The position numbers were made by a program, and so were the translations under genes. DNA of 64,000 nt, taken from the NCBI RefSeq assembly GCF_000516555.1, contig NZ_AZSJ01000007.1:232511-296510 (forward strand), given 5' to 3'. Origin of the DNA: Afipia sp. P52-10 (lineage in GTDB: Bacteria; Pseudomonadota; Alphaproteobacteria; Rhizobiales; Xanthobacteraceae). Positions 1-64,000 of the stretch are shown here, piece after piece. A model generated the notes under the pieces. It had not been told where the DNA came from, did not search any database, and was given only the letters and a program-made list of their open reading frames with translations. The first letter of the stretch is position 1; every line of letters begins with the position of its first letter.

Positions 1-2
1 GG

Positions 3-209
3 GCGATCGCGCTTGGCGTCGCGCTGGAAGGCTATGCCACCGGCCGCTCGGCCGACGAGATGGCCGCCGAGATGCTGCGCGTGCTGGACGCCCAGGCCGA
101 TACGGCAAGACCGGAGCGGCGGCTGAGGGTTGTTGCCGGCCGCGACAGCCGGGCACGACGTGCCGCTCTCTCGAGCGTCGATCCCTCCAACAAGGAGACC
201 TCGTCATGA
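3..209 (+). CDS. C-terminal part of a possible TetR-like regulator (partial)
   Basis: The frame is open from the left edge and stops at TGA, overlapping the desaturase start in an ATGA arrangement, so the two are probably co-transcribed. About 68 residues are visible. The first 30 (IALGVALEGYATGRSADEM, then a helix rich in A, E and L) look like the last helix of a TetR-family ligand domain. The rest is an Arg-rich tail without recognisable features. The N-terminal DNA-binding part lies outside the window, so family assignment is weak. What is solid is the coupling with the downstream gene. Confidence 0.4.
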   Translation, partial: AIALGVALEGYATGRSADEMAAEMLRVLDAQADTARPERRLRVVAGRDSRARRAALSSVDPSNKETSS

Positions 210-1240
210 CCGCGACCCGCGTCCTCGCCCGCGATTTCATGAGCATGGAACAGCTTGCCGAGGTGCGGACGCGCACGACCTGGAAGGGCATCGCGCTGAT
301 CGTGCATGCGTGGGCGATGATCATCGGCGCGATCGCGCTGGTCGCGTGGTGGCCGAATCCGATCACGTTTCTGCTGGCCGTGGCGATCATCGGCTCGCGC
401 CAACTCGGGCTTGCGATCCTGATGCATGACGGCGCGCACGGCAGCCTCGCCAATGGCGAGAAACTGAATCTGTTTCTCAGCCAGTGGTTCTGCGCCTATC
501 CGGTGTTCGCCGAAACGCGCGCCTATCGCCGTTATCATCTGAAGCATCACGCGCACACGCAGCAGGCCGATGATCCCGATCTCGTACTATCGGCGCCGTT
601 TCCGATCACGCGTGCCAGCTACCGCCGCAAGTTCTGGCGCGATATCTCAGGGCAAACCGGCTATCAGCAGCGCAAGGCACAACTGCTCAACGCACTTGGT
701 CCGCGCGACTGGCCGCTGCGGCAGCGCGCGAAGCATTTCTGGGACAAGCTCGGCAGGCAGCTGCTGGTTAATGCGATCATGTTCGTTAGCCTCGCCGCCG
801 CCGGTGTCTGGTGGGCCTATCCGCTGCTCTGGCTGCTGCCGCTGCTCACCTGGCACATGGTGATCACCCGCATCCGCAACATCGCCGAGCACGCGGTGGT
901 GCCGGACAGCGACGATCCACTGCGCAACACCCGCACGACCCGCGCCAACGTTTTCGAGCGGCTGTTCATCGCGCCGTATTATGTGAACTATCACCTCGAG
1001 CATCACCTGCTGTTCTATGTGCCGTGCTACAACCTGCCGCGCGTTCACGAGATCCTGGGGCGCACCTATGCCGGCCGGATGGAGGTGCAGCCGAGCTACG
1101 CAGCGGTGCTGCGGCTGGCGATGGCCAAGGCCGACAGCGAGGATCGTCCAGGTAAGATCGTCAACAACGCGCGCCGCGTGCGTGAGGGTGCAGGAGACGG
1201 AGCCGCGGTCGGCAGCGACCAGGCGGCCGCGGGGTTCTGA
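206..1240 (+). CDS. Fatty acid desaturase (membrane di-iron family)
   Basis: This 344-residue integral membrane protein carries the three histidine boxes of the desaturase/hydroxylase superfamily. They are HDGAH near residue 73, HLKHHAH near residue 112 and HLEHH near residue 264. These residues bind the two irons used for O2-dependent desaturation or hydroxylation of a lipid chain. Hydrophobic stretches at about 30-70 and 180-220 alternate with the boxes as expected. The ATG overlaps the stop of the upstream partial gene. An internal ATG (Met-12, MSMEQL) is a possible alternative start. The substrate cannot be read from the sequence. Residues after about 310 (GDGAAVGSDQAAAGF) look like a low-complexity extension. 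Confidence 0.85.
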   Translation: MTATRVLARDFMSMEQLAEVRTRTTWKGIALIVHAWAMIIGAIALVAWWPNPITFLLAVAIIGSRQLGLAILMHDGAHGSLANGEKLNLFLSQWFCAYPVFAETRAYRRYHLKHHAHTQQADDPDLVLSAPFPITRASYRRKFWRDISGQTGYQQRKAQLLNALGPRDWPLRQRAKHFWDKLGRQLLVNAIMFVSLAAAGVWWAYPLLWLLPLLTWHMVITRIRNIAEHAVVPDSDDPLRNTRTTRANVFERLFIAPYYVNYHLEHHLLFYVPCYNLPRVHEILGRTYAGRMEVQPSYAAVLRLAMAKADSEDRPGKIVNNARRVREGAGDGAAVGSDQAAAGF

Positions 1241-1492
1241 GCTGCAGCACTCTGAGCTTCTAGCGGAGACGTCTCCGAGACGTGGCGGGGTGCCGCACGT
1301 TGCCTCAGACGAAGAGCACGATCGCGCATAGCTGCATCTACAAACGACGATGCCGCACGGATTCGCGTAACGGTTTCAACGGCTCGGCAGCAGTCAGACA
1401 CCGAGAGTGTCAGGATCATTGATTGATCCCGGCCCCTAAGCCGTGAAACGCTCGCCAGTGACACGCGGCGGCCGAACGGAGCGACTGCGCTC

Positions 1493-1747
1493 ATGATGGA
1501 CTTCAAGCGACAAATCGAAAAGCTCGAAGCGGAGGCCGCCGAATGCGAGCTCATTGCCAGACTTGCGGTCGATAAGCCCAAGCGAGAAGCCTTCGAGTGG
1601 CTCGCATCTCGATACCGGGCGTTGGCGCACGACATGACCCAGGAGCTTCGGAAATTTAGCAAGGAGAGGGGCCACGCAGCGCTCGCGGAAGAGCTGCATG
1701 GACACGAGATCATGAGCCTCGATGTCCCGGGCCCCCGGCGCCGCTAA
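1493..1747 (+). CDS. Small coiled-coil hypothetical protein
   Basis: This 84-residue charged protein consists mostly of one amphipathic helix (KRQIEKLEAEAAECELIARL, then YRALAHDMTQELRKF). It has no signal peptide or membrane segment. Proteins of this size and pattern are common in Bradyrhizobium-type genomes as uncharacterised proteins, from general recollection. The first two codons are both ATG, so the start may be 1493 or 1496. It stands alone, about 250 bases after the desaturase and 320 before fabD. No function is proposed. Confidence 0.55.
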   Translation: MMDFKRQIEKLEAEAAECELIARLAVDKPKREAFEWLASRYRALAHDMTQELRKFSKERGHAALAEELHGHEIMSLDVPGPRRR

Positions 1748-2069
1748 CGTGGGCGCAATCGGTCTCTACGGCATGCGGGCCGGCCGATGCGCGACCGCCG
1801 TATCGATCCGCCCCTTCGCGCATCGCCGACGCCTGAACCGAGGACAAGCGATATGGCGATGACACCCTGAAACGCGCTTGCCGAAGTGTCATCGCTTGAG
1901 GTTGCGACCGGCTCCAGGCCGCGGTGGCGTGAGGCGATAAGCCTCCATCGCAAAGGCGTAATTGTCCCAGTCTGGAACCGGCCCATCCCCAGCCCCGCTT
2001 GACATCTGCAGGCCAGACGGTGATTACCCCCGCACAGTGAAGAGCGGCTTCTGGGGGCGGCGGCAAACC
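1748..2069. other. Intergenic region before fabD
   Basis: These 322 bases hold no convincing gene. The open frame upstream of fabD that extends to 1962 has no sensible protein character before the MAIAF start. The only feature I would point to is the TTGACA near 1999, listed separately. Confidence 0.5.
1999..2027 (+). promoter_or_regulatory. Possible sigma-70-type promoter for fabD
   Basis: A perfect TTGACA at 1999-2004 is followed 17 bases later by GATTAC at 2022-2027, a weak -10 match. It lies about 45 bases before the fabD ATG. The assignment rests on spacing and the -35 match only. Confidence 0.35.
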
Positions 2070-3017
2070 ATGGCAATTGCGTTTACTTTTCCGGGGCAGG
2101 GCTCGCAGGCCGTCGGCATGGGCAAGGCTCTCGCCGATGCGTTTCCGGTCGCTAAGGCCGTGTTCGACGAGGTCGATGCGGCGCTGGGCGAAAAGCTCAC
2201 CGACATCATCTGGAACGGTCCCGCTGACACGCTGACGCTGACCGAGAACGCGCAGCCGGCGCTGATGGCGGTATCGATCGCCACCCAGCGTGTGCTGGAA
2301 GCGGAAGCCGGCCTGTCGGTGAGGGATGCGAAATTCGTCGCCGGCCATTCGCTCGGCGAATACTCGGCGCTCGCGGCCGCGGGGGCGTTCTCGCTGTCGG
2401 ATACCGCCAAGTTGCTGCGCGCGCGCGGCCGCGCGATGCAGAAGGCGGTGCCGGTGGGCGTCGGCGCGATGGCGGCGCTGCTCGGCCTCGACTATGACGC
2501 AGCCGTTGCGACCGCCGCCGAAGCGGCGCAGGGCCAGGTTTGCGATCCCGCCAACGACAATGGCGGCGGCCAGGTCGTCGTTTCCGGTAACAAGGAGGCG
2601 GTCGATCGCGCGGTCGAGATCGCCAAGGGCAAGGGCGCCAAGCGCGCGATGCTGCTGCCGGTGTCCGCACCATTCCACTGCCGCCTGATGCAACCCGCGG
2701 CCGACGCGATGGCCGAAGCGCTGCAGGGCGTGGCCATCAATAAGCCGGTGGTGCCGCTCGTCTCCAACGTGCTGGCGTCGGCGATCAGCGATCCGGACGA
2801 AATCCGCAAGCGGCTGATCGAGCAGGTGACCGGTACCGTGCGCTGGCGCGAGTCGATCGCCTACATGGCGGGTGAGGGCGTAACCAAGTTCTATGAGATC
2901 GGCGCTGGCAAGGTGCTGACCGGCCTCGTCAAGCGGATTGCCGACGGCGCGACCGGCGTGTCGATCGGTTCGCCTGCCGATATCGCTGCGGCGAAGGATG
3001 CGAAGGCTGCCGGCTGA
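2070..3017 (+). CDS. fabD: Malonyl-CoA:ACP transacylase FabD
   Basis: FabD moves malonyl groups from CoA to acyl carrier protein in the cytoplasm, feeding type II fatty acid synthesis. The 315-residue product begins MAIAFTFPGQGSQ, the canonical family N-terminus. It has the nucleophile elbow GHSLGEYSA with the active serine near residue 92, and a PFHCR segment with the partner histidine near residue 201. I chose ATG 2070 because homology starts there and a G-rich ribosome binding stretch precedes it. The same frame is open to 1962, but the extra residues look random. It leads the cluster fabD-fabG-acpP-fabF. Confidence 0.97.
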   Translation: MAIAFTFPGQGSQAVGMGKALADAFPVAKAVFDEVDAALGEKLTDIIWNGPADTLTLTENAQPALMAVSIATQRVLEAEAGLSVRDAKFVAGHSLGEYSALAAAGAFSLSDTAKLLRARGRAMQKAVPVGVGAMAALLGLDYDAAVATAAEAAQGQVCDPANDNGGGQVVVSGNKEAVDRAVEIAKGKGAKRAMLLPVSAPFHCRLMQPAADAMAEALQGVAINKPVVPLVSNVLASAISDPDEIRKRLIEQVTGTVRWRESIAYMAGEGVTKFYEIGAGKVLTGLVKRIADGATGVSIGSPADIAAAKDAKAAG

Positions 3018-3074
3018 TCTCATCGCGCGGGATCGGATTGGGGTAAATCCGGTCTCGATTCCATCATTCAAGTC

Positions 3075-3144
3075 GCGCATGATCTTTCCGGAGAGCCGGT
3101 TCCCGCTTCGTGCCAATGCGGCCGTTCCGGTCTGGATCATGCTC
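3075..3144. repeat. Dispersed intergenic palindromic element (GCGCATGATC type)
   Basis: GCGCATGATCTTTCCGGA at the left end and GGATCATGCTC at the right end form an imperfect inverted pair flanking CCGGTTCCCGC. I recognise this arrangement as a short intergenic repeat common in Bradyrhizobium-group genomes (general recollection, not a search). A degenerate half copy lies near 44892. Confidence 0.5.
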
Positions 3145-3164
3145 AAATCACCACAGGGGGCGTC

Positions 3165-3902
3165 ATGTTCGACCTGACAGGCAAGACCGCGCTGGTCACC
3201 GGAGCCACTGGCGGTATCGGCGGTGCGATCGCCCGTGCGTTTCACCAGCAGGGTGCGACCGTCGCGCTATCCGGTACGCGGCGCGAGGTGCTGGACCAGC
3301 TCGCCGGCGCGCTGAAGGACCGCGTGCATGTGCTGCCGTGCAACCTGTCCAGCACCGAAGAGGTCGAGGCATTGGTTCCGGATGCCGAGAAGGCGATGGG
3401 GCAGCTCGACATTCTCGTCTGCAACGCGGGCGTGACGCGCGACAATCTGTTCGTGCAGATGCGCGACGAGGAGTGGGAGCAGGTCATCAACGTCAACCTC
3501 GCGGCGACTTTCCGTCTTGCCCGCGCAGCGACCAAGCTGATGATGCGCAAGCGCTTCGGCCGCCTGATCGGCATTACCTCGGTGGTCGGCATCACCGGCA
3601 ATGCGGGGCAGAGCAACTACGCGGCGACCAAGGCCGGCATGATCGGCATGTTCAAGTCGATCGCCCAGGAGTACGCCAAGCGCAACGTCACCGCGAACTG
3701 CATCGCGCCGGGCTTCATCGCCACCGCCATGACTGACGTGCTGAACGAGAAGCAGCGCGCGGCGATTCTTGAGAAGGTTCCTGCGGGCAAGCTCGGAACG
3801 GCGGATGATATTGCGGCTGCGGCGGTTTACCTCGCCTCCAACGAGGCCGCTTATGTGACCGGCCAGACGCTGCATGTAAACGGCGGAATGGCAATGATTT
3901 GA
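3165..3902 (+). CDS. fabG: 3-oxoacyl-[ACP] reductase FabG
   Basis: FabG performs the NADPH-dependent reduction of 3-oxoacyl-ACP in the elongation cycle. The 245-residue product is a classical short-chain dehydrogenase. It has the dinucleotide motif TGATGGIGG at residues 12-20, NAG near 87, and the catalytic set Ser (TSVVGITG), YAATK near 151-155, then the PGFIAT loop. The C-terminus GQTLHVNGGMAM is typical of FabG rather than other SDRs. A GGGGG-type ribosome binding site sits just before ATG 3165. Position between fabD and acpP supports the assignment over the many SDR paralogues. Confidence 0.96.
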   Translation: MFDLTGKTALVTGATGGIGGAIARAFHQQGATVALSGTRREVLDQLAGALKDRVHVLPCNLSSTEEVEALVPDAEKAMGQLDILVCNAGVTRDNLFVQMRDEEWEQVINVNLAATFRLARAATKLMMRKRFGRLIGITSVVGITGNAGQSNYAATKAGMIGMFKSIAQEYAKRNVTANCIAPGFIATAMTDVLNEKQRAAILEKVPAGKLGTADDIAAAAVYLASNEAAYVTGQTLHVNGGMAMI

Positions 3903-4216
3903 GAAGGATAGAGGTTGTTACTGCGTCGGGAAACCGCGTTGGCGCCTGCTGGTCAAGGCTGGGGAAGTATGATAACCGAACCCACCAGTGGGCGGGCAAA
4001 AGACGGGATTGCGGGATCGAACGAGCCCGTATATTTCCGGGCCGGCTCCCGCCGTCTGTCACGCTTGTTTGCCATTCCTTGGTCGACGCAACCTGGACAG
4101 TGAGACGCAGTTAAACAGGCATGCGCGAGAACCGGAAACGGGATCGCGCCAGACTACCACCACGAAGGCTCGCATCGCTTCACGATCGGGTCATTAAAGA
4201 ACTAGAGGTTGAGACG
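3903..4216. other. Intergenic region between fabG and acpP
   Basis: The 314 bases contain only short open frames without protein character. The separate spacing suggests acpP has its own promoter, as is usual for this highly expressed gene, but I cannot point to a convincing -35/-10 pair. A purine-rich ribosome binding site (AGAGGTTGAG) lies directly upstream of acpP. Confidence 0.5.
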
Positions 4217-4456
4217 ATGAGTGACATTGGCGAGCGGGTTAAGAAGATCGTGGTCGAGCACCTTGGTGTCGAGCCCGAGAAGGTGGTCGAGGGCGCAAGC
4301 TTCATCGACGATCTCGGCGCGGACAGCCTCGACACGGTCGAGCTCGTGATGGCCTTTGAAGAAGAGTTCGGCTGCGAGATTCCGGACGACGCGGCCGAGA
4401 CGATCCTCACCGTCGGCGACGCAACGAAATTCCTCGAGAAGAACGCAAAGAGCTGA
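4217..4456 (+). CDS. acpP: Acyl carrier protein AcpP
   Basis: This 79-residue acidic helical protein carries growing acyl chains on a phosphopantetheine arm. The attachment motif [15 protein letters not shown] is present, with the modified serine near residue 37 (DSL). Met in [10 protein letters not shown] is the conventional start. An in-frame upstream ATG at 4121 would add 32 unrelated basic residues and is not credible. Size and sequence match the alphaproteobacterial fatty acid synthesis ACP, not a polyketide or nodulation ACP. fabF follows 96 bases later. Confidence 0.97.
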
Positions 4457-4552
4457 CGCTCGGTCGTCGGAGCTCGGCAGTCGGTTCGGCCTCTTGGGCA
4501 CGAACCGGTTTGCTGTTCCGAGCTCTGACAGCGTCCAGTCGGAGTGCCAAAG

Positions 4553-5818
4553 ATGAGGCGGGTTGTCGTCACAGGCCTCGGCATGGTTTCGCCGCTCGGC
4601 TGCGGTGTTGAGCATGCGTGGAAGCGCCTGATCAACGGCGAGAGCGGAGCGACGAAAATCGAATCGTTCGATGTCTCCGACATGCCGACCAAGGTCGGTT
4701 GCGTCATCCCCCGTGGTGACGGCAGCAACGGCACCTACAACGCCGACCAGTGGATGGATCCGAAGGACCAGCGCAAGGTCGACGAGTTCATCGTGTTTGC
4801 GATGTGCGCGGCCAAGCAGGCGCTCGACGATGCGGACTGGCATCCCAAGACTGACGAAGAGCAGTTTGCCACCGGCACCATGATCGGCTCCGGCATTGGC
4901 GGTATCGAGGGCATCGCCGACACGGCGATCACCTTGAAGGAACGCGGCCCGCGGCGGGTGTCGCCGTTCTTCATTCCCGGCAGTCTGATCAATCTCGCCT
5001 CAGGATATGTCTCGATCGCGCATGGGCTGAAGGGCCCGAACCACGCGGTCGTCACCGCATGCTCGACCGGCGCACACGCGATCGGCGATGCATCGCGCCT
5101 GATCGCGCTCGGCGACGCCGACGTGATGGTGGCAGGCGGCACCGAATCGCCGCTGAACAGGATTTCGTTCGCAGGATTCTGCGCGTTGCGCGCGATGTCC
5201 ACGAGCTTCAACGATACGCCCGAGAAGGCCTCGCGTCCCTACGACAAGGACCGCGACGGCTTCGTGATGGGCGAGGGCGCCGGCGTTGTCGTGCTGGAAG
5301 AGTACGAGCACGCCAAGAAGCGCGGCGCCAAGATTTACGCCGAGGTCGTCGGCTACGGAATGTCGGGCGACGCCTACCACATCACCGCACCGGCCGAGAA
5401 TGGCGACGGCGCGTTCCGCAGCATGAGCGCTGCTTTAAAGCGCGCGGGCCTTGCCGCCTCCGACCTCGACTACATCAACGCGCACGGCACCTCGACGCCG
5501 CTCGGCGACGAGATCGAGCTCGGCGCGGTCGAGCGGTTGGTCGGCAACGCGGCCTCGAAAATTTCGATGTCCTCGACCAAATCGTCCACCGGACATCTGC
5601 TGGGTGCGGCGGGCGCGATCGAGGCGATCTTTTCAATCCTTGCGATGCGCGACAACGTCGCCCCGCCGACCCTGAATCTGGACAATCCGTCCGTCGAAAC
5701 GGCGATCGACCTCGTGCCGCACAAGGCGCGGCAGCGGCCGATCAACGTGGCGCTGTCGAACTCGTTCGGGTTTGGCGGCACCAACGCCTCGCTGATCGTC
5801 AAGCGAATCGAGCATTAA
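4553..5818 (+). CDS. fabF: 3-oxoacyl-[ACP] synthase II FabF
   Basis: FabF condenses malonyl-ACP with acyl-ACP to elongate fatty acids. The 421-residue protein begins MRRVVVTGLGMVSPLG. It carries the Cys-His-His catalytic set in VTACSTGAHAIG (Cys near 170), NAHGTSTPLGD (His near 310) and SSTGHLLGAAGA (His near 347, preceded by the Lys of STKSS). The glycine-rich end SNSFGFGGTNASL is typical. A GTG three codons upstream (4544) is in frame. I prefer ATG 4553 because a CGGAG sequence lies 8 bases before it and the family starts there. It is the last fab gene of the cluster. Confidence 0.96.
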   Translation: MRRVVVTGLGMVSPLGCGVEHAWKRLINGESGATKIESFDVSDMPTKVGCVIPRGDGSNGTYNADQWMDPKDQRKVDEFIVFAMCAAKQALDDADWHPKTDEEQFATGTMIGSGIGGIEGIADTAITLKERGPRRVSPFFIPGSLINLASGYVSIAHGLKGPNHAVVTACSTGAHAIGDASRLIALGDADVMVAGGTESPLNRISFAGFCALRAMSTSFNDTPEKASRPYDKDRDGFVMGEGAGVVVLEEYEHAKKRGAKIYAEVVGYGMSGDAYHITAPAENGDGAFRSMSAALKRAGLAASDLDYINAHGTSTPLGDEIELGAVERLVGNAASKISMSSTKSSTGHLLGAAGAIEAIFSILAMRDNVAPPTLNLDNPSVETAIDLVPHKARQRPINVALSNSFGFGGTNASLIVKRIEH

Positions 5819-5952
5819 GTCTGGTAAATCCCTGAAATGGCGGGAATTTCACCCTTTCGCCATATTCCGGGATAACGTCGCTCAGGACTGAGTGGTGGGG
5901 GTGCGTCGAATATGGCGCCTGCCGCGCAGATGAAATCAGGGTCAGGTCAAGG

Positions 5953-7215
5953 ATGACTGAGAGGCCGCCGATATCGCCACGCAGCCCGCGCGCGGCGCTT
6001 GAGCCCGAACAGTTGCCGCCGCCGCCGAAACGGTCGCGTGGGGCGCGCAATCCGCTGGTGGTTGCCGGCAACGCCATCTTCACGATCATCCTGCTGCTGA
6101 TGCTCGGGGCAGGCGGCACCTACTATTACGGCAAGCAGGCGCTCGAAGCGCCAGGGCCGCTGACCGCAGACAAGATCGTCAACATTCCGCGCACCGCCGG
6201 CACCGGCGATATCGCCGACATCCTGCAGCGCGAGGGTGTGATCGACGTCAACCGCTGGGCGTTCCTCGGCAGCGTCGTGGCGATGAAGGCACGCTCCGAG
6301 CTGAAGGCGGGCGAGTACCAGTTCCAGAAGCGCGCCAACCTGCGCGACGTCATCGATACGCTGGTCTCCGGCAAGGTGGTCCAGCATACGCTGACGATTC
6401 CGGAGGGGCTGACCTCGGAGCAGATCGTCGGCCGGCTGATGGAGAGCGACGTGTTGTCGGGGCAGGTGAAGGAAATCCCTCGCGAAGGCACGCTGCTGCC
6501 GGAAACCTACAAGTTCGAGCGCGGCACCTCGCGCGAGCAGGTGCTGCAGCGCATGCATCAGGCGCAGCGGCGTGCGCTCACCGAAATCTGGGAGCGCCGC
6601 AGCCCGGACGTCCCCGTGCGCTCGGTCGAGCAGCTCGTGACGCTGGCGTCGATCGTGGAGAAGGAAACCGGCCGCGCCGACGAGCGTAGCCGCGTCGCCG
6701 CCGTGTTCGCCAATCGTCTGCGGCAGAAGATGAAGCTGCAATCCGACCCGACCATCATCTACGGCCTGGTCGGCGGCAAAGGCACGCTTGGCCGTCAGAT
6801 CAAGCGCAGCGAGATCCAGCAGCCGACGCCCTACAACACCTATGTCATCGAGGGTTTGCCGCCGGGCCCGATCGCCAATCCGGGACGAGCCTCGCTGGAG
6901 GCCACCGCCAACCCGGCGCGCACCCGCGAACTGTACTTCGTGGCGGACGGAACTGGCGGCCACACCTTTACCGAGACCTATGACGCGCACCAGCGCAACG
7001 TCGGCAAGCTGCGGGCGCTGGAAAAGCAGCAACAGCAGCAGCCAGTCGATACGGTCGAGCCGGCGGACGATGCGTCGGCTGCCGATGCCGCGCCGCAGGC
7101 CGATCCCGGCGCGAAGCCAGCGCCGGCTGCCGCGAAGAAGCGCAATGGCGGAGCTGCGAGAACGCCACCGACAGCGCAGAATTCCACAAGTTCTTCGCCG
7201 ACCGTCCAGCGCTGA
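5953..7215 (+). CDS. mltG: Endolytic murein transglycosylase MltG
   Basis: MltG cleaves nascent glycan strands at the inner membrane and helps set peptidoglycan strand length. The 420-residue protein has a Pro/Arg-rich cytoplasmic N-terminus and one membrane segment at about 34-56. A LysM-like region comes next, then the YceG core containing ASIVEKETGRADER with the catalytic glutamate near residue 235, plus SDPTIIYG and YNTYVIEGLPPGPI. The last 70 residues (QQQQQPVDT and an Ala/Pro/Ser-rich tail) are low complexity and extend beyond the family core. It follows fabF by 134 bases. The fabF-mltG-yicC-gmk order is conserved in this family of bacteria. Confidence 0.93.
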   Translation: MTERPPISPRSPRAALEPEQLPPPPKRSRGARNPLVVAGNAIFTIILLLMLGAGGTYYYGKQALEAPGPLTADKIVNIPRTAGTGDIADILQREGVIDVNRWAFLGSVVAMKARSELKAGEYQFQKRANLRDVIDTLVSGKVVQHTLTIPEGLTSEQIVGRLMESDVLSGQVKEIPREGTLLPETYKFERGTSREQVLQRMHQAQRRALTEIWERRSPDVPVRSVEQLVTLASIVEKETGRADERSRVAAVFANRLRQKMKLQSDPTIIYGLVGGKGTLGRQIKRSEIQQPTPYNTYVIEGLPPGPIANPGRASLEATANPARTRELYFVADGTGGHTFTETYDAHQRNVGKLRALEKQQQQQPVDTVEPADDASAADAAPQADPGAKPAPAAAKKRNGGAARTPPTAQNSTSSSPTVQR

Positions 7216-7358
7216 CCGCCGGCCGTTGACCCGGCCGCTGCGGCCGTGCAAACCGTGTGCGGCGGTTCGTGCCAGAAGACGAGGCGGTGCGCGCGGATCG
7301 GTTCGTGCGCAGGCGCGACCCGCCGGTGTTTCGCAATACGCACACGGGGTACGCATTG

Positions 7359-8246
7359 ATGGCACTGTCGAGCATGACCGGCTTTGCACGGAGCCACGGG
7401 GCGTACGGCGCCTATACGTTCGAATGGGAGCTGCGCTCGGTCAATGCCAAGGGTTTCGACCTGCGGCTGCGGCTGCCATCCGGTTTCGACGCAATCGAGG
7501 CGCCGGTGCGTAAGAGCGCAGCGGAGCGGCTGGCGCGCGGCACGGTCTACGCCAATCTCACGGTGAAACGCGCCGACGCGGCGCCGGTGATCCGCGTCAA
7601 CGAGGAGGTGCTCGGCTCGGTGATGCAGGTCGCAGCCGCGCTGTCGGCAAAGCTGAAGGCTCCGCCCCCGACCGTGGACGGCATCCTGGCGATCAAGGGC
7701 GTGCTGGAGGTGTCAGAGCCGGACGAGACGGACGATGAGCGCAGCGCGGCGGAGGCGGCGGTGCTGGCGGCCTTCGGCACAGCGCTCGCCGGGCTGATCG
7801 AGATGCGCCATCGCGAGGGCGCATCGCTGCAGGCGATCCTGTCGGCACGGCTGGACGAGATCGCGGTCCTGGCCAAGCGGGCCGACACCGCGCCCGGGCG
7901 GCAACCGGAGGCGATCAAGGCGCGGCTCGCAGAACAGATCGCGACACTGCTGGAGGCGAGTGAGCGGTTCGATGCGGACCGGCTGCATCAGGAGGCGCTG
8001 ATGATCGCAACCCGCGCCGACATCCGCGAGGAGCTCGATCGTATCGGTTCGCATGTGGCGCAGGCGCGCGAGCTGATCGGCAAGGGCGGGGCGGTCGGCC
8101 GCAGGCTCGATTTCCTCGCGCAGGAATTCAACCGCGAAGTGAACACCACTTGCTCGAAGTCCAACGACGTCGAACTGACGAACATCGGTCTTGAACTGAA
8201 GACCGTGGTCGAGCAGTTCCGCGAGCAGGTTCAGAATCTGGAGTGA
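7359..8246 (+). CDS. yicC: YicC family endoribonuclease
   Basis: The 295-residue product begins MALSSMTGFARSHG and ends with EFNREVNTTCSKSNDVELT, then LELKTVVEQFREQVQNLE. These are the two conserved ends of the YicC family, which includes an RNA endonuclease acting on small and messenger RNAs. I chose ATG 7359 because SMTGFARS is the conserved N-terminus. The frame remains open to 7257 without homology. Its stop overlaps the extended 5' frame of gmk. The yicC-gmk pair is widely conserved, so co-transcription is likely. Confidence 0.93.
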   Translation: MALSSMTGFARSHGAYGAYTFEWELRSVNAKGFDLRLRLPSGFDAIEAPVRKSAAERLARGTVYANLTVKRADAAPVIRVNEEVLGSVMQVAAALSAKLKAPPPTVDGILAIKGVLEVSEPDETDDERSAAEAAVLAAFGTALAGLIEMRHREGASLQAILSARLDEIAVLAKRADTAPGRQPEAIKARLAEQIATLLEASERFDADRLHQEALMIATRADIREELDRIGSHVAQARELIGKGGAVGRRLDFLAQEFNREVNTTCSKSNDVELTNIGLELKTVVEQFREQVQNLE

Positions 8247-8254
8247 GCAGGGTC

Positions 8255-8899
8255 ATGGCAGGCGACGGAGTGGAACGGCGCGGGTTGATGTTCGTGCTGT
8301 CGTCGCCATCGGGCGCGGGCAAGACGACGCTGGCGCGCGAGCTGATGCGCAATGTGCCGGGGCTGCAGATGTCGGTGTCGGTGACGACCCGGCCGATGCG
8401 GCCGGGCGAGGTCCCCGGTAAGGACTACGACTTCATCGACAAGCAGCGCTTCGATGCAATGGTGAAGAACAACGAGCTGCTCGAGCATGCGCCGGTGTTC
8501 GATCATTTCTATGGCACGCCGCGCGCGCCGGTTGAGGCGGCGTTGTCCGCAGGCAAGGACGTGCTGTTCGACATCGACTGGCAGGGCACTCAGCAACTGC
8601 GCGAGAAGGCGCGGGCCGACGTCGTCAGCGTTTTCATCCTGCCGCCCTCGGCCGCCGACCTGGAGAAGCGGCTGCATAGCCGCGCGCAGGATTCGGATGA
8701 GGTGATCCGCGGCCGCATGAGCCGCGCCAGCCACGAGATGAGCCACTGGGCCGAGTACGACTACATCGTCATCAACCATGCGGTAGATGAAGCGTTTGCC
8801 GAGGTGAAATCGATCCTGCAGGCCGAGCGGCTGAAGCGGGAGCGGCGCGTCGGGCTGACTGCCTTCGTGCGCGGCCTGCAGAAACAGCTCGAGACGTAG
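8255..8899 (+). CDS. gmk: Guanylate kinase
   Basis: Gmk phosphorylates GMP (and dGMP) to the diphosphate in the cytoplasm. The 214-residue product has the P-loop SSPSGAGKTTL and the GMP-binding segment SVTTRPMRPGE. It also has GKDYDFIDKQRF, the FYGTP loop and the lid RGRMSRASHEMSHW. Two starts are possible. GTG 8243 overlaps the yicC stop (GTGA) and gives 218 residues. ATG 8255, preceded by GGAG at 8240-8243, starts MAGDGVERRGLMFVLS. I favour the ATG on spacing, but coupling through the GTG cannot be excluded. Confidence 0.94.
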   Translation: MAGDGVERRGLMFVLSSPSGAGKTTLARELMRNVPGLQMSVSVTTRPMRPGEVPGKDYDFIDKQRFDAMVKNNELLEHAPVFDHFYGTPRAPVEAALSAGKDVLFDIDWQGTQQLREKARADVVSVFILPPSAADLEKRLHSRAQDSDEVIRGRMSRASHEMSHWAEYDYIVINHAVDEAFAEVKSILQAERLKRERRVGLTAFVRGLQKQLET

Positions 8900-9006
8900 C
8901 GCTACCGCTGCTTGCACGCTCTGCCCGAACTCCTAGGATGTCCTGATCCGGCCGTGTCGTCCGCCGCGCGCGGCTGTACCGGTCGGACCAACAAGAAGAG
9001 GGCATC

Positions 9007-9777
9007 ATGGCAGGAATTCTCGAGGGCAAGGCGGCGCTGGTCACCGGCGGTGCGTCCGGCATCGGTCGGGCGACGTCGCTGGCGATGAGCCGCGAAGGAG
9101 CGCGCGTCGCGGTGGCGGACCGGACGGAAGAGGGCGCGGCAGCGACGGTCGCGCTGATCAACGCCGCCGGCGGCCAGGCGGTTGCCATTGGCGGCGATGT
9201 GACGAGCGAGGCCGACGTCGCGGCGATGGTCGCTCGCACGGTGGCTGCCTTCGGCCGGATCGACTGCGCCTTCAACAATGCCGGCATCGCCGGCAGTGCG
9301 GTCGGACCGGTCGGTCAGCGCACGCACGAATTGAGCGAAGCGTCATTCAACGGCATGCTGGCGGTCAACCTGACCGGCGTCTTTCTCTGCCTGAAGCACG
9401 AAGTCGCGCAGATGCTGAAGCAGGGCGGCGGCGGTGCGATCGTCAACACGGCCTCGATCGCCGGTCTAGTTGGACTGCCGAAAGCCTCGCACTACGTGTC
9501 GGCCAAGCATGGCGTCGTCGGGCTGACGAAGACGGCGGCGATGGAATATGCGCCGGATGGAATCCGCGTGAACTGCGTCAATCCCGGTTACATCAAGACG
9601 CCGATGACCGACGAGACGATGAAGACCCGCTACGATGCGATCATGGCCAAGGTGCCGATGAACCGGCTCGGCGTGCCGGAGGAGATCGCCGAGGCGGTGG
9701 TGTGGATGTGCTCGGAGAAAGCCTCGTTCATGACCGGCGCGTCGCACATCATCGACGGCGGCTATTACGCGGCATGA
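9007..9777 (+). CDS. Short-chain dehydrogenase/reductase
   Basis: This 256-residue classical SDR has TGGASGIGRA for NAD(P) binding at 14-23, D37 after the second strand (VADR) suggesting NAD preference, NNAGIAG near 92, and catalytic Ser (TASIAG), YVSAK near 165 and NPGYIKTPM. The ending ASHIIDGGYYAA is typical of glucose 1-dehydrogenase or 2,5-dichloro-type SDRs, but the substrate is unknown. It has a good ribosome binding site (AAGAAGAGGG) and its own terminator, so it is probably monocistronic. It marks the last undisturbed gene before the accessory island. Confidence 0.88.
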   Translation: MAGILEGKAALVTGGASGIGRATSLAMSREGARVAVADRTEEGAAATVALINAAGGQAVAIGGDVTSEADVAAMVARTVAAFGRIDCAFNNAGIAGSAVGPVGQRTHELSEASFNGMLAVNLTGVFLCLKHEVAQMLKQGGGGAIVNTASIAGLVGLPKASHYVSAKHGVVGLTKTAAMEYAPDGIRVNCVNPGYIKTPMTDETMKTRYDAIMAKVPMNRLGVPEEIAEAVVWMCSEKASFMTGASHIIDGGYYAA

Positions 9778-9785
9778 TGAAGACA

Positions 9786-9814
9786 AAACGGGCAGGGGAC
9801 GAGCCTGCCCGTTT
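9786..9814 (+). terminator. Rho-independent terminator after the SDR
   Basis: AAACGGGCAGG and CCTGCCCGTTT form a perfect 11-bp stem with a 7-base loop, ending in TTT. It lies 8 bases after the SDR stop. It is nearly symmetrical, so it may also stop transcription from the convergent alcohol dehydrogenase gene. Confidence 0.85.
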
Positions 9815-9880
9815 CTCTCGCTTTATATCTTGGCCTTTGTTTGAACAGTATGTGCGGGCAGAACTCGCAGCCTGTCCGGC

Positions 9881-11014
9881 TCAGTTCGTCAGCATGATGC
9901 GGCCAACGACGTGGCCGGCGCGCAGTTCGTCGATCCACTTCTGCGTCTCACCCATCGGCCTTTCCTGCATCGGCGTCGGCTTCACCTTGCCGGCGCGGGC
10001 GAGCGCCATCAGCTCCTTGGCTTCTTCCAGCGTGCCGGTCATGAAGCCCTCGATGGTCATGCGCTTGTAGATCCATTGCACCATCGGCAGGCTGAAGTTG
10101 CCGCCCATCAAGCCGGAGACGACGATCTTGCCGCCGCGCGCGACCGTGGACACCGCAAAGCCCATCGATTTGTCGTTGCCGGCGAAATCGACCACGCCGT
10201 CGAAGCCGCCGTCGGTCTCCTTGAGGATGCGCTTGATCACGTCAGGCTCGGACGGATCGTAGGCCACCGCTGCGCCATTCTTCAGCGCGCTCTCGCGCGC
10301 CGCCGGATTGAGGTCGGCGACGGTGATCGGCTGCTTGAACATCGCCTGGGCCAGCGACAGGCCCATCATGCCGACGCCGCCGAGGCCTATCAGCAGGAGG
10401 TTGCGCTGGCGCGACCGGTCGACCAGCCGCTTCAGCGCGCCGTAGGCGGTGATGCCTGAGCACATCAACGTCGTGTCCACCGGCACTGGATCGTAGTCGA
10501 GCAGATATTTCGCGTCCGGCACCAGGACGTGGGTGGCGAAGCCGCCGTCGATCGATACGCCGAGGAAGCGGTTGCGCGCGCACAGGTTCTCGTCGCCGGC
10601 GAGGCAGTCGCGGCATTTGCCGCAGCCGATCCACGGGAACACCGCCTTCTTCTTGCCGATGATGTCCTTCGGCGCGTCGGGACCGACCTCGTCGACGACG
10701 CCGGCGATCTCGTGGCCGAGGGTGAAGGGCAGGGTCATGCCGCGCGTGGTGTCGAGGCGCTTGCCGCCGCCGAGGTCCGCGTAGCCGTCCTGGATGTGCA
10801 GATCGGAATGGCAGAGGCCGCAGCGCTCGATCCGCACCAGCACCTCAGCCCCTTGCGGCTTCGGCGTGTCGACGACAGTTTCGCAGAGCGGAGCATCGAA
10901 CTTGACGAGTGACTGTCTGCGTACATCGATGACGGTCGATATGCCCCCGCAGGAAACGTTCGAGTTCGCTTTGGCTTCGGAGACGTGCCGGTATCCGATC
11001 CGGTGTTTTTCCAC
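9881..11014 (-). CDS. Zinc-dependent alcohol dehydrogenase, 5' end at prophage junction
   Basis: This medium-chain alcohol dehydrogenase has the catalytic zinc site CGLCHSDLH and GHE (TLGHEIAG), the structural zinc cluster CGKCRDCLAGDENLC, and the NAD fold GLGGVGMMG. The reaction would be NAD(P)-dependent oxidation of an alcohol or reduction of an aldehyde; the substrate is unknown. Recognisable homology begins at about VIDVRRQSLVKFD (near 10930). The 27 residues before it come from DNA that reads on the other strand as phage tail protein. The only in-frame start codon upstream is GTG 11014. The native start was probably lost at the junction, so expression or the N-terminus may be altered. 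Confidence 0.82.
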   Translation of the reverse strand: MEKHRIGYRHVSEAKANSNVSCGGISTVIDVRRQSLVKFDAPLCETVVDTPKPQGAEVLVRIERCGLCHSDLHIQDGYADLGGGKRLDTTRGMTLPFTLGHEIAGVVDEVGPDAPKDIIGKKKAVFPWIGCGKCRDCLAGDENLCARNRFLGVSIDGGFATHVLVPDAKYLLDYDPVPVDTTLMCSGITAYGALKRLVDRSRQRNLLLIGLGGVGMMGLSLAQAMFKQPITVADLNPAARESALKNGAAVAYDPSEPDVIKRILKETDGGFDGVVDFAGNDKSMGFAVSTVARGGKIVVSGLMGGNFSLPMVQWIYKRMTIEGFMTGTLEEAKELMALARAGKVKPTPMQERPMGETQKWIDELRAGHVVGRIMLTN

Positions 11015-12121
11015 GACGGCGGACCTCCAGGACTATTTGACGGCGCGACACATCGGGGCAATGGGATCGCGTGGGCGTCGCTGTACTGCGAAGGAACCGG
11101 GTTCTCCGCACAGCAAATAACGCAGGTTTACCCGCGAGGTCTGCCTGTGCTGTCCGTTGTTGCTGATTGCGCTCCGGTCTGGGACCCGCGCGATCCGGCT
11201 CAATCGCGCGCAAACCCGTCGACGTGGCAGATCAGTTACAACCCTATTCTCCATCTGATCGACTACATCACTGAGCCTGACGGAGGTCTCGGGCTCGAAT
11301 ACGAAACCGTAATTGAGCCGGTGCTTAACGCATGGATGGCCGAGGCTGACTTATGCGATGAGCGCGTTGCAACCGCGAGCGGAGGGACTGAGCCGCGCTA
11401 CACCTCGAACGGCTGGTATCAGTTCGATAACGAGCCAAAGGACGTTATCAACGCGATCTTGGCGACATGCGACGGGTGGCTTGCCGAGGCGGGTGACGGA
11501 ACGCTTGCCGTCAAGGTCGGCGTGTACCGCGAACCGACTGTCACGCTTACTCAGAACGAGATTTTTGACTTCAGCTTGAGTTACGGCCAGCCGGACGAGC
11601 AGGCTGTAAACTAGTTGGACATCTCCTATACGGACCCGAACCAAAACTATGTACAGGTGCAGCTCGAGCCGCTCCAGGATGAAGGTGCGATTACGGCTTC
11701 TGGCGTTGTCCGCGCGCAGACGCTCGACCTGAAGTGGACGCAAACGAATTCCCAAGCAAGCCGCCTTGGCTACCGTGCCATGCAGCGGCTGAACCCATCG
11801 TTGACGGGCTCGTTCTCTACTGGGCTTTCGGGACTTCGTGCGCTCGGTGAGCGGTGGGTCAGGGTCCAGTATCCTTTCGTGTCCGGCCTGCAGGATGATG
11901 TGATTGAGATCCAGCCCGGGACGAAGATCGACCTTGTGAATGGTCGCATCACCTTCAAGTTCAATCGCATCTCGGAAGACGACATCGAAGCCTACGACCC
12001 GGACGAGAATGAAATTCCGCAACCCCCGGTGCCGCCGTTCGTAGGTGAAGAGCTCATTCTAAAACGCGAAGACGGCTCGCTGTACGTCCGTGAGGACGGC
12101 TTCGCTTTGCTCAGGGAATAA
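10937..12121 (+). pseudogene. Phage tail tip (host specificity J-like) protein, 5'-truncated with amber stop
   Basis: The frame resembles the C-terminal third of lambda J-type tail tip proteins: RGNGIAWASL, VYPRGLPVLSVVADC, VWDPRD, then NPILHLIDYITEPDGGLGLE, and fibronectin-like strands later. Tail tip proteins usually exceed 1000 residues; about 390 codons remain. The frame is open from 10913, but the meaningful sequence begins near 10937, at the junction with the alcohol dehydrogenase. A TAG at 11612-11614 interrupts the same frame. Downstream codons (LDISYTDPNQNYVQVQ) continue the protein without a shift to 12121. The first possible start in the fragment is GTG 10985. It is most likely a non-functional remnant. 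Confidence 0.78.
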
Positions 12122-12123
12122 CC

Positions 12124-13229
12124 ATGGCAGGGAAAATCTCGGACGATCCGGACAAGATCGTAGCCGGAACGGACAAGCTCGCTGGCGCCGCAAGTGGCGC
12201 GAACTACGGAATCCTGATTTCATCCGTCGCCACTTATCTGGGAGCCTGACCGAAGCGCTCACGAATAAGACGATCAATGCGGCGAGCAACACGATCAGCA
12301 ATCTAACGACCGCGATGTTTGCCGCGAACGTCATCGACAATGACGGCTCGTTAGCGGCGAATAGCTCGACAAGGTTGCCGACGCAGGCCGCCGTGAAGTC
12401 CGCAATCGACGCTCTGCTGAATGCAAGCAACGCCGAGCAGTTCAAAGGGTCGATCGATTGCTCTGCGAACCCGAACTACCCAGCCGCTGAGGCCGGATAT
12501 GTCTATCGCGTAAGTGTGGCGGGCAAGATTGGAGGGGCGTCAGGAATCAATGTTGAGGTCGGCGATCGTTTGCAATGTATCGTGGACGGGTCGGCGTCTG
12601 GCAATCAGGCGACCGTTGGCGCGAACTGGTGGATCACGCAGGCAAACATTGACGGTGCTGTCGTCGGACCGTCAAGCTCTGTAGACAATGTGTTGGCGCG
12701 TTTCGACGGAACGTCCGGAAAGGTTATCCAAGGATCGCCGGTTGTCGTGGCTGATACGACTGGGGCGCTTTCGCGATCAGGTGGGGGCGGAGTCCCAGTT
12801 CAAGGCACCAATACGAACGATAACGCCGCAGCCGGCGATATGGGAGAGCATGTATCTGCGTCGCGCGGGTTCGGCTCCGCATTGGCACTTACGTCAGGGG
12901 CTGCTGCCGACGTAACGTCTATCTCTCTCGCGCCTGGGGATTATGAGGTCGTTGGAGCCGTTGCCTTTTTGGGCGATGCTGCAACCAGCTGTAGTGTTCA
13001 TCAAGCAGGCATTTCAACGGCCAGTGCGACGCTTCCCGGGACTGGCCTTTTTGCCGCCTTCACCAACGGCGGCACAATATTCACGACTGGTGCAGGTCCG
13101 GCCTACAACGTGGGCCCCGTCAGAATTTCGCTAAGCGTGACGACCACCATCTACTTCGTAGGGCAGGCTGTATTTAGTGGCGGCACCATGTCCGTCTACG
13201 GCTCAATCCGCGCGCGTCGGGTTCGATAG
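12124..13229 (+). pseudogene. Phage tail fibre protein with single-base frameshift
   Basis: ATG 12124, two bases after the tail tip stop, encodes MAGKISDDPDKIVAGTDKL and continues to LISSVATYLGA before a TGA at 12247. The remainder lies in the -1 frame: SLTEALTNKTINAASNT, then TRLPTQAAVKSAIDALL, then AEAGYVYRVSVAGKIGGAS, all characteristic of tail fibre repeats and shaft regions. Restoring one G in CTGGGAGCC at 12239-12246 would join TYLG to SLTEALTNKT. The open frame 12090-13229 that covers the distal part has an artificial N-terminus. The C-terminal 110 residues (SGAAADVTSISLAPGDYEV onward) look like a beta-sandwich head domain. Confidence 0.72.
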
Positions 13230-13263
13230 CGCATCTTGGTTCCTACATGAAAGAGAATGACAA

Positions 13264-15764
13264 ATGACCGATCTGTCGGCAGCTGAGGTCTTCCGCGACT
13301 TTAACGTACAGAGCCTTCCGGCAAGCGGCCCGCATAAGCCGGTGAAGCGCGAAGTTGTGGCGCTTCTTACGGGGATGGATGATAGAATTGCGGCAGGCTT
13401 CGCCGCATCGGGCTTGGGATATGTGTCGCGAGCGGCTCTTTTTGCGAATCTGGTCCCGGTTGCGAATTCGCTTGCTCAGGTCCGCGGGGACGGCACGGCT
13501 GCCTACAACGGCTATTACAAAAAAAAATCGGTTCCAGTGGAGTCGGGTCGTGGTTGCGTATTGCTGACCTCGCAGGAGATTACGCTTTGATCGTAACCGG
13601 CGGCACGCCGAACGCGATCGAAGCAACCGTCATTCCAGGTCTTCCGACTGCGCCTGGACAGCACATCTACATTCTTGTGCCGACTTCGACGAACACGGGG
13701 CCCGTCACGATTTCCGTTGAAGGCGAGCCCGCCGTTCCGATCAAAAGCACCTTCGGGACCGATCTCTCAGCGAACTCGATTCTGGCGGATGTGCCGCAGC
13801 TCTTGGTCTGGTCAGTTGACCACTACGCACTCTTGACGCCGGCTGCGGTTGATGCTGACGCGATACTAGCCACCGTGGTGGCTGCGAAGGATGACGCGGA
13901 GGATGCCCGTGATGCTGCGGTCGCAGCCGCAGCTGGCGTTAGCCTCCCGTCCATCGTGAGCGGTAGCGCCGGCAAGGTGCTGCAGGTTAATGCGGGTGAG
14001 ACGGCGCACGAGCTGGTCTCTGTCGCTGATGTGGCGGCGCGCACCTTTGGCCTGAAGGCGCTTCTGTCGGCGGCAGACTGGGCGGATGTGCGAGATGCAA
14101 CGAATGTCCGCGATATCGCATCCCCGTTGAATGCGCGCATTGCCGAGCTCGCTGGAACCTACCCGGGCTGCACGATCGATGCAACCGCGTGGCGAGGTGA
14201 GACGGTAGCTGAAGTTGACCTGTTTAATGGTATTACCGCGGCGAATATCCGCCTGATTACCGGCAAGCTTACGTTGCGGAAAGAAATGAACCAAGGTGTT
14301 GCTGGCTCCGGTGCATTCCGGCGGCCATCGTATCTCCATTGGGAGATGCATGGCACTGTCATAAAGCCGCTAACCGCGATCACTGGGAATGTTGCCAGCC
14401 CGAACGATTCTGAAAAGTCGATGGTGTCGAGTTGGCTTGGACAGACGACTGGTACCGGTGCCTTCAACCAAAAGACGGTCACGGTCGATAATCCGGCAAT
14501 CTTCAATGTGGGTGCGCGTATTGCCATCGAAGGACTCTCGGCAGATTCGACGGTCGCCTATAATCTATCGGGTAACATCGACTCCAGTACTTTGACGATC
14601 AATCTGAGCGGGAGCACTTTGCACACTATCAATGGGGGGCATGTGTACGTTCAGATCGACAACGAGATCATCCTAGGCGCGATCTCTACCGGAGGCGTGA
14701 TGACGGTTGCACAACGTGGGGCAAACGGCAGCACGGCTGCATCCCATACTTCCGGAACGCCGGTTTACTGGAGCAACTCTCTTGTCACTACCGTCATGTC
14801 GGTTGTTGGTAGTGTAGTAACCGTATCTGACGCATTTCCAAATCACTTCACGGATGCGGTGATTCACGTTGGAGCCATCGGACACAAGGTGTCTGGTGAA
14901 TATCTCATCGACGGAGAATTTGATGAAGGGACGGGCAGTCCATCTGCGTTCTATCAATGCATGGGGTCTGTGCTGAGCACTGGCTGCACGGTGTCAGGTC
15001 GCGGAGTTCTCCGTCGCGCGCCGTTTGCTGGCCTGTTCGAATATGCCTCAGCTTACAATAAGATCAGCTTGGATGAAGTTGCGACGATTGGCCGGCCATC
15101 GTCTAACCTCGGGGGCGGGATTTGGATTTTCGGCCAGAATCTTCGAACCAAAGTTCGTTGCGCGCGACTCCAGAATACGGTGAATGCATGCTTCATAGAC
15201 GACAAGTCTGAAAGCGCTGGCCTGTTCGGTCTTGAGCGACCGAACAATCAGTGTTCGATTAGCATTGAATGTGCGACAAACCTTGCCAACGGATTCGGTA
15301 TCTCTGGGTCCCGCGACAGCCGTATCCGGTTTGGCTTCCTCAGTGCCGACGTCGCCGGAACGATCAACAACAACGAAGGTCAGCGAACGTCGCTCCTTCC
15401 TGACATTCGGAACAATGTCGTAACGATCGAATCCGATGCATGTGGTTCAGGGGCGAGCGGAGACGTTCTGAACAAAGACGGAAACCGGGTTCGGCGGTTA
15501 TCTCTGAGTGAGTTTCTAACTCAGGTTATGCTCGGCTCTACCAACATTCCTGCCAACGGTGCCAATGATGTCAACTTCAGTGTCCCCGGTTCGAAGGTTG
15601 GGGCCGCAGTAAGTGTGACGCCTCTCTTCGCCCCGCTCGGTGGGATTGCTGTCGCCTATGCTTACGTAGTGGCGCCGGACTCGGTGAAGGTCGGCTTCAC
15701 TAACTCGAGTGGGGGAGACCTTGCAGTCGCTGGAAATCTTTTGATTTCGGTACGGAATGGATAG
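13264..15764 (+). pseudogene. Tail spike/fibre protein split at a run of nine A
   Basis: Two overlapping frames make one protein. 13264-13590 (MTDLSAAEVFRDFNVQSLPA, then YNGYYKKK) runs into nine consecutive A at 13519-13527. The continuation GSSGVGSWLRIADLAGDY and the following 730 residues lie in the -1 frame to 15764. A length change in the A run, or slippage on it, would restore a spike of about 830 residues. The distal part (residues about 400-700, with many short beta strands and GFGISGSRDSRIRFG) resembles a beta-helix receptor-binding or depolymerase spike. An Ala-rich helix (AKDDAEDARDAAVAAAAGV) resembles the trimerising stalk. Read conventionally it is broken. Regulated slippage is the alternative. 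Confidence 0.68.
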
Positions 15765-15770
15765 TCGCAC

Positions 15771-17123
15771 TCAATCAACCCGGCCGATGGCGATGCGGCG
15801 AGCGAGGAGTCCCCAACCTAGTGCGGGGAGCGGCCAGAATATAGCTTTCGTGGTCGCGACCAAAAATAAGCAGAAAGCGCCAAAATAGAGTGTTGCAAGC
15901 CAGAGAGGGTCGTTTTTTCCTTTCAAGACGATCTGATGAGCGGCGACCAACGGAGGGGCTGCGCAAAGCGTAACGTAGACCAGAAATGCCACAATTCCGA
16001 ACTGCCTCCATGCAGAGAGGGCATTGTGGATGTATGATCCGATCGGGTAGTTATTCTTTGTCTGACCTCCATAGACGCCGAAAAATGGGGACGATTTGAT
16101 GTCGTCCCATCCGCGGGTAAGCATCTGCTTTCGGAACGACCATGACTCAGATTGCGACAGGTCGATAATCGTCGTTTGTCGCGCAATATCGAGAGTGTAA
16201 TCGGACGATCTATCGTGCTGCATCTTTGGTGGTGCGGTGGGTTCATCGGTCTTTGTCGGTGGTGCGGTGGGTTCATCGGTCTTTGTCGGTGGTGCGGTGA
16301 CATGCTTCTGCTGTGCCCCAGAAAGAACGTCCGCGATGAGTGGAGGCAAGTAGAGTACTGATACAGTCAGCGCGATCAGGACGACGAGTCCTGTTGCGAC
16401 GGTCAGAAAGCGTCCTCTAATGGCTGTAACGACAATCCAGATCAGAACAAGAAGGCCATATCCGTAAAAGTCGCTTCGTGATCCAAGAATTAGAAGGGTT
16501 GTAAATCCAACTGCCAACACTACTGGCTCAATCCAGGAGCCCCAATTAAGGCTTAGGGCCAAAATGGCAGTGGCTACGAATGCAAGCGCGAATCCTTGGT
16601 ATTCCGCAACTCCAACTGGTGCGTTAAAGCGCTTGGTGGCGATGAACTGGAGTGTTTGTGGATCGATGGCTACAATCGCAAGTCCAGCCATCGCAAAGAG
16701 GCAGATCGTAGTGGCATTGCGTAGTGTAGCTGCCGCAGAGACGAAGTAGCCTATAAGGTAGAGTGAGACCAGGGTCACAGTGGTTGTTGCGGCGTGTACC
16801 GCGACTGCCGGGTTTCGCTGAAAGTCTTCTCCAAGAAAGTAGTGATAGACGATACAAAAAGAAATGATCGCAACGAGAGTCCCAAACAGTGCGTGTATCG
16901 TTAACTGCGTCCCGGCGATCGGCTTTGAAAGCAGAAACGTAACTCCAAGCGACACCGCAGCCGCTAGACAGCCAAGGATAAACCATCCTTTTATCGCCAG
17001 GGGAATCAGGCCAGCGGCAGCAAAGTAATGGTAGAAGTAGTAGCCGGGAAAAACTATAAGGAAGGCTGCAAGAGCGAGTTTTTCGGCAAACCTGCTTTGG
17101 GGGGCGATGGGGATTATTGTCAT
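15771..17123 (-). CDS. O-antigen ligase/polymerase-like membrane protein (Wzy_C type)
   Basis: This 450-residue protein has about eleven hydrophobic segments and one large loop at about 275-345, the architecture of the O-antigen ligase/Wzy superfamily. After the loop come RGWDDIKSSPFFGVYGG and SYIHNALSAWRQFGIVAF. They match the pattern (H-N near the end of the periplasmic loop) seen in WaaL/Wzy_C proteins that transfer lipid-linked glycans. The loop carries a tandem TAPPTKTDEP repeat. The stop lies 6 bases from the convergent stop of the spike gene. Lower G+C than the core suggests foreign origin. Whether it ligates or polymerises cannot be told. Confidence 0.72.
   Translation of the reverse strand: MTIIPIAPQSRFAEKLALAAFLIVFPGYYFYHYFAAAGLIPLAIKGWFILGCLAAAVSLGVTFLLSKPIAGTQLTIHALFGTLVAIISFCIVYHYFLGEDFQRNPAVAVHAATTTVTLVSLYLIGYFVSAAATLRNATTICLFAMAGLAIVAIDPQTLQFIATKRFNAPVGVAEYQGFALAFVATAILALSLNWGSWIEPVVLAVGFTTLLILGSRSDFYGYGLLVLIWIVVTAIRGRFLTVATGLVVLIALTVSVLYLPPLIADVLSGAQQKHVTAPPTKTDEPTAPPTKTDEPTAPPKMQHDRSSDYTLDIARQTTIIDLSQSESWSFRKQMLTRGWDDIKSSPFFGVYGGQTKNNYPIGSYIHNALSAWRQFGIVAFLVYVTLCAAPPLVAAHQIVLKGKNDPLWLATLYFGAFCLFLVATTKAIFWPLPALGWGLLARRIAIGRVD
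16231..16300 (-). repeat. 30-bp tandem repeat inside the ligase-like gene
   Basis: Two identical 30-base units (16231-16260 and 16261-16290) are followed by 9 of the next 10 bases of a third. They encode TKTDEPTAPP twice in the periplasmic loop. Perfect identity at 30 bases suggests recent expansion and possible length variation. Confidence 0.9.
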
Positions 17124-17185
17124 CTCGATTCTTGAATGAGCGTTGATTAGAGGCGATTGTTAGCAAATTTCCATGTGGGATCAAC

Positions 17186-18427
17186 ATGCGGGTGCTCTAC
17201 GTTGATGGGGTGGGGCCTTTTGGTGGCGCGTCCCGAAGTCTATTCGAAGCAATCAGAGCTCTGCCTTCCGGCTCTGTTGAAGGCTATTTCCTAGCTGCGG
17301 AAGGTACGGCACTCGATTACTACCGGCGGGTCGCGAAGGACGTGGTGGTCACGCGCGGGTTAACGCGCTTCGACAACACGCAATATAGCCACTATCGCGG
17401 TGCTCGCTGGCTCGTGCTGCTGCGAGAAGCTTTTCACATGCCATTTACGCTTGCTTGCATCCTCCGCGCAAAGGCGAAGTGGCGTAGTGTCGATGTGATA
17501 CACGTGAATGAAATTACAGAGATCATTCCAGGACTAATCGCGAAGACGCTGTTCCGAGCTCCGGTGATCGTTCATGTAAGATCGCCGCAGCGTAAGGATG
17601 AGCGAAGCATAAGGTCGAGAGCAATTCATTGTCTGCTTCGTTCGAATGTGGCGGCGGTGGTTGCGATCGACGAAACGGTCAGGTCGTCCCTTCCGGCCGA
17701 TATTGATGTAGATGTCATACATAATTCATTCACTCCTCTATCCGACGTCCAAGATGCCGACTTTCGGAACAAGTTGGGCCAAACGCTAACCGGAGGGCTG
17801 TTCACTGTTGGATATGTTGGCAGTCTGCATACGTTAAAGGGAATAGAAGATCTGGTTGAGGCGGCAAAGATCGTTTGCAGCAGGCGGGATGATGTTCAAT
17901 TTGCCATTGTCGGTGGAGTAACTGGTAACGACCGAAGCGCCAAAGCGAAGATGTTAGGAGCGTTTCGTTTAGGTCAGAATGTGGCCACCAATGTTATAAA
18001 CAAGGTCCATGCATATGGTCTCGGATCGCGCTTCCATTTGCTGGGGCCGACAAACGACATAACATCCGCTTATAATGCGTTCGATGTTTTGGCCTTTCCG
18101 TCGCACTTGAACGCGGTAGGGAGGCCCGTTTTTGAGGCCGCGTTTGCAGAAGTTCCAAGTATCGTCGCAATAAAAGATCCTAAGCCGGATACCTTGGTGC
18201 ATGGAGAAACCGGCCTTTCCGTTCCCGATAAATCCCCTGAAGCGATTGCGGATGCAATCTGCTTTCTCGCAGATCGGAGAGATGAAGCGGCGAGGATGGG
18301 ACGGAATGCCCGGGCACTTGCAGAAATAAACTTTGGCGCAAAGTCAAACTCGGCACGTCTTCTGGAGATTTATCGTCGGGTGCATCAAGGCGAGGTTGCC
18401 GGAGGGGCGACACGCCCAACCACATAG
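17186..18427 (+). CDS. Glycosyltransferase family 4
   Basis: This 413-residue GT-B glycosyltransferase would transfer a sugar from a nucleotide-sugar donor to a lipid-linked or glycan acceptor at the cytoplasmic membrane face. The N-terminal domain has YVDGVGPFGGASRSL and DVIHVNEITEIIPG. The C-terminal donor domain has VGYVGSLHTLKGIEDLVEA and ends in the family loop PSHLNAVGRPVFEAAFAEVP followed by HGETGLSVPDKSPEAIADAI. The E-(x7)-E motif appears as GRPVFEAAFAEVPS with Phe and Glu in usual places. It is divergent from the ligase-like gene (62 bases) and its 3' end overlaps the convergent next gene by 43 bases. Confidence 0.87.
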   Translation: MRVLYVDGVGPFGGASRSLFEAIRALPSGSVEGYFLAAEGTALDYYRRVAKDVVVTRGLTRFDNTQYSHYRGARWLVLLREAFHMPFTLACILRAKAKWRSVDVIHVNEITEIIPGLIAKTLFRAPVIVHVRSPQRKDERSIRSRAIHCLLRSNVAAVVAIDETVRSSLPADIDVDVIHNSFTPLSDVQDADFRNKLGQTLTGGLFTVGYVGSLHTLKGIEDLVEAAKIVCSRRDDVQFAIVGGVTGNDRSAKAKMLGAFRLGQNVATNVINKVHAYGLGSRFHLLGPTNDITSAYNAFDVLAFPSHLNAVGRPVFEAAFAEVPSIVAIKDPKPDTLVHGETGLSVPDKSPEAIADAICFLADRRDEAARMGRNARALAEINFGAKSNSARLLEIYRRVHQGEVAGGATRPTT

Positions 18428-20412
18428 CTTTCGTTTTCGTAAGTCGTCTCAATGGGAATGTTGCCATTAATGCGTCGTCGTTCGAATACGAAGTAGCCTA
18501 TGCGATACTTGGTAGCCAAACGTTCGAACCATTCTTTGGGCGCGCTGTAGTAGACCCGTCTTACATCGTCGGGTATTTCCCGGCGTGCAACATTTGGGTC
18601 CATGCTTAGATAATTATTGAGATCCAAGCCGAACTCCGAAAATCGGCGCAATCCTTCATCAAAGGTCGTCTTATTGGAGTTGTAGGCGAAATTTGTGTAG
18701 AGCCACTCGCGCAGCGATCCAAACGAGGGACGATGGGAGAACTCTCGCCATCCGTAAGCGTGGGCGGGATCCGGCATGAACAGCGCGTTTGCTGGAGTAT
18801 TTCTGCGAGCCCATTGTTGAACGTCGAGGTAATCGCGCGCGATTTTGATGGCGCTTGGGGAGGATAAGCCGAGATTGATCGTCGGTGCGTAGTAGAGAGC
18901 ACCTAAGCAGAGGAGGACCATAAGCGCCGTCCGAATGCGAAGCACGAGTGCTGCGACGATCAGAATAGCGGCTATTGCGAGGGAAATCACGGCGGCCGAG
19001 CTAACGGCATCAGCTCCAAAGTAGGCATCCCGGATGTGTGAGGTAAGGAATCCTCTGGCGGCAAGAGAGGCCACTACGACGGCGAAGTTCGCGTAGAGAA
19101 AGAAATAAACGATAGAGCGCTGGCTTCGGAAGTCTGCTCGCCAACTATTAATGGCGGACGGTAACGTTAGTGCTGCTGCCAACGCGGCTGGCACACCGAA
19201 TGACGTGCCGAAAGGTAGGAGCAGAACTAGGATGGCTAGGACAGCTAGTGCGATCTTTTGATTGAATGCATCTCGCCACAGTCCGGCGACCACGATGATC
19301 GCTCCGAAGAGTAGTAGGATCGTGTTTGCCCGGTGGATGGCTAGCTTTATGAGGAAGGGAGAATCTGAGTACTCGGAGATAAAGATTCCGGCGATGGTCA
19401 TCGCAGCAAGCGATAAGAAACCGATGCCTAGCTGCCGATCTAGGCCGGAAAGTGAGGCGCTATCTTTGTAGAGATACTTTCCGAGCAACAGCAGAAAGCC
19501 AGTCTGCGGGGATAGCGCCATAAAGTAAAGGTAGCCGAACATTCCTGTCGAGATTGGGAACCAATGTGATCCCATGAAGCGCGTAAGGCCGATGTACAGA
19601 TCTGCGGGGATAGCGCCTCCGGACAGTCGCGCATCGTGCATCGTGTACGCAGTCCAGCCCAGGAAGATGATGGAGAAAATCAGGGCTGACTGGAGGAGCT
19701 CCGAAAGCTTGTATCGCTTCAGATCGGCGAGAACGGCTGAGCTAGCAAATGCAAGCATGAGCAAGCCCAAGATCGGGTGTGCGGTTCCGGCAAGCGCTAG
19801 TAGGAATGCACCGATACGTGTCCGACCAACGATAAGGAGGGCTGCGCCTGCTAGACCAGGGCCATACGCATAGCTGTAAACGGACCCGTAAACTGGGTGC
19901 CACCACATTGAGAAATTACAGTTGATGAGACTGCTCGCGGTCAGCGTGATGGCGACGGCCGCTCCTTGGGCAGCGGATGAATTGGGCCTGAGCAAGTGCG
20001 TAGCGATCAGAGCTCCAACTGCAACGGAAATGATCTCGAGAAATAGCATCACTTTGAATATCCCGATGCCGGAAACGCCGAGCTTGCCGAGGATCGGATA
20101 AACCAGCATCGGAAGAGATTTCAGAACTTCCGCTTCACCATTCGGAAAATCGGCTGCGAACGGTGGCGTGCCGGATACCTGGTTCGCGAGCCAAGAGGGG
20201 GAAAAGCCGCTGAAAGCAGCGCTCTCTACCGCGACGTGTGCGCGCGTCACCCAGACGACGACGGCAACAAATAGAATGGCGGCAATGGCCGAGAGCGCGC
20301 AGAAAGTGGGATCGGTTTCGAGAGTCTGGATTATCCGGTTAAGGCGGTTCTCTGATCGTTGTGCAACTCGTGGGTCTACTGGTTCGGGGCGCAGCATTCG
20401 AGACGTTGTCAT
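18385..20412 (-). CDS. Large polytopic membrane protein, GT-C-like
   Basis: The product has about 675 residues with roughly a dozen membrane segments and a C-terminal soluble domain of about 130 residues. That domain begins ARDYLDVQQWARRNTP, continues FMPDPAHAYGWREFS and RPSFGSLREWLYTNF, and holds the sequence ERLATKYRIGYFVFERR. The W-A-R-x-x-T-P pattern followed by a surface domain is seen in GT-C-fold and YfhO/DUF6798-like proteins that use polyprenyl-linked sugars. The catalytic acidic loop is not obvious to me. ATG 20412 overlaps the stop of the upstream polymerase-like gene (ATGA), indicating translational coupling. A start at 20439 is also open. Its 3' end overlaps the convergent GT4 gene. 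Confidence 0.6.
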   Translation of the reverse strand: MTTSRMLRPEPVDPRVAQRSENRLNRIIQTLETDPTFCALSAIAAILFVAVVVWVTRAHVAVESAAFSGFSPSWLANQVSGTPPFAADFPNGEAEVLKSLPMLVYPILGKLGVSGIGIFKVMLFLEIISVAVGALIATHLLRPNSSAAQGAAVAITLTASSLINCNFSMWWHPVYGSVYSYAYGPGLAGAALLIVGRTRIGAFLLALAGTAHPILGLLMLAFASSAVLADLKRYKLSELLQSALIFSIIFLGWTAYTMHDARLSGGAIPADLYIGLTRFMGSHWFPISTGMFGYLYFMALSPQTGFLLLLGKYLYKDSASLSGLDRQLGIGFLSLAAMTIAGIFISEYSDSPFLIKLAIHRANTILLLFGAIIVVAGLWRDAFNQKIALAVLAILVLLLPFGTSFGVPAALAAALTLPSAINSWRADFRSQRSIVYFFLYANFAVVVASLAARGFLTSHIRDAYFGADAVSSAAVISLAIAAILIVAALVLRIRTALMVLLCLGALYYAPTINLGLSSPSAIKIARDYLDVQQWARRNTPANALFMPDPAHAYGWREFSHRPSFGSLREWLYTNFAYNSNKTTFDEGLRRFSEFGLDLNNYLSMDPNVARREIPDDVRRVYYSAPKEWFERLATKYRIGYFVFERRRINGNIPIETTYENESYVVGRVAPPATSP

Positions 20413-21770
20413 GATCTGTGCGGTCTGAGACGTGGCCACAGGGACCTGAATCGGTTCTCCGAAAAAACGTACAGAGTAATTGGCCAGAACAACCCGCCGA
20501 ATGATGCCAGTGTCGTGAACAGCGGTGCGTTAAGGACGACCATCGTGAGAGGGGACATCAGAAGGATGACGAGGCGAATATCCCAGCCTGAACTGCAGTA
20601 GTCGAGGAGCTTCAGCCATGCGGCGAATACTACGCTCACCGCGAGAATGCCCATCCATCCCGCGGCAGCGACGCCATCGCTAGCGAAGAAATGGGCGTTA
20701 TAATTGAAATTTTCGTACCCGATCATGTGCCGACCTACGATCAAGCCGAGTTGCGGCCAGTTCGGATCGCTTAGCAATTCAATAGGCTTCGGGACAAACA
20801 TGGAGATTCCGCGAACGTGCGACCACCATGTCAAACGTTCGCCGGAGAACGTCTCAGCGTAGCTCGATAGTGCCAAACCGGGCAGCCCGATTGTCCGCAG
20901 AATGATGAATTGGGATTGTCCATATAACAGAAGGTGCTGATAGAGCAGATATGATGCTGCAAGGCCCGTTGCACTGAGAAGAATGAGTAGGGAGTTGCTT
21001 CTCAGTGGCCTCCAATTTGAGCAAAGCGCAAGGAATAGGATGGTCATAACGACCGGCATGCAAAGGGCGGTTCGCTGTGCGTCGATGAGGTAGTTGAGGA
21101 CGAACCCGCCCAACGCTGCAGCCAGATACAGGTAATTCCTCTTCAAGAGGCCAAACGCAAACAAGCCGGGGCAAGCAACATTCAGATAGTAGGTTCGCGT
21201 GTACGCGAGAACCGCACCGCTCGCCCTTCCAAGCGCCCGCTGTTCATACGGTGCGTCAGGAGGGGCCCAACTTAGAATTGCGTGGTGCTGATAGAACAGG
21301 ACCACGGTCGCAATCGAAAAGAAGACTGCAATTAAACTCTCAAGCGGAACGCTGCTGATCTGTTTCCCGGTCGGTTGCGGCCCCGATCGCGCGATGTGGC
21401 AGCAAAGACAGAACCCTGCTGTCATTGCGAGCAGGGATGGAGCGTGCTGGCTGAAACTATATTCGGTAAGGAGCGCCGTTACCACCAACGTGGGAACGAT
21501 TACAAGGACGTAGACAAGGGAAACGAATAGTCCGGATGCGCGGTCAATGTAGTGAGGTAGAACAGCCGCCTGGAGAGAAATCAGGACAGCGACTGCCGCA
21601 AACGTGATCGCAGAAGGCGGGAAGAATTCGAAGCCGTAAATTTTCCAGTTGTGGTGAAGGTACCATCGGTAGGCGACGAAGACGACGGCAGCATAGACGA
21701 GAGACAAAACAATTCTTGTTGCGGCGCTCGAGACGATTTGATCGGCGCGATAGTGAAGCAAATTGAGCAT
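20409..21770 (-). CDS. Wzy-like oligosaccharide polymerase (multi-pass membrane protein)
   Basis: The 453-residue product starting MLNLLHYRADQIV has about twelve hydrophobic segments. A periplasmic loop sits in the C-terminal half (YAETFSGERLTWWSHVRGIS, then HMIGYENFNYNAHFFASDGV). Topology and the loop with N-A-H-F-F-A-S-D resemble Wzy-type repeat-unit polymerases such as the O-antigen polymerase family. The frame extends to 21854, but the extra residues are Cys/His-rich and unlike a membrane protein start. It is the first gene of a coupled minus-strand pair with the GT-C-like protein. Sequence in this family is poorly conserved, so the call rests on topology and neighbours. Confidence 0.62.
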   Translation of the reverse strand: MLNLLHYRADQIVSSAATRIVLSLVYAAVVFVAYRWYLHHNWKIYGFEFFPPSAITFAAVAVLISLQAAVLPHYIDRASGLFVSLVYVLVIVPTLVVTALLTEYSFSQHAPSLLAMTAGFCLCCHIARSGPQPTGKQISSVPLESLIAVFFSIATVVLFYQHHAILSWAPPDAPYEQRALGRASGAVLAYTRTYYLNVACPGLFAFGLLKRNYLYLAAALGGFVLNYLIDAQRTALCMPVVMTILFLALCSNWRPLRSNSLLILLSATGLAASYLLYQHLLLYGQSQFIILRTIGLPGLALSSYAETFSGERLTWWSHVRGISMFVPKPIELLSDPNWPQLGLIVGRHMIGYENFNYNAHFFASDGVAAAGWMGILAVSVVFAAWLKLLDYCSSGWDIRLVILLMSPLTMVVLNAPLFTTLASFGGLFWPITLYVFSENRFRSLWPRLRPHRS

Positions 21771-22022
21771 TTGAAATCTTTGAATCGCCAAGAAGTAGCA
21801 TTGACAGAAGTGGGCGGAAAAATGAACCCGCGTGCAATAGCATGGTCGATGCACTCATGGCTACTCTTGCAACCTGGTGAGGATCAATCCCCCGAAAGCG
21901 GATAAGTCGCTGCCGAATTTGGCCGGGTTCCACACACTCCGATGATACTGCCGATGTGGGTCGTCTGAGCTCTACGCGCTGATTGCGCCAAATGTCACTT
22001 TCTTAGCACCACGGAGACATCG

Positions 22023-22757
22023 ATGGCCTACACGGTCAGTCGGATCATTTCCGACGATACTTTGTCGCGCATTATTCAGATCGAGAGCGCCGGCAAGCCG
22101 ACAGCGAAGGCGCCGACGTCAAGTGCGACGGGGCTGGGACAATTCATCTCCAGCACGTGGTTGGCCGTCGTGCGGAAGCATCGGCCGGCGTGGGCGGTCG
22201 GAAAGTCTGACAGCCAGCTTCTGGCGCTTCGTACCGATCCGAAGTGCTCAATCGAGATGCTGGCTCGGTTCACTGAGGACAACGCCTCATACCTGGGCGC
22301 AGGATATACAGATGGTGACCTGTACCTGGCGCACTTCGCAGGCGCAGGGACCGCGAAGAAGCTGCTGCGAGCGTCCGGGTCCGCAGACTGCGCGTCCGTC
22401 TTCTCGTCAGCGGCAATCGCCGCCAATCGTTCGATCCTCTCCGGCAAGACCTGCGGCCAGGTCCGCGCGTGGGCGGCGAGCAAGATGAAGGCGGCCGGCG
22501 GTCGCAACTGGGTCGCGGTCTATATGGCTGGCGCGAAGCCAACTGTGGCGCCCGTGGTCAAGAAAACCGCGGCTGCCACGACAGTAACCACGACAGCAAC
22601 AACGACGGCCGCCGTCCAGCAGGGCTGGTCGGCCGGCTCAATCCTAATGGCAATCGGCATCACGTTTGTCATCGGCGGAGTGATTGGGGCTGCGGTCTAT
22701 TTCTGGCCGCGCAAGACGCTGATGAAGGTCGAGGAGGGGCTTAAAGATGGACTTTGA
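22023..22757 (+). CDS. Phage muralytic enzyme (lytic transglycosylase-like) with C-terminal membrane anchor
   Basis: This 244-residue protein has an SLT/lysozyme-like domain at about 8-110, with IIQIESAGKPTAKAP (catalytic Glu near residue 20), ATGLGQFISSTWL, and LAHFAGAGTAKKLL, the typical catalytic and wall patterns. A Thr/Ala-rich linker follows (about 180-205), then one membrane segment (SILMAIGITFVIGGVIGAA) and a short basic tail. No N-terminal signal is seen, so it would reach the wall after holin action or act tethered by its tail. GGAG lies before ATG. It overlaps the holin gene by 11 bases, so the lysis genes are coupled. Confidence 0.82.
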   Translation: MAYTVSRIISDDTLSRIIQIESAGKPTAKAPTSSATGLGQFISSTWLAVVRKHRPAWAVGKSDSQLLALRTDPKCSIEMLARFTEDNASYLGAGYTDGDLYLAHFAGAGTAKKLLRASGSADCASVFSSAAIAANRSILSGKTCGQVRAWAASKMKAAGGRNWVAVYMAGAKPTVAPVVKKTAAATTVTTTATTTAAVQQGWSAGSILMAIGITFVIGGVIGAAVYFWPRKTLMKVEEGLKDGL

Positions 22758-23367
22758 TTGGAAGCCGCTAGCCGGGGCGGTCATTAAGGCTGGTGCGCCG
22801 ATCATCGGCGGTGCGCTTCTAGGGCCGCTCGGTAGTGCTGCGGGCGGGATGCTGGGCGGTTTGCTTGCCGAGGCCCTTGGCGTCGAACCGACGCCAGAGG
22901 CGGTTGGGACCGCGATCCAGGCCGGTGATCCTGCTGTGGTCAGCGCAGCGCTCAGCGCAGCCGACCAACGTGCCATCGCTCAGATGGATATGATCGTTAA
23001 GGTCGCGCAGGCCCAAGCCGATGTCGATAGGACCGCGATCGAGCAGATCAACGCGACCATCCGTGAAGAAATGAAACCCGGCGTCGTGTCGTGGTGGCAT
23101 TGGCGCCATCTGCTCGGATTCGTGCCGGTCATTCTTGGCATCGAGGTGGCTGCACTTCTGCCACTGATTGTCTTCGGTAAGATCACGCCGACTGACATGG
23201 CAGCGGTAATCTCGGCCATCACGCCATTTCTTGCGATCGTCGCCGGCCTTCTCGGCTATGTAGCGATGGACACGTCTCGCCTGAAAGCACTTGCGGTGAC
23301 TGGCGAAGCCCAGCCCGCGCTTGGCTCAGCCATCGCGAAGGCGGTTCTCCCGTCGAAGAAGAAGTGA
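22747..23367 (+). CDS. 3TM-type phage/GTA holin
   Basis: This 206-residue protein contains a glycine-rich hydrophobic N-terminus (GAPIIGGALLGPLGSAAGG), a helical middle and the segment VVSWWHWRHLLGFVPVILG. Two further membrane segments end near residue 180. This is the layout of the GTA/3TM holin family found with gene transfer agents and alphaproteobacterial prophages. It would form lesions in the inner membrane to time lysis. It overlaps the muralytic enzyme gene by 11 bases and its 3' end overlaps the open frame of the next small gene. Confidence 0.78.
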   Translation: MDFDWKPLAGAVIKAGAPIIGGALLGPLGSAAGGMLGGLLAEALGVEPTPEAVGTAIQAGDPAVVSAALSAADQRAIAQMDMIVKVAQAQADVDRTAIEQINATIREEMKPGVVSWWHWRHLLGFVPVILGIEVAALLPLIVFGKITPTDMAAVISAITPFLAIVAGLLGYVAMDTSRLKALAVTGEAQPALGSAIAKAVLPSKKK

Positions 23368-23713
23368 GCCGAGAATAGCCATCGATACCACGTTGAACTT
23401 AGGCAATATCCTTACGGCCGTTGTCGCCATTGTTGCATTTGCGGTGGCGTTCACCCAACTCGGAGGTCGGGTTGACCTTTTGAAAACCGATATGGGCGGC
23501 CGGATGGACGTGCTCTCGCAAAGCGTCGGAGCCGTCGAAGAGACATTGAAGGGCCAAGGCAACGTCGCGACGCGAGTGGCGGTGCTAGAAACGCAGAACG
23601 CTGCCAACTCGAAACTGATCGCGAATCTATCCGACGAAATGGCCGACCTGCGACGCGGCCGCGGCTTCGTGCAGAGCCGCGGGCCCGGCGGTATCGACGG
23701 CGAATATCCATAG
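23321..23713 (+). CDS. Small phage membrane protein with coiled coil, possible i-spanin
   Basis: The product (up to 130 residues) has one membrane segment (LGNILTAVVAIVAFAVAFTQL) followed by a coiled coil (RVDLLKTDMGGRMDVLSQSVG, ending EMADLRRGRG). An N-terminal anchor plus periplasmic coiled coil, directly after a holin, is the layout of an inner-membrane spanin (Rz-like) or XhlA-type accessory protein. The real start is unclear. ATG 23321 lies inside the holin gene and gives an Arg-rich start. Residues IAIDTTLNLGN just after the holin stop look like the natural N-terminus but have no standard start codon. Function is inferred from position. Confidence 0.6.
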   Translation: MAQPSRRRFSRRRRSEPRIAIDTTLNLGNILTAVVAIVAFAVAFTQLGGRVDLLKTDMGGRMDVLSQSVGAVEETLKGQGNVATRVAVLETQNAANSKLIANLSDEMADLRRGRGFVQSRGPGGIDGEYP

Positions 23714-23760
23714 ACGGCCCGATTCTGGACCGTCCTTCTCCCACAATCTGAAAGCTTCAC

Positions 23761-23967
23761 ATGATCCGAACCGTCCTAGCGGCGGCGCTTGCTGCGCCGT
23801 CTCCGGCTCGCACGTCCCGCGTAACGAACCTCCGGAACAGTCGCAGCGTAACGGTGTGCGTCAACGCCCGCGGCCCATTCGTGCGCGGCCGCTGTATCGA
23901 TCTGAGCTATGGCGCGGCCCGCGCTATCGGCATGGGCGGCAGGGCGCCGGTGCGGGTCGACAGGTGA
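23761..23967 (+). pseudogene. RlpA-like double-psi beta-barrel fragment
   Basis: The 68-codon frame contains RVTNLRNSRSVTVCVNARGP followed by FVRGRCIDLSYGAARAIGMG and APVRVDR. This matches the second half of RlpA-type domains (VTNLxNGRSVxVRVNDRGPF and IDLSxxAAxxLGM). The normal N-terminal half with the signal peptide and the first barrel strands is missing, replaced by MIRTVLAAALAAPSPARTS. RlpA acts on denuded peptidoglycan. In the N-D-R-G motif the Asp is replaced here by Ala (NARGP). It is probably a decayed prophage gene, though a short secreted form cannot be excluded. Confidence 0.55.
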
Positions 23968-23969
23968 TC

Positions 23970-24041
23970 ATGCTCGAGGTCGGCCTGCCGGTGATCGGCG
24001 TGCTGCTGGCCGGCTACTTCCTGTTCGAGTTTCGGCCCTAG
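23970..24041 (+). CDS. Single-membrane-segment microprotein
   Basis: A 23-codon frame beginning MLEVGLPVIGVLLAGYFLFE follows the RlpA-like frame within 2 bases. Nearly the whole peptide is one hydrophobic helix with a short acidic/aromatic end. Its place in the lysis region and coupling suggest a real small membrane peptide, but evidence is limited to composition and position. Confidence 0.4.
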   Translation: MLEVGLPVIGVLLAGYFLFEFRP

Positions 24042-24109
24042 CTGCGCCGTACATCCGCCGTCGCGAGACGGCTGGCAGGCCTCGGGTCTGTCGACGCCTC
24101 CCTGTGACT

Positions 24110-24146
24110 GCCCGCGCCTCAGCCCAGCGCTGGGGCGGGCTTTTTT
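24110..24146 (+). terminator. Terminator closing the prophage lysis genes
   Basis: GCCCGC (24110-24115) pairs with GCGGGC (24135-24140), with the inner palindrome CCCAGCGCTGGG, followed by six T. It is a strong rho-independent terminator on the plus strand. Confidence 0.85.
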
Positions 24147-24169
24147 CGCTGCCACCGACAGAATGCGCC

Positions 24170-24295
24170 ATGACCTATTACGTTACGCTCCCGTTCGCTC
24201 GAACCTCGGATGCTCCTGATTGCCGGCGATACAGCCCAGAACACATGGTAGCCATGCAATATGAAATGCTGCGAATCGCCGCCGCTAACGTTTGA
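24170..24295 (+). CDS. Small hypothetical protein after the lysis terminator
   Basis: A 41-codon frame starts MTYYVTLPFARTSDAPDC and ends EMLRIAAANV. The composition is protein-like (aromatic start, amphipathic C-terminal helix) and an ATG follows the terminator closely. No family is recognised. Its stop overlaps the start of the sensor-kinase pseudogene frame (4 bases). Confidence 0.4.
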   Translation: MTYYVTLPFARTSDAPDCRRYSPEHMVAMQYEMLRIAAANV

Positions 24296-26203
24296 CCGAA
24301 ATCGGCATCCCGTCATGTCAAGTTAATTTTCGGACAATTTTCCATAGGATCGCTCGCGATTGGATGGTATCTCGGGGGATGCTCCTTGGTGTGAGCGCCA
24401 TCTGTTGCTTGATGGCGATCGTTACCACAGTGAATGTGTGGTCTGACCGCGATCGTCGCTTGGCTGCGGCGCATCAACACGCTGAGAGCCTCGCTCGCGT
24501 GCTCGATGAGCAGACGGGCGCGATGATTCTAGGAACTGATCTCGCACTCCTCGGAATTGCCGAAAGCTTACGACGTCCAGAAGTCAACCGGGAACACGAC
24601 CCTAACTACGAGAATTGGTTGCGTCGCCTGCTCGCAAATCTGCCAGGGGTACGCGCTCTGTTTGTCATCGGTCCTGATGGCTTCATCATTCAAGACAGCG
24701 ATCAGGATACACCGCGAGCGAATCTCTCCGACCGAGACTACTTTCAAGCGCACAGAAGCACGTCCGACCGAGGATTGTTCATCGGCAGGCCACTGGTTAG
24801 TCGGTCTGTGGGCACTTGGTTCTTAGGGCTCTCGCGACCAGTCAACACAGTGGAGGGCGCATTCGGCGGGGTGGCCGCCGCTGCATTGGAATTAAGCTAC
24901 CTTGAGCGTCTATATCGGGAAACGCGGCTTGGACCGGATGATGTGATCCCTTTAGTCAATCCGGAGGGCGCCTTGATCGCACGAATGCCAGCTGCCGACG
25001 ATCGCGTCGGGAAACCTCTTATGTCGGGACAGAGTGGGCTGGTACAGGCACTCGCTCGCAGACTGGAACGTTCGAAGCCGATAGCTTGATCGATCAGAAG
25101 CCCAGGATCTTTAGCTACCGTAGAGGGAGCAACACCCGCTGATTGTCGTAATCGGCTTGTCTCGCGCTGGCGTACTTGCAACTTGGCGGACGAATGCGGT
25201 GATTACAATCGTCGCCACGAGCGGCGCGTTCATACTGGCGTCGCTTCTGCTTCTTTTAATGATATGGCACGAGAGGCGAGAGGCATCAATCAAGGCTAGA
25301 GCCGACGAGGCTGCCAAGTTGGAGGCCCTAGGTCGGCTCACCAGTGGCGTCGCGCACGATTTCAGAAATCTCCTCGCGGTGATCACTGCCGGATTTCGGC
25401 TGCTCGCTAAATTCACCCGCGGCGACGCGCGTGCAGACGAAATCATTCAACAGGGACTCGCGTCCCTGGATCGTGGCTGCAAGTTAGTCGATCAGCTCCT
25501 AAGCGTTGCTAGGCCGCAGGCGCTGCTAATACAGGAGGTCGACATAAACCGCCTCCTAACTGAGAGCGCGACGCTGCTCCAAAATGCAGCGCAATCGCGA
25601 GCTAGCGTCGAACTGAGCCTTGATCCCAACCTCCCGCTGTGCCGCGCTGACCCCGCTCGCCTCGAAGCTGCTCTGCTAAACCTTATCGTGAATGCCAGGG
25701 ATGCGCTCGGTGAGCGTCACGGCTCGATCCGTATTTCAACGAAAGGCTGCGACGAACCAGTTTTAGCTCAGGATGGCCTTGAAGCCGGAAAGTTCGTTTG
25801 CTTGAGCGTCCGCGACGACGGTCCCGGTATGCCGAAGGAGATTCTCCGTCGTGCCATGGAGCCATTCTTCACGACTAAAGGTGACCGTGGCACGGGACTT
25901 GGCCTGTCTCAGGTTCATGCATTCATGCGAGAGATGGGCGGTGACATGATGATCGAAAGCGAAGTCGGAGTAGGAACGGCCATAAATCTTCTTCTGCCAC
26001 GGGCCGAGCGTAGTGCACTGACGGAGCGCCTGAGTTGGCCAACGACGACGCGCCGATCCTTACTGGTTCACGGCGGCCGCCGATTACGGCGGGCTGATCT
26101 ACCGTTCTTTTGGTACACGCGCTCAGCGATCCCGAGACGGCGGGGTGTTGCGTTTCGATCGCTTTGTGCGCCGACCAGCGGCTTCCGGACCATTGCCCAG
26201 TGA
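24292..26203 (+). pseudogene. Sensor histidine kinase with dCache-like domain, two frameshifts
   Basis: The first frame (24292-25089) has a membrane segment (GVSAICCLMAIVTTVNVW), a periplasmic PDC/dCache-type sensor (GVRALFVIGPDGFI, then LSDRDYFQAHRS and FIGRPLVSRSVG) and stops. The continuation FEADSLIDQKPRIFSYRRG lies in another frame. LIVVIGLSRAGVLATWR and the rest lie in a third (open from 25157). That part holds a second membrane segment, the HisKA box SGVAHDFRNLL with the phospho-acceptor His, and the N and G boxes LIVNARDALG and GTGLGLSQVHAFM. After about 26040 the alternate frame reads LANDDAPIL, like the start of a lost receiver domain. Two single-base losses (near 25070 and 25130) and a truncated 3' end make it inactive. 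Confidence 0.75.
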
Positions 26204-27016
26204 CTTGATCCGTTCTGCATCCTCTGGCGTTGCCGGGTTGTAGACCACCATCGTCAAGTCGGTTCTACCGTCGACTGAAAAAGCCGAATATTCGAGACTG
26301 AGAGAGCCGATCGCCGGGTGGCGGATATGCTTGACGGCTTCGCCGGGCGCTCCGGTAACTTCATTGGCGTGCCACATCGCGCTGAACTCCGGACTGAGCA
26401 AGCAGAGTTCATCGACAAGGGGCGCCACCTCACTGGCTGCTCCCGCACGCGCGACTTCGACACGGAATGCACCGACCACATGACGCGCCACGCTTTCCCA
26501 GTCGTATTGCGCCGCGCGCGCATGGGGATCCAGAAAGATCATTCGCAGGATATTGCGCCGGTGCGGCGGCAGCGAGCCGTAATCGCCCAGCATAAGGGTC
26601 GCCGCACGGTTCCAGGCGATAACATCCCAGCTTGCCGTTCTGATTACCGCTGGGCTCGGATCCAGCGCGCCGAGCACACGCTGGAGTCGGGGTGTCACGC
26701 TGTCATTTTTCCGGTAGCGCACCTCAGGCGGGCGGCCGAGGCCAATCAGGAACAGGTGCTCACGTTCAATATCCGTGAGCATGAGCGCGCGCGATATCCG
26801 ATCGAGCACATCGGCCGAAGGCGCGCCGCCGCGTCCCTGTTCGAGCCACGTGTACCAGGTCGAGCTGATATTGGCGCGCTGCGCCACTTCCTCGCGACGC
26901 AGGCCGGTGGTGCGACGGCGCTCCAAGGAGAAGCCAAAGGCCTTCGGATCGAGTTTCGTCCGCCGGTCTCTCAGATACGTCCCAAGTGCGTTCGCTGTGA
27001 CTGAAGGTTCGCCCAT
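26123..27016 (-). CDS. XRE-family regulator with MmyB-like ligand domain
   Basis: The 297-residue protein has an N-terminal helix-turn-helix (TTGLRREEVAQRANISSTWY, then WLEQGRGGAPSADVLDRIS) and a PAS-like MmyB domain from about 110. That domain contains VIAWNRAATLMLGDYG and the motif FSAMWHANEV, then RHPAIGSLSLEYSAF. MmyB regulators usually control the neighbouring gene, often a dehydrogenase or SDR, and may bind a fatty-acid-like ligand. It is divergent from an NAD(P)-binding reductase across 88 bases holding an inverted repeat. The C-terminus is Arg/Lys-rich. Start ATG 27016 gives MGEPSVTANALGTYLRDRR, the usual beginning. Confidence 0.87.
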   Translation of the reverse strand: MGEPSVTANALGTYLRDRRTKLDPKAFGFSLERRRTTGLRREEVAQRANISSTWYTWLEQGRGGAPSADVLDRISRALMLTDIEREHLFLIGLGRPPEVRYRKNDSVTPRLQRVLGALDPSPAVIRTASWDVIAWNRAATLMLGDYGSLPPHRRNILRMIFLDPHARAAQYDWESVARHVVGAFRVEVARAGAASEVAPLVDELCLLSPEFSAMWHANEVTGAPGEAVKHIRHPAIGSLSLEYSAFSVDGRTDLTMVVYNPATPEDAERIKSLGNGPEAAGRRTKRSKRNTPPSRDR

Positions 27017-27061
27017 CCTGTTAGCTATCTTACCATGATAATGTCACTACTTTAACAGGAT
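27015..27061. promoter_or_regulatory. Inverted repeat in the divergent XRE/reductase promoter
   Basis: ATCCTGTTA (27015-27023) and TAACAGGAT (27053-27061) are perfect 9-base inverted arms separated by 29 bases. A smaller symmetrical core, TTACCATGATAA (27030-27041), sits between them. The left arm overlaps the regulator start codon. It is a plausible operator for the XRE protein, by position and symmetry. Confidence 0.5.
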
Positions 27062-27104
27062 AGAAATTGGGCGCAAATTGTCTTCATCGAATTGGAGGCT
27101 GCTC

Positions 27105-28004
27105 ATGCGCGTGTTTGTTACGGGTGCGACCGGGAATATCGGCTCAAGGGTCGTGAAGGAGCTGATTGCGGCGGATCATCAGGTGATCGGCCTTTGCCGA
27201 TCCGAAGACAAGGCGGCCGCATTGGCCGCGGCTGGAGCCGAAGTTTACCGAGGATTGATCACGGATTCCGATCGTCTGAAGGAAGGCATCGCGCGATCCG
27301 ACGGCGTCATCCATCTGGCCTTCAATCACGACTTCTCGAAATTCGTCCAGAACTGCGAGGATGATCGCAGAGTCATCAAGGCGCTCGGTTCGGCGCTTGC
27401 GGGCTCGGATCGCCCATTGATCGTCACCTCCGGAACTCCGATCGCCAACACGGTGCCGGGCGAACCTGCCAGGGAAGACAATGCGACTTTCGGATCCGAT
27501 ATCAATCCGCGCGCAGCCTCTGAAGAAGCTGCTGCCGCAGTGGCCGCAGAGGGCGTCAATGTCTCGGTCGTGCGGCTCCCGCAAGTCCATGATCCGGTAA
27601 CGCAGGGGCTCATCACTTACGTCATCGAATTGTATCGCGAAAAGGGCGTGTGCGCTTATGTCGGAGATGGTCTCAACCGCTGGCCTGCGGCGCACGTTCT
27701 GGACGTCGCCCAACTTTATAGGCTGGCTATCGAAAAGGCGGAGCCGGGCGCAAAATATCACGCCGTCGCTGAGGAAGGCGTGCCGGTGCGCGACATTGTC
27801 GAAACCCTCGGCCGGCGCTTGCAACTGCCCGTCAAATCCATTGCTCCGGAAGAGACCCAGTCTTTCTTCGGCTGGCTCGCGATGATTGCCGCGCACGACA
27901 TGCCGGCCTCCAGCGCACAGACGCGGGAAAAGCTGGGCTGGAAGCCCAAGTCACACGGACTGCTTGCCGAACTCGAAATGCTGGAAGTCCCCTCTCGCCA
28001 ATAA
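27105..28004 (+). CDS. NAD(P)-binding extended SDR (NmrA/UDP-glucose epimerase-like)
   Basis: The 299-residue Rossmann protein begins MRVFVTGATGNIGSRVVKEL, with the TGxxGxxG motif. It continues with a hydrophobic strand VIGLCRSEDKAAAL, the segment GVIHLAFNHDF and a C-terminal substrate part (LGRRLQLPVKSIAPEE, ending EKLGWKPKSHGLLAEL). The motif YxxxK of standard SDRs is not evident, as in atypical or extended members. I chose ATG 27105, with GAGG upstream, over 27078. Proteins of this group are often annotated as SDR-family oxidoreductases linked to MmyB-type regulators. The substrate is unknown. Confidence 0.82.
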   Translation: MRVFVTGATGNIGSRVVKELIAADHQVIGLCRSEDKAAALAAAGAEVYRGLITDSDRLKEGIARSDGVIHLAFNHDFSKFVQNCEDDRRVIKALGSALAGSDRPLIVTSGTPIANTVPGEPAREDNATFGSDINPRAASEEAAAAVAAEGVNVSVVRLPQVHDPVTQGLITYVIELYREKGVCAYVGDGLNRWPAAHVLDVAQLYRLAIEKAEPGAKYHAVAEEGVPVRDIVETLGRRLQLPVKSIAPEETQSFFGWLAMIAAHDMPASSAQTREKLGWKPKSHGLLAELEMLEVPSRQ

Positions 28005-28161
28005 TTGCGGGGGCACGATTGCCTCGAATGTTGAGGATTCGGGGGTGTCGCCGACGCAGATCAGACGGCACCTCCACCCGCTCTGAATGTAAGAAATCCA
28101 CCATGACACCGATGCTTCATTCACCTGACGGGTCGAACTGCCGGCGATTCCACAGCGAAGA

Positions 28162-28659
28162 TTAGTTTGCGGACAGGTTCGACCGTGCCAGTCCCTTGGC
28201 CATGCCCTCGGCGAGCTTCGCCATGAGACGCACCAGTTCGTCGAGGTCCTCGCGAGACCAGTCGCGGAACAGTTCCAGCGCCATAGTCTCACGGGCGGCA
28301 TCGAGAGCGTCGGTCGCCGACTTTCCTCGCGGCGTGATGATCGCCTCGCGCACGCGCTTGTCCGCCGTCCCGGGCCGACGCTCGACGAGACCGAGTTCTT
28401 CCAGTCGCGCCACCTGGCGACTGACCGTCGTGTAATCACGGCCAACCCTGCCGGCGAGATCGACGACCCCGATCGGTCCCTTGCGCTCGACGAAGACGAG
28501 CAGAGGGAAGAGCGCCCGTTCAAGCGTCAGGCCGGCCAACGCCAGCAACTCATCGTCCCGTTCCGGCCGGTTCATTACCGTCACGATCTCGAGCAGTGAC
28601 GCATGCAGGGAGGGAAACAGCGCCTTGATATGTGCATTATGCACTTTGTTTGTTGACAT
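28162..28659 (-). CDS. MarR-family transcriptional regulator
   Basis: The 165-residue winged-helix protein has the MarR core GPIGVVDLAGRVGRDYTTVS and RQVARLEELGLVERRPGTAD, then KRVREAIITPRGK, flanked by dimerisation helices. ATG 28659 (MSTNKVHNAHIKAL) is preceded by GGAGG at 7 bases. The open frame reaches 28869 only because it runs antisense through the neighbouring gene. It is divergent from a FAD monooxygenase with 47 bases between starts. Two near-identical palindromes lie in the gap and within its own first codons, so it probably represses both genes and releases on binding an aromatic ligand. Confidence 0.9.
   Translation of the reverse strand: MSTNKVHNAHIKALFPSLHASLLEIVTVMNRPERDDELLALAGLTLERALFPLLVFVERKGPIGVVDLAGRVGRDYTTVSRQVARLEELGLVERRPGTADKRVREAIITPRGKSATDALDAARETMALELFRDWSREDLDELVRLMAKLAEGMAKGLARSNLSAN
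28630..28646. promoter_or_regulatory. Second MarR operator, inside the marR-like gene
   Basis: ATGTGCATTATGCACTT is a 17-base palindrome with one mismatch, centred at 28638, within codons 5-10 of the regulator. It differs from the perfect site at 28679 by three bases, in matching places of the arms (Y/R pair) and at the end. Confidence 0.7.
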
Positions 28660-28678
28660 CCACCACGCCTCCATAGAT

Positions 28679-28695
28679 ATGTGTATTATACACAT
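28679..28695. promoter_or_regulatory. Perfect 17-bp palindromic operator between marR-like and monooxygenase genes
   Basis: ATGTGTATTATACACAT is fully symmetrical around 28687. It lies 2 bases upstream of the AGGAGG ribosome binding site of the monooxygenase gene and 20 bases from the MarR start. Half sites spaced like this fit MarR-family dimers, and binding would block both divergent promoters. Confidence 0.75.
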
Positions 28696-28706
28696 AGGAG
28701 GCTCGA

Positions 28707-30197
28707 TTGAAAGAGCAAAACCCACCTGCGGTTCTGATTTGCGGCGCCGGCGCCGCCGGCCTGACACTCGCGATTGACCTAGCGAGAAGAGGCGTGCGGT
28801 TCCGACTGATCGAGAAGCTGGACCGACCGTTCGCCGGCTCGCGCGGCAAGGGCATCCAGCCCCGTTCACAGGAAGTATTTGAGGATCTCGGGGTGCTTGA
28901 CCGGCTCGTTGCCACCGGCGGTGTCTACCCGCCGCTACGCGAGTATCATGATGACGGCGGCCACACAGATATTGTCCTCGAGGTCGAACCGCCGACTCCG
29001 GCTGAGCCCTACCATATCCCCCTCATGCTCCCGCAGTTTCTGACCGAGCGAATGCTACGCGATCGCCTCGTCGAGCTTGGCGGCAACGTCGACTTCGGGT
29101 GCGAACTGGTCCGCTTCGAGCAGGGCAAGGATGGCGTTACGGCGCGTCTTGTCAGCCCCGCCGGTGAGGAGATGGTTCATGTTCGATATCTGATAGCGGC
29201 CGACGGTGGTCGCAGCTTCATTCGTAACGCCCTGGGCATCGACTTTCCCGGCAAGACACTCGGGGCGCGAGCGATGGTGGCCGATGTCGATCTGGTCGGG
29301 CTGAGCCGTGACGCGTGGCATCAATATCATGTCGGCGACAAGCGGCAGCTGATGTCAATCTGTCCGCTCGCCGGGACCGATCTGTTCCAGATCCAACGAG
29401 CAATCCCAATCGAAGGAGAAGCGGACCTCTCCGCCGATGCGCTCAACATCATGGTCGCGGAGCGAACCGGACGCGACGATATCCATGTTTGCTCGGTGTC
29501 GTGGGCTTCGGCCTATACGATGAGCGCGCGCTTAGCGGATCGCTACAGCGTCGGCCGCATCTTCCTGATCGGCGACGCCGCGCACGTCCATCCGCCCACG
29601 GGCGGGCAAGGCCTCAATACGAGCGTTCAGGATGCTTACAATCTCGGCTGGAAGCTGGCGGCGGTGCTAGGCGGCGCGCCTGATAAGCTGCTCGATACCT
29701 ATGAGGAAGAGAGGCGGCCGGTGGCGGAAGAGATGCTGGGTCTCTCAACCCGGCTGCTCGAAGCGCAGAAACGCGGCTCCATGCGCCGCGGACGCGAAGT
29801 CCATCAACTAGACATCGGTTATCCGGAATCGGCGCTCAGCTTTAATCCATCGCCTCGGTCCGGCATCCTCCTCGCGGGTGACCGAGCGCCGGACGCGTCG
29901 CTGCGCGGGGCGGCCGGTTGCCCCAGGCGTCTGTTCGATCTATTCGCCGGTACGCACTGGAGCCTGATTGGTTATGAAACGACCCACGAAATCGCGCGTC
30001 CTCGAGGCGATCTCCGCATCCATCACGTTGGAGTCGGACACGAGCTTGCAGATGATGGAGGCCATTTCTGCGACGCCTATGGCCTTATGCCTGGCGAGTG
30101 GGTTCTGATTCGGCCTGATGGCTATGTGAGCGCGATCTTCGGCTCCGATGAAGCCGGCGCGCTCGAAGGCTATCTCGAGGAGGTGGGCCTGGACTAA
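28707..30197 (+). CDS. FAD-dependent aromatic monooxygenase (PheA/TfdB family)
   Basis: This 496-residue group A flavoprotein hydroxylase would use NAD(P)H and O2 to hydroxylate a phenolic substrate. It has the FAD motif GAGAAGLTLAIDLARRG near residue 12, the ADGGRSFIRNALG (DG-type) segment near 165, and GDAAHVHPPTGGQGLNTSVQ near 290. The last 110 residues form the thioredoxin-like C-terminal domain (GILLAGDRAPDASL, then VLIRPDGYVSAIFG). The start is TTG 28707 with AGGAGG five bases upstream, unusual but well supported. Paired with the MarR gene, it looks like an inducible aromatic compound module. Confidence 0.9.
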   Translation: MKEQNPPAVLICGAGAAGLTLAIDLARRGVRFRLIEKLDRPFAGSRGKGIQPRSQEVFEDLGVLDRLVATGGVYPPLREYHDDGGHTDIVLEVEPPTPAEPYHIPLMLPQFLTERMLRDRLVELGGNVDFGCELVRFEQGKDGVTARLVSPAGEEMVHVRYLIAADGGRSFIRNALGIDFPGKTLGARAMVADVDLVGLSRDAWHQYHVGDKRQLMSICPLAGTDLFQIQRAIPIEGEADLSADALNIMVAERTGRDDIHVCSVSWASAYTMSARLADRYSVGRIFLIGDAAHVHPPTGGQGLNTSVQDAYNLGWKLAAVLGGAPDKLLDTYEEERRPVAEEMLGLSTRLLEAQKRGSMRRGREVHQLDIGYPESALSFNPSPRSGILLAGDRAPDASLRGAAGCPRRLFDLFAGTHWSLIGYETTHEIARPRGDLRIHHVGVGHELADDGGHFCDAYGLMPGEWVLIRPDGYVSAIFGSDEAGALEGYLEEVGLD

Positions 30198-30373
30198 GGT
30201 AGGTCATCGAACTGCCGCACGCTATCGCCAATGCCATCGGCCAATATCCGGGCTACTACGATCGCGGCTGAGCTTGCGGGGAGGGCCGCTCTCTGTGTGG
30301 CCCTCTACCTCAAGCGGATTCACGTGAGGGCTGCTCGTCGACGACACGCGCTTCGCCGTCGCGCAGGGCAGTC

Positions 30374-30742
30374 CTACTGCAATGGAGTGCCGCCGCGGCC
30401 ATCGTCGGGCTTGCGCCTGCGGAATTTGAAGAGCCCGCGCTCCTTTTCCAGCACCCGCCGATAATTCCGCGCCGGCATCGGTGCGACTCGTGCCTCGCGA
30501 TCGAGCTCTCGCAAAGCCTCAATGATGTCGTCAAAGCGGACGACCTTCTTACCGTCGGGCGTCTGCCGCAGCGCCGGCGCGGCTTCCACGGCGCAGGCAT
30601 CAGAAGCCCATGAGGCAAGGATCGCGCGTTTCTCGTTCAGGGTGAGATCTGGATCGCTTAGCACATCCCTCGGATGATCGAAGGCTGCGGCCGGATGCAG
30701 CAGAGAATCAAGATTTAAGACGTCATCGCTTTTGTGAGCCAT
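30374..30742 (-). CDS. Conserved hypothetical protein (LTLNEKRAILASWASDACAVE type)
   Basis: The 122-residue soluble protein starts MAHKSDDVLNLDSLLHPA and includes DVLSDPDLTLNEKRAILASW and ASDACAVEAAPALR, then a helical segment FDDIIEALRELD and a basic tail. I recognise this arrangement from small uncharacterised proteins widespread in Bradyrhizobium-type genomes, but no function is known. ATG 30742 has AGGA upstream; the longer frame to 30853 adds unrelated residues. It stands alone, convergent with the monooxygenase. Confidence 0.75.
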   Translation of the reverse strand: MAHKSDDVLNLDSLLHPAAAFDHPRDVLSDPDLTLNEKRAILASWASDACAVEAAPALRQTPDGKKVVRFDDIIEALRELDREARVAPMPARNYRRVLEKERGLFKFRRRKPDDGRGGTPLQ

Positions 30743-30905
30743 GGTGTCCTCCGGTCGTCCAACATTCCTCGCTTTCGTTGGTTCTTGACGGCGGCTTTCG
30801 CCGGGCGAAAATCCACTTAGGAGTGGAACGACCTTTTTCAAGAGGGAGCCCAAAAAAATCTATTCAAGAAGGGTGGGAGCTTTAGGTGGCTTTCGCAACG
30901 CCAAT

Positions 30906-31019
30906 ATGAAGCTTTACAGGCCCTCGTCGAGCCAGGACCAGTTAACGGCGCGCTTCTATGAAGCCGGGAAGATAGTCTCTGCCGTGTGCCTCAGCGAAGG
31001 ATCTGGCCGCGTTCGCTGA
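30906..31019 (+). pseudogene. Scrap of a DJ-1/PfpI-family gene
   Basis: A 37-codon frame reads SSQDQLTARFYEAGKIVSAV followed by C and then diverges. In DJ-1/PfpI proteins the pattern F-Y-x-A-G-K-x-V-x-A-V-C-H-G surrounds the nucleophilic Cys. Here the Cys remains but the His-Gly that should follow is replaced (CLSEG). Flanking parts of the family are missing, so it is a remnant only. Confidence 0.45.
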
Positions 31020-31040
31020 AGGCGGTGGACGCTGCAGAAG

Positions 31041-33434
31041 TTATTCGGGCACCTGCTGGCCGACGGTTGCGGATGAGGCCGCAGATGGGGATTTCACCGG
31101 GGCCTCATCCGCCTCACTCGGCGTAATGATGGCTGCGACATCGGCGGCCATGGTTTCCAGCAATGCGATCTCATCGTCCTTCAGGATACGCGGTTCAGTA
31201 TCCAGAATACACAGCGCCCCCACGATAAGGCCATTGGACACGCGCAGTGGCGCACCGGCGTAAAAGCGCACGTCCCACTGCTTGATCGTCTCATTGTCGG
31301 CAAAACGGGGGTCGCGCTGGATATCCGGAACCATGAGTGACTCGTTGTTGCCGACCACATAGTTGCAGATCGCATGTTCGCGGTCCATCGGGAGCAAGGT
31401 CCCGGCATCGTCGGTGACCGCATTCGGGAACGTTCCACTTTGTCCCACGAAGTACTCGCGGTTCTTGTCGATCGTGGAAATCACGGCAAGGTTGGTGTTA
31501 AAGACATCGGCGGCGCGCTTGGCCAGCGCATCCAGCGCATCACGCTTCTTGTCTTCCAGCACTCCGGTCGCTTGCAGCGCGTCCACACGTTCGGCGTCGT
31601 TGTCCGGTAGCGCGGCCTCCTGAGCCGCCTTTGCTTCTTCTGGATTAAGAATTCGATGGATACGGAGAACTGCCTCTTGCACTGACGTCACGACTGCATC
31701 GGCTTTGAGTGCTTCAACGGATTCGTCCGTCAACAACTCTTGCGGCGCGTTCCATAGCGCCAGAACGATGCGCAAGTCCGGCCATCGTCGCCGCAGACGC
31801 TGACAGGCGTGGCGCGCAGGGATGGCCGGACTCGAAGTGAAGTAGCTAAGACAGACGATATTCGCGCCTTTCAGATCAAGCTTGGCAATGTAGTCGGCAT
31901 TCACGCTGGCAGGGGGTTGGACATCCGCGGCGATTCCTTGGATGGCGAGCGCATGGGCGAGCATCTCGCCTGCTGCAGCATCGATCTCCCATTTTCCTCC
32001 GATGCACAGGACCACAGGTCTTGCCTCCGGGCTGAGGGAGGAAGGGTATTGATCTCTCAGATCGTCGAGCAGTGTATCCATTCCGTTTACCAGGCGCAGC
32101 CGGTGCTCGGCGCTCGCATTGCGAAGATGTTCTTGGCTTGCCAGCCGGAGAACTTCAATGCCGGTTGTGTCATAGAATGAAACGACCGAAGACGTTTCGA
32201 TCTCGGTGCTCGCGATCTCGACAGCTTCGTCGACGTCATTTGCGATTAGTCGTTGATAGATGCGGACGGGAACATCTAGCGCAGGCGCAGAGCCCAGCAT
32301 GGTGTCGAGGAATTGCAGTTGGGGCAGATTACGTCCGAGGACCAGGAGACAGACCGTGAGGGGCGTGGATAAAATAAGCCCCACAGGCCCCCATAGCGCT
32401 GTCCAGAACATCGCCGCGGCGATCAGCGATATCGCTGACAGACCGGTGCTGGTGCCATAGAGGAGCGGCTCGACAATATTGTTGCTTGCCAGCTCGAGGA
32501 TAACAATCAACGCAATGGTCCAGAGCAGCATGCTCCAACCACAGTCGACGGCAAAGGCGAGGGCGATGGGAAAGATCGCGGCAAGTAGAGGGCCGATATA
32601 GGGGACGAAGCGCATGGTTGCGGCCACGGCGCCCCACAGCAAGGCGCCTGGCACACCAATGATCCAGAGGCCGAGAGCGAGTGGCACGCCGTAGCTGACG
32701 TTTACAAGCAATTGCATCAGCAGATATTTGCTGATGCGCGCGCCGGTCTCCTCGATGGCATCGGTTGAACGATGAAAGTTTTCCCCCAGCAGGCGCAGGA
32801 ATCGATCTCGAAGATCGCCAATATCAAGCAGTGCCAGAAAGACGAAGATAAAGATGATGCCAGCGGTAGCGAGCGGCTCCAAGGACCGCAAAAGCCAAGT
32901 AGATGCCTGTTCAAACGGCGATTGAGGCGTGGGGACGACTTCGACGCGCTCTGGACGTGGGCCGTCGGCGGGCTTCTCGTCCTTCGACTCGACCTCTTTC
33001 TGAACTCGTTCGACGGTTTTCAGGACACCATCGAACAATCCAGGCGCCTTGAGGTTCTCGCGCAGATCCGACAGCTTTTTCAGCATCGTTGATTGATAAG
33101 CCGGAAGCTCGACCGCGATCGAACGGACCTGTGCACCGAGAATGATGCCTAAACCTGTCAGGGTGCACAGGACGATTACCATGACGACGCTGGTTGCGAG
33201 CAGCCTCGGTAGGCCGCGCCGTACCAACCACGTGACCGCCGGGTTAAGCGCGAACGTAATCAGGAACGCAGTTGCTAGCGGAATCAGTATGTCACGGCCG
33301 AAGTACAGGCCGACAATGATGACCGCGGCCGACACCAGCGCCGCGGCTAGCTTCTTAATGTCTAGCTCGCCCGAAGAGATCGCATCACCACGGTCGGATC
33401 GTGATAGCCCTGTTCGTCGGGACGCATTGAACAT
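31041..33434 (-). CDS. AI-2E family permease fused to B12-binding-like region and GAF domain
   Basis: The first 400 residues of this 797-residue protein are an AI-2E/PerM-type permease: paired membrane segments with PLATAFLITFALNPAVTWLV and SNNIVEPLLYGTSTGLSA. A charged periplasmic insert lies at about 145-175. Residues about 455-590 form an alpha/beta region (VVLCIGGKWEIDAAAGEMLA, then ANIVCLSYFTSSP and DLRIVLALW) resembling a B12-binding fold without the usual DxHxxG ligand motif. Residues about 615-770 are a GAF domain (TNLAVISTIDKNREYFVGQS, ending GALCILDTEPR). A permease with two sensor-like C-terminal domains suggests signal-gated transport. The substrate is unknown. It is monocistronic. 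Confidence 0.8.
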   Translation of the reverse strand: MFNASRRTGLSRSDRGDAISSGELDIKKLAAALVSAAVIIVGLYFGRDILIPLATAFLITFALNPAVTWLVRRGLPRLLATSVVMVIVLCTLTGLGIILGAQVRSIAVELPAYQSTMLKKLSDLRENLKAPGLFDGVLKTVERVQKEVESKDEKPADGPRPERVEVVPTPQSPFEQASTWLLRSLEPLATAGIIFIFVFLALLDIGDLRDRFLRLLGENFHRSTDAIEETGARISKYLLMQLLVNVSYGVPLALGLWIIGVPGALLWGAVAATMRFVPYIGPLLAAIFPIALAFAVDCGWSMLLWTIALIVILELASNNIVEPLLYGTSTGLSAISLIAAAMFWTALWGPVGLILSTPLTVCLLVLGRNLPQLQFLDTMLGSAPALDVPVRIYQRLIANDVDEAVEIASTEIETSSVVSFYDTTGIEVLRLASQEHLRNASAEHRLRLVNGMDTLLDDLRDQYPSSLSPEARPVVLCIGGKWEIDAAAGEMLAHALAIQGIAADVQPPASVNADYIAKLDLKGANIVCLSYFTSSPAIPARHACQRLRRRWPDLRIVLALWNAPQELLTDESVEALKADAVVTSVQEAVLRIHRILNPEEAKAAQEAALPDNDAERVDALQATGVLEDKKRDALDALAKRAADVFNTNLAVISTIDKNREYFVGQSGTFPNAVTDDAGTLLPMDREHAICNYVVGNNESLMVPDIQRDPRFADNETIKQWDVRFYAGAPLRVSNGLIVGALCILDTEPRILKDDEIALLETMAADVAAIITPSEADEAPVKSPSAASSATVGQQVPE

Positions 33435-33800
33435 GTTGCTCCGCCCTTGACCACGGAAAACGCCATAGCTTCCTCTAAGTTCCGGTGCGCTTTAACGTTA
33501 TCCGGCGGGCTCTTATTGTCCTTCGGAGGGTGAGATCATGAGCACATGGATTCATCGGCGATGTCGGCAGGCCTATGCCGTAGATACGTGTAATCGCTCA
33601 GCCGAAGGCGGCATCATGCTGGCGCAAAATCGCGAAAACCTCGGCTTTTTAAGGTTATCGTTTGCTTGCGGTTGTCGGTGACATTTTTCTACGCTTGGTA
33701 ACGAGAGCGGGCGAGCTTTCTTCCGTCCCCCCCCGGAAGCTTCGCGCGCATAGCAGTCCGATCCGATCCAGGATGGGTCCTGATCGGACTGCTCATTTCT
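33435..33800. other. Intergenic region with long hairpin
   Basis: These 366 bases lie upstream of the permease gene (minus strand) and before a small plus-strand gene. Short open frames here lack protein character. The region should contain the permease promoter, which I cannot pinpoint, and it holds the hairpin at 33752-33793. Confidence 0.5.
33752..33793. repeat. Long imperfect hairpin
   Basis: AGCAGTCCGATC (33752-33763) pairs perfectly with GATCGGACTGCT (33782-33793). The interior can also pair in register (GATC, AGGA / TCCT, GATC) around a short TGGG loop. No T run follows, so it is not a standard terminator. It could be a structured RNA element or protein site. Confidence 0.6.
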
Positions 33801-34154
33801 ATGGGCGGGGCCGTTTCGATCAGGGGATTGGATGGCTTTCAGATAACGTCGCCTTTGGACTGCTGCCTAAAAATATTGCTTGAAGGTACTTTCCTTAAGA
33901 GCAACAAATCAGAGCGCCAAGAATTGAGCTCCCGTATATTGATATTACGAGGAGCGGACGATGACCGCGTCCGGAAAGCCATTTTTTTGTCCGCGGAAGA
34001 GATTGAAGATTTGATCCGCGAGTGCATTGCCCGCGCTGAACGATTGCCCGATGGCCAGGCTCGAGATGAATTACTCGCCGAAGTTTCGCGCTTGCGAATG
34101 TACGCATCTGCGAAACGCTGGATTGCCTCACCAGGCTTAAGGCGTGGAGCCTGA
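33801..34154 (+). CDS. Small hypothetical helical protein
   Basis: The second half of this 117-codon frame is convincing protein: FLSAEEIEDLIRECIARAER, then LPDGQARDELLAEVSRLRMY and ASAKRWIASPGLRRG form amphipathic helices. Similar short proteins ending in Y-A-x-A-K-R-W are frequent in this bacterial group, from general recollection. The first 30 residues look random, so translation may begin further in, perhaps at a TTG near 33870. No function is known. Confidence 0.5.
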   Translation: MGGAVSIRGLDGFQITSPLDCCLKILLEGTFLKSNKSERQELSSRILILRGADDDRVRKAIFLSAEEIEDLIRECIARAERLPDGQARDELLAEVSRLRMYASAKRWIASPGLRRGA

Positions 34155-34517
34155 TGTTGGACTATCTCATCTCAGTTCCTGATCCGGAACAAACGTCCTA
34201 TGAACATCGTTATGACCGTCGACCCGTCTATGGAGGGATCAGCCCTGATCGCCGTTGCTCGCTCAGAGACCCAAAAGTGCCGGCGATCAGGGTCTCCAAA
34301 GTTTCGTGTTCTTCAGGAGCGCTGGTTTAGGCCGGCGCCGCGGATCGCCTCGCGCTTTGCCGTGGCCATTGTGGTGAAGTAACCGCGTTTCTGCTTGATG
34401 ATCCTCATGACCCAGGACTTGCGCTGCGCACGCCGATGGTCGCGCTGTTGCGCTGGGGACAGGGGCGTTGAATGCGTTAACGGCCCGCTTCACCCGCTTG
34501 CGCGGGCGACATGGAGG
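34155..34517. other. Gap between small hypothetical gene and HerA-like pseudogene
   Basis: These 363 bases hold a 60-codon plus-strand frame at 34200-34382 that lacks convincing composition. On the minus strand near 34312-34408 a short stretch (MRIIKQKRG and then, after a one-base shift, FTTMATAKREAI) might be a decayed small gene. I call no gene here. Confidence 0.4.
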
Positions 34518-36193
34518 TCATGCGAGCAGTTCCTGTGCCCAATTGGAAAGGGCCACGTATCCGGCGGCAGGCTTCGTTATCAGTCCAAGAGTTGAAAGCG
34601 AGCCAATCAGGTTGTTGAAGCCGCCGCTTGACGACGAGTAGTCGGTGCGCGCACCAAGTTCGTCGCGTGAAAGGTCGCCTGCGCCATTCAGCGCATCGAT
34701 CAGTTTGCGTTGCGGGTTGCTGAGATAGCTCAGCAGCATATTGCGCCCTTCGGCGGCATCCATCACGCCCTCGTCAACCAGCAGAGAGACGTGGCCCGGC
34801 ATCGGCTTGCCGATCGCACCGGCCGAGGCGAGACTGCCCAAGAGGTTGTTGAAGCCACCGGAGGAGGGGCTGTAGCCGGAAGCGGCGGCCACCATCTCGC
34901 GTGTCGGCGCTTCGTGGCCCAGCGCCTTCCACATGGCCAGCGAACGCAGGACGCGGTGCTGCGGGCCACTGAATTGGCGATTAGCCTTGATCAGCGGGGC
35001 TGTCGGCCGAACGGCGCGAACCGGCGGCGCAATGACCTGCCGCCTGGATAGAGGCGGCGGCATAGGACTATCGAGCGACGCAATCGACACGCCAGCTACG
35101 GCCAGAGCGTCCTTCAGGCGGCTCTCGACGGCCGCCAGCGCCGCCTTGGCGCGGCTCTCACCGCGCGCAAGCCCCTCAGCAAGCCCGTTCTGATAGGCCT
35201 CATCGACGGCCTTCGGATTGATTGCTGGCGCAATGGGGGTCTTGGCCGCCAGCTCTCGCTTGAGGCTGGCAATCTCCGCCTTCAGTGCCTTTGGATCGTT
35301 CGCCTTAGTCTCCGCCTCGACCTTGGATAGCCGCTCCTTGAGCCGGCCCAGATCCAGCGGCTTCAGTGTCGTGTCCTGGACCTTCTCGCCCCGTTTTGGC
35401 GTGCGAGAGCTGTCGAAGGTGACCTTCAGCGGGAACGCCGCGGTTTCGAGAACGCCGCGCGTCGGAATCCAGATGACGCCCCGACCGCGTTCGAGGCTGG
35501 GCAGGGACGCCAGGATGGCTTTGCCTTCCTGTTTGTCGGCCTGCCCTCGATCCACGCGCCGATTGCATCGCGATCCTGAGAGGCGGTCAGCTTGAATGAA
35601 ATGATGCCGTCAGCCTGGCTCAGCACGTCCTTGGAAAGGACCGCCGGCCGCTGGGTTATCAGCCACGGGATAAAACCCCGCACGCGACCGCGGCGAACGA
35701 TGGTCTCCATCATGCCGAGCAGCTTCGCGGCCTCACCCTCCTTGTCGAGCAGGCGCTGCGGCGCCCACATGTCAGCCTCGTCGATGATCAGGTGGATGGG
35801 CGAACCGTTCACGCCGCGGTAAAATGCGGTCAGAAAGGCCAGCATGAAACGGCGTTCACCCGCCTTGGTGCCGATCTGGCTCAGGTCGAGGATGCAGCTT
35901 TCGGCCATGCCAGCGACCGTCTCACCGATCAGCGCGCCCGCATGCTCGGTCAGCGTCAGGTCTCCATGCGAGCCGCCAAAGATCGGGATGTCGAAGGCCG
36001 ACGCGGAATTGCCATCGGCCTTGAGCCGCAAGCCCCACCATACGCCGAGCGGGTCGATGACGACGCAGCGGGCCTTAGCTTGCAAAAGCCGCTCTACGCA
36101 GCTTCCAGCGTTGTAGGTCTTGCCGCTGCCCGCCGTGCCGACGAACGCCAGCCGGTCATCTAGTGCTGCACTTGGGATCGGGTGTCGGCTCAT
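34518..36193 (-). pseudogene. HerA-like ATP-binding protein with one frameshift
   Basis: The first frame (36193 down to about 35546) encodes a RecA-like ATPase: Walker A FVGTAGSGKTYNAG near residue 17, Walker B HLIIDEADMW near 135, and FIPWLITQRPAVLSKD with the sensor Gln-Arg. It is the HerA/DUF853-type fold used by DNA translocases. The protein should continue IEGQADKQEGKAILASLPS, but this lies in the -1 frame. One G is missing from the run at 35544-35546. The second part (to 34518) has a coiled coil and two similar winged-helix-like repeats, each with S-S-G-G-F-N-N-L. Joined, it would be about 555 residues. GGAGGG precedes ATG 36193. No NurA-like partner is nearby. Confidence 0.75.
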
Positions 36194-36255
36194 GCCGCAG
36201 CCCTCCGAAAGGGGACTGCCGTTTTTGAACGGAGTGTTAGTTTCGTGAAATCCAT
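36190..36255 (-). CDS. Upstream small ORF coupled to the HerA-like gene
   Basis: A 21-codon frame (MDFTKLTLRSKTAVPFRRAA) ends with its TGA overlapping the HerA-like ATG (ATGA). It is basic and has no known relatives that I recognise. It may be a leader peptide or a small partner, or chance. Confidence 0.3.
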   Translation of the reverse strand: MDFTKLTLRSKTAVPFRRAAA

Positions 36256-36429
36256 GCGCGGTCCTCGTTCATCGGTGATGAACTGAGGCCAACAAAATCA
36301 AGGAGCATGCGCAGGCTGCGCATCAAGGCCATGGCATCTCTCCCTGGATTTCAATGTGCGCGTATATTCGCCAATTCGCGGGCTATGGCAACAACAGGGC
36401 CATAACCACAAACGGTGGCGCGAACGCGA

Positions 36430-36652
36430 TCATGCTTTCTTCAAGAACTCGGTACGCAGCACCAGCCCTTGACCTGCTTCGTGCTGCATTCGATCTCGGC
36501 CGGATCGCCGGTCAGGCGGATGTTCTTGACCAGCGTGCCGCGCTTCAGCGTCGTGCCGGCGCCCTGGGCCTTCAGATCCTTGATGAGGTGACGGAATCTC
36601 GTTCACGGAGCTGAGGGCCGTTGCCGTCCCGCACGATGACATCGTCTGACAT
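36430..36652 (-). pseudogene. PhnA/YjdM-like small protein gene, two frameshifts
   Basis: ATG 36652 starts MSDDVIVRDGNGPQLRERDS. The family sequence continues in a second frame as VTLIKDLKAQGAGTTLKRGT then LVKNIRLTGDPAEIECSTKQ, and in a third as GLVLRTEFLKKA, ending at 36430. This is the PhnA C-terminal SH3-like domain (V-T-x-I-K-D-L-K-V-K-G and K-R-G-T-x-V-K-N-I-R-L). Single bases are missing near 36588 (in CACC) and near 36466 (in AAGGGC). The ATG lies 4 bases after the rsmA stop with AGGTAGG upstream, so it was once the last gene of the rsmA operon. Confidence 0.72.
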
Positions 36653-36655
36653 GTC

Positions 36656-37525
36656 CTACCTTATGAGGTCTGATTGGTTTGAACGGAGGGAGACGAGTTG
36701 GCGGGCCATCGCGACGAAGCCGTCGATGCCGACGGTCTCCGCGCGGCGGGTCGGATCGATGCTGGCGGCCGCGGTCAGGCGTGCCGGATCGGTGCCGAGC
36801 GATTTCAGACTCTGGCGCAGCATCTTGCGGCGCTGGCCGAACGCGGCTTCGGTGACCCGCTCGAGCGCTGCGCGATCGCACGGCAGCGGTGCCGCGCGCG
36901 GGATCAGGCGCACCACCGACGAGGTGACTTTCGGCGGCGGCACGAAGGCGCCGGGCGGGACATCGAACATGATCTTCGCGTCGGTGCGCCAGCCCGCGAA
37001 CACGGCGAGGCGGCCGTAGGCTTCATCGCCGACGTCCGCGACGATCCGCTCGGCGACCTCGCGCTGGAACATCAGCACCATCGCGTCGTACCAGGGCGGC
37101 CACGGCTCGGCGCTGAGCCAGCCGGTCAGCAGCACGGTGGCGATGTTGTAGGGCAGGTTCGCGACGATCTTGGCGCGTTCGCCGTTCAGCAGCGGGCGCG
37201 GATCGAAGGTGAGCGCATCGGCGGAGATGATCTCCAGCCGCCCCGGATAATGCGCGGCGACTTCCTGCAAGGCGGCCACGGCGCGCTCGTCGCGCTCGAT
37301 GGCGATCACGCGCCGCGCGCCGAGCGCCAAGAGCGCACGGGTGAGGCCGCCGGGGCCGGGGCCGATCTCGATGATGGTGTGGGTGTCGAGGCTGCCAGCC
37401 GCCCGCGCGATTTTCGCCGTGAGATTGAGGTCGAGCAGGAAGTTCTGCCCGAGCGACTTGCGTGCCGACAGATCGTGCCGGCGGATCACCTCGCGCAGCG
37501 GCGGCAGATTGTCGATGGCGCTCAT
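36656..37525 (-). CDS. rsmA: 16S rRNA dimethyladenosine transferase RsmA (KsgA)
   Basis: RsmA dimethylates two adjacent adenines in the 3' terminal helix of 16S rRNA late in 30S assembly, using SAM. The 289-residue product has [11 protein letters not shown], the SAM motif [14 protein letters not shown], and the adenine-binding [11 protein letters not shown] near 130, plus [17 protein letters not shown]. Its ATG overlaps the pdxA stop (ATGA), as usual in the surA-pdxA-rsmA operon. Confidence 0.96.
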
Positions 37526-38529
37526 GCCTGTGCCGCCGCCATCCGCGCCGCCAGATGCAGCGCTGCGACCAGGCTCGACGGCTTCGCGCGGCCGCTGCCG
37601 GCGATGTCGAATGCGGTGCCGTGATCGGGCGAGGTGCGGATGAAGGGCAGGCCGAGAGTGACGTTGACGCCGTCGTCGAAGGCCAGCGTCTTGATCGGGA
37701 TCAGCGCCTGATCGTGATACATGCAGATCGCGCAGTCGTAGGTTTTCCGCGCGGCTTCATGGAACATGGTATCGGCGGGCAGCGGGCCGCGCGCATCGAT
37801 GCCGGCGTTCTGTAGGTGGGCGACGGCGAGCGCGACGATATCGCGATCCTCGGTGCCCAGCGTGCCGTCTTCGCCGGCGTGCGGATTGAGCCCGCTGATG
37901 GCGAGCCTTGGCCTGGCAATGCCGAAGCGGCGCTTCAGATCGTTGTAGGCGATCGTCGCGGTTTCGATGATCTCGCGCGTCGACAGCCTGTCGATCGCAT
38001 CGCGTAGCGACAGGTGGATGGTGACGGGGATCACCGCCAGCGTCTGTGACCACAGCATCATCACCGGCCGCGGCGCGACCCCGCCGTCGGCGGCAAGCTC
38101 GGCGAGATATTCGGTGTGACCGGGGTGCCTGAAGCCCGCGCGATACAGCACGCTCTTGGCGATCGGGTTGGTGACGACCGCGGCGGCACGGCCTGCGCGC
38201 ACGTCATCAACGGCATGACGGATCGAAGCGATGCCGGCGGGCGCACTGGTGGCATCCGGACGGCCAGGCTTTGCGGTCGTGGTCGTCCCGGTCTCGATGA
38301 CGGGCAGGGTGCTCGCGAAAGCGCTGACGGCATCAGTGGCGCTGACGCGGGCGATGTCGACCGTCAGGCCCAGCGTCTGCGCGCGCTGCGCGAGGAAGCT
38401 CGCGTCGCCGGCGATATAGAACGGCGGCAGCGCCAGCTCGCGTCGCCGGCTCCAGGCCGTGAGCGCGATATCCGGGCCGATACCTGCCGGTTCGCCGAGG
38501 GTCAATGCAAGCGGTTTTACGTCCGTCAT
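37522..38529 (-). CDS. pdxA: 4-hydroxythreonine-4-phosphate dehydrogenase PdxA
   Basis: PdxA oxidises 4-phosphohydroxy-L-threonine in pyridoxal phosphate synthesis. The 335-residue product has [15 protein letters not shown] at the start, [13 protein letters not shown], and metal-binding histidines in [15 protein letters not shown] and the [16 protein letters not shown] segment. An in-frame ATG at 38547 adds six residues. I prefer 38529 ([14 protein letters not shown]) because family homology begins there, though no strong ribosome binding site is seen for either. It overlaps rsmA by 4 bases and follows the SurA-like gene by about 110 bases. Confidence 0.94.
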
Positions 38530-38639
38530 CGCGGGAGACACTAGCATGGCGGCAAGCAGCCCGCGCGGCCGATCACGGGGGCAAGTCTTGCGGACAGCCG
38601 CGCCACGTTTGGCACGGACGGCGGCCCGGCCGCTGGGAT

Positions 38640-39596
38640 TTAGTTGCGATACTCGATCATCGACGAGCGGCGAGCTTCCTGCAGGTACTTCTTGGCTTGC
38701 GCCTCGTATTTCTGCGCGAACAGCTTCTCGCGGGCTTCGCGCTTTTGCGGCGTCTCGGTGGTTGGCGTGCGGCTGCAGAGCGCGACCATCTCGACGCCCT
38801 GGCGCGTCACCTCGGGTGGCGTCAACTGGCCGACCGGCGTCTTGTCCAGCATCTCGCGCAGGTTCGGCGGCAGGTCGGCGGAGGTCTTGATCACCACATC
38901 GCGGACGACGCCATCACGCATCGAGCGAAAGAAGCCTTCCGCCTGATCGCAGCTCTGGACACGCCCGCGCAGCGACTCCGCTTCACGTTTGCGCTGCTCG
39001 AAGGTGGATTGCGCGGCACCGCGCGGCACCAGCAGCACCACCGGCCGCATGCGATATTCGAAGCTGTCGCCAGCGCCCTTGGCATCGCCCTTCACCTCGA
39101 TCGCGGAGGCGATGTCCCTTTCACCGACCAGCAGGCTCTGCCCGTAGCGGCCACGCACGAGCTGCGACCAGACGTAGTCGGCCTTGATGCGCAGCTTCAG
39201 CGTTTCGGGACGGATACCGCGACCCTCGAGAACCTTGTTGAGCTGCTCGGTGTTGAGCCGCATGCGCGCGCCGGTCGCCGCGTATTGCGCCTCGACGTCG
39301 CTCGGCGTCATGTCGAGGTTGAACTTCTTGGCTTCCTTGATCTTCACCCGATCGTTGATCAGCTCCTCCATCGCCTCCTGGCGGCTCACCGCCTTGCCGC
39401 CGTTGGAAAGCTGCATCAGCTTGGCGCGTTGGTCGATATCGAAATTGGTGATCGGGTCGCCGTTGACGATGACGACCGCGTTCTGCGCGTGCGCCGGGCG
39501 ATCCGGAACCGTGGCGATCGCTCCGGACATCAGCACGAGCATCAGACTGAGACGCAGCGGGGACATCAGAGGTGCGAACATCCGCAAACCCATCAT
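38640..39596 (-). CDS. surA: SurA-like periplasmic chaperone/peptidyl-prolyl isomerase
   Basis: The protein has a signal peptide (about MSPLRLSLMLVLMSGAIA then A-H-A cleavage before QNAVVIVNG) and the SurA N-terminal domain: VVIVNGDPITNFDIDQRAKL, then MEELINDRVKIKEAKKFNLD. A parvulin-like region with GQLTPPEVTRQGVEMVALCS follows. It would help outer membrane proteins, including LptD, to fold. Start ATG 39596 gives about 318 residues; several Met codons nearby make the exact start uncertain. It has a single parvulin-type domain, fewer than E. coli SurA, as is common in alphaproteobacteria. It lies between lptD and pdxA. Confidence 0.88.
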   Translation of the reverse strand: MMGLRMFAPLMSPLRLSLMLVLMSGAIATVPDRPAHAQNAVVIVNGDPITNFDIDQRAKLMQLSNGGKAVSRQEAMEELINDRVKIKEAKKFNLDMTPSDVEAQYAATGARMRLNTEQLNKVLEGRGIRPETLKLRIKADYVWSQLVRGRYGQSLLVGERDIASAIEVKGDAKGAGDSFEYRMRPVVLLVPRGAAQSTFEQRKREAESLRGRVQSCDQAEGFFRSMRDGVVRDVVIKTSADLPPNLREMLDKTPVGQLTPPEVTRQGVEMVALCSRTPTTETPQKREAREKLFAQKYEAQAKKYLQEARRSSMIEYRN

Positions 39597-39770
39597 TGTT
39601 TCTGTAAGGCCGATCCTGAAACTCTCGATCCGGGGTCGAGCAAGGTCTTTAAACCCCAAATTCGTTGTCAGAGCGTGACCGGCAGGCAGAGCCTGCGAAC
39701 CATGCTCCTGCCGAGATTTCAACGATTAAACAACGGCAAAACCTCGGCAGCGCGACCGGAACCGCGCCGC

Positions 39771-42290
39771 TTAGAACAGTGAGGAACCGCTGGTCGATGA
39801 CGACGCTGACGTGTTCTGATTGAACGTTGTCGTACCGATCGTCCGCAGGCCGATCTGCAGCATCACGCGGTGGTTGGTGGTCGGGTTTCCGCTGTAGCCG
39901 TAGTCGGTAATATAATTCATGCCAAGCACGAAGCAGTCATCGACGTAACCGGCGCCGACGATGGTCTGGTTGACCTTGTCGGCATGCAGGTCATAGCGCA
40001 CGCCGCCGCTGACCACCCAGTTGCTGGCAAGCTTGAGCGAGGCCGTGGTGAGAACGCCCTCACGGCGCTCCAGGAAGCCGAGCTCCGGCTGCTTGTCGTA
40101 GTTGCCGTACAACAGGCTGACCGACCAGCGATCGAAGTTGGCCCGGGTCTCGAGTTCGAGCCGGCGCAGGTCGAACGTCGCCTCGTCGAGGCGCGTGCGG
40201 GCAGAGAAGGTCAGCAGGCTGTTGGGCTGATAGGAGACGCCGCCGACATAGTCGGAGCGCGGCTTGTCGAGGCCCGACCCGAGGCCGGTGTTGGTCAGAT
40301 CGCCGACAGCGTACGAATTCACGCCGAACAACTGGTAGGACTGGCCGAACGCGAAATTGATGAAGCCGCCGCGGTCGAACTGGGTCGTGCCGCGGATACC
40401 GACATTGGCGCGGCCGCCGCCCTCGGTGCGGTCCCACCCCGAGAACTTGTTGACGTTGAACAGGTTGGTTTCGTCGAACACCAGGCTCTGGGCGTCTTCG
40501 TTCGGCAGCCTGCCGATCATCTGTTCGTTTGGACGGATGATGACCTGCGCCACCGGCTCGATCACCTGGGTTCCCCACGGCTGAACGCTGATGAACGGGT
40601 AGCGATACTCGAAGCCGACGGCCGGCATGAAGCGGGCGGCAGTGGTGTCGCCGGTCGGCAGGTAGTTAGTCACGCCGAGCGCGTCGTTGACCTGGGCATG
40701 GTTGACGTCGCCGCGCACCTGGATGAACGGCGTCCAGATCTGACCGATCGAATCGGTGAACGAGCGCTTCCAGGTCGCCTCCGCCGAGAGGCGGGTGAAG
40801 TTGCCGGCGATGCCGCGCAGCAGACAGTTCGCGGGGGTTTTGACGGTCGGGTCCGCGGAGGTCGGCAGACACCAGCCCATCGACTGAGCGGTGGCAGTGA
40901 TCGGGTTGTACGAAATCGCCTCGCGGCTCAGGCTCGTGAAGTTGGCGCGATAGCTCAGTTCGCCGCCCAGGATCGGCCGGTTGAAGACGTTGGCATAGTC
41001 GATCACCGGGTGAACGATCGGAATCTGCCGCTGCACGTCGGCCTCGGAGAAGCCGTAGAAGTACATGCCGCGGGCATCGAAGAACGAGCGCGTGCCGACG
41101 CCGGTCAGGTACAGCTGCGACACGGCATCGGTCGGGATGGTGGAGAACACCGCCTGCGGTCGCCGGAAGGTGCCGAGCGAATAGTCCTGGAAGAATGTCC
41201 GGTCGGAGACCAGCGTGCCGTCCCAGCCCCACGACCAGCGGTCGTTGATGGCGAAGTCACCCTTCGTGGTGACGCCGCCGCGCCAATCCCGGTAGCCTGG
41301 CGTCGCCGGACCTTCGGTGCGCAGGAACTCGTCCTTATCGAGCTGACGGATGCCGTAGCCGCGAATCTCGTAGGAGCCGTTGATCATCCGCTGGCGGAAC
41401 TGGCCCTGCATCAGCACGCCCTGCTTGGTGGTAAAGCGGGGGGTCAGCGTCAGGTCGTAGTCCGGCGCGAGCGCGATGTAATACGGCGTCTGCAGGCCGA
41501 TGCCGTACTTCGTGTTCGACGAGGCAAGCGGCATTAGAAAGCCTGTCTTCCGCTTCACCGTCGGATCCGGCGAGTAGAAGTAGGGCATGTAGGCAAGGGG
41601 CACGCCGAAGAACTCCAGCCGCGCATCCTCGTAATAGAGCATCTTCTCGCCCTGATCGTGGATGATGCGCGCAGCCTTGATCTGCCACAGCGGCGGCTTC
41701 TTCGGATTGTCCTTACACGCGGCACAGGCGGTGTAGACGCCGTTCTGGAACACGGTGAAGTTGCCGCCGGAGCGGTCGGCGCGGGTCGCAGCCATCCGTG
41801 TCTGGTCGGCGGTGTCCATGCGCAGCGAATCAACGAAGCCGTCGCGATAATCGTCGCTGAGCTCGAGGTAATTCGCGTAGGTGATCTTGCCGTCCTTGTC
41901 CGTCATCCGGACATTGCCTTCGGCGGCGAGGCGCTTGGTCTTCTGGTTGTAGGTGACGCGGTCGGCTTCCAGCGTGGTGCCGTTGTAGAAGATCTGCACG
42001 CCGCCAACCGCCGACACCAGCGAATTGACGTTGTCGTAGTTCATCTCCTGCGCCTGCACGAGCATCTGCCCGTCATCGTTGCTACGGGTCTGCGGCGGCG
42101 GCGGCTTCGGAGCGGGCGGGTTGAACGTGTAGGTCTGCTGGGCGTGCGCGGGCGCAGCCGTCAGCAACGCCGCCGGCGCGAAGGCGGCCAGTGCAAGCGA
42201 CAGGTGTGCGACGGCACACGCGCAACGCATGATCATGCGGCGCCGAGTGACGCGAACAGACGTACGGCGGGTGGCGACTGGCGTCGTCAT
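39771..42290 (-). CDS. lptD: LPS assembly outer membrane protein LptD
   Basis: LptD is the outer membrane beta-barrel that inserts lipopolysaccharide into the outer leaflet with LptE. The 839-residue product has a twin-arginine-like basic start, a signal peptide ending A-H-A-Q, and a Pro-rich linker. An LptA-like periplasmic jellyroll follows (VQAQEMNYDNVNSLVSAVGG, then RLAAEGNVRMTDKDG). The long barrel has alternating strands to the end. Two Cys near CAACKDNPKKPP could form a disulphide. I chose ATG 42290, whose codon overlaps the lptG stop (TGATG-type). The frame extends to 42356 without homology. Confidence 0.95.
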   Translation of the reverse strand: MTTPVATRRTSVRVTRRRMIMRCACAVAHLSLALAAFAPAALLTAAPAHAQQTYTFNPPAPKPPPPQTRSNDDGQMLVQAQEMNYDNVNSLVSAVGGVQIFYNGTTLEADRVTYNQKTKRLAAEGNVRMTDKDGKITYANYLELSDDYRDGFVDSLRMDTADQTRMAATRADRSGGNFTVFQNGVYTACAACKDNPKKPPLWQIKAARIIHDQGEKMLYYEDARLEFFGVPLAYMPYFYSPDPTVKRKTGFLMPLASSNTKYGIGLQTPYYIALAPDYDLTLTPRFTTKQGVLMQGQFRQRMINGSYEIRGYGIRQLDKDEFLRTEGPATPGYRDWRGGVTTKGDFAINDRWSWGWDGTLVSDRTFFQDYSLGTFRRPQAVFSTIPTDAVSQLYLTGVGTRSFFDARGMYFYGFSEADVQRQIPIVHPVIDYANVFNRPILGGELSYRANFTSLSREAISYNPITATAQSMGWCLPTSADPTVKTPANCLLRGIAGNFTRLSAEATWKRSFTDSIGQIWTPFIQVRGDVNHAQVNDALGVTNYLPTGDTTAARFMPAVGFEYRYPFISVQPWGTQVIEPVAQVIIRPNEQMIGRLPNEDAQSLVFDETNLFNVNKFSGWDRTEGGGRANVGIRGTTQFDRGGFINFAFGQSYQLFGVNSYAVGDLTNTGLGSGLDKPRSDYVGGVSYQPNSLLTFSARTRLDEATFDLRRLELETRANFDRWSVSLLYGNYDKQPELGFLERREGVLTTASLKLASNWVVSGGVRYDLHADKVNQTIVGAGYVDDCFVLGMNYITDYGYSGNPTTNHRVMLQIGLRTIGTTTFNQNTSASSSTSGSSLF

Positions 42291-43375
42291 CAGCCGTCCT
42301 CCAGGTACAACAAGGCCAGCAAACCGACGAGGCTGCCAACCGCTACCGGCAACCACGCCGCAGTGATTGGATGCATCAACTCGGCCTTGCTCAGATCTTC
42401 AGTGACTTTCGACAGGACATAAAGCAGAAACCCCGCCGCGATGCCACTCAAAACCATCTTCTGGACACCGCCGAGGCGAAAGAATCTGAGGCTGACGGCC
42501 GAGGCCAGCATGACCATTGCGGCTAACAAGAACGGTCTGGACAGCAGTTTTTGATATTGCAGCCGGTAGCCCGCGGTCGACAGCCCCGAATTCTGCGACG
42601 AGGTGATGTAATCGGGCAACTCCCAGAACGACACGGATTCGGGGTTGGCGAAGCTTCCGCGCACCTGATCGGGGGTGAGATTCGTCTTGATTCGATGGGT
42701 GTCCTCCGCCAGCGGCGGGGCGTCGAAGGTGTAGCGACGCACACCCTTCAACAGCCAGTAACCATCTTCCAAGGTGGCCTCGCGCGCGTCCAGCCGCTCC
42801 TTGAATTTGTGCTGCGGATCGAACCGGAAGACGGTGAGGCCGGCGAGTGCGACACCGCGCCGCTGGCTGCTGGCGGCATTGATGATGGTCTGACCCTCGT
42901 TCGTGACCTGGTTGAGCCAGAAGCCGACCGCGTCCTGCATCATCTGCGTGCGATCGCCGAACAGCAGGGTTTCGTTCGCCTGGGCGCGTTCCTGCATCTC
43001 TGCCGACACCGGATTGTAGACCGTGGTGGCGATCACCCCGAGCACCAGCGCGCTGACCAGGGCAGGGGTCATGAATTGCCAAGCCGAAACCCCGGCGGCC
43101 CGCGCCACCACCAGTTCCAGCCGCCGCGACAAATTGAGGTAGCAGGACATCGCCGCCACCAGCACGCAGAACGGCATCAACCGCTCCAACAGCTGCGGCA
43201 CGCGAAACAGCGAGGTCTGCACCACGAGCCAGGTCGGCACGTCGATGCCGGACGTCTTACGGGTCAGTTCGATGTAGTCCACCAGCACGATCAGCACGAA
43301 CACGCCGGCGAACACGCCAAGCGCTGCACCGACGAACTTGCCGGCGAAGTAACGGGCCAAAGTGTTGGTGACCAT
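42290..43375 (-). CDS. lptG: LPS export ABC transporter permease LptG
   Basis: LptG pairs with LptF as the inner membrane permease of the LptB2FG complex that extracts LPS. The 361-residue protein has the family ends: three N-terminal membrane segments (FVGAALGVFAGVFVLIVLVD, then PQLLERLMPFCVLVAAMSC), a periplasmic jellyroll and three C-terminal segments with LSGIAAGFLLYVLSKVTEDL. It lies 13 bases after lptF and overlaps lptD. Confidence 0.94.
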   Translation of the reverse strand: MVTNTLARYFAGKFVGAALGVFAGVFVLIVLVDYIELTRKTSGIDVPTWLVVQTSLFRVPQLLERLMPFCVLVAAMSCYLNLSRRLELVVARAAGVSAWQFMTPALVSALVLGVIATTVYNPVSAEMQERAQANETLLFGDRTQMMQDAVGFWLNQVTNEGQTIINAASSQRRGVALAGLTVFRFDPQHKFKERLDAREATLEDGYWLLKGVRRYTFDAPPLAEDTHRIKTNLTPDQVRGSFANPESVSFWELPDYITSSQNSGLSTAGYRLQYQKLLSRPFLLAAMVMLASAVSLRFFRLGGVQKMVLSGIAAGFLLYVLSKVTEDLSKAELMHPITAAWLPVAVGSLVGLLALLYLEDG

Positions 43376-43388
43376 CGCGCCCTCCGCT

Positions 43389-44558
43389 CTACGAGGAGGC
43401 CGACGGCGTCAGCCGGCGCGACACGCGCTCGACGAGGCCGTTGATGGTGTCGAGCAGCACCGTCGGCGGCTCGAGCGTTTTGACGTTCAAGATCGCCCAG
43501 ATGCTGAACAGGAAGGTCGCCAGCAGCATCGCATATTGCAGCGGTGCCGCATAAGCCGAGTTCACCGCCATGACGGTGCAGGCAAATCCGGCCAGGCGCA
43601 GCGCGCCGACCGAAAGAATCGCATTGGTGATCGACAGGCTGCGGCTCTGGCGCGTGGTGCGCGGCGAGCCGAGGAAGGCGAAGGTCAGCGCCATGAACGC
43701 GAACGGATAGAGCGGTGAGGTCAGACGTTCGTGCAGTTCGGCGCGGAATTGCCCGGGAAACTGCTTGAACATCGGATCGTCGGGATCGGGATTGAACAGC
43801 TCCCACAGGTAGCGTTCGCGGATCGAATAGGTGACGGCGGACGAGACGTTACCGATCTTCGACATATCGAAGGCGTAGCGGTCGAACACGATCAGCGTCG
43901 GCTCGCGGCGGCCGGCTTGGAAGCGCTGCAGGTTGCCTTCGTCGAGAACGAGATAGGAGCCGCTCTCGTTTTTCAGCACGGTGCCGCGATCCGCAATGAT
44001 GGTGACGCGCTCGTTCGGATCGCGACGATCGTCGACGAAGATACCGACCAGGAGTCCGCCCGGCTGGCGATCGCGCACGCGCAGTGTCAGGTTGCGCTCG
44101 ACCTCGACGAACTTACCGGTCTGCAGCACGTTGGTCAGCACGTCGGCGGTGATCTCGCGCTGCCAGGCCTTCAGCCGGCGCAGTCCGTCAGGCGCGATGA
44201 AGGCTGAGGTCGCAAGGATCAGCAGCGACACGACGATGGTTACGTACAGGAACGGACGGAACAGCCGCCAGGGCTGCATGCCGGCGGCGTTCATGACGAT
44301 GATCTCGGAATCGGTGGAGAGCTTGTTCAGAGCGTAGGCCACCGCGATCACCAAAGCGATCGGCGCGATCACCAGCACGAGATAGGGGATCGCAAGTCCG
44401 GTCAGTCCGATGAAGACGAGCACGGTCTGGCCCTGGCTCGTCATCACGTCGATGCCGCGCAGCGCCTGCGTGATCCAAATCACGCCGGTCAGCGTCGTCA
44501 CGACGAGCACGAACGCCGCAAACGTCTGACGGAAGATATAGCTGTCGATCGACCCCAT
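43389..44558 (-). CDS. lptF: LPS export ABC transporter permease LptF
   Basis: The 389-residue partner of LptG starts [20 protein letters not shown] and has [20 protein letters not shown]. That coupling helix region, with the conserved E-I-x-x-x-x-A-x-G, contacts the LptB ATPase. A periplasmic domain and C-terminal membrane segments complete the family layout. It is the first gene of the minus-strand operon lptF-lptG-lptD-surA-pdxA-rsmA, divergent from pepA. Confidence 0.94.
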
Positions 44559-44975
44559 CGGTCAGCGCAAGCCGTCCCCTTTGATGCCGCAGCAGATGAT
44601 GCAATCCCGTCCCCACGGGCGTTGCGGATAGCTGACGGCTCACCACCCCTCAAGCTTTACCATCCCATTGAGAGGTCAACAAAATGGCCTGTCGATGGCC
44701 ACCCCCTTGTCAGGCGCGATTGTTGGTTAATTGTGGCCTTCCGGGCACGACCATACCCCGTGTATGGCCGCTTCCGGCGCTTGGCAGCGGCTGTAGCCCC
44801 AGGCCATAGTGCGATGGTCGCCGGGCGCGGCACATCCTCTGAACGCCGATTCGGCTTCGCGGAATCGGATTCGTCGCATATCCTGTTGTTTGGGCATGAA
44901 CTTTCCCGAAAACCGGCCCCGGTTCGGACGTCGCGCCCGAAGGGTCGATTCCGGCCTCAAGCTCTGGAGGTTTTC
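44559..44975. other. Divergent promoter region between lptF and pepA
   Basis: These 417 bases should hold promoters for the envelope operon and pepA. The frame open from 44622 into pepA lacks protein character before 44976. I see no clear -35/-10 pair. A degenerate intergenic repeat lies at 44892-44928, and CTGGAGG forms the pepA ribosome binding site. Confidence 0.5.
44892..44928. repeat. Degenerate half copy of the GCATGATC-type intergenic element
   Basis: GGGCATGAACTTTCCCGAAA followed by ACCGGCCCCGG resembles the left half of the element at 3075. The right arm is not recognisable. Confidence 0.35.
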
Positions 44976-46472
44976 ATGTCCGATTCCATCACGATCGGCT
45001 TCGTTCCGCTCTCGGCCGCCGCCAAGAGTGTTCTGGTCCTGTTCACCGATGAATCCCTGAAATTTGGCTCGGCATCGGCAAAAATTCTTGGTGGAACCGC
45101 AGAGACCGTGAAGCGAGCGGCGTCGGCTGCCCGTTTCAAGGGCAAGGCCGGGGCGGCGCTCGATATTTTGGCGCCGGCTGGACTAAAGGCCGAACGGTTG
45201 ATCGTGATCGGCACCGGCAAGGCCGGGGCGCTGAAGGCCGAGGATTACATCAAGCTCGGCGGTCAGATTTCCGGACGGCTGAAGAACGCGCCAGCGGTCA
45301 CGGTGGTCGCCGAACTCGCAGGCGGCGCCTTCAAGCCCGCCGATGTCGCCGCGGTGGCGTCTGGCATCCGGCTGCGGGCTTATACCTTTGACCGCTACAA
45401 GACGAAGAAGAAGGATGACGACGATACGCCGAAGCTTGCCGTGTCGATCGCCGTTTCGGATGTCTCGGCGGCGAAGAAGGCGTTCGCACCGGTCGACCAG
45501 GTGACCGACGGTGTCATCGTCGCCCGCGATCTCGTCAACGAGCCGCCGAACGTTCTCTATCCGGAGGAGTTCGCCAAGCGCGCAGCACAACTGCGCAAGC
45601 TCGGCGTCCAGGTCGAGATCTTCGATAAGAAGGCGATGACCAAACTCGGCATGGGCGCGCTGCTTGGCGTGGCACAGGGCTCGGTGCGCGAGGGCCGCAT
45701 GGTCGTGATGCGCTGGAACGGCGGCAAGAAGGGCGACAAGCCGGTCGGTTTCGTCGGCAAGGGTGTCTGCTTCGACACTGGCGGCATCTCAATCAAACCC
45801 GCCGGCGGCATGGAGGAGATGAAGGGCGACATGGCGGGCGCGGCCTGCGTGGTCGGCCTGATGCACGCGCTCGCCGCACGTAAGGCGAAGGTGAACGCGA
45901 TCGGCGCCATCGGCCTGGTCGAGAATATGCCGGACGGGAACGCGCAGCGGCCCGGCGACATCGTCAAGACCATGTCGGGCCAGACCATCGAGATCATCAA
46001 TACCGATGCCGAAGGTCGGCTCGTGCTTGCCGACGTGCTCTATTACGTGGCGAAGACCTACAAGCCGCAATTCATGGTCGATCTTGCGACGCTGACCGGC
46101 GCGATCCTAGTTGCGCTCGGCACCGAGCATGCGGGCCTGTTCTCCAACAACGACGAGCTGTCGGAGCGGCTGCGGCTTGCAGGTCTCGCGACCGGCGAGA
46201 CCGTGTGGCGGATGCCGCTCGGTGCAGCCTACGACAAGCTGATCGATTCCAAGTTTGCGGACATGAAGAACACCGGTCCGCGCTACGGCGGCTCGATCAC
46301 TGCGGCCCAACTGTTGCAGCGCTTCGTCAATGAGACGCCGTGGGCGCATATCGATATCGCCGGCACTGGCATGGGCGCGCCGTCGAGCGACATCAACACG
46401 TCGTTCGGAACCGGTTACGGCGTGCGGCTGCTCGATCGGCTGGTGGCCGACTACTACGAAGCGAAGAAATGA
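44976..46472 (+). CDS. pepA: Leucyl aminopeptidase PepA (M17)
   Basis: This 498-residue zinc/manganese aminopeptidase removes N-terminal residues from peptides; some relatives also bind DNA. The catalytic domain has [20 protein letters not shown] (metal-binding Lys and Asp), MKGDMAGAA, and the M17 signature [12 protein letters not shown] near residue 347. [15 protein letters not shown] marks the domain entry. I chose ATG 44976 ([17 protein letters not shown]) with CTGGAGG upstream. holC follows 19 bases later, a conserved pair. Confidence 0.96.
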
Positions 46473-46491
46473 TCAGAGCGCGGCGGCGGCC

Positions 46492-46944
46492 ATGACCGAA
46501 GTGCTGTTCTATCATCTGCAGAACCAGACGGTGGAACGCGTGCTGCCGCCGCTGCTCGAGAAGTCGCTCGAGCGCGGCTGGCGCGTGGTGGTGCAGGCGG
46601 CGTCGGAGGAACGTGCCGACGCGCTCGACTCGCATCTGTGGACCTATCGTGACGACTCGTTCCTGCCGCATGGAACCTGGCGCGATCGGGATGCGGCCGA
46701 ACAGCCGATCATCCTGGCAGTGCAGGACGATAACCCGAACCAGGCCTCGGTCCGTTTCCTGATCGACTGTGCCGATCTGCCCGCGGACGCGGCGGGCTAT
46801 CAGCGTCTCGTGCTGATGTTCAATGGTGATGACGAGGATGCGACCGTGGCCGCGCGAGCTGCGTGGACGGCCAGCAAGGCGAAGGGTTTCGATGTCACTT
46901 ATTGGCAGAGTGATGAACTCGGCCGCTGGCAGAGGAAAGCCTGA
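46492..46944 (+). CDS. holC: DNA polymerase III chi subunit HolC
   Basis: The 150-residue protein starts MTEVLFYHLQNQTVERVLPP and has LLEKSLERGWRVVVQAASEE, then HLWTYRDDSFLPHG, the hallmark of chi. Chi links the clamp loader to single-strand-binding protein. It ends VTYWQSDELGRWQRKA. It follows pepA closely, an arrangement common in proteobacteria. Confidence 0.93.
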   Translation: MTEVLFYHLQNQTVERVLPPLLEKSLERGWRVVVQAASEERADALDSHLWTYRDDSFLPHGTWRDRDAAEQPIILAVQDDNPNQASVRFLIDCADLPADAAGYQRLVLMFNGDDEDATVAARAAWTASKAKGFDVTYWQSDELGRWQRKA

Positions 46945-47132
46945 CGCTGCGCCGCATCAAACGTTGCGATGACGGCGCGCCGATGGCATTAAGCATCTTC
47001 GGGGATTAAGGGTGTGAACAGTGCTGCGGGTCACGGTGATGCCGCAAAGCCTCTGTTGAACCTGTTGATGTTGGATTCTGGCGATGCGATCGTGCATCGC
47101 GATCAGGCGTGGCTTGTAGGCGTGGTTGGCGA

Positions 47133-47660
47133 ATGAAGTGGTTGATGCAGCATAGGCGCGTGACGGTTGCCCTGCTTGCGGCGACACCGCTGCTCGCAGG
47201 GTGCGGCGCGGCGGACTTTTCGCTGAAGGATGCGGAGTGGTTCAACCGCCCGACGCGGATGTTCAACCGCAGCCTGACTCTCGAGACGCCGCCCTTGTCC
47301 GACGACCGGCCGGTTGCTGCTTCCGACCTGATTAGCGCCGAAGGATATTGCGCCGGCATGATGACCGGCGATGCCAATGCGATGACCGATACCGGCGTGC
47401 CTGCGGGGGCCGAGCCGGCGTCGGGCGGGATCGCGATTGGTCGTTCCGAATGCGACGTGGCGCGCGTGGCGGGCCAACCCGACAACGTGTCGATCACCAA
47501 CGAGGGCGGTCAGCGCATTACGGTGTTGACCTATGTGCGCGGTCCGCGTCCGGGCATCTATCGTTTCGCGGGGGGGCGGCTGAATTCAATGGAGCGGGGC
47601 GCTGAGCCTGAGCCTGCGCCGACCCGTACCAAGGGGCGCCAGAAGGCGCGCCACGGCTGA
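47133..47660 (+). CDS. Lipoprotein, possible BamE/SmpA-like
   Basis: The 175-residue product has a lipoprotein signal with lipobox LLAG-C (MKWLMQHRRVTVALLAATPL, then LAGCG), so Cys becomes lipidated in the envelope. The mature part contains AIGRSECDVARVAGQPDNVS and TVLTYVRGPRPGIYRFAGGR. This has the G-x-s-x-x-x-V-x-x-x-l-G-x-P and y-x-f-x-g-x-L layout of BamE/OmlA-like small domains. A GTG at 47109 would lengthen the start; ATG 47133 fits the signal better. The C-terminus is basic. The relationship to BamE is by pattern only. Confidence 0.7.
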   Translation: MKWLMQHRRVTVALLAATPLLAGCGAADFSLKDAEWFNRPTRMFNRSLTLETPPLSDDRPVAASDLISAEGYCAGMMTGDANAMTDTGVPAGAEPASGGIAIGRSECDVARVAGQPDNVSITNEGGQRITVLTYVRGPRPGIYRFAGGRLNSMERGAEPEPAPTRTKGRQKARHG

Positions 47661-47750
47661 TTTCGCCGATCAAAACTCTGCTGCATCATTTTTGAATGGG
47701 CGCCTGATCGAGAGGGAGGCAGAGGCTTTTGCTTGCGCATCATCCTCAGC

Positions 47751-47785
47751 CGAAAGCGTGGTTCAAGAACCACTACGCACTTTCG
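47751..47785. terminator. Imperfect hairpin between convergent lipoprotein and ABC-F genes
   Basis: GTGGTTC-AA-GAACCAC forms a 7-bp stem with a 2-base loop, extended by CGAAAG and CTTTCG arms. It lacks a long T run but sits between convergent genes and may limit read-through. Confidence 0.35.
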
Positions 47786-47838
47786 CTTCGTGCGCTTGCG
47801 GGAGCGGGATCATAAGGCGGCTCCTCAGCACGTTTCGC

Positions 47839-49707
47839 TTAACCCGACGCAGCTTCCAGCGACGAACTCGCTTGCAGCCACTCGTCTTCGGCGCGCGCGA
47901 GCGCTGCTGCTGCGGCACTGCGAGCCTTCGATAGTTGCGCGGCCTTGGCCGGATCGCGCTGGAAGATGTCGGGCAAGGCCAGCGCCGCATCGATCTTGGC
48001 GATGATACCGTTGATGCGTTCGATCTCCGCTTCCGCATCGGAGACCTTCTGCCGCAACGGCTTGCGGTCGATCTTCTCTGCGCGCCGCGTCTCATCGCGG
48101 CGCGGTGCGCTGTCGTCGCGCTCGCGCTGGGATCGCTGGCCGCGCGCTGAGAGAACTTCCCGACGGTAATCGTCGAGGTCACCTTCGTAAGGCGTGACGG
48201 CGCCGTTCGCCACGACCCACAGTCGGTCGGCGCAGGCGTCGATCAGGTAGCGATCGTGGCTGACCATGATCACGGCGCCGGGAAATTCGTTGATCGCTTC
48301 GGCGAGCGCCGCGCGGCTGTCGATGTCGAGATGGTTGGTCGGCTCGTCGAGGATGATCAGCTGCGGGGCGAAAAACGTCGCGAGCCCGAGCAGCAGTCGG
48401 GCCTTCTCGCCGCCGGACAGGCTGGTGACCTTCGTGTCGGCGGCCTGGCCGGAGAAGCCGATGGCGCCGGCGCGGGCGCGGATCTTGGTCTCTGGCGCGT
48501 CGGGCATCAGTTGCCGGACGTGGCTGTAGGGCGAACCGTCGAGGTTCAGTTCGTCCACCTGGTGCTGGGCGAAGTAGCCGACAGCGAGCTTGTCGGCGCG
48601 CGTCACGTTACCCGAGAATGGCGCGAGGCGATTGGCGAGCAGCTTCACCAGCGTCGATTTGCCGTTGCCGTTCTGCCCGAGCAGGGCGATGCGATCGTCG
48701 TTGTCGATGCGCAGCGTGATGCGATTCAGCACCGGCTTGTCCGGGTCGTAGCCGACGGCGACGCCGTTCACCGCGATGATCGGCGGCGACAGCAGCTTTT
48801 CCGGTGCGGGGAATGTGATCTCGCGCACGTCCTGGGTGACGAGCGCGGTGATCGGCTGCATCCGCTCCAGCATCTTCACGCGTGATTGCGCCTGGCGTGC
48901 CTTCGACGCCTTCGCCTTGAAGCGATCGACGAATGCCTGCAGCTTCGCGCGCTCCGCTTCCTGCCGCTTCACCGCCTTGGCGTCGAGCAGTTCGCGCGCC
49001 GCGCGCTGTTGCGCGAACGAGGCATATGCGCCGCGATAGAGCGTCAGCTTGCCGCGATCGAGGTGCAGGATCTGATCGACGGAGTTTTCCAACAGGTCGC
49101 GGTCGTGGCTGACGACGATCACCGTGCGCGGATAGCGCGCCAGATGATCCTCCAGCCACAGCGTGCCTTCGAGATCGAGATAGTTGGTCGGCTCGTCCAG
49201 CAATAGCAGGTCGGGAGCTGCGAACAGCGTCGCCGCGAGCGCCACGCGCATGCGCCAGCCGCCGGAGAATTCCTGGCAGGGACGCTGCTGATCTTCGGCC
49301 GAGAAACCGAGGCCGGAGAGAATGGCGGCCGCGCGCGCCGGCGCCGAATGCGCGTCGATATCCACCAGCCGGGTCTGAATCTCGGCGATCCGGTCCGGGT
49401 CCTGTGCTGTTTCGGCCTCGGCGAGCAGGCTTGCGCGCTCGGTGTCGGCTGAGAGCACCACCGCGATCAGGCTCTCCGGGCCGCTCGGGGCTTCCTGCGC
49501 GAGGCTGCCGATCCGCCAGCGCGCCGGCACTTCGATGCGGCCGCTCTCGGTCGCGAGTTCGCCGCGGATCGCCTTGAACAGGGTGGACTTGCCGGTTCCA
49601 TTACGGCCGACGAAACCGACGCGCGCGCCCGGCACGATCCGCACAGTGGCGTGATCGATCAGCAGGCGTCCGGCGACGCGGATCGAGATGTCGGTGATGG
49701 ACAGCAT
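47839..49707 (-). CDS. ABC-F family ATPase (Uup/EttA-like)
   Basis: This 622-residue soluble protein has two ABC modules. The first has GRNGTGKSTLFKAI, FSGGWRMRVALAATLF and LLLDEPTNYLD. The second has GQNGNGKSTLVKLL, LSGGEKARLLLGLA and LIILDEPTNHLD. The inter-domain linker (EAERAKLQAFVDRFKAKASK) and a C-terminal coiled coil complete the ABC-F layout. These act on ribosomes, not in membranes. I chose ATG 49707 (MLSITDISIRVAGRLL); the open frame to 49743 adds 12 residues. The subgroup cannot be settled by eye; the C-terminal coiled coil favours Uup-like. Confidence 0.93.
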   Translation of the reverse strand: MLSITDISIRVAGRLLIDHATVRIVPGARVGFVGRNGTGKSTLFKAIRGELATESGRIEVPARWRIGSLAQEAPSGPESLIAVVLSADTERASLLAEAETAQDPDRIAEIQTRLVDIDAHSAPARAAAILSGLGFSAEDQQRPCQEFSGGWRMRVALAATLFAAPDLLLLDEPTNYLDLEGTLWLEDHLARYPRTVIVVSHDRDLLENSVDQILHLDRGKLTLYRGAYASFAQQRAARELLDAKAVKRQEAERAKLQAFVDRFKAKASKARQAQSRVKMLERMQPITALVTQDVREITFPAPEKLLSPPIIAVNGVAVGYDPDKPVLNRITLRIDNDDRIALLGQNGNGKSTLVKLLANRLAPFSGNVTRADKLAVGYFAQHQVDELNLDGSPYSHVRQLMPDAPETKIRARAGAIGFSGQAADTKVTSLSGGEKARLLLGLATFFAPQLIILDEPTNHLDIDSRAALAEAINEFPGAVIMVSHDRYLIDACADRLWVVANGAVTPYEGDLDDYRREVLSARGQRSQRERDDSAPRRDETRRAEKIDRKPLRQKVSDAEAEIERINGIIAKIDAALALPDIFQRDPAKAAQLSKARSAAAAALARAEDEWLQASSSLEAASG

Positions 49708-49790
49708 GGCGGCGTTATTCACCGCTTCAGAGCTGGAACGCAACCGCTTTTATCGAGCGTTTCGGCGTCACGCGACGCGGACTGAACGTA

Positions 49791-49988
49791 TCAGCGGGGT
49801 TTGTCGTCGGCCGGGGGCTCATGCGCCTCACGCGCCTGCAACTCGTTGAGGAGGTGCTGCAGCCGATCCGGAAACGGCGCGCTGAACCCGATCGTCTGCT
49901 TCAGTTTCTCGCCGATGCCGCGCGCCACCGCGCGGCTGGTGGAAGGATCGAGCTGAAGGCCGTCGTCGTCATTGGTGCGGGTCGACAT
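49791..49988 (-). CDS. Small conserved protein, weakly NepR-like
   Basis: The 65-residue product contains SRAVARGIGEKLKQTIGFSA then PFPDRLQHLLNELQ. The G-x-K-L ... P-x-P-D-R-x-x-x-L-L-x-x-L spacing recalls NepR anti-sigma factors of the alphaproteobacterial general stress response. The helices are short, and no PhyR or EcfG gene is nearby in the window. It could equally be an unrelated small protein. ATG 49988 (MSTRTND) has GGA upstream; the frame extends to 50009. Confidence 0.5.
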   Translation of the reverse strand: MSTRTNDDDGLQLDPSTSRAVARGIGEKLKQTIGFSAPFPDRLQHLLNELQAREAHEPPADDKPR

Positions 49989-50142
49989 TAAGGGGTTCCA
50001 TCGATTCAACGCGCTTGCGGTAGATCAAGCGGTGATGGAGGAAATGGTTGCGAGAAACCGGTGGAGATGGTGAGCAACTCGTAAATTTTTATTCAAATTG
50101 GTGCAGACTGTCTTTTTGCCGGGAACCTGAACGCTTGGCAAT

Positions 50143-50175
50143 AACAAAACCCCGGTGCGTTGGGCGGCACCGGGG
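50143..50175 (-). terminator. Terminator after the first His-rich gene
   Basis: On the minus strand CCCCGGTGC pairs with GCACCGGGG (9 bp, 8-base loop) and is followed by TTTTGTT. It lies about 55 bases past the stop of the gene at 50230. Confidence 0.8.
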
Positions 50176-50229
50176 GCCTTTTGCAAGTTGCAAGCCTGCA
50201 GCGGTCCTGCGATCTGACCCCGTCTCCAA

Positions 50230-50490
50230 TCAGAATGCGCAGACGTTGACCGTGCGCCAGCGCATGCCCTTGCGGGTCTGCACGAGCCGCTGCTGATAGC
50301 AGCTGCGGGCGTAGACCGGGCCACCGACCACGAAGGACGGACCGAAGCCGTAGTAGCCATGGTGATGGTGGTGATGCGGATGCCAGCCGCCGCCGAGCTT
50401 GACGGTGAACGCTGAGGCCGAGGTCGGCATCAGCGCGACGGCGGTGAGGGAGGCGGCCGCGGCGAGGCCGAGAACGAGTTTGCGGATCAT
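50230..50490 (-). CDS. Small secreted His-rich protein (paralogue A)
   Basis: The 86-residue protein has a signal peptide (MIRKLVLGLAAAASLTAVAL, then A-S-A cleavage). The mature domain has a run of six His (WHPHHHHHHGYYGFG) and ends CYQQRLVQTRKGMRWRTVNVC. The two Cys may pair and the His run could bind metal. It resembles the next gene (50728) throughout, so the two are tandem duplicates. No function is known to me. Each has its own terminator, so they are probably separate units. Confidence 0.78.
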   Translation of the reverse strand: MIRKLVLGLAAAASLTAVALMPTSASAFTVKLGGGWHPHHHHHHGYYGFGPSFVVGGPVYARSCYQQRLVQTRKGMRWRTVNVCAF

Positions 50491-50661
50491 GGTCGTGGTC
50501 TCCAAGGTTGGGGCGCTGTCTGCCCGTGTGGTGTCCCATGGCCGGTTCGTCTCAGCCGCGGTTGCGCGCGTTCAAGGCCGGGGCGGATCATTTTTTGTCG
50601 ATGTGTTTGAACCTGGATGCGGATTGACGCGATCGGGCGGAGTACTGCGCCGAAGGCCGCG

Positions 50662-50694
50662 CGCAAAAAGGAACCCCGGCTGGTGAGGCCGGGG
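50662..50694 (-). terminator. Terminator after the second His-rich gene
   Basis: On the minus strand CCCCGGC pairs with GCCGGGG (7 bp, 7-base loop) followed by TTCCTTTTT. It lies about 35 bases past the stop at 50728. Confidence 0.78.
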
Positions 50695-50727
50695 TCGAGG
50701 TTGGTCAGTCACAGGGAGAAAGAAGGG

Positions 50728-50988
50728 TCAGCGGCAGACATTCACCGTGCGATAGCGGGGGCCGAACGGGGTCGGCACCAGGCGCTGCTGAATGCAGCCG
50801 CGATGACGGAAGTGGGCGTGGGAGCCGCGCCAGTCACGCTTCATGCCGAAGCCATGATAGGGGCGATGATGGTCATAGCCGCGGTAGTGCGGACCGCCGT
50901 CCCAGGCGGAAGCCGCCGTCGGTGCGATCGCTGCGGCACCGAGCGACGCTGCGGCAACAAGACCAAGAGCAAGCTTGCGAAACATCAT
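50728..50988 (-). CDS. Small secreted His-rich protein (paralogue B)
   Basis: The 86-residue protein has a signal peptide (MMFRKLALGLVAAASLGAAA, then A-S-A). Its mature part is rich in His, Tyr and Arg (HYRGYDHHRPYHGFGMKRDW) and ends CIQQRLVPTPFGPRYRTVNV followed by CR. The C-x-QQRLV-x-T-x-x-G-x-R-x-RTVNVC signature is shared with paralogue A at the same length. The His are spread rather than in one run. The start is either of two adjacent ATG, with GGAGAG upstream. Confidence 0.78.
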   Translation of the reverse strand: MMFRKLALGLVAAASLGAAAIAPTAASAWDGGPHYRGYDHHRPYHGFGMKRDWRGSHAHFRHRGCIQQRLVPTPFGPRYRTVNVCR

Positions 50989-51317
50989 ACTCTCCATTCC
51001 AGGACGTACAGTCCGGCTTTGCGAACGGTCTGTGCGCGTGGCTGTTAGCCCTGCGCTACGGCCGTTCAATGCAGGAGAGCCTAGTGGGTGATCACTGAAC
51101 GGGGCCGTCACGGGCCGGTCAGACTGAGTTCACCTTCATGAATTCGCCGCAAGCTAGATGACATGACCGTAAGGAAGGGATCTGACCTGCGCGGCCTTCT
51201 GTCCGCGCTTTGGCCCGAATTCCGCGTGCAAATGCAGCAGCCGCCCCGCTTGCCGGAGCGGAAAGGCATCGTTATAAGCCCGGCACCTCATTAACCATTG
51301 CCTGCAGGGACCAGATC

Positions 51318-51740
51318 ATGGCGATTGAACGCACCTTCTCGATCATCAAGCCGGACGCGACCGAGCGTAATCTCACCGGCGCCATCAACGCCATCATCGA
51401 GAAGGCGGGACTTCGCATCGTCGCGCAGAAGCGTATCCGCATGACCAAGGAACAGGCCGAGACCTTCTACGCCGTGCACAAGGCGCGTCCGTTCTTCGGC
51501 GAACTGGTCGACTTCATGATTTCGGCTCCGGTCGTCGTGCAGGTGCTGGAAGGCGACAATGCGATCGCGCGCTATCGCGACGTGATGGGCGCGACCGATC
51601 CGTCGAAGGCGGCCGATGGCACCATCCGCAAGCTGCATGCGAAGTCGATCGGCGAGAACTCGGTGCATGGTTCGGACGCGGCCGAGACTGCGGCGATCGA
51701 GATTGCGCAGTTCTTCTCCGGTAACGAGATCGTCGGCTGA
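51318..51740 (+). CDS. ndk: Nucleoside diphosphate kinase
   Basis: Ndk transfers phosphate between nucleoside tri- and diphosphates through a phosphohistidine. The 140-residue product has [32 protein letters not shown] and the active-site [12 protein letters not shown] with the catalytic His near residue 117. ATG 51318 ([14 protein letters not shown]) is the conserved start; the frame open to 51210 is not credible. A strong terminator follows. Confidence 0.97.
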
Positions 51741-51761
51741 GCTGATCAGGCTTACAGTTGC

Positions 51762-51793
51762 AAAACGCCGGGCGTGTTCGCGCCCGGCGTTTT
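51762..51793. terminator. Bidirectional terminator between ndk and purN
   Basis: AAAACGCCGGGCG and CGCCCGGCGTTTT form a perfect 13-bp stem with a 6-base loop, A-rich on one side and T-rich on the other. It sits between the convergent ndk and purN genes and can serve both. Confidence 0.9.
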
Positions 51794-51821
51794 CGTTTGT
51801 CCGGACCAGCGTCTTTGTGGA

Positions 51822-52472
51822 TCAGGCGGAGGGGGCGATCAGCGGCGTGCCGCTGGCCTCGCTGCCTTCGATGATGCATCGGTCGCCGTCGATGCGCACG
51901 CGCATGTCGGCGACGAGCTTCAGCGCCGCCGGATAGATGCGATGCTCGACGGTGAGGATGCGCCCGGACAGCGTCTCCGGGGTGTCGTCGTCAGCCACCG
52001 CGACCGCGCCCTGCATGATGATGGGGCCTGCGTCGGTATCCGGGGTGACGAAATGCACGGTCGCGCCGGAGAGCTTGACGCCAGCCTTGATCGCCTGGGC
52101 GTGCGGCTCCAGCCCCGGAAACGAGGGCAGCAGCGAGGGATGGATGTTCAGCATCCGGCCCTGCCAGCGCAGCACGAAATCGGCGGTGAACAGCCGCATG
52201 AAGCCGGCGAGGCAGACGATGTCGATGCTGCGGCTGTCCAGCACCGCCTGCAGCGCGGCCTCGAAGCCGGCGCGGTCTTTGCCGTAGGGCTTGCTCGCGA
52301 CGATTTCCACCGGAATGCCAGCCTCGCGCGCCTTCGCCACGCCAGCCGCATCCGGCTTGTTGGAAATGACGACGGTGATCTCGGCGGGAAACGCGTTGTC
52401 GCGCGCGGCCTCGATCAGCGCGCTCATGTTGGAGCCGCGCCCGGAGATCAGAATGGCAACGCGCCGTCGCAT
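51822..52472 (-). CDS. purN: Phosphoribosylglycinamide formyltransferase PurN
   Basis: PurN adds the formyl group from 10-formyl-THF to GAR in purine synthesis. The 216-residue product has LISGRGSNMSALIEA, the catalytic region NIHPSLLPSFPGLEPHAQAI with Asn and His, and TVHFVTPDTDAGPIIMQ with the active Asp. The C-terminus is slightly extended. It follows purM by 4 bases, as a purMN operon on the minus strand. Confidence 0.96.
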   Translation of the reverse strand: MRRRVAILISGRGSNMSALIEAARDNAFPAEITVVISNKPDAAGVAKAREAGIPVEIVASKPYGKDRAGFEAALQAVLDSRSIDIVCLAGFMRLFTADFVLRWQGRMLNIHPSLLPSFPGLEPHAQAIKAGVKLSGATVHFVTPDTDAGPIIMQGAVAVADDDTPETLSGRILTVEHRIYPAALKLVADMRVRIDGDRCIIEGSEASGTPLIAPSA

Positions 52473-52476
52473 CGCG

Positions 52477-53550
52477 TTACGGCTTCATGTCGAGTTGGTT
52501 GTCATAGACGACACGCTCGTCGCCGTCCGCTGCGATCACCTGGCCGAGCGGCATCACGGTCTCGCCTGAGCTCATCAGCACATCGGTCACCCGTTGCGCC
52601 GCCTCCGCCTTGACGATCGCGACCATGCCGACGCCGCAGTTGAAGGTGCGCAGCATCTCGCGCTCGGCGATGCCGCCTTGCGCCGCCAGCCACTTGAACA
52701 CCGGCAGCATCTTCAATTCGGCGAGGTCGATCCGCACGCCGAGGCCGTTCGGCAGCACGCGCGGAATGTTGTCGGTGAAGCCGCCGCCGGTGATGTGGGC
52801 GAGTGCCTTCACCGCACCGGTCTCGCGGATCGCGCGCAGGCAGGATTTGACGTAGAGGCGGGTGGGCGTGAGCAGCGCGCCACCGAGCGTCATCACCGGC
52901 GCGAACGGGGCTGGCGCATCCCAGCCGAGGCCAGAGACCTCGACGATCTTGCGCACCAGCGAATAGCCGTTGGAGTGGACGCCGGAGGAGGCGAGGCCGA
53001 TCACCACGTCACCGGCGGCGATGTCCTTGGTCGGCAGCAGCGTGCCGCGTTCAGCGGCGCCGACAGCGAAACCCGCGAGGTCGTAGTCGCCGTCCTTGTA
53101 GAGGCCGGGCATCTCGGCGGTCTCGCCGCCGATCAGCGCGCAGCCGGATTCGCGGCACCCTTCGGCGACGCCCGCGACGATTGCCGCGGTTGCCTCCGGA
53201 TCGAGCTTGCCGCAGGCAAAGTAGTCGAGGAAGAACAGCGGCTCGGCGCCCTGGACCACCAGATCGTTCACCGACATCGCCACCAGATCGATGCCGATGC
53301 CGGTGTGGATCTTGGTCTCGATCGCGATCTTGACCTTGGTGCCGACCCCGTCGGTGGCCGCCACCAGGACCGGGTCCTTGAAGCCTGCGGCCTTGAGATC
53401 AAACAGCCCGCCGAAGCCGCCGATTTCCGCATCGGCGCCCGGTCGAGCGGTTGCGCGCACCATCGGCTTGATCAGGTCGACCAGCCGGTTGCCGGCATCG
53501 ATATCGACGCCCGCGTCGGCGTAGGTGAGGCTGTTCTTGCGGTCGGTCAT
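52477..53550 (-). CDS. purM: Phosphoribosylformylglycinamidine cyclo-ligase PurM
   Basis: PurM forms AIR from FGAM with ATP. The 357-residue product starts [20 protein letters not shown] and has the cyclo-ligase motifs [25 protein letters not shown], and [19 protein letters not shown] 53550 has GAAAGAG upstream; the frame to 53586 adds 12 residues without homology. It leads the purMN operon and is divergent from the CDP-alcohol transferase gene. Confidence 0.96.
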
Positions 53551-53716
53551 CTCTTTCGGCCGGTCGAGAGGGCTATGGGTCGGCAATCCGCTGGTTACGC
53601 AGATTTCCTTGTCCGCGCAATGGCTCGCACCGGTCTGCCAACTGTACTATGTAGACAAGTAGCCGGGCGGGGCACTCCGTGGGGAGGGGTGCCCGCCCGG
53701 CGTCCGGGACCTGCGC

Positions 53717-54262
53717 GTGAATATTCCAAACCTCATTACCTTGGTCCGGATCCTGCTGGTTCCGGTCATCATCTGGGCGATCACATCCGGTCAGATGGCG
53801 GTGGCGTTCGTGCTGTTCTTCATCGCCGGCCTGAGCGATGCAGTGGACGGCTTCCTCGCCAAGCGCTTCAACATGCAGAGCGAGATCGGTGCGATGCTCG
53901 ATCCGCTGGCGGACAAGTGCCTGTTGGTATCGATCTACGTCGCGCTCGGCATCGTCGCCGAAATTCCGCGCTGGCTGGTGATCCTGGTGGTCTCGCGCGA
54001 CATTATCATCATCGGCGCGGTGATCGTCTCCTGGCTGGTGGGCCGGCCGATCCCGATGAAGCCGCTGATGGTCTCGAAACTGAACACGGTGGCGCAGGTG
54101 TTCTATGCCGGCGTGATCATGGCCGCACTCGGCTTCGGCTTCGCGGTGGCACCGCTGGACATGATCCTGATGGCGGCGGTGACGGTGCTGACACTGGCGT
54201 CGGTCGGCTTTTACCTGGTCGAGTGGATGCGCCACATGAGCGAGTTGGAATCGAACCAATAG
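53717..54262 (+). CDS. CDP-alcohol phosphatidyltransferase family protein
   Basis: The 181-residue membrane enzyme has the family signature SDAVDGFLAKRFNMQSEIGA followed by MLDPLADK (D-x-x-D-G-x-x-A-R/K-x8-G-x3-D-x3-D), whose Asp bind metal and the CDP moiety. Four to five membrane segments surround it. The start NIPNLITLVRILLVPVIIW is typical of PgsA and related cardiolipin synthase-type members, so phosphatidylglycerol phosphate synthesis is the likeliest reaction but not proven. GTG 53717 is the start. The Hda-like gene follows. Confidence 0.85.
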   Translation: MNIPNLITLVRILLVPVIIWAITSGQMAVAFVLFFIAGLSDAVDGFLAKRFNMQSEIGAMLDPLADKCLLVSIYVALGIVAEIPRWLVILVVSRDIIIIGAVIVSWLVGRPIPMKPLMVSKLNTVAQVFYAGVIMAALGFGFAVAPLDMILMAAVTVLTLASVGFYLVEWMRHMSELESNQ

Positions 54263-54344
54263 CGGGATCTCGGTTGCTGTCTTGCTTTGGGCGCGATCGT
54301 GGTCGAGAAGCGGAACGGGCGCTGCAGCAAGGCGCATCGGGAGT

Positions 54345-55037
54345 TTGAGTCAAGTGGCAGGTAGCGCGCAACCGCGGCAACTGGCGTTTTCCTTGCCGCA
54401 TGCGGAAAGCCTTACGCGCGAGGATTTTCTCGAAGGGCCGGGCAATGCCGCAGCCGTCGCGCTGATCGACCGCTGGCCGGACTGGCCGGCCCGGACCGTC
54501 ATGCTGACCGGCGAAAGCGGGGCCGGCAAGAGTCATCTCGCATCGATCTGGGCGGTCAATTCCGGCGCGCGGCTGACGGCGGCGCGGGCTCTGACGGCGG
54601 CGACTGTGCCTGATGCGCTGGCGACCGGCGCGCTGGTGATCGAGGACGTCGCCCCGTCCGCGGTGGACGAGCGGGCGCTATTTCATCTGCTCAACCTCGC
54701 TCGCCAGCAGCAGGCGGACGTGCTGATGACCGCGCGTACGCTTCCGGCCACCTGGACCTTTGATCTGCCGGACCTCGCCTCGCGACTGCGGGCGGTTCCG
54801 GTGGTGACGCTGGCGTCGCCGGACGATGCGCTCTTGCGGGCGCTGATCGTCAAATTGTGCATGGACCGGCAGCTCACCGTCGATGAGAGCCTGGTTAATT
54901 ACGTTGCGGCGCGGATTGAACGCTCCTTTGCTGCAGCGCGAAGGGCCGTGGACCTGCTGGATCGCGAATCGCTGCGGCTCGGACGGCCGGTGACGCGAGC
55001 CCTGGCTTCGGAACTGTTGCGGGGACCAGCGGCTTGA
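54345..55037 (+). CDS. hdaA: Hda/DnaA-related regulatory ATPase
   Basis: The 230-residue AAA+ protein resembles the ATPase part of DnaA without its DNA-binding domain IV. It has PRQLAFSLPHAESLTREDFL, Walker A LTGESGAGKSHLAS, ALVIEDVAPSAVDERALFHL in place of Walker B, RLRAVPVVTLASPDDALLRA and an Arg-rich lid (ARIERSFAAARRAVDLLDRE). Such proteins promote DnaA-ATP hydrolysis with the clamp to limit initiation. The start is unclear: TTG 54345 or GTG 54354, both after GGGAG. The order with ppk1 and the CDP-alcohol transferase supports HdaA. Confidence 0.85.
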   Translation: MSQVAGSAQPRQLAFSLPHAESLTREDFLEGPGNAAAVALIDRWPDWPARTVMLTGESGAGKSHLASIWAVNSGARLTAARALTAATVPDALATGALVIEDVAPSAVDERALFHLLNLARQQQADVLMTARTLPATWTFDLPDLASRLRAVPVVTLASPDDALLRALIVKLCMDRQLTVDESLVNYVAARIERSFAAARRAVDLLDRESLRLGRPVTRALASELLRGPAA

Positions 55038-55285
55038 TTCCGGAAAGCGCTCGGGCGAGGACACCTCGCCGCGCTGAGGTCGTGTCCCGGGAGGTCGGGT
55101 GGGTGGTAAGGTCCGGTGGATCGGGTCATGAGCAGCGCATTCGGAACCAGCCTGGCGACAAGGCCGTCTGGACCGCCATGGGAAGGAAGCTCATCATGTC
55201 ATCCCAGCGTCACGGTCGATGGCGATGCTCCGCCGCGCTTTGATTCCCGTACGAATGGGCCGTGCGACCAGTTGGGTGATGGGTG

Positions 55286-57487
55286 ATGGACTCGCCAGAA
55301 GTTGTTGTTCTTGAAGATGAAAAGAGGCCAGAGGCGCACCAGTCGGTGACCGGAGCCGGGGCCGAGCGGTTCATCAACCGGGAACTCTCCTGGCTGCACT
55401 TCAACCGCCGCGTCCTCGAGGAGTCCGTCAACACGCTGCATCCAGCGCTGGAACGGCTCCGCTTCCTGTCGATTTCTGCCAATAACCTTGACGAGTTCTT
55501 CATGGTCCGCGTCGCCGGCCTGAAGGCGCAGGTGCGCGAGGGCATCGTCGAGAAGAGCCCGGACGGGCTGTCTCCGGCCGAGCAGCTCGCCCGCATCAAC
55601 GAAGCCGTGTCGGCGCTCGCCACCGATCAGCAGGCGATCTGGCGCGATTTGCGGACGATCCTGGCCGATGCCGGGATTGCCCTGATCGAGGGTCGCGAGG
55701 TCACCAAGCAGGAGCGGACCTGGATCGAAGACCACTTCCTGCACAACATTTTTCCGCTGCTGACGCCGCTGGCGATCGACCCGGCGCACCCATTCCCGTT
55801 CATTCCGAGCCTCGGCTTCTCGATCGCGCTGCAGCTCTCGCGCGTGTCCGACGGCAAGGCGATGAACGCGTTGATCCGCATGCCCGGCAAGATCGACCGT
55901 TTCATCCGCCTGCCTTCGGCCAAGGACGAGGCGATGCGGCTGATGACCTTGGAGCAGGCCACCAGCCTGTTCATCGGGCGGCTGTTCCCCGGCTACATGG
56001 TGAAGGGGCAGGGCGCGTTCCGTATCATCCGCGACTCCGAGATCGAAATCGAGGAAGAGGCGGAAGACCTGGTCCGCACCTTCGAGACCGCGCTGAAGCG
56101 CCGCCGCCGTGGATCGGTGATCCGCCTCGAGATCGAGGCGGCGATGCCTGAGGAGCTGCGCGCATTCGTGCAACGTGAACTCGCGGTCGCCGATGACGAG
56201 ATGTTCCTGGTTGATGGCGTGCTGGCGATGAACGAACTGTCGCAGCTCACGCGGCTCGACCGGCCGGACCTGGAGTTCGCACCCTACGTGCCGCGCCATC
56301 CCGAGCGCGTGCGCGATCATGGCGGCGACATCTTCGCGGCGATCCGGCAAAAGGATCTGGTCGTGCACCATCCTTACGAGTCGTTCGACGTGGTGGTGCA
56401 GTTCCTGCAGCAGGCGTCGCGCGATCCGGACGTGGTGGCAATCAAGCAAACGCTGTATCGCACCTCGTCCAACTCGCCGATCGTCAAAGCGCTGGTGGAA
56501 GCGGCCGAGGCCGGCAAGTCGGTCACCGCGCTGATCGAGCTGAAGGCGCGCTTCGACGAGGAGGCGAACATCCGCTGGGCACGCGACATGGAGCGCGCGG
56601 GCGTGCAGGTCGTCTACGGCTTCATCGAACTGAAGACGCACGCGAAGCTATCGCTGGTGGTGCGCCGCGAAGGCGGCAGCCTCACGACCTACGTGCACGT
56701 CGGCACGGGCAACTATCATCCGGTCACCGCGCGCATCTATACCGACCTGTCATACTTCACCTCCGACAGCGTGATCGGCCGCGATGTGGCGCGCGTGTTC
56801 AACTTCATCACCGGCTACGCCGAACCGATCGATATCGAGCGGATGGCGGTGTCGCCGCTGACGCTGCGCCGGAGCATCCTTGGCCACATCCACGGCGAGG
56901 CCGCCTATGCCAAGCAGGGCAAGCCTGCGGCGATCTGGATGAAGATGAATTCGCTGGTCGATCCGGAGATCATTGATGCGCTCTATGAGGCATCCAATGC
57001 CGGCGTCTCGATCGATCTTGTCGTGCGCGGAATCTGCTGCCTGCGGCCCGGCGTCCCTGGCCTGTCGGAAAACATCCGCGTGAAGTCGATCATCGGCCGG
57101 TTCCTGGAACATGGCCGAATCTACTGCTTTGGCATGGGATATGGGCTGCCGTCACCGAAAGCGGCTGTGTATATCTCGTCGGCGGACATGATGCCGCGCA
57201 ATCTCGACCGCCGCGTCGAGGTGCTCTGTCCGTTGCAGAATCCGACGGTGCATCAACAGGTTCTGGACCAGATCATGGTCGCGAATCTGAAGGACAACGA
57301 GCAGAGCTGGCAGTTGTTGCCGGATGGGTCGTCAACGCGTATGAAGGCCGCGAGGGGCGAGGAGCCCTTCAACCTGCACAAATACTTCATGACGAATCCA
57401 AGTCTGTCGGGCCGTGGCAAGTCGCTCAAAGAATCCTCACCGCGCAGACTCACGCGCCGTTCGGACCGCCAGCAATCCTCTTCATAA
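55286..57487 (+). CDS. ppk1: Polyphosphate kinase 1
   Basis: PPK1 makes polyphosphate from ATP reversibly. The 733-residue product has the N-domain [20 protein letters not shown], the head-domain loop, and two phospholipase D-like C domains. The autophosphorylated His is in [19 protein letters not shown] and the second active-site region is [20 protein letters not shown]. Size matches the family. GTG 55283 and ATG 55286 are adjacent; I list the ATG. The following ppx gene begins about 10 bases after the stop or overlaps it. Confidence 0.95.
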
Positions 57488-57497
57488 CCACAAGCTC

Positions 57498-59027
57498 GTG
57501 CAGCTTCGTCACGCGCGCCTGACCCACGCATCGCGGACGTCTGGGCCTGCGGTCGCGGTCATCGACATCGGTTCGAACTCGGTGCGTCTCGTCGTCTACG
57601 AGGCGCTGACGCGCAGCCTGACTCCGTTCTTCAACGAGAAGATCCTCTGCGGTCTTGGTCGTGAGGTGTATTCGAGCGGACTGTTGGCAGCGGACGCCGT
57701 CGAGCGAGCGCTTGGCGCCTTGCGCCGCTTCCGCGCGCTCTGCCGCGTCATGCATGTGGGGCGGACCTATGTGATCGCCACTGCCGCCTGTCGCGATGCC
57801 AAGAACGGACCCGAGTTCATCGCCCGCGCCGAAAAGATCGCCGGCACCAGGATCGAAATCCTCTCCGGCGCGCAGGAAGCCAAGCAGTCCGCGCTCGGCG
57901 TGGTGTCGGGCGTCTACAAGCCGGACGGCATCGTCGGCGATCTTGGCGGTGGTTCGCTCGAACTGGTGGACATCTTGGGCCGCCGCGTCAGCCGTGGCGT
58001 GTCGCTGCCGCTCGGCGGCCTCGCGCTGCAGGACATGTCGCGCAAGTCGATCAAGCGCGCCGAGAAGATCGTCAAAGACGCGCTCTCCGGGCTCGACGAA
58101 CTGAAGGCCGGGCGCGGCCGTATCTTCTATGCGGTGGGCGGAACCTGGCGTGCGCTGGCGCGGCTGCACATCTCGCAGACCAATTATCCGCTGCGCGTGA
58201 TGCATGGCTATTCCATCCCGGCCGACGAGGCGCTGGCGTTCGTGCGACGGGTGAAGCGGATGACGCCCGGGCGCACGCTGCCGGATATTGAAGCAGTTGC
58301 CGATGCGCGGCGGCCGCTGCTCGCTTACGCAGCGCTGGTGCTGGAACACATCATTCGCGTCGCCAAGCCGAAGACGGTGATGATCTCCACTTACGGCGTG
58401 CGCGAAGGTCTCTTGTTCTCGAAGCTCTCCGCCGCCGAGCAGGCAAGGGACGGGCTGCTTGCGGCCGCGAGCGATCTCAACGTGCTGCGCTCGCGTTCAC
58501 CGCGTCATGCCGAGGAGCTGTTCGACTGGACCAGTCGCTTCATCAGGGCGGCCGAGATCGTCGAGACGCCGGAAGAGCGGCGGTTGCGCCACGTCGCCTG
58601 CCTCGTCGCCGACATCGGCTGGCGCGCACATCCCGATTATCGCGGCGAGCAGACGCTGAATCTGCTGGCGAACGGCAATTTCGGCTCGATCGATCACGAG
58701 GGCCGAGCCTTCATCGGGCTGACCGTCTACTATCGCTATGCCGGCCTTGGCGAGGCGCATGACGAGCTGTCGCCGCGCGTCGCCGAACTGGTCTCCGAAG
58801 GCATGCTGGGTTGGGCCCAGGTGCTCGGTTCGGCGATCCGCGTCGCGCACCTGATCTCGGCGGCGCAGACCGGCGTGCTCGGCGCAACCCATTTCAAACT
58901 GCGCGGTCGCAAGATGACGCTATCGTTCGAACCGCGCGTTGCCGCGCTTGCTGGCGACCGCATCGCCAACCGCTTCAAGCAGGTGACCCGGCTGATCGGT
59001 CTGAGCTCTGCGATCGAACGAAGCTGA
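57498..59027 (+). CDS. ppx: Exopolyphosphatase/guanosine pentaphosphate phosphohydrolase Ppx
   Basis: Ppx removes terminal phosphate from polyphosphate and hydrolyses pppGpp. The 509-residue actin-fold protein has AVIDIGSNSVRLVVYE, GDLGGGSLELVDILG and a C-terminal HD-like helical domain (VACLVADIGWRAHPDYRGEQ). The start is uncertain: GTG 57498 lies 10 bases after the ppk1 stop, while GTG 57414 would overlap ppk1 by 74 bases and add an odd basic N-terminus. The adjacent ppk1-ppx pair indicates joint control of polyphosphate. Confidence 0.93.
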   Translation: MQLRHARLTHASRTSGPAVAVIDIGSNSVRLVVYEALTRSLTPFFNEKILCGLGREVYSSGLLAADAVERALGALRRFRALCRVMHVGRTYVIATAACRDAKNGPEFIARAEKIAGTRIEILSGAQEAKQSALGVVSGVYKPDGIVGDLGGGSLELVDILGRRVSRGVSLPLGGLALQDMSRKSIKRAEKIVKDALSGLDELKAGRGRIFYAVGGTWRALARLHISQTNYPLRVMHGYSIPADEALAFVRRVKRMTPGRTLPDIEAVADARRPLLAYAALVLEHIIRVAKPKTVMISTYGVREGLLFSKLSAAEQARDGLLAAASDLNVLRSRSPRHAEELFDWTSRFIRAAEIVETPEERRLRHVACLVADIGWRAHPDYRGEQTLNLLANGNFGSIDHEGRAFIGLTVYYRYAGLGEAHDELSPRVAELVSEGMLGWAQVLGSAIRVAHLISAAQTGVLGATHFKLRGRKMTLSFEPRVAALAGDRIANRFKQVTRLIGLSSAIERS

Positions 59028-59036
59028 AAGCATCAA

Positions 59037-59132
59037 TGACTGTCATGCCCGCGCATGCGAGCATCCAGGATGCCATGTGCTCTCAGCAACGAGCGTCTCG
59101 GAGGGCTGGGTCCCAGCTTTCGTTAGGACGAC
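59037..59132. repeat. Degenerate intergenic repeat (TCATGCCCGCGCATGCG type)
   Basis: TGTCATGCCCGCGCATGCGA followed by GCATCCAGGATGCC and later GGCTGGGTCCCAGCTTTCG matches a dispersed palindromic element known to me from this bacterial group. It lies between the convergent ppx and rnd genes. Confidence 0.5.
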
Positions 59133-59155
59133 GCCGAGAATTTTGAAGCGGTTCG

Positions 59156-60304
59156 CTAATTGCGTTCGACGCGCACCACGCGGCCCTTGTCGATCGCGAG
59201 GGCCAGCTGGCCGTGCTTGAGCGCGAGCGCCGCTTCGCCGAACAGCTCGCGGCGCCAGCCGTGCAGGGCAGGCACATCCGCCTTGTCGCTGGCGGCGATC
59301 TGCTCGAGATCGTCGATGGTGGCGATCACCTTGGCGGCGACGTGATGCCGTTCGGAGGTCATCCGCAGCAGCACCTTCAAGAGTTCGACGATCGCCGAAC
59401 CCGCCGCGTTGCTGCGCGGCTTCTCCAGCTTCGGCAACGTCTGCGGATCGCGGCCAAGGCCGCGTTCCACCGCGGCGACGATGTCGGCGCCCCACTTGGA
59501 GCGCTCGAAACCCTTCGGGATCGAGCGCAGATGCGCGAGCTTCTCCAGCGAGGTCGGTGCATGAGTAGCGATGTCGCCGATGGCGTCGTCCTTGAGCACG
59601 CGGCTGCGCGGCACGTCGCGGCTTTGCGCCTCGCGCTCGCGCCAGGCGGCGACCTCCATCAGCACGCCGAGCTCCTTCGGCTTGCGCACGCGCGTCTTCA
59701 GCCGCTCCCAGGCGCGTGTCGGGTCGTTGTCGTAGGTGCGGGGTGAAGTGAGCACTTCCATCTCCTCCGATACCCAGTCACTGCGGCCGCGCTTCTTTAA
59801 GTCCGCATCCAGCGCCTTGAACACGTCGCGCAGGTGGGTGACGTCGGCCTCCGCGTAGACGATCTGCTCCTTGGTCAGCGGCCGGCGCGACCAGTCGGTG
59901 AAGCGGTGGGACTTGTCGGGGCGATGGCCGGTGATCTTCTCCACCAGCGCGTCGTAGGCGATACTGTCGCCGTAGCCGAGCACCATGGCCGCGACCTGGG
60001 TGTCGAAGATCGGGTGCGGCAGCATGCCGGCCCGGTGCCAGATGATTTCGATGTCCTGGCGGGCGGCGTGGAACACCTTCAGCACCCGCTCGTTGCCCAT
60101 CAGGTCGAAGAACGGCTTCAGATCGATTCCTTCGGCCAGGGCGTCCACGACGACGGCTTCCTCGGCGCTGGCCATCTGGATGACACAGAGCAGGGGATAG
60201 TAGGTCGTCTCCCGCAGAAACTCGGTATCGACGGTGATGACGGGGTGTTTGGCGAGGCGTTCGCAGGCGGCTGCGAGGGCCTCGGTGGTCGCAATCAAAT
60301 CCAT
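59156..60304 (-). CDS. rnd: Ribonuclease D
   Basis: RNase D trims 3' ends of tRNA precursors and other stable RNAs. The 382-residue product has the DEDDy exonuclease motifs [14 protein letters not shown] (Asp and Glu), [12 protein letters not shown] (Asp) and [13 protein letters not shown] (Tyr and Asp), then an HRDC domain ([20 protein letters not shown], then [15 protein letters not shown]). ATG 60304 ([20 protein letters not shown]) is chosen because homology starts there; the open frame to 60511 runs antisense into the aspS region. It is divergent from aspS by 205 bases. Confidence 0.94.
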
Positions 60305-60509
60305 GGGCTGCTGAATAACGCAGCTGAACGGCCTTGTCGCCCCGCTTTTAGGCGGCAACAGCGTTGATTTTAAGGGGCTTTCCACCGGAATCGGCGGCCA
60401 GGGAGGCGCCGAAGGCTGCGCCTCTCGGTTGCCGTACCGCGCCACCTCGGCTAAACCCGCTGCGCGCCGCGCCATTTGCGGATTCTCGCTCATTTTCCTT
60501 AGGGTTGTC

Positions 60510-62282
60510 ATGCATCGCTACCGGTCCCACACCTGCGGCGCGCTTCGCGCCAGCCACATCGACGAGATCGTCCGCCTGTCCGGCTGGGTCCATCGCGTCC
60601 GGGATCACGGTGGCCTGCTGTTCATCGACCTGCGCGATCATTACGGGCTGACCCAGTGCGTGGCCGACCCCGATTCGCCCGCCTTCAAGGCGGCCGAGAC
60701 GCTGCGTGCGGAATGGGTGGTGCGGATCGACGGCAAGGTCCGCCGCCGCCCGGAGGGCACCGACAACGCTGAACTGCCGACCGGCGAGGTCGAGGTGTTC
60801 ATCAACGAGATCGAGGTGCTCGGCCCCGCCGCCGAGCTGCCGCTGCCGGTGTTCGGCGATCTCGATTATCCCGAGGACGTGCGGCTGAAGTACCGCTTCC
60901 TCGACCTGCGTCGCGAGCGGCTGCACAAGAACATCATGACGCGCGGGCAGATCATCGATTCGATGCGCCGCCGGATGAAGGAGGGCGGCTTCTTCGAATT
61001 CCAGACGCCGATCCTGACTGCATCGTCGCCCGAAGGCGCGCGCGACTTCCTGGTGCCGAGCCGCATCCATCCGGGCAAGTTCTATGCGCTGCCGCAGGCG
61101 CCGCAGCAGTACAAGCAGCTCCTGATGATGTCGGGCTTCGACCGCTACTTCCAGATTGCGCCGTGTTTCCGCGACGAGGATCCGCGCGCCGACCGTCTGC
61201 CCGGCGAGTTCTATCAGCTCGATGTCGAAATGAGCTTCGTCGAGCAGGAGGACGTGTTCTCGACCATGGAGCCCGTCGTCACCGGCGTCTTCAACGAGTT
61301 TGCCAACGGCAAGCCGGTGACGACGCCCTGGCCGCGCATTCCGTTCGCCGAGGCGATCCAGAAATACGGCTCCGACAAGCCCGACCTGCGCAATCCACTG
61401 GTGATGCAGGATGTCTCCGGGCACTTCCGCGGCTCCGGTTTCAAGGTGTTCGCGCGCATGCTGGAAGACCCGAAGAACCAGGTCTGGGCGATTCCGGGGC
61501 CGGGCGGCGGGTCGCGCGCCTTCTGCGACCGGATGAACTCGTGGGCGCAGGGCGAAGGCCAGCCGGGCCTCGGCTACATCATGTGGCGTGAGGGCGGCGA
61601 GGGCGCAGGTCCGCTCGCCAACAACATCGGGCCTGAGCGCACCGCAGCGATCCGCGGTCAGCTCGGCCTGAAGGAGGGCGACGCCGCGTTCTTCGTCGCC
61701 GGTGATCCGGCGAAGTTCTGGAAGTTCGCAGGGCTCGCGCGCACCAAGGTCGGCGAGGAATTGAACCTCGTCGACAAGGAGCGTTTTGCGCTCGCCTGGA
61801 TCGTCGATTTCCCGATGTACGAGTATGACGAGACCGAGAAGAAGATCGACTTCTCGCATAACCCGTTTTCGATGCCGCAGGGCGGGTTGGACGCGCTGAC
61901 GACGCAGGACCCGCTGACCATCAAGGCCTTCCAGTACGACATCGTCTGCAACGGCTACGAGATTGCATCGGGCGGCATCCGCAACCATCGCCCCGAGGCG
62001 ATGGTGAAGGCGTTCGAGATCGCGGGCTACGGCGAGAAGGACGTGATCGAGCGGTTTGGTGGCATGTATCGTGCTTTCCAGTACGGCGCACCGCCGCATG
62101 GTGGCATGGCCGCCGGAATTGACCGGATCGTCATGTTGCTCTGCGGCACGACCAACCTGCGCGAAATCTCACTCTTCCCGATGAACCAGCGCGCGGAAGA
62201 CCTGCTGATGGGCGCACCGTCGGAGGCGACCACGAAGCAGCTCCGGGAGCTTCACATCCGGCTCAATTTGCCGCAGAACTAA
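60510..62282 (+). CDS. aspS: Aspartyl-tRNA synthetase (bacterial type)
   Basis: AspS charges tRNA with aspartate; in organisms using GatCAB it may also charge tRNA-Asn. The 590-residue class II synthetase has an OB-fold anticodon domain ([20 protein letters not shown]), motif 2 [20 protein letters not shown], the bacterial-type GAD insertion at about 290-410 and motif 3 [17 protein letters not shown] chose ATG 60510 ([13 protein letters not shown]); the frame to 60429 adds 27 residues of no family character. Confidence 0.96.
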
Positions 62283-62386
62283 GCTTGCGGAGCGGCACTA
62301 TGCCAGGCTGCGCTGCAACGCAGTCTGGTGCAGGTAAGAAGACTGATTGGGGCGGCGCACACCCGCAAAGGCGCCAGAGGGAATGC

Positions 62387-64000
62387 ATGTCGTCATCGGG
62401 TTCTGAAGACCTCAACGCTGCGGCACTGGCGTATCATCGGCTGCCGAAGCCCGGAAAGCTCGAAATCAAGGCCACCAAACCGCTCGGCAACCAGCGTGAC
62501 CTGGCGCTGGCCTACTCGCCGGGCGTTGCCGCCGCCTGCGAGGCGATCGCCGCCGATCCGCAGGAGGCCGCGTCACTGACGAGCCGCGCCAACCTGGTCG
62601 CCGTGGTGTCGAACGGCACCGCCGTCCTCGGCCTCGGCAATATCGGCCCGCTGGCGTCGAAGCCGGTGATGGAGGGCAAGGCGGTGCTGTTCAAGAAGTT
62701 CGCCGGCATCGATGTGTTCGACATCGAGATCAAGGCGGACACGATCGACAGCGTGGTGCAGACGGTGGCGGCGCTGGAGCCGACCTTCGGCGGCATCAAC
62801 CTCGAAGACATCAAGGCGCCCGAGTGCTTCGACATCGAAGCCCAGCTCAAGGAGCGCATGAAGATCCCGGTGTTCCACGATGACCAGCACGGCACCGCCA
62901 TCATCGTCGCGGCCGCTGTCGAGAACGCGATGCTGCTGACCGGCAAGAAGATCGAGAACGTCAAGATCGCCGCGGTCGGCGCGGGCGCTGCCTCGCTCGC
63001 CTGTCTCAACCTGCTCGTCTCGATGGGCGCGCAGAAGAAGAATATCTTCGTCTCCGACAAGGACGGCGTGATCCACGAAGGCCGCAACACGCGGATGGAC
63101 CGCTGGAAGGCCGCCTACGCGCAGAAGACCGATGCGCGGACGCTGGCCGACATCATCGTCGGCGCGGATATCTTCATCGGCTTGTCGGGGCCGAACGTGC
63201 TGACCCAGGAGATGGTCGCCAAGATGGCCGAGCAGCCGCTGGTGATGGCGCTCGCCAATCCGACGCCGGAGATCATGCCGGACGAGGTGCGCGCCGTGCG
63301 CCCCGACGCGATGATCTGCACCGGCCGGTCCGACTTCCCGAACCAGGTCAACAACGTCCTCTGCTTCCCGTTCATGTTCCGCGGCGCGCTCGACTGCGGC
63401 GCCACCGCGATCAACGAGGAGATGAAGCGCGCGGCCGCCTCGGCGATCGCAGCGCTGGCGCGCGAGGCGCCCTCCGATGTGGTGGCGCGCGCCTATGAAG
63501 GCGAGGTGCTGGGCTTCGGTCCGGGCTCGCTGATCCCGTCGCCGTTCGATCCGCGGCTGATCCTGCGCATCTCGCCGGCGGTCGCGAAGGCGGCCATGGA
63601 CTCCGGTGTCGCCTCGCGGCCGATCCAGGACTTCGACGCTTACAAGGAAACGCTGGAGCGCTTCGCCTTCCGCTCCGGCTTCGTGATGAAGCCCGTGTTC
63701 ACCAAGGCGCGGACGCAGCCGGTGCGGGTGATCTATGCTGAGGGTGAGGACGAACGTATTCTGCGGGCGACCCAGGCGGTGCTGGAGGAGAAGCTCGCCA
63801 AGCCGATCCTGGTCGGCCGCCCGTCGGTGGTGGAGGCGCGGCTGAAGCGATTTGGTCTGTCGATCCGCGCCGGTCACGACTTCGACCTGGTCAATCCGGA
63901 CGACGATCCGCGCTATCGTTCCTACGTGCAGGACTATATCGATGCGGCCGGCCGCTCGGGTATCACACCGGAGGCGGCGCGGACGCTGGTGCGCACCAAC
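62387..64000 (+). CDS. maeB: NADP-dependent malic enzyme with phosphotransacetylase-like domain (3' partial)
   Basis: The enzyme converts malate to pyruvate and CO2. The frame is open from ATG 62387 to the right edge, 538 codons without a stop. The N-terminal malic enzyme domain has [20 protein letters not shown], the segment [30 protein letters not shown] and the NAD(P) fold [13 protein letters not shown]. From about residue 445 the phosphotransacetylase-like domain begins ([35 protein letters not shown]). Two-domain MaeB enzymes are about 760 residues, so roughly 220 residues are missing. Acetyl-CoA regulation through the extra domain is known for the family. Confidence 0.94.

Follow-up and report, generated by a model that had tools for sequence, protein, structure and literature searches.

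Four intact open reading frames, here called A to D, lie between the tail spike and the lysozyme gene of a prophage remnant at positions 15771-21770 of the window, that is, the whole 64,000-nucleotide stretch of DNA that was analysed. Together they probably form a lysogenic-conversion unit of the kind known from phage D3, which would swap the polymerase of the host O-antigen/EPS and add side sugars. The first-pass annotation had placed the cassette where temperate phages carry conversion genes, and this is well founded: its position and strand pattern equal those of the D3 serotype-conversion unit, and A is homologous to D3 Wzy-beta. A D3-type polymerase in the same slot, in what appears to be another bacterial class and joined to host-type genes, suggests a general glycan-remodelling slot.

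The prophage remnant and the layout of the cassette

ADH and ksgA, which are adjacent in G045, the one other genome of the genus compared, are separated in the window by ~25.7 kb of extra DNA containing the J-to-lysis genes and a split HerA/terminase-like ATPase at 34.5-36.2 kb. Since ADH, ksgA and the genes outside them follow the G045 order, only these ~25.7 kb are regarded as extra, and an assignment of the whole window to a prophage is ruled out by the same collinearity. No exact direct repeat of at least 11 bp was found between 10880-11100 and 36350-36720, and hence no att site is claimed; Rfam gave no match over 10500-37000.

The tail genes are encoded on the plus strand, beginning with a J-like gene remnant (10985-12121), truncated at its left end and interrupted by an in-frame stop (11612-11614), the pieces on either side of which match phrog_5616 at 177-371 and 376-518. 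Next come a tail fibre frame (12090-13229; phrog_11393, E 7.5e-13) and a 736-aa tail spike frame (13554-15764) assigned to a PHROG tail family. In a different reading frame, and overlapping that of the spike, lies a tail-fibre-like piece (13264-13590; phrog_38233) that is probably the spike N-terminus, split off by a frameshift. On the lysis side, also on the plus strand, are an SLT transglycosylase/endolysin-type gene (22023-22757; phrog_4067, E 1.1e-27; PF01464) and two small frames (22747-23713), one of the phrog_1544 family and one without assignment. The prophage setting proposed at first thus stands in that tail and lysis genes flank the cassette, but it is that of a remnant, most of the phage not being recognisable.

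As described before and borne out by the ORF coordinates, the four genes begin 6 bases past the spike stop at 15764. B and C are convergent, sharing 43 bp, and C shares 31 bp with D. The lower G+C content of the cassette is likewise confirmed, at 52-55% for A-D versus 64.8% for the parts of the window left of 10.9 kb and right of 36 kb. This is consistent with capture from a polysaccharide locus, because the genes of such a locus in the same genome, C4, are low as well (49-53% in the six genes measured).

An intact cassette had also been set against broken neighbours. This holds on the tail side, with the stop in J and the probable spike frameshift, but not on the lysis side, where the frames at 22023-23713 are open, so that intactness is not peculiar to the cassette. 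The unbroken frames suggest, as far as sequence goes, that the cassette is under selection; with only a remnant of the phage left, superinfection exclusion may no longer be selected for. It is rather unlikely that the cassette is silent cargo, a former conversion unit that the remnant no longer expresses and whose frames are intact as decay is recent or patchy. Such a state would fit the broken J and probably broken spike, the unrecognisable remainder of the phage, the equally open lysis side and the want of a convincing promoter (2 sites in the scan versus 4.6 expected by chance), whereas the four genes, with ~5.9 kb of uninterrupted coding sequence beside broken tail genes, and a decayed copy of D at C4, which illustrates how such a gene decays in this genome, argue against it.

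Gene A and the D3 serotype-conversion unit

Serotype conversion of the D3 type is known from Pseudomonas phages. In D3, the tail fibre gene is followed by wzy-beta on the opposite strand and then by the endolysin gene on the strand of the fibre; wzy-beta is also present in phages phi297 and PMG1. Proteins 53-100% identical to D3 Wzy-beta were found on 21 viral contigs, all of which have, past wzy, a fibre gene encoded on the opposite strand; 10 show a D3-like endolysin as well, on the other flank of wzy. These contigs are close relatives of D3, one of them D3 itself, and not independent.

Gene A (15771-17123, minus strand; 450 aa) resembles the D3 unit (wzy-beta, iap, oac) in that a polymerase gene of the Wzy-beta family is flanked by tail fibre and endolysin genes and runs antisense to them. 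Its assignment as a D3 Wzy-beta-type polymerase of the Wzy_C superfamily draws on Pfam, PHROG, an HMM and residue comparison. The Pfam match to Wzy_C (E 1.2e-7) is barely above the cut-off, and phrog_19842 is matched with E 9.1e-11. The relatives of A among phage records number 11, all from Pseudomonas phages, including D3, and of the D3 Wzy-beta kind; the other phage relatives found are those on the 21 viral contigs. An HMM of three Wzy-beta sequences, from which A was left out, recovers A over stretches 19-235 and 314-400 (E 1.6e-16, 56.2 bits), the best of 1000 shuffled sequences scoring 7.7 bits. Neither C nor D nor the two further Wzy_C proteins of the genome are among the 32 matches listed for this HMM, down to 2.0 bits, and the latter two also lack a match to the Wzy-beta PHROG. 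The HMM match, together with the failure of the other Wzy_C proteins to fit Wzy-beta, rules out A as a mere generic ligase. A search of solved-structure sequences with A, C, D and the spike returned two rows only, both at chance level (E 0.29 and 0.18).

In mutational work on Wzy-beta, the PL4 residues R254, R270, R272 and H300 are described as essential, and the RX10G arginine R151 as needed only jointly with R147 (PMC4815439). In a MAFFT alignment (A5), A retains two of the essential arginines and the histidine, its R315, R331 and H366 corresponding to R254, R270 and H300, as well as R147 (R165 in A); R272 is not kept (Q333) and R151 stands opposite a gap. Given that R272 and R151 define D3 function and not family membership, A is, on its sequence, a member of the D3 Wzy-beta polymerase family. 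Within gene A, a 30-bp perfect tandem repeat of 2.4 copies (16228-16299) precedes the aligned catalytic stretch.

The cassette differs from the D3 unit in several respects. No Iap-like hydrophobic peptide was seen, judged by eye, among all frames of at least 20 aa over 15700-22050, and no O-acetylase or acyltransferase is present among the four genes by Pfam and NCBIfam. Since the Iap inhibitor peptide is lacking, the cassette is not filed as a full member of the D3 type; in phi297, no iap is annotated in the stretch viewed and no acetylase near wzy. Instead, the cassette encodes three other proteins besides A, namely a GT4, a protein like GT-C enzymes and a further Wzy-like protein without detected relation to A, and its host would belong to another bacterial class than that of D3.

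A precedent for a Wzy swap, with two prophage-borne polymerase-type genes in one genome, comes from Acinetobacter baumannii, in which wzy1Ph and wzy2Ph are described as EpsG and Wzy_C polymerases that use host repeat units (PMC13228068). There, the two genes reside in separate prophages, the capsule structures are known and the genes have been assigned to linkages (PMC13228068), whereas here two putative polymerases share a single cassette with two putative transferases.

The transferases and the second Wzy-like protein

Gene B (17186-18427, plus strand; 413 aa) encodes a GT4 glycosyltransferase (PF00534, E 3.6e-23). Gene C (18385-20439, minus strand; 684 aa) encodes a probable GT-C-fold membrane glycosyltransferase, judged from an AF2 model of moderate quality (pLDDT 62.6, pTM 0.58; residues 56-105 below pLDDT 50) and structure comparison. 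Against VIA, the best 44 rows listed are all GT-C enzymes or GT-C-like subunits (Z 14.1 to 6.9), after which unrelated rows start at Z 4.9. The match is moderate, with rmsd mostly 5-10 Å, and mostly helical models that have no clear match also reach a Z of 14; because the best score falls within that range, the assignment relies on all of these rows agreeing with one another and on the drop in Z that follows them. In Foldseek, the best E is 8e-3, the 12 highest-ranking hits being OST, C-mannosyltransferase, AftD or translocon entries. The predicted structure thus agrees with the initial description of C as a GT-C-like membrane protein, and the cassette, first credited with one transferase, probably has two.

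In the three-component Gtr systems of P22 and Shigella phages, a GT-C membrane enzyme uses a polyprenyl-phosphate sugar to decorate the O-antigen, and C would be such an enzyme. Unlike those systems, the cassette contains neither a gtrA flippase nor a gtrB GT2 gene by ORFs and Pfam, and the donor would have to be supplied by the host GT2 at C4 (L009:2312-3409). C has a paralogue at 54% identity in C4 and further relatives in the chromosomal polysaccharide clusters G355, L033, L034 and L035, and a GT2 adjoins the relatives in L033 and L027; a search of genome contigs with the first C alignment gave no match.

Gene D (20409-21770, minus strand; 453 aa when counted from the ATG, in a frame that stays open to 21854) has no Pfam, NCBIfam or PDB-sequence match, its model (pLDDT 42.9) is too poor for fold comparison, it has 7 hydropathy segments, and no relation to A was detected by profile comparison. 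It matches, at 32-34%, genes of C4 and a gene at the wzy position of the O-antigen-type locus of G101, where the homologue lies between a GT4 gene and wzx; further relatives are also located in sugar loci. From this genomic context, we infer that D is a Wzy-like polymerase.

Since the set includes a GT4 as well as proteins like Wzy and GT-C enzymes, and since A barely passes the Pfam cut-off for Wzy_C (ligase), the prophage might be thought to make a separate polymer using B and C, with D as its polymerase and A as its ligase, leaving the host polymer unchanged. This is improbable, in that the four genes include, by ORFs and Pfam, none for an initiating sugar-phosphate transferase, for a flippase, for a chain-length regulator or for sugar nucleotides, and that A fits the polymerase Wzy-beta while the other Wzy_C proteins of the genome do not. 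PADLOC returned no match for A-D.

The C4 locus, gene origins and proposed function

Three D-family copies were found in this genome, all at phage-marked sites. At C4, an intact wzz-wzy-like pair (wzz2-wzy), which includes an intact relative of D, is flanked by scars of lysozyme and fibre genes related to those of the window, in the order SLT scar, wzz2-wzy, fibre scar and in the same relative orientation as in the window. The fibre scar (L009:13436-13251) matches the fibre frame of the window at 71% over 213 bp, and the decayed D copy adjoins the pair.

The four-gene set, whose recurrence in unrelated prophages had been named as support for a conversion module, was not found in phage, plasmid or viral-contig searches. 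C and D have no match in phages and plasmids, nor had A, C and D with alignments A1, A2 and A4 in viral contigs, by scans that depend on exact matches to short peptides and overlook remote homologues; the viral-contig search for the set covered A, C and D. Searches of the literature found no report of prophage serotype conversion of the O-antigen in Bradyrhizobium, and nothing alike, by title and start of abstract, on prophage wzy or LPS in rhizobia, glycosyltransferase conversion by Bradyrhizobium prophages, or orphan wzy with prophages. Homologues confined to chromosomal polysaccharide loci, which had been named beforehand as refuting a conversion module, are what was found for intact relatives of C and D, but not for A, which is phage-type. 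As the relatives detected for C and D belong to chromosomal polysaccharide loci, the cassette appears to be a phage-type polymerase joined to captured host-type genes. The clusters harbouring them differ from the cassette in that those of other genomes show no match to the phage proteins of the window, while C4 bears phage scars.

These chromosomal relatives, and the 54% identity of C to its C4 counterpart, would also be expected if polysaccharide genes had recombined into the prophage by chance, with no phage role. We give this little credence, as A is of phage type, as slot and antisense arrangement are those of D3, and as wzz2-wzy occupies the same slot, between phage scars, at C4.

For the favoured D3-kind conversion, we infer all enzymatic steps, donor, acceptor and a phage-exclusion phenotype. 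The host would build lipid-linked repeat units with its O-antigen/EPS loci at C4, and its Wzx would flip them. The prophage would bring alternative periplasmic polymerases, A, of the inverting Wzy-beta type, and D, related to a host Wzy-like gene. B may add or change a sugar on the repeat unit in the cytoplasm, and C may take a polyprenyl-phosphate sugar, its donor probably made by a host GT2 such as accompanies some chromosomal C relatives, and decorate the chain in the periplasm. The altered linkage and side groups could then hide the receptor that the spike or competing phages use. Besides gene A, the slot, the strand layout and the probable fold of C, the wzz2-wzy pair between its scars at C4 and an O-antigen locus that has no wzy of its own speak for conversion. 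Points against conversion are the absence of Iap and acetylase, the loss of R272 and R151, the captured look of C and D, the remnant state of the phage, the weak promoter scan, the want of a family match and of a usable model for D, and the modest best Z of C.

The O-antigen locus of G101, a member of the same family, has a wzy inside, whereas the syntenic locus of this genome has none. It may be speculated, tentatively and as something more doubtful than conversion itself, that the main polysaccharide locus gave its polymerisation step to phage slots, where successive prophages replaced one another's polymerase, making the moron site a changeable docking site for the polymerase of the major surface glycan. 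The polymerases concerned would, just as tentatively, be A and D of the window, wzz2-wzy between its scars at C4 and the third, decayed copy beside it, the O-antigen locus itself having no wzy. The scars at C4 make it a site where prophages may have delivered or replaced a chromosomal wzy, so that wzy turnover could be tested within one genome.

Cassette and host site

Four intact frames, gene A (15771–17123, minus strand), gene B (17186–18427, plus), gene C (18385–20439, minus), and gene D (20409–21770, minus), lie between a tail spike frame (13554–15764, plus) and an SLT lysozyme-type gene (22023–22757, plus). With a G+C content of 52–55%, compared to 56–62% for the tail and lysis genes and 64.8% for the window outside ~10.9–36 kb, they are confirmed as the low-G+C insertion proposed in the first-pass annotation. 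The proposed contrast with decayed neighbours holds on the tail side, where the J-like tail gene lacks its left end and carries an in-frame stop (two pieces match phrog_5616 at 177–371 and 376–518) and a tail-fibre-like piece, probably the spike N-terminus, lies in a different frame from the spike, but not on the lysis side, where the frames are open too. No Rfam family was found over 10500–37000.

In the single other genome of the genus compared, ksgA comes immediately after ADH; the two lie ~25.7 kb apart in the window, at ~10.93 and 36.65 kb. The phage remnant makes up the left half of the extra DNA; its right half carries other cargo, along with a split HerA/terminase-like ATPase. This HerA/FtsK-like gene (34518–36193, minus), probably broken, occupies two overlapping frames, the upstream piece matching PADLOC HerA models and phrog_2666 terminase. 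An island sensor kinase (24292–26203, plus) is split in two, with dCache in one piece and HisKA/HATPase in the other, and 31041–33434 (minus) encodes a 797-aa AI-2E-type transporter with a fused GAF domain.

Assignments of the four genes

Gene A barely exceeds the Pfam cut-off for Wzy_C and matches phrog_19842 (PHROGs, E 9e-11). Among 50,697 phage records, it has 11 matches at E 0.01, all in Pseudomonas phages, including D3, PMG1, and phi297, each spanning just 17–19% of the protein (residues 314–400 or 314–390). Their annotations vary: O-antigen beta polymerase in several cases, and polymerase, ligase-family protein, or phosphatidate cytidylyltransferase in others. A model built on three Wzy-beta proteins, with A left out, covers A in two stretches, 19–235 and 314–400, at 56 bits (E 1.6e-16; best of 1000 shuffles, 7.7 bits), and neither C, D, nor the two other Wzy_C proteins of the genome are among the matches listed for this model, down to 2.0 bits. 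The essential residues reported for D3 Wzy-beta are R254, R270, R272, and H300 (PMC4815439); A keeps three of them as R315, R331, and H366, with Q333 replacing R272, while in the RX10G motif R151 aligns to a gap and R147 is kept as R165. Only its own genome, 1 of 296 in the family, holds gene A. A 30-bp perfect tandem repeat of 2.4 copies (16228–16299) encodes an in-frame Pro/Thr-rich repeat before the catalytic stretch, and its copy number could change without a frameshift.

Gene B is a GT4 glycosyltransferase according to Pfam, with weak matches in three phage records and no second copy in its own genome at E 0.001. For gene C, no Pfam family exceeded its cut-off. When its AlphaFold2 model, built from six sequences (mean pLDDT 62.6, pTM 0.58), was compared with solved structures (VIA), the best 44 rows listed, Z 14.1 to 6.9, were GT-C enzymes or GT-C-like subunits, including AftD, AglB/STT3, ALG12, AftA, ArnT, DPY19, PglB, Emb, PimE, and the GPI-transamidase U chain; the next row, at Z 4.9, is an unrelated protein. 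Because Z values of 14 can also arise for mostly helical models that have no clear match, the GT-C reading rests on the consistency of these rows. Foldseek matches were weak (best E 8e-3), the top 12 being of the same kind. Gene C is therefore modeled as a probable GT-C-fold membrane glycosyltransferase.

Gene D has seven hydropathy segments, no family match in Pfam, NCBIfam, or PDB sequences, and an unusable single-sequence model (pLDDT 42.9). Within the family, it matches 3 of 296 genomes; a three-row gene D profile matches 6 of 397 within the order. Both counts include its own genome.

Relatives in polysaccharide loci and at other phage sites

Relatives of gene D at 32–34% identity occur on contig C4 of the same genome (polysaccharide locus L009:11539–12903) and in G101 of the same family (L028:9295–10698), the latter flanked by GT4 and wzx within an O-antigen-type locus. 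Five genomes carry more distant relatives, likewise amid sugar genes, in loci where none of the phage proteins of the window has a match. Given these positions and the lack of a family match, gene D is filed as a putative Wzy-like protein. Such distant relatives occur twice in each of three chromosomal polysaccharide loci, those of G227 (L029; the pair 56% identical), G195 (L095), and G166 (L096).

Across 296 genomes of the family, gene C was found in its own alone; across 297 of the order, it was found there and in G355. A broader scan found five loci, among them that of G355 (L037). Polysaccharide clusters around its relatives (L033, L034, L035, L037/L027) hold members of a set comprising AsnB, DegT aminotransferase, deacetylase, heparinase-like protein, and methyltransferase, as labeled by eye from translations; the AsnB and DegT of the own genome matched Pfam, and its heparinase-like frame did not. 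A GT2 gene adjoins the relative in L033 and L027. L036 carries a broken copy beside sugar genes (3068–7632), split by an apparent two-gene insertion sequence (3755–6038; judged by eye).

A similar cluster on C4 combines a gene C paralogue (L009:7543–9498, 54% identity) with GT2. There follow a wzz-like gene (9650–10366) that seems truncated at its 3′ end, next to a 75-bp lysozyme-start scar (10588–10662, minus; 79% identical, genome-wide E 2.6e-9); a second wzz-like gene (10782–11573; sharing 45% identity with the first, and with a Pfam Wzz match at just E 0.58); the intact wzy-like gene D paralogue; a tail-fibre scar (13436–13251, minus; 71%, E 2.5e-28); a decayed gene D copy (13516–14231) with internal stops, its pieces mostly 53–74% identical; and phage ERF and exonuclease genes. 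The order lysozyme (minus), wzz/wzy (plus), fibre (minus) is the window slot reversed. At C7:4936 (L010), a third relative of the lysozyme lies 765 bases past a fibre gene, in a slot without a cassette. L010:1–6202 is another phage tail-lysis end, at the contig end of C7.

Proposed conversion and the host polymerase step

In D3, wzy-beta lies antisense between tail fibre and endolysin. All 21 related viral contigs have a fibre beyond wzy on the opposite strand, and 10 have an endolysin of the D3-like type, the type sought, on its other side. Unlike the A–D cassette, the D3 unit includes the inhibitor peptide Iap and an acetylase. This unit shows how such a polymerase works, and D3 lysogens are described as resistant to other phages (PMC4815439). 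In one Acinetobacter strain, a pair of prophage wzy genes, each from a different family, is reported to explain changed capsule linkages (PMC13228068). The four genes fit a conversion cassette in which A and D would alter the linkage of host repeat units and B and C would decorate them; its activity, donor, and phenotype we infer. The earlier proposal of a phage conversion module is borne out in part: gene A is phage-type, the slot is D3-like, and of three phage sites in one genome, two have polysaccharide genes in the slot, but every intact relative of C and D found outside the own genome is chromosomal.

The host's own O-antigen locus (L011) has ten genes in common with that of G101, at 55–84% identity, and no counterpart of the G101 wzy; wzx encodes its sole protein with at least four predicted membrane segments, as counted with a simple hydropathy window. 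Over C4:428001–520000 (92 kb, tblastn), no gene D-family pieces occur outside L009. A transfer of the host's polymerase step to the phage slots is a conceivable but rather doubtful reading. Against it, another polymerase may exist elsewhere in the genome, since Wzy proteins are diverse; candidates include the two other Wzy_C genes and a nine-segment protein at L097:15279–16760.
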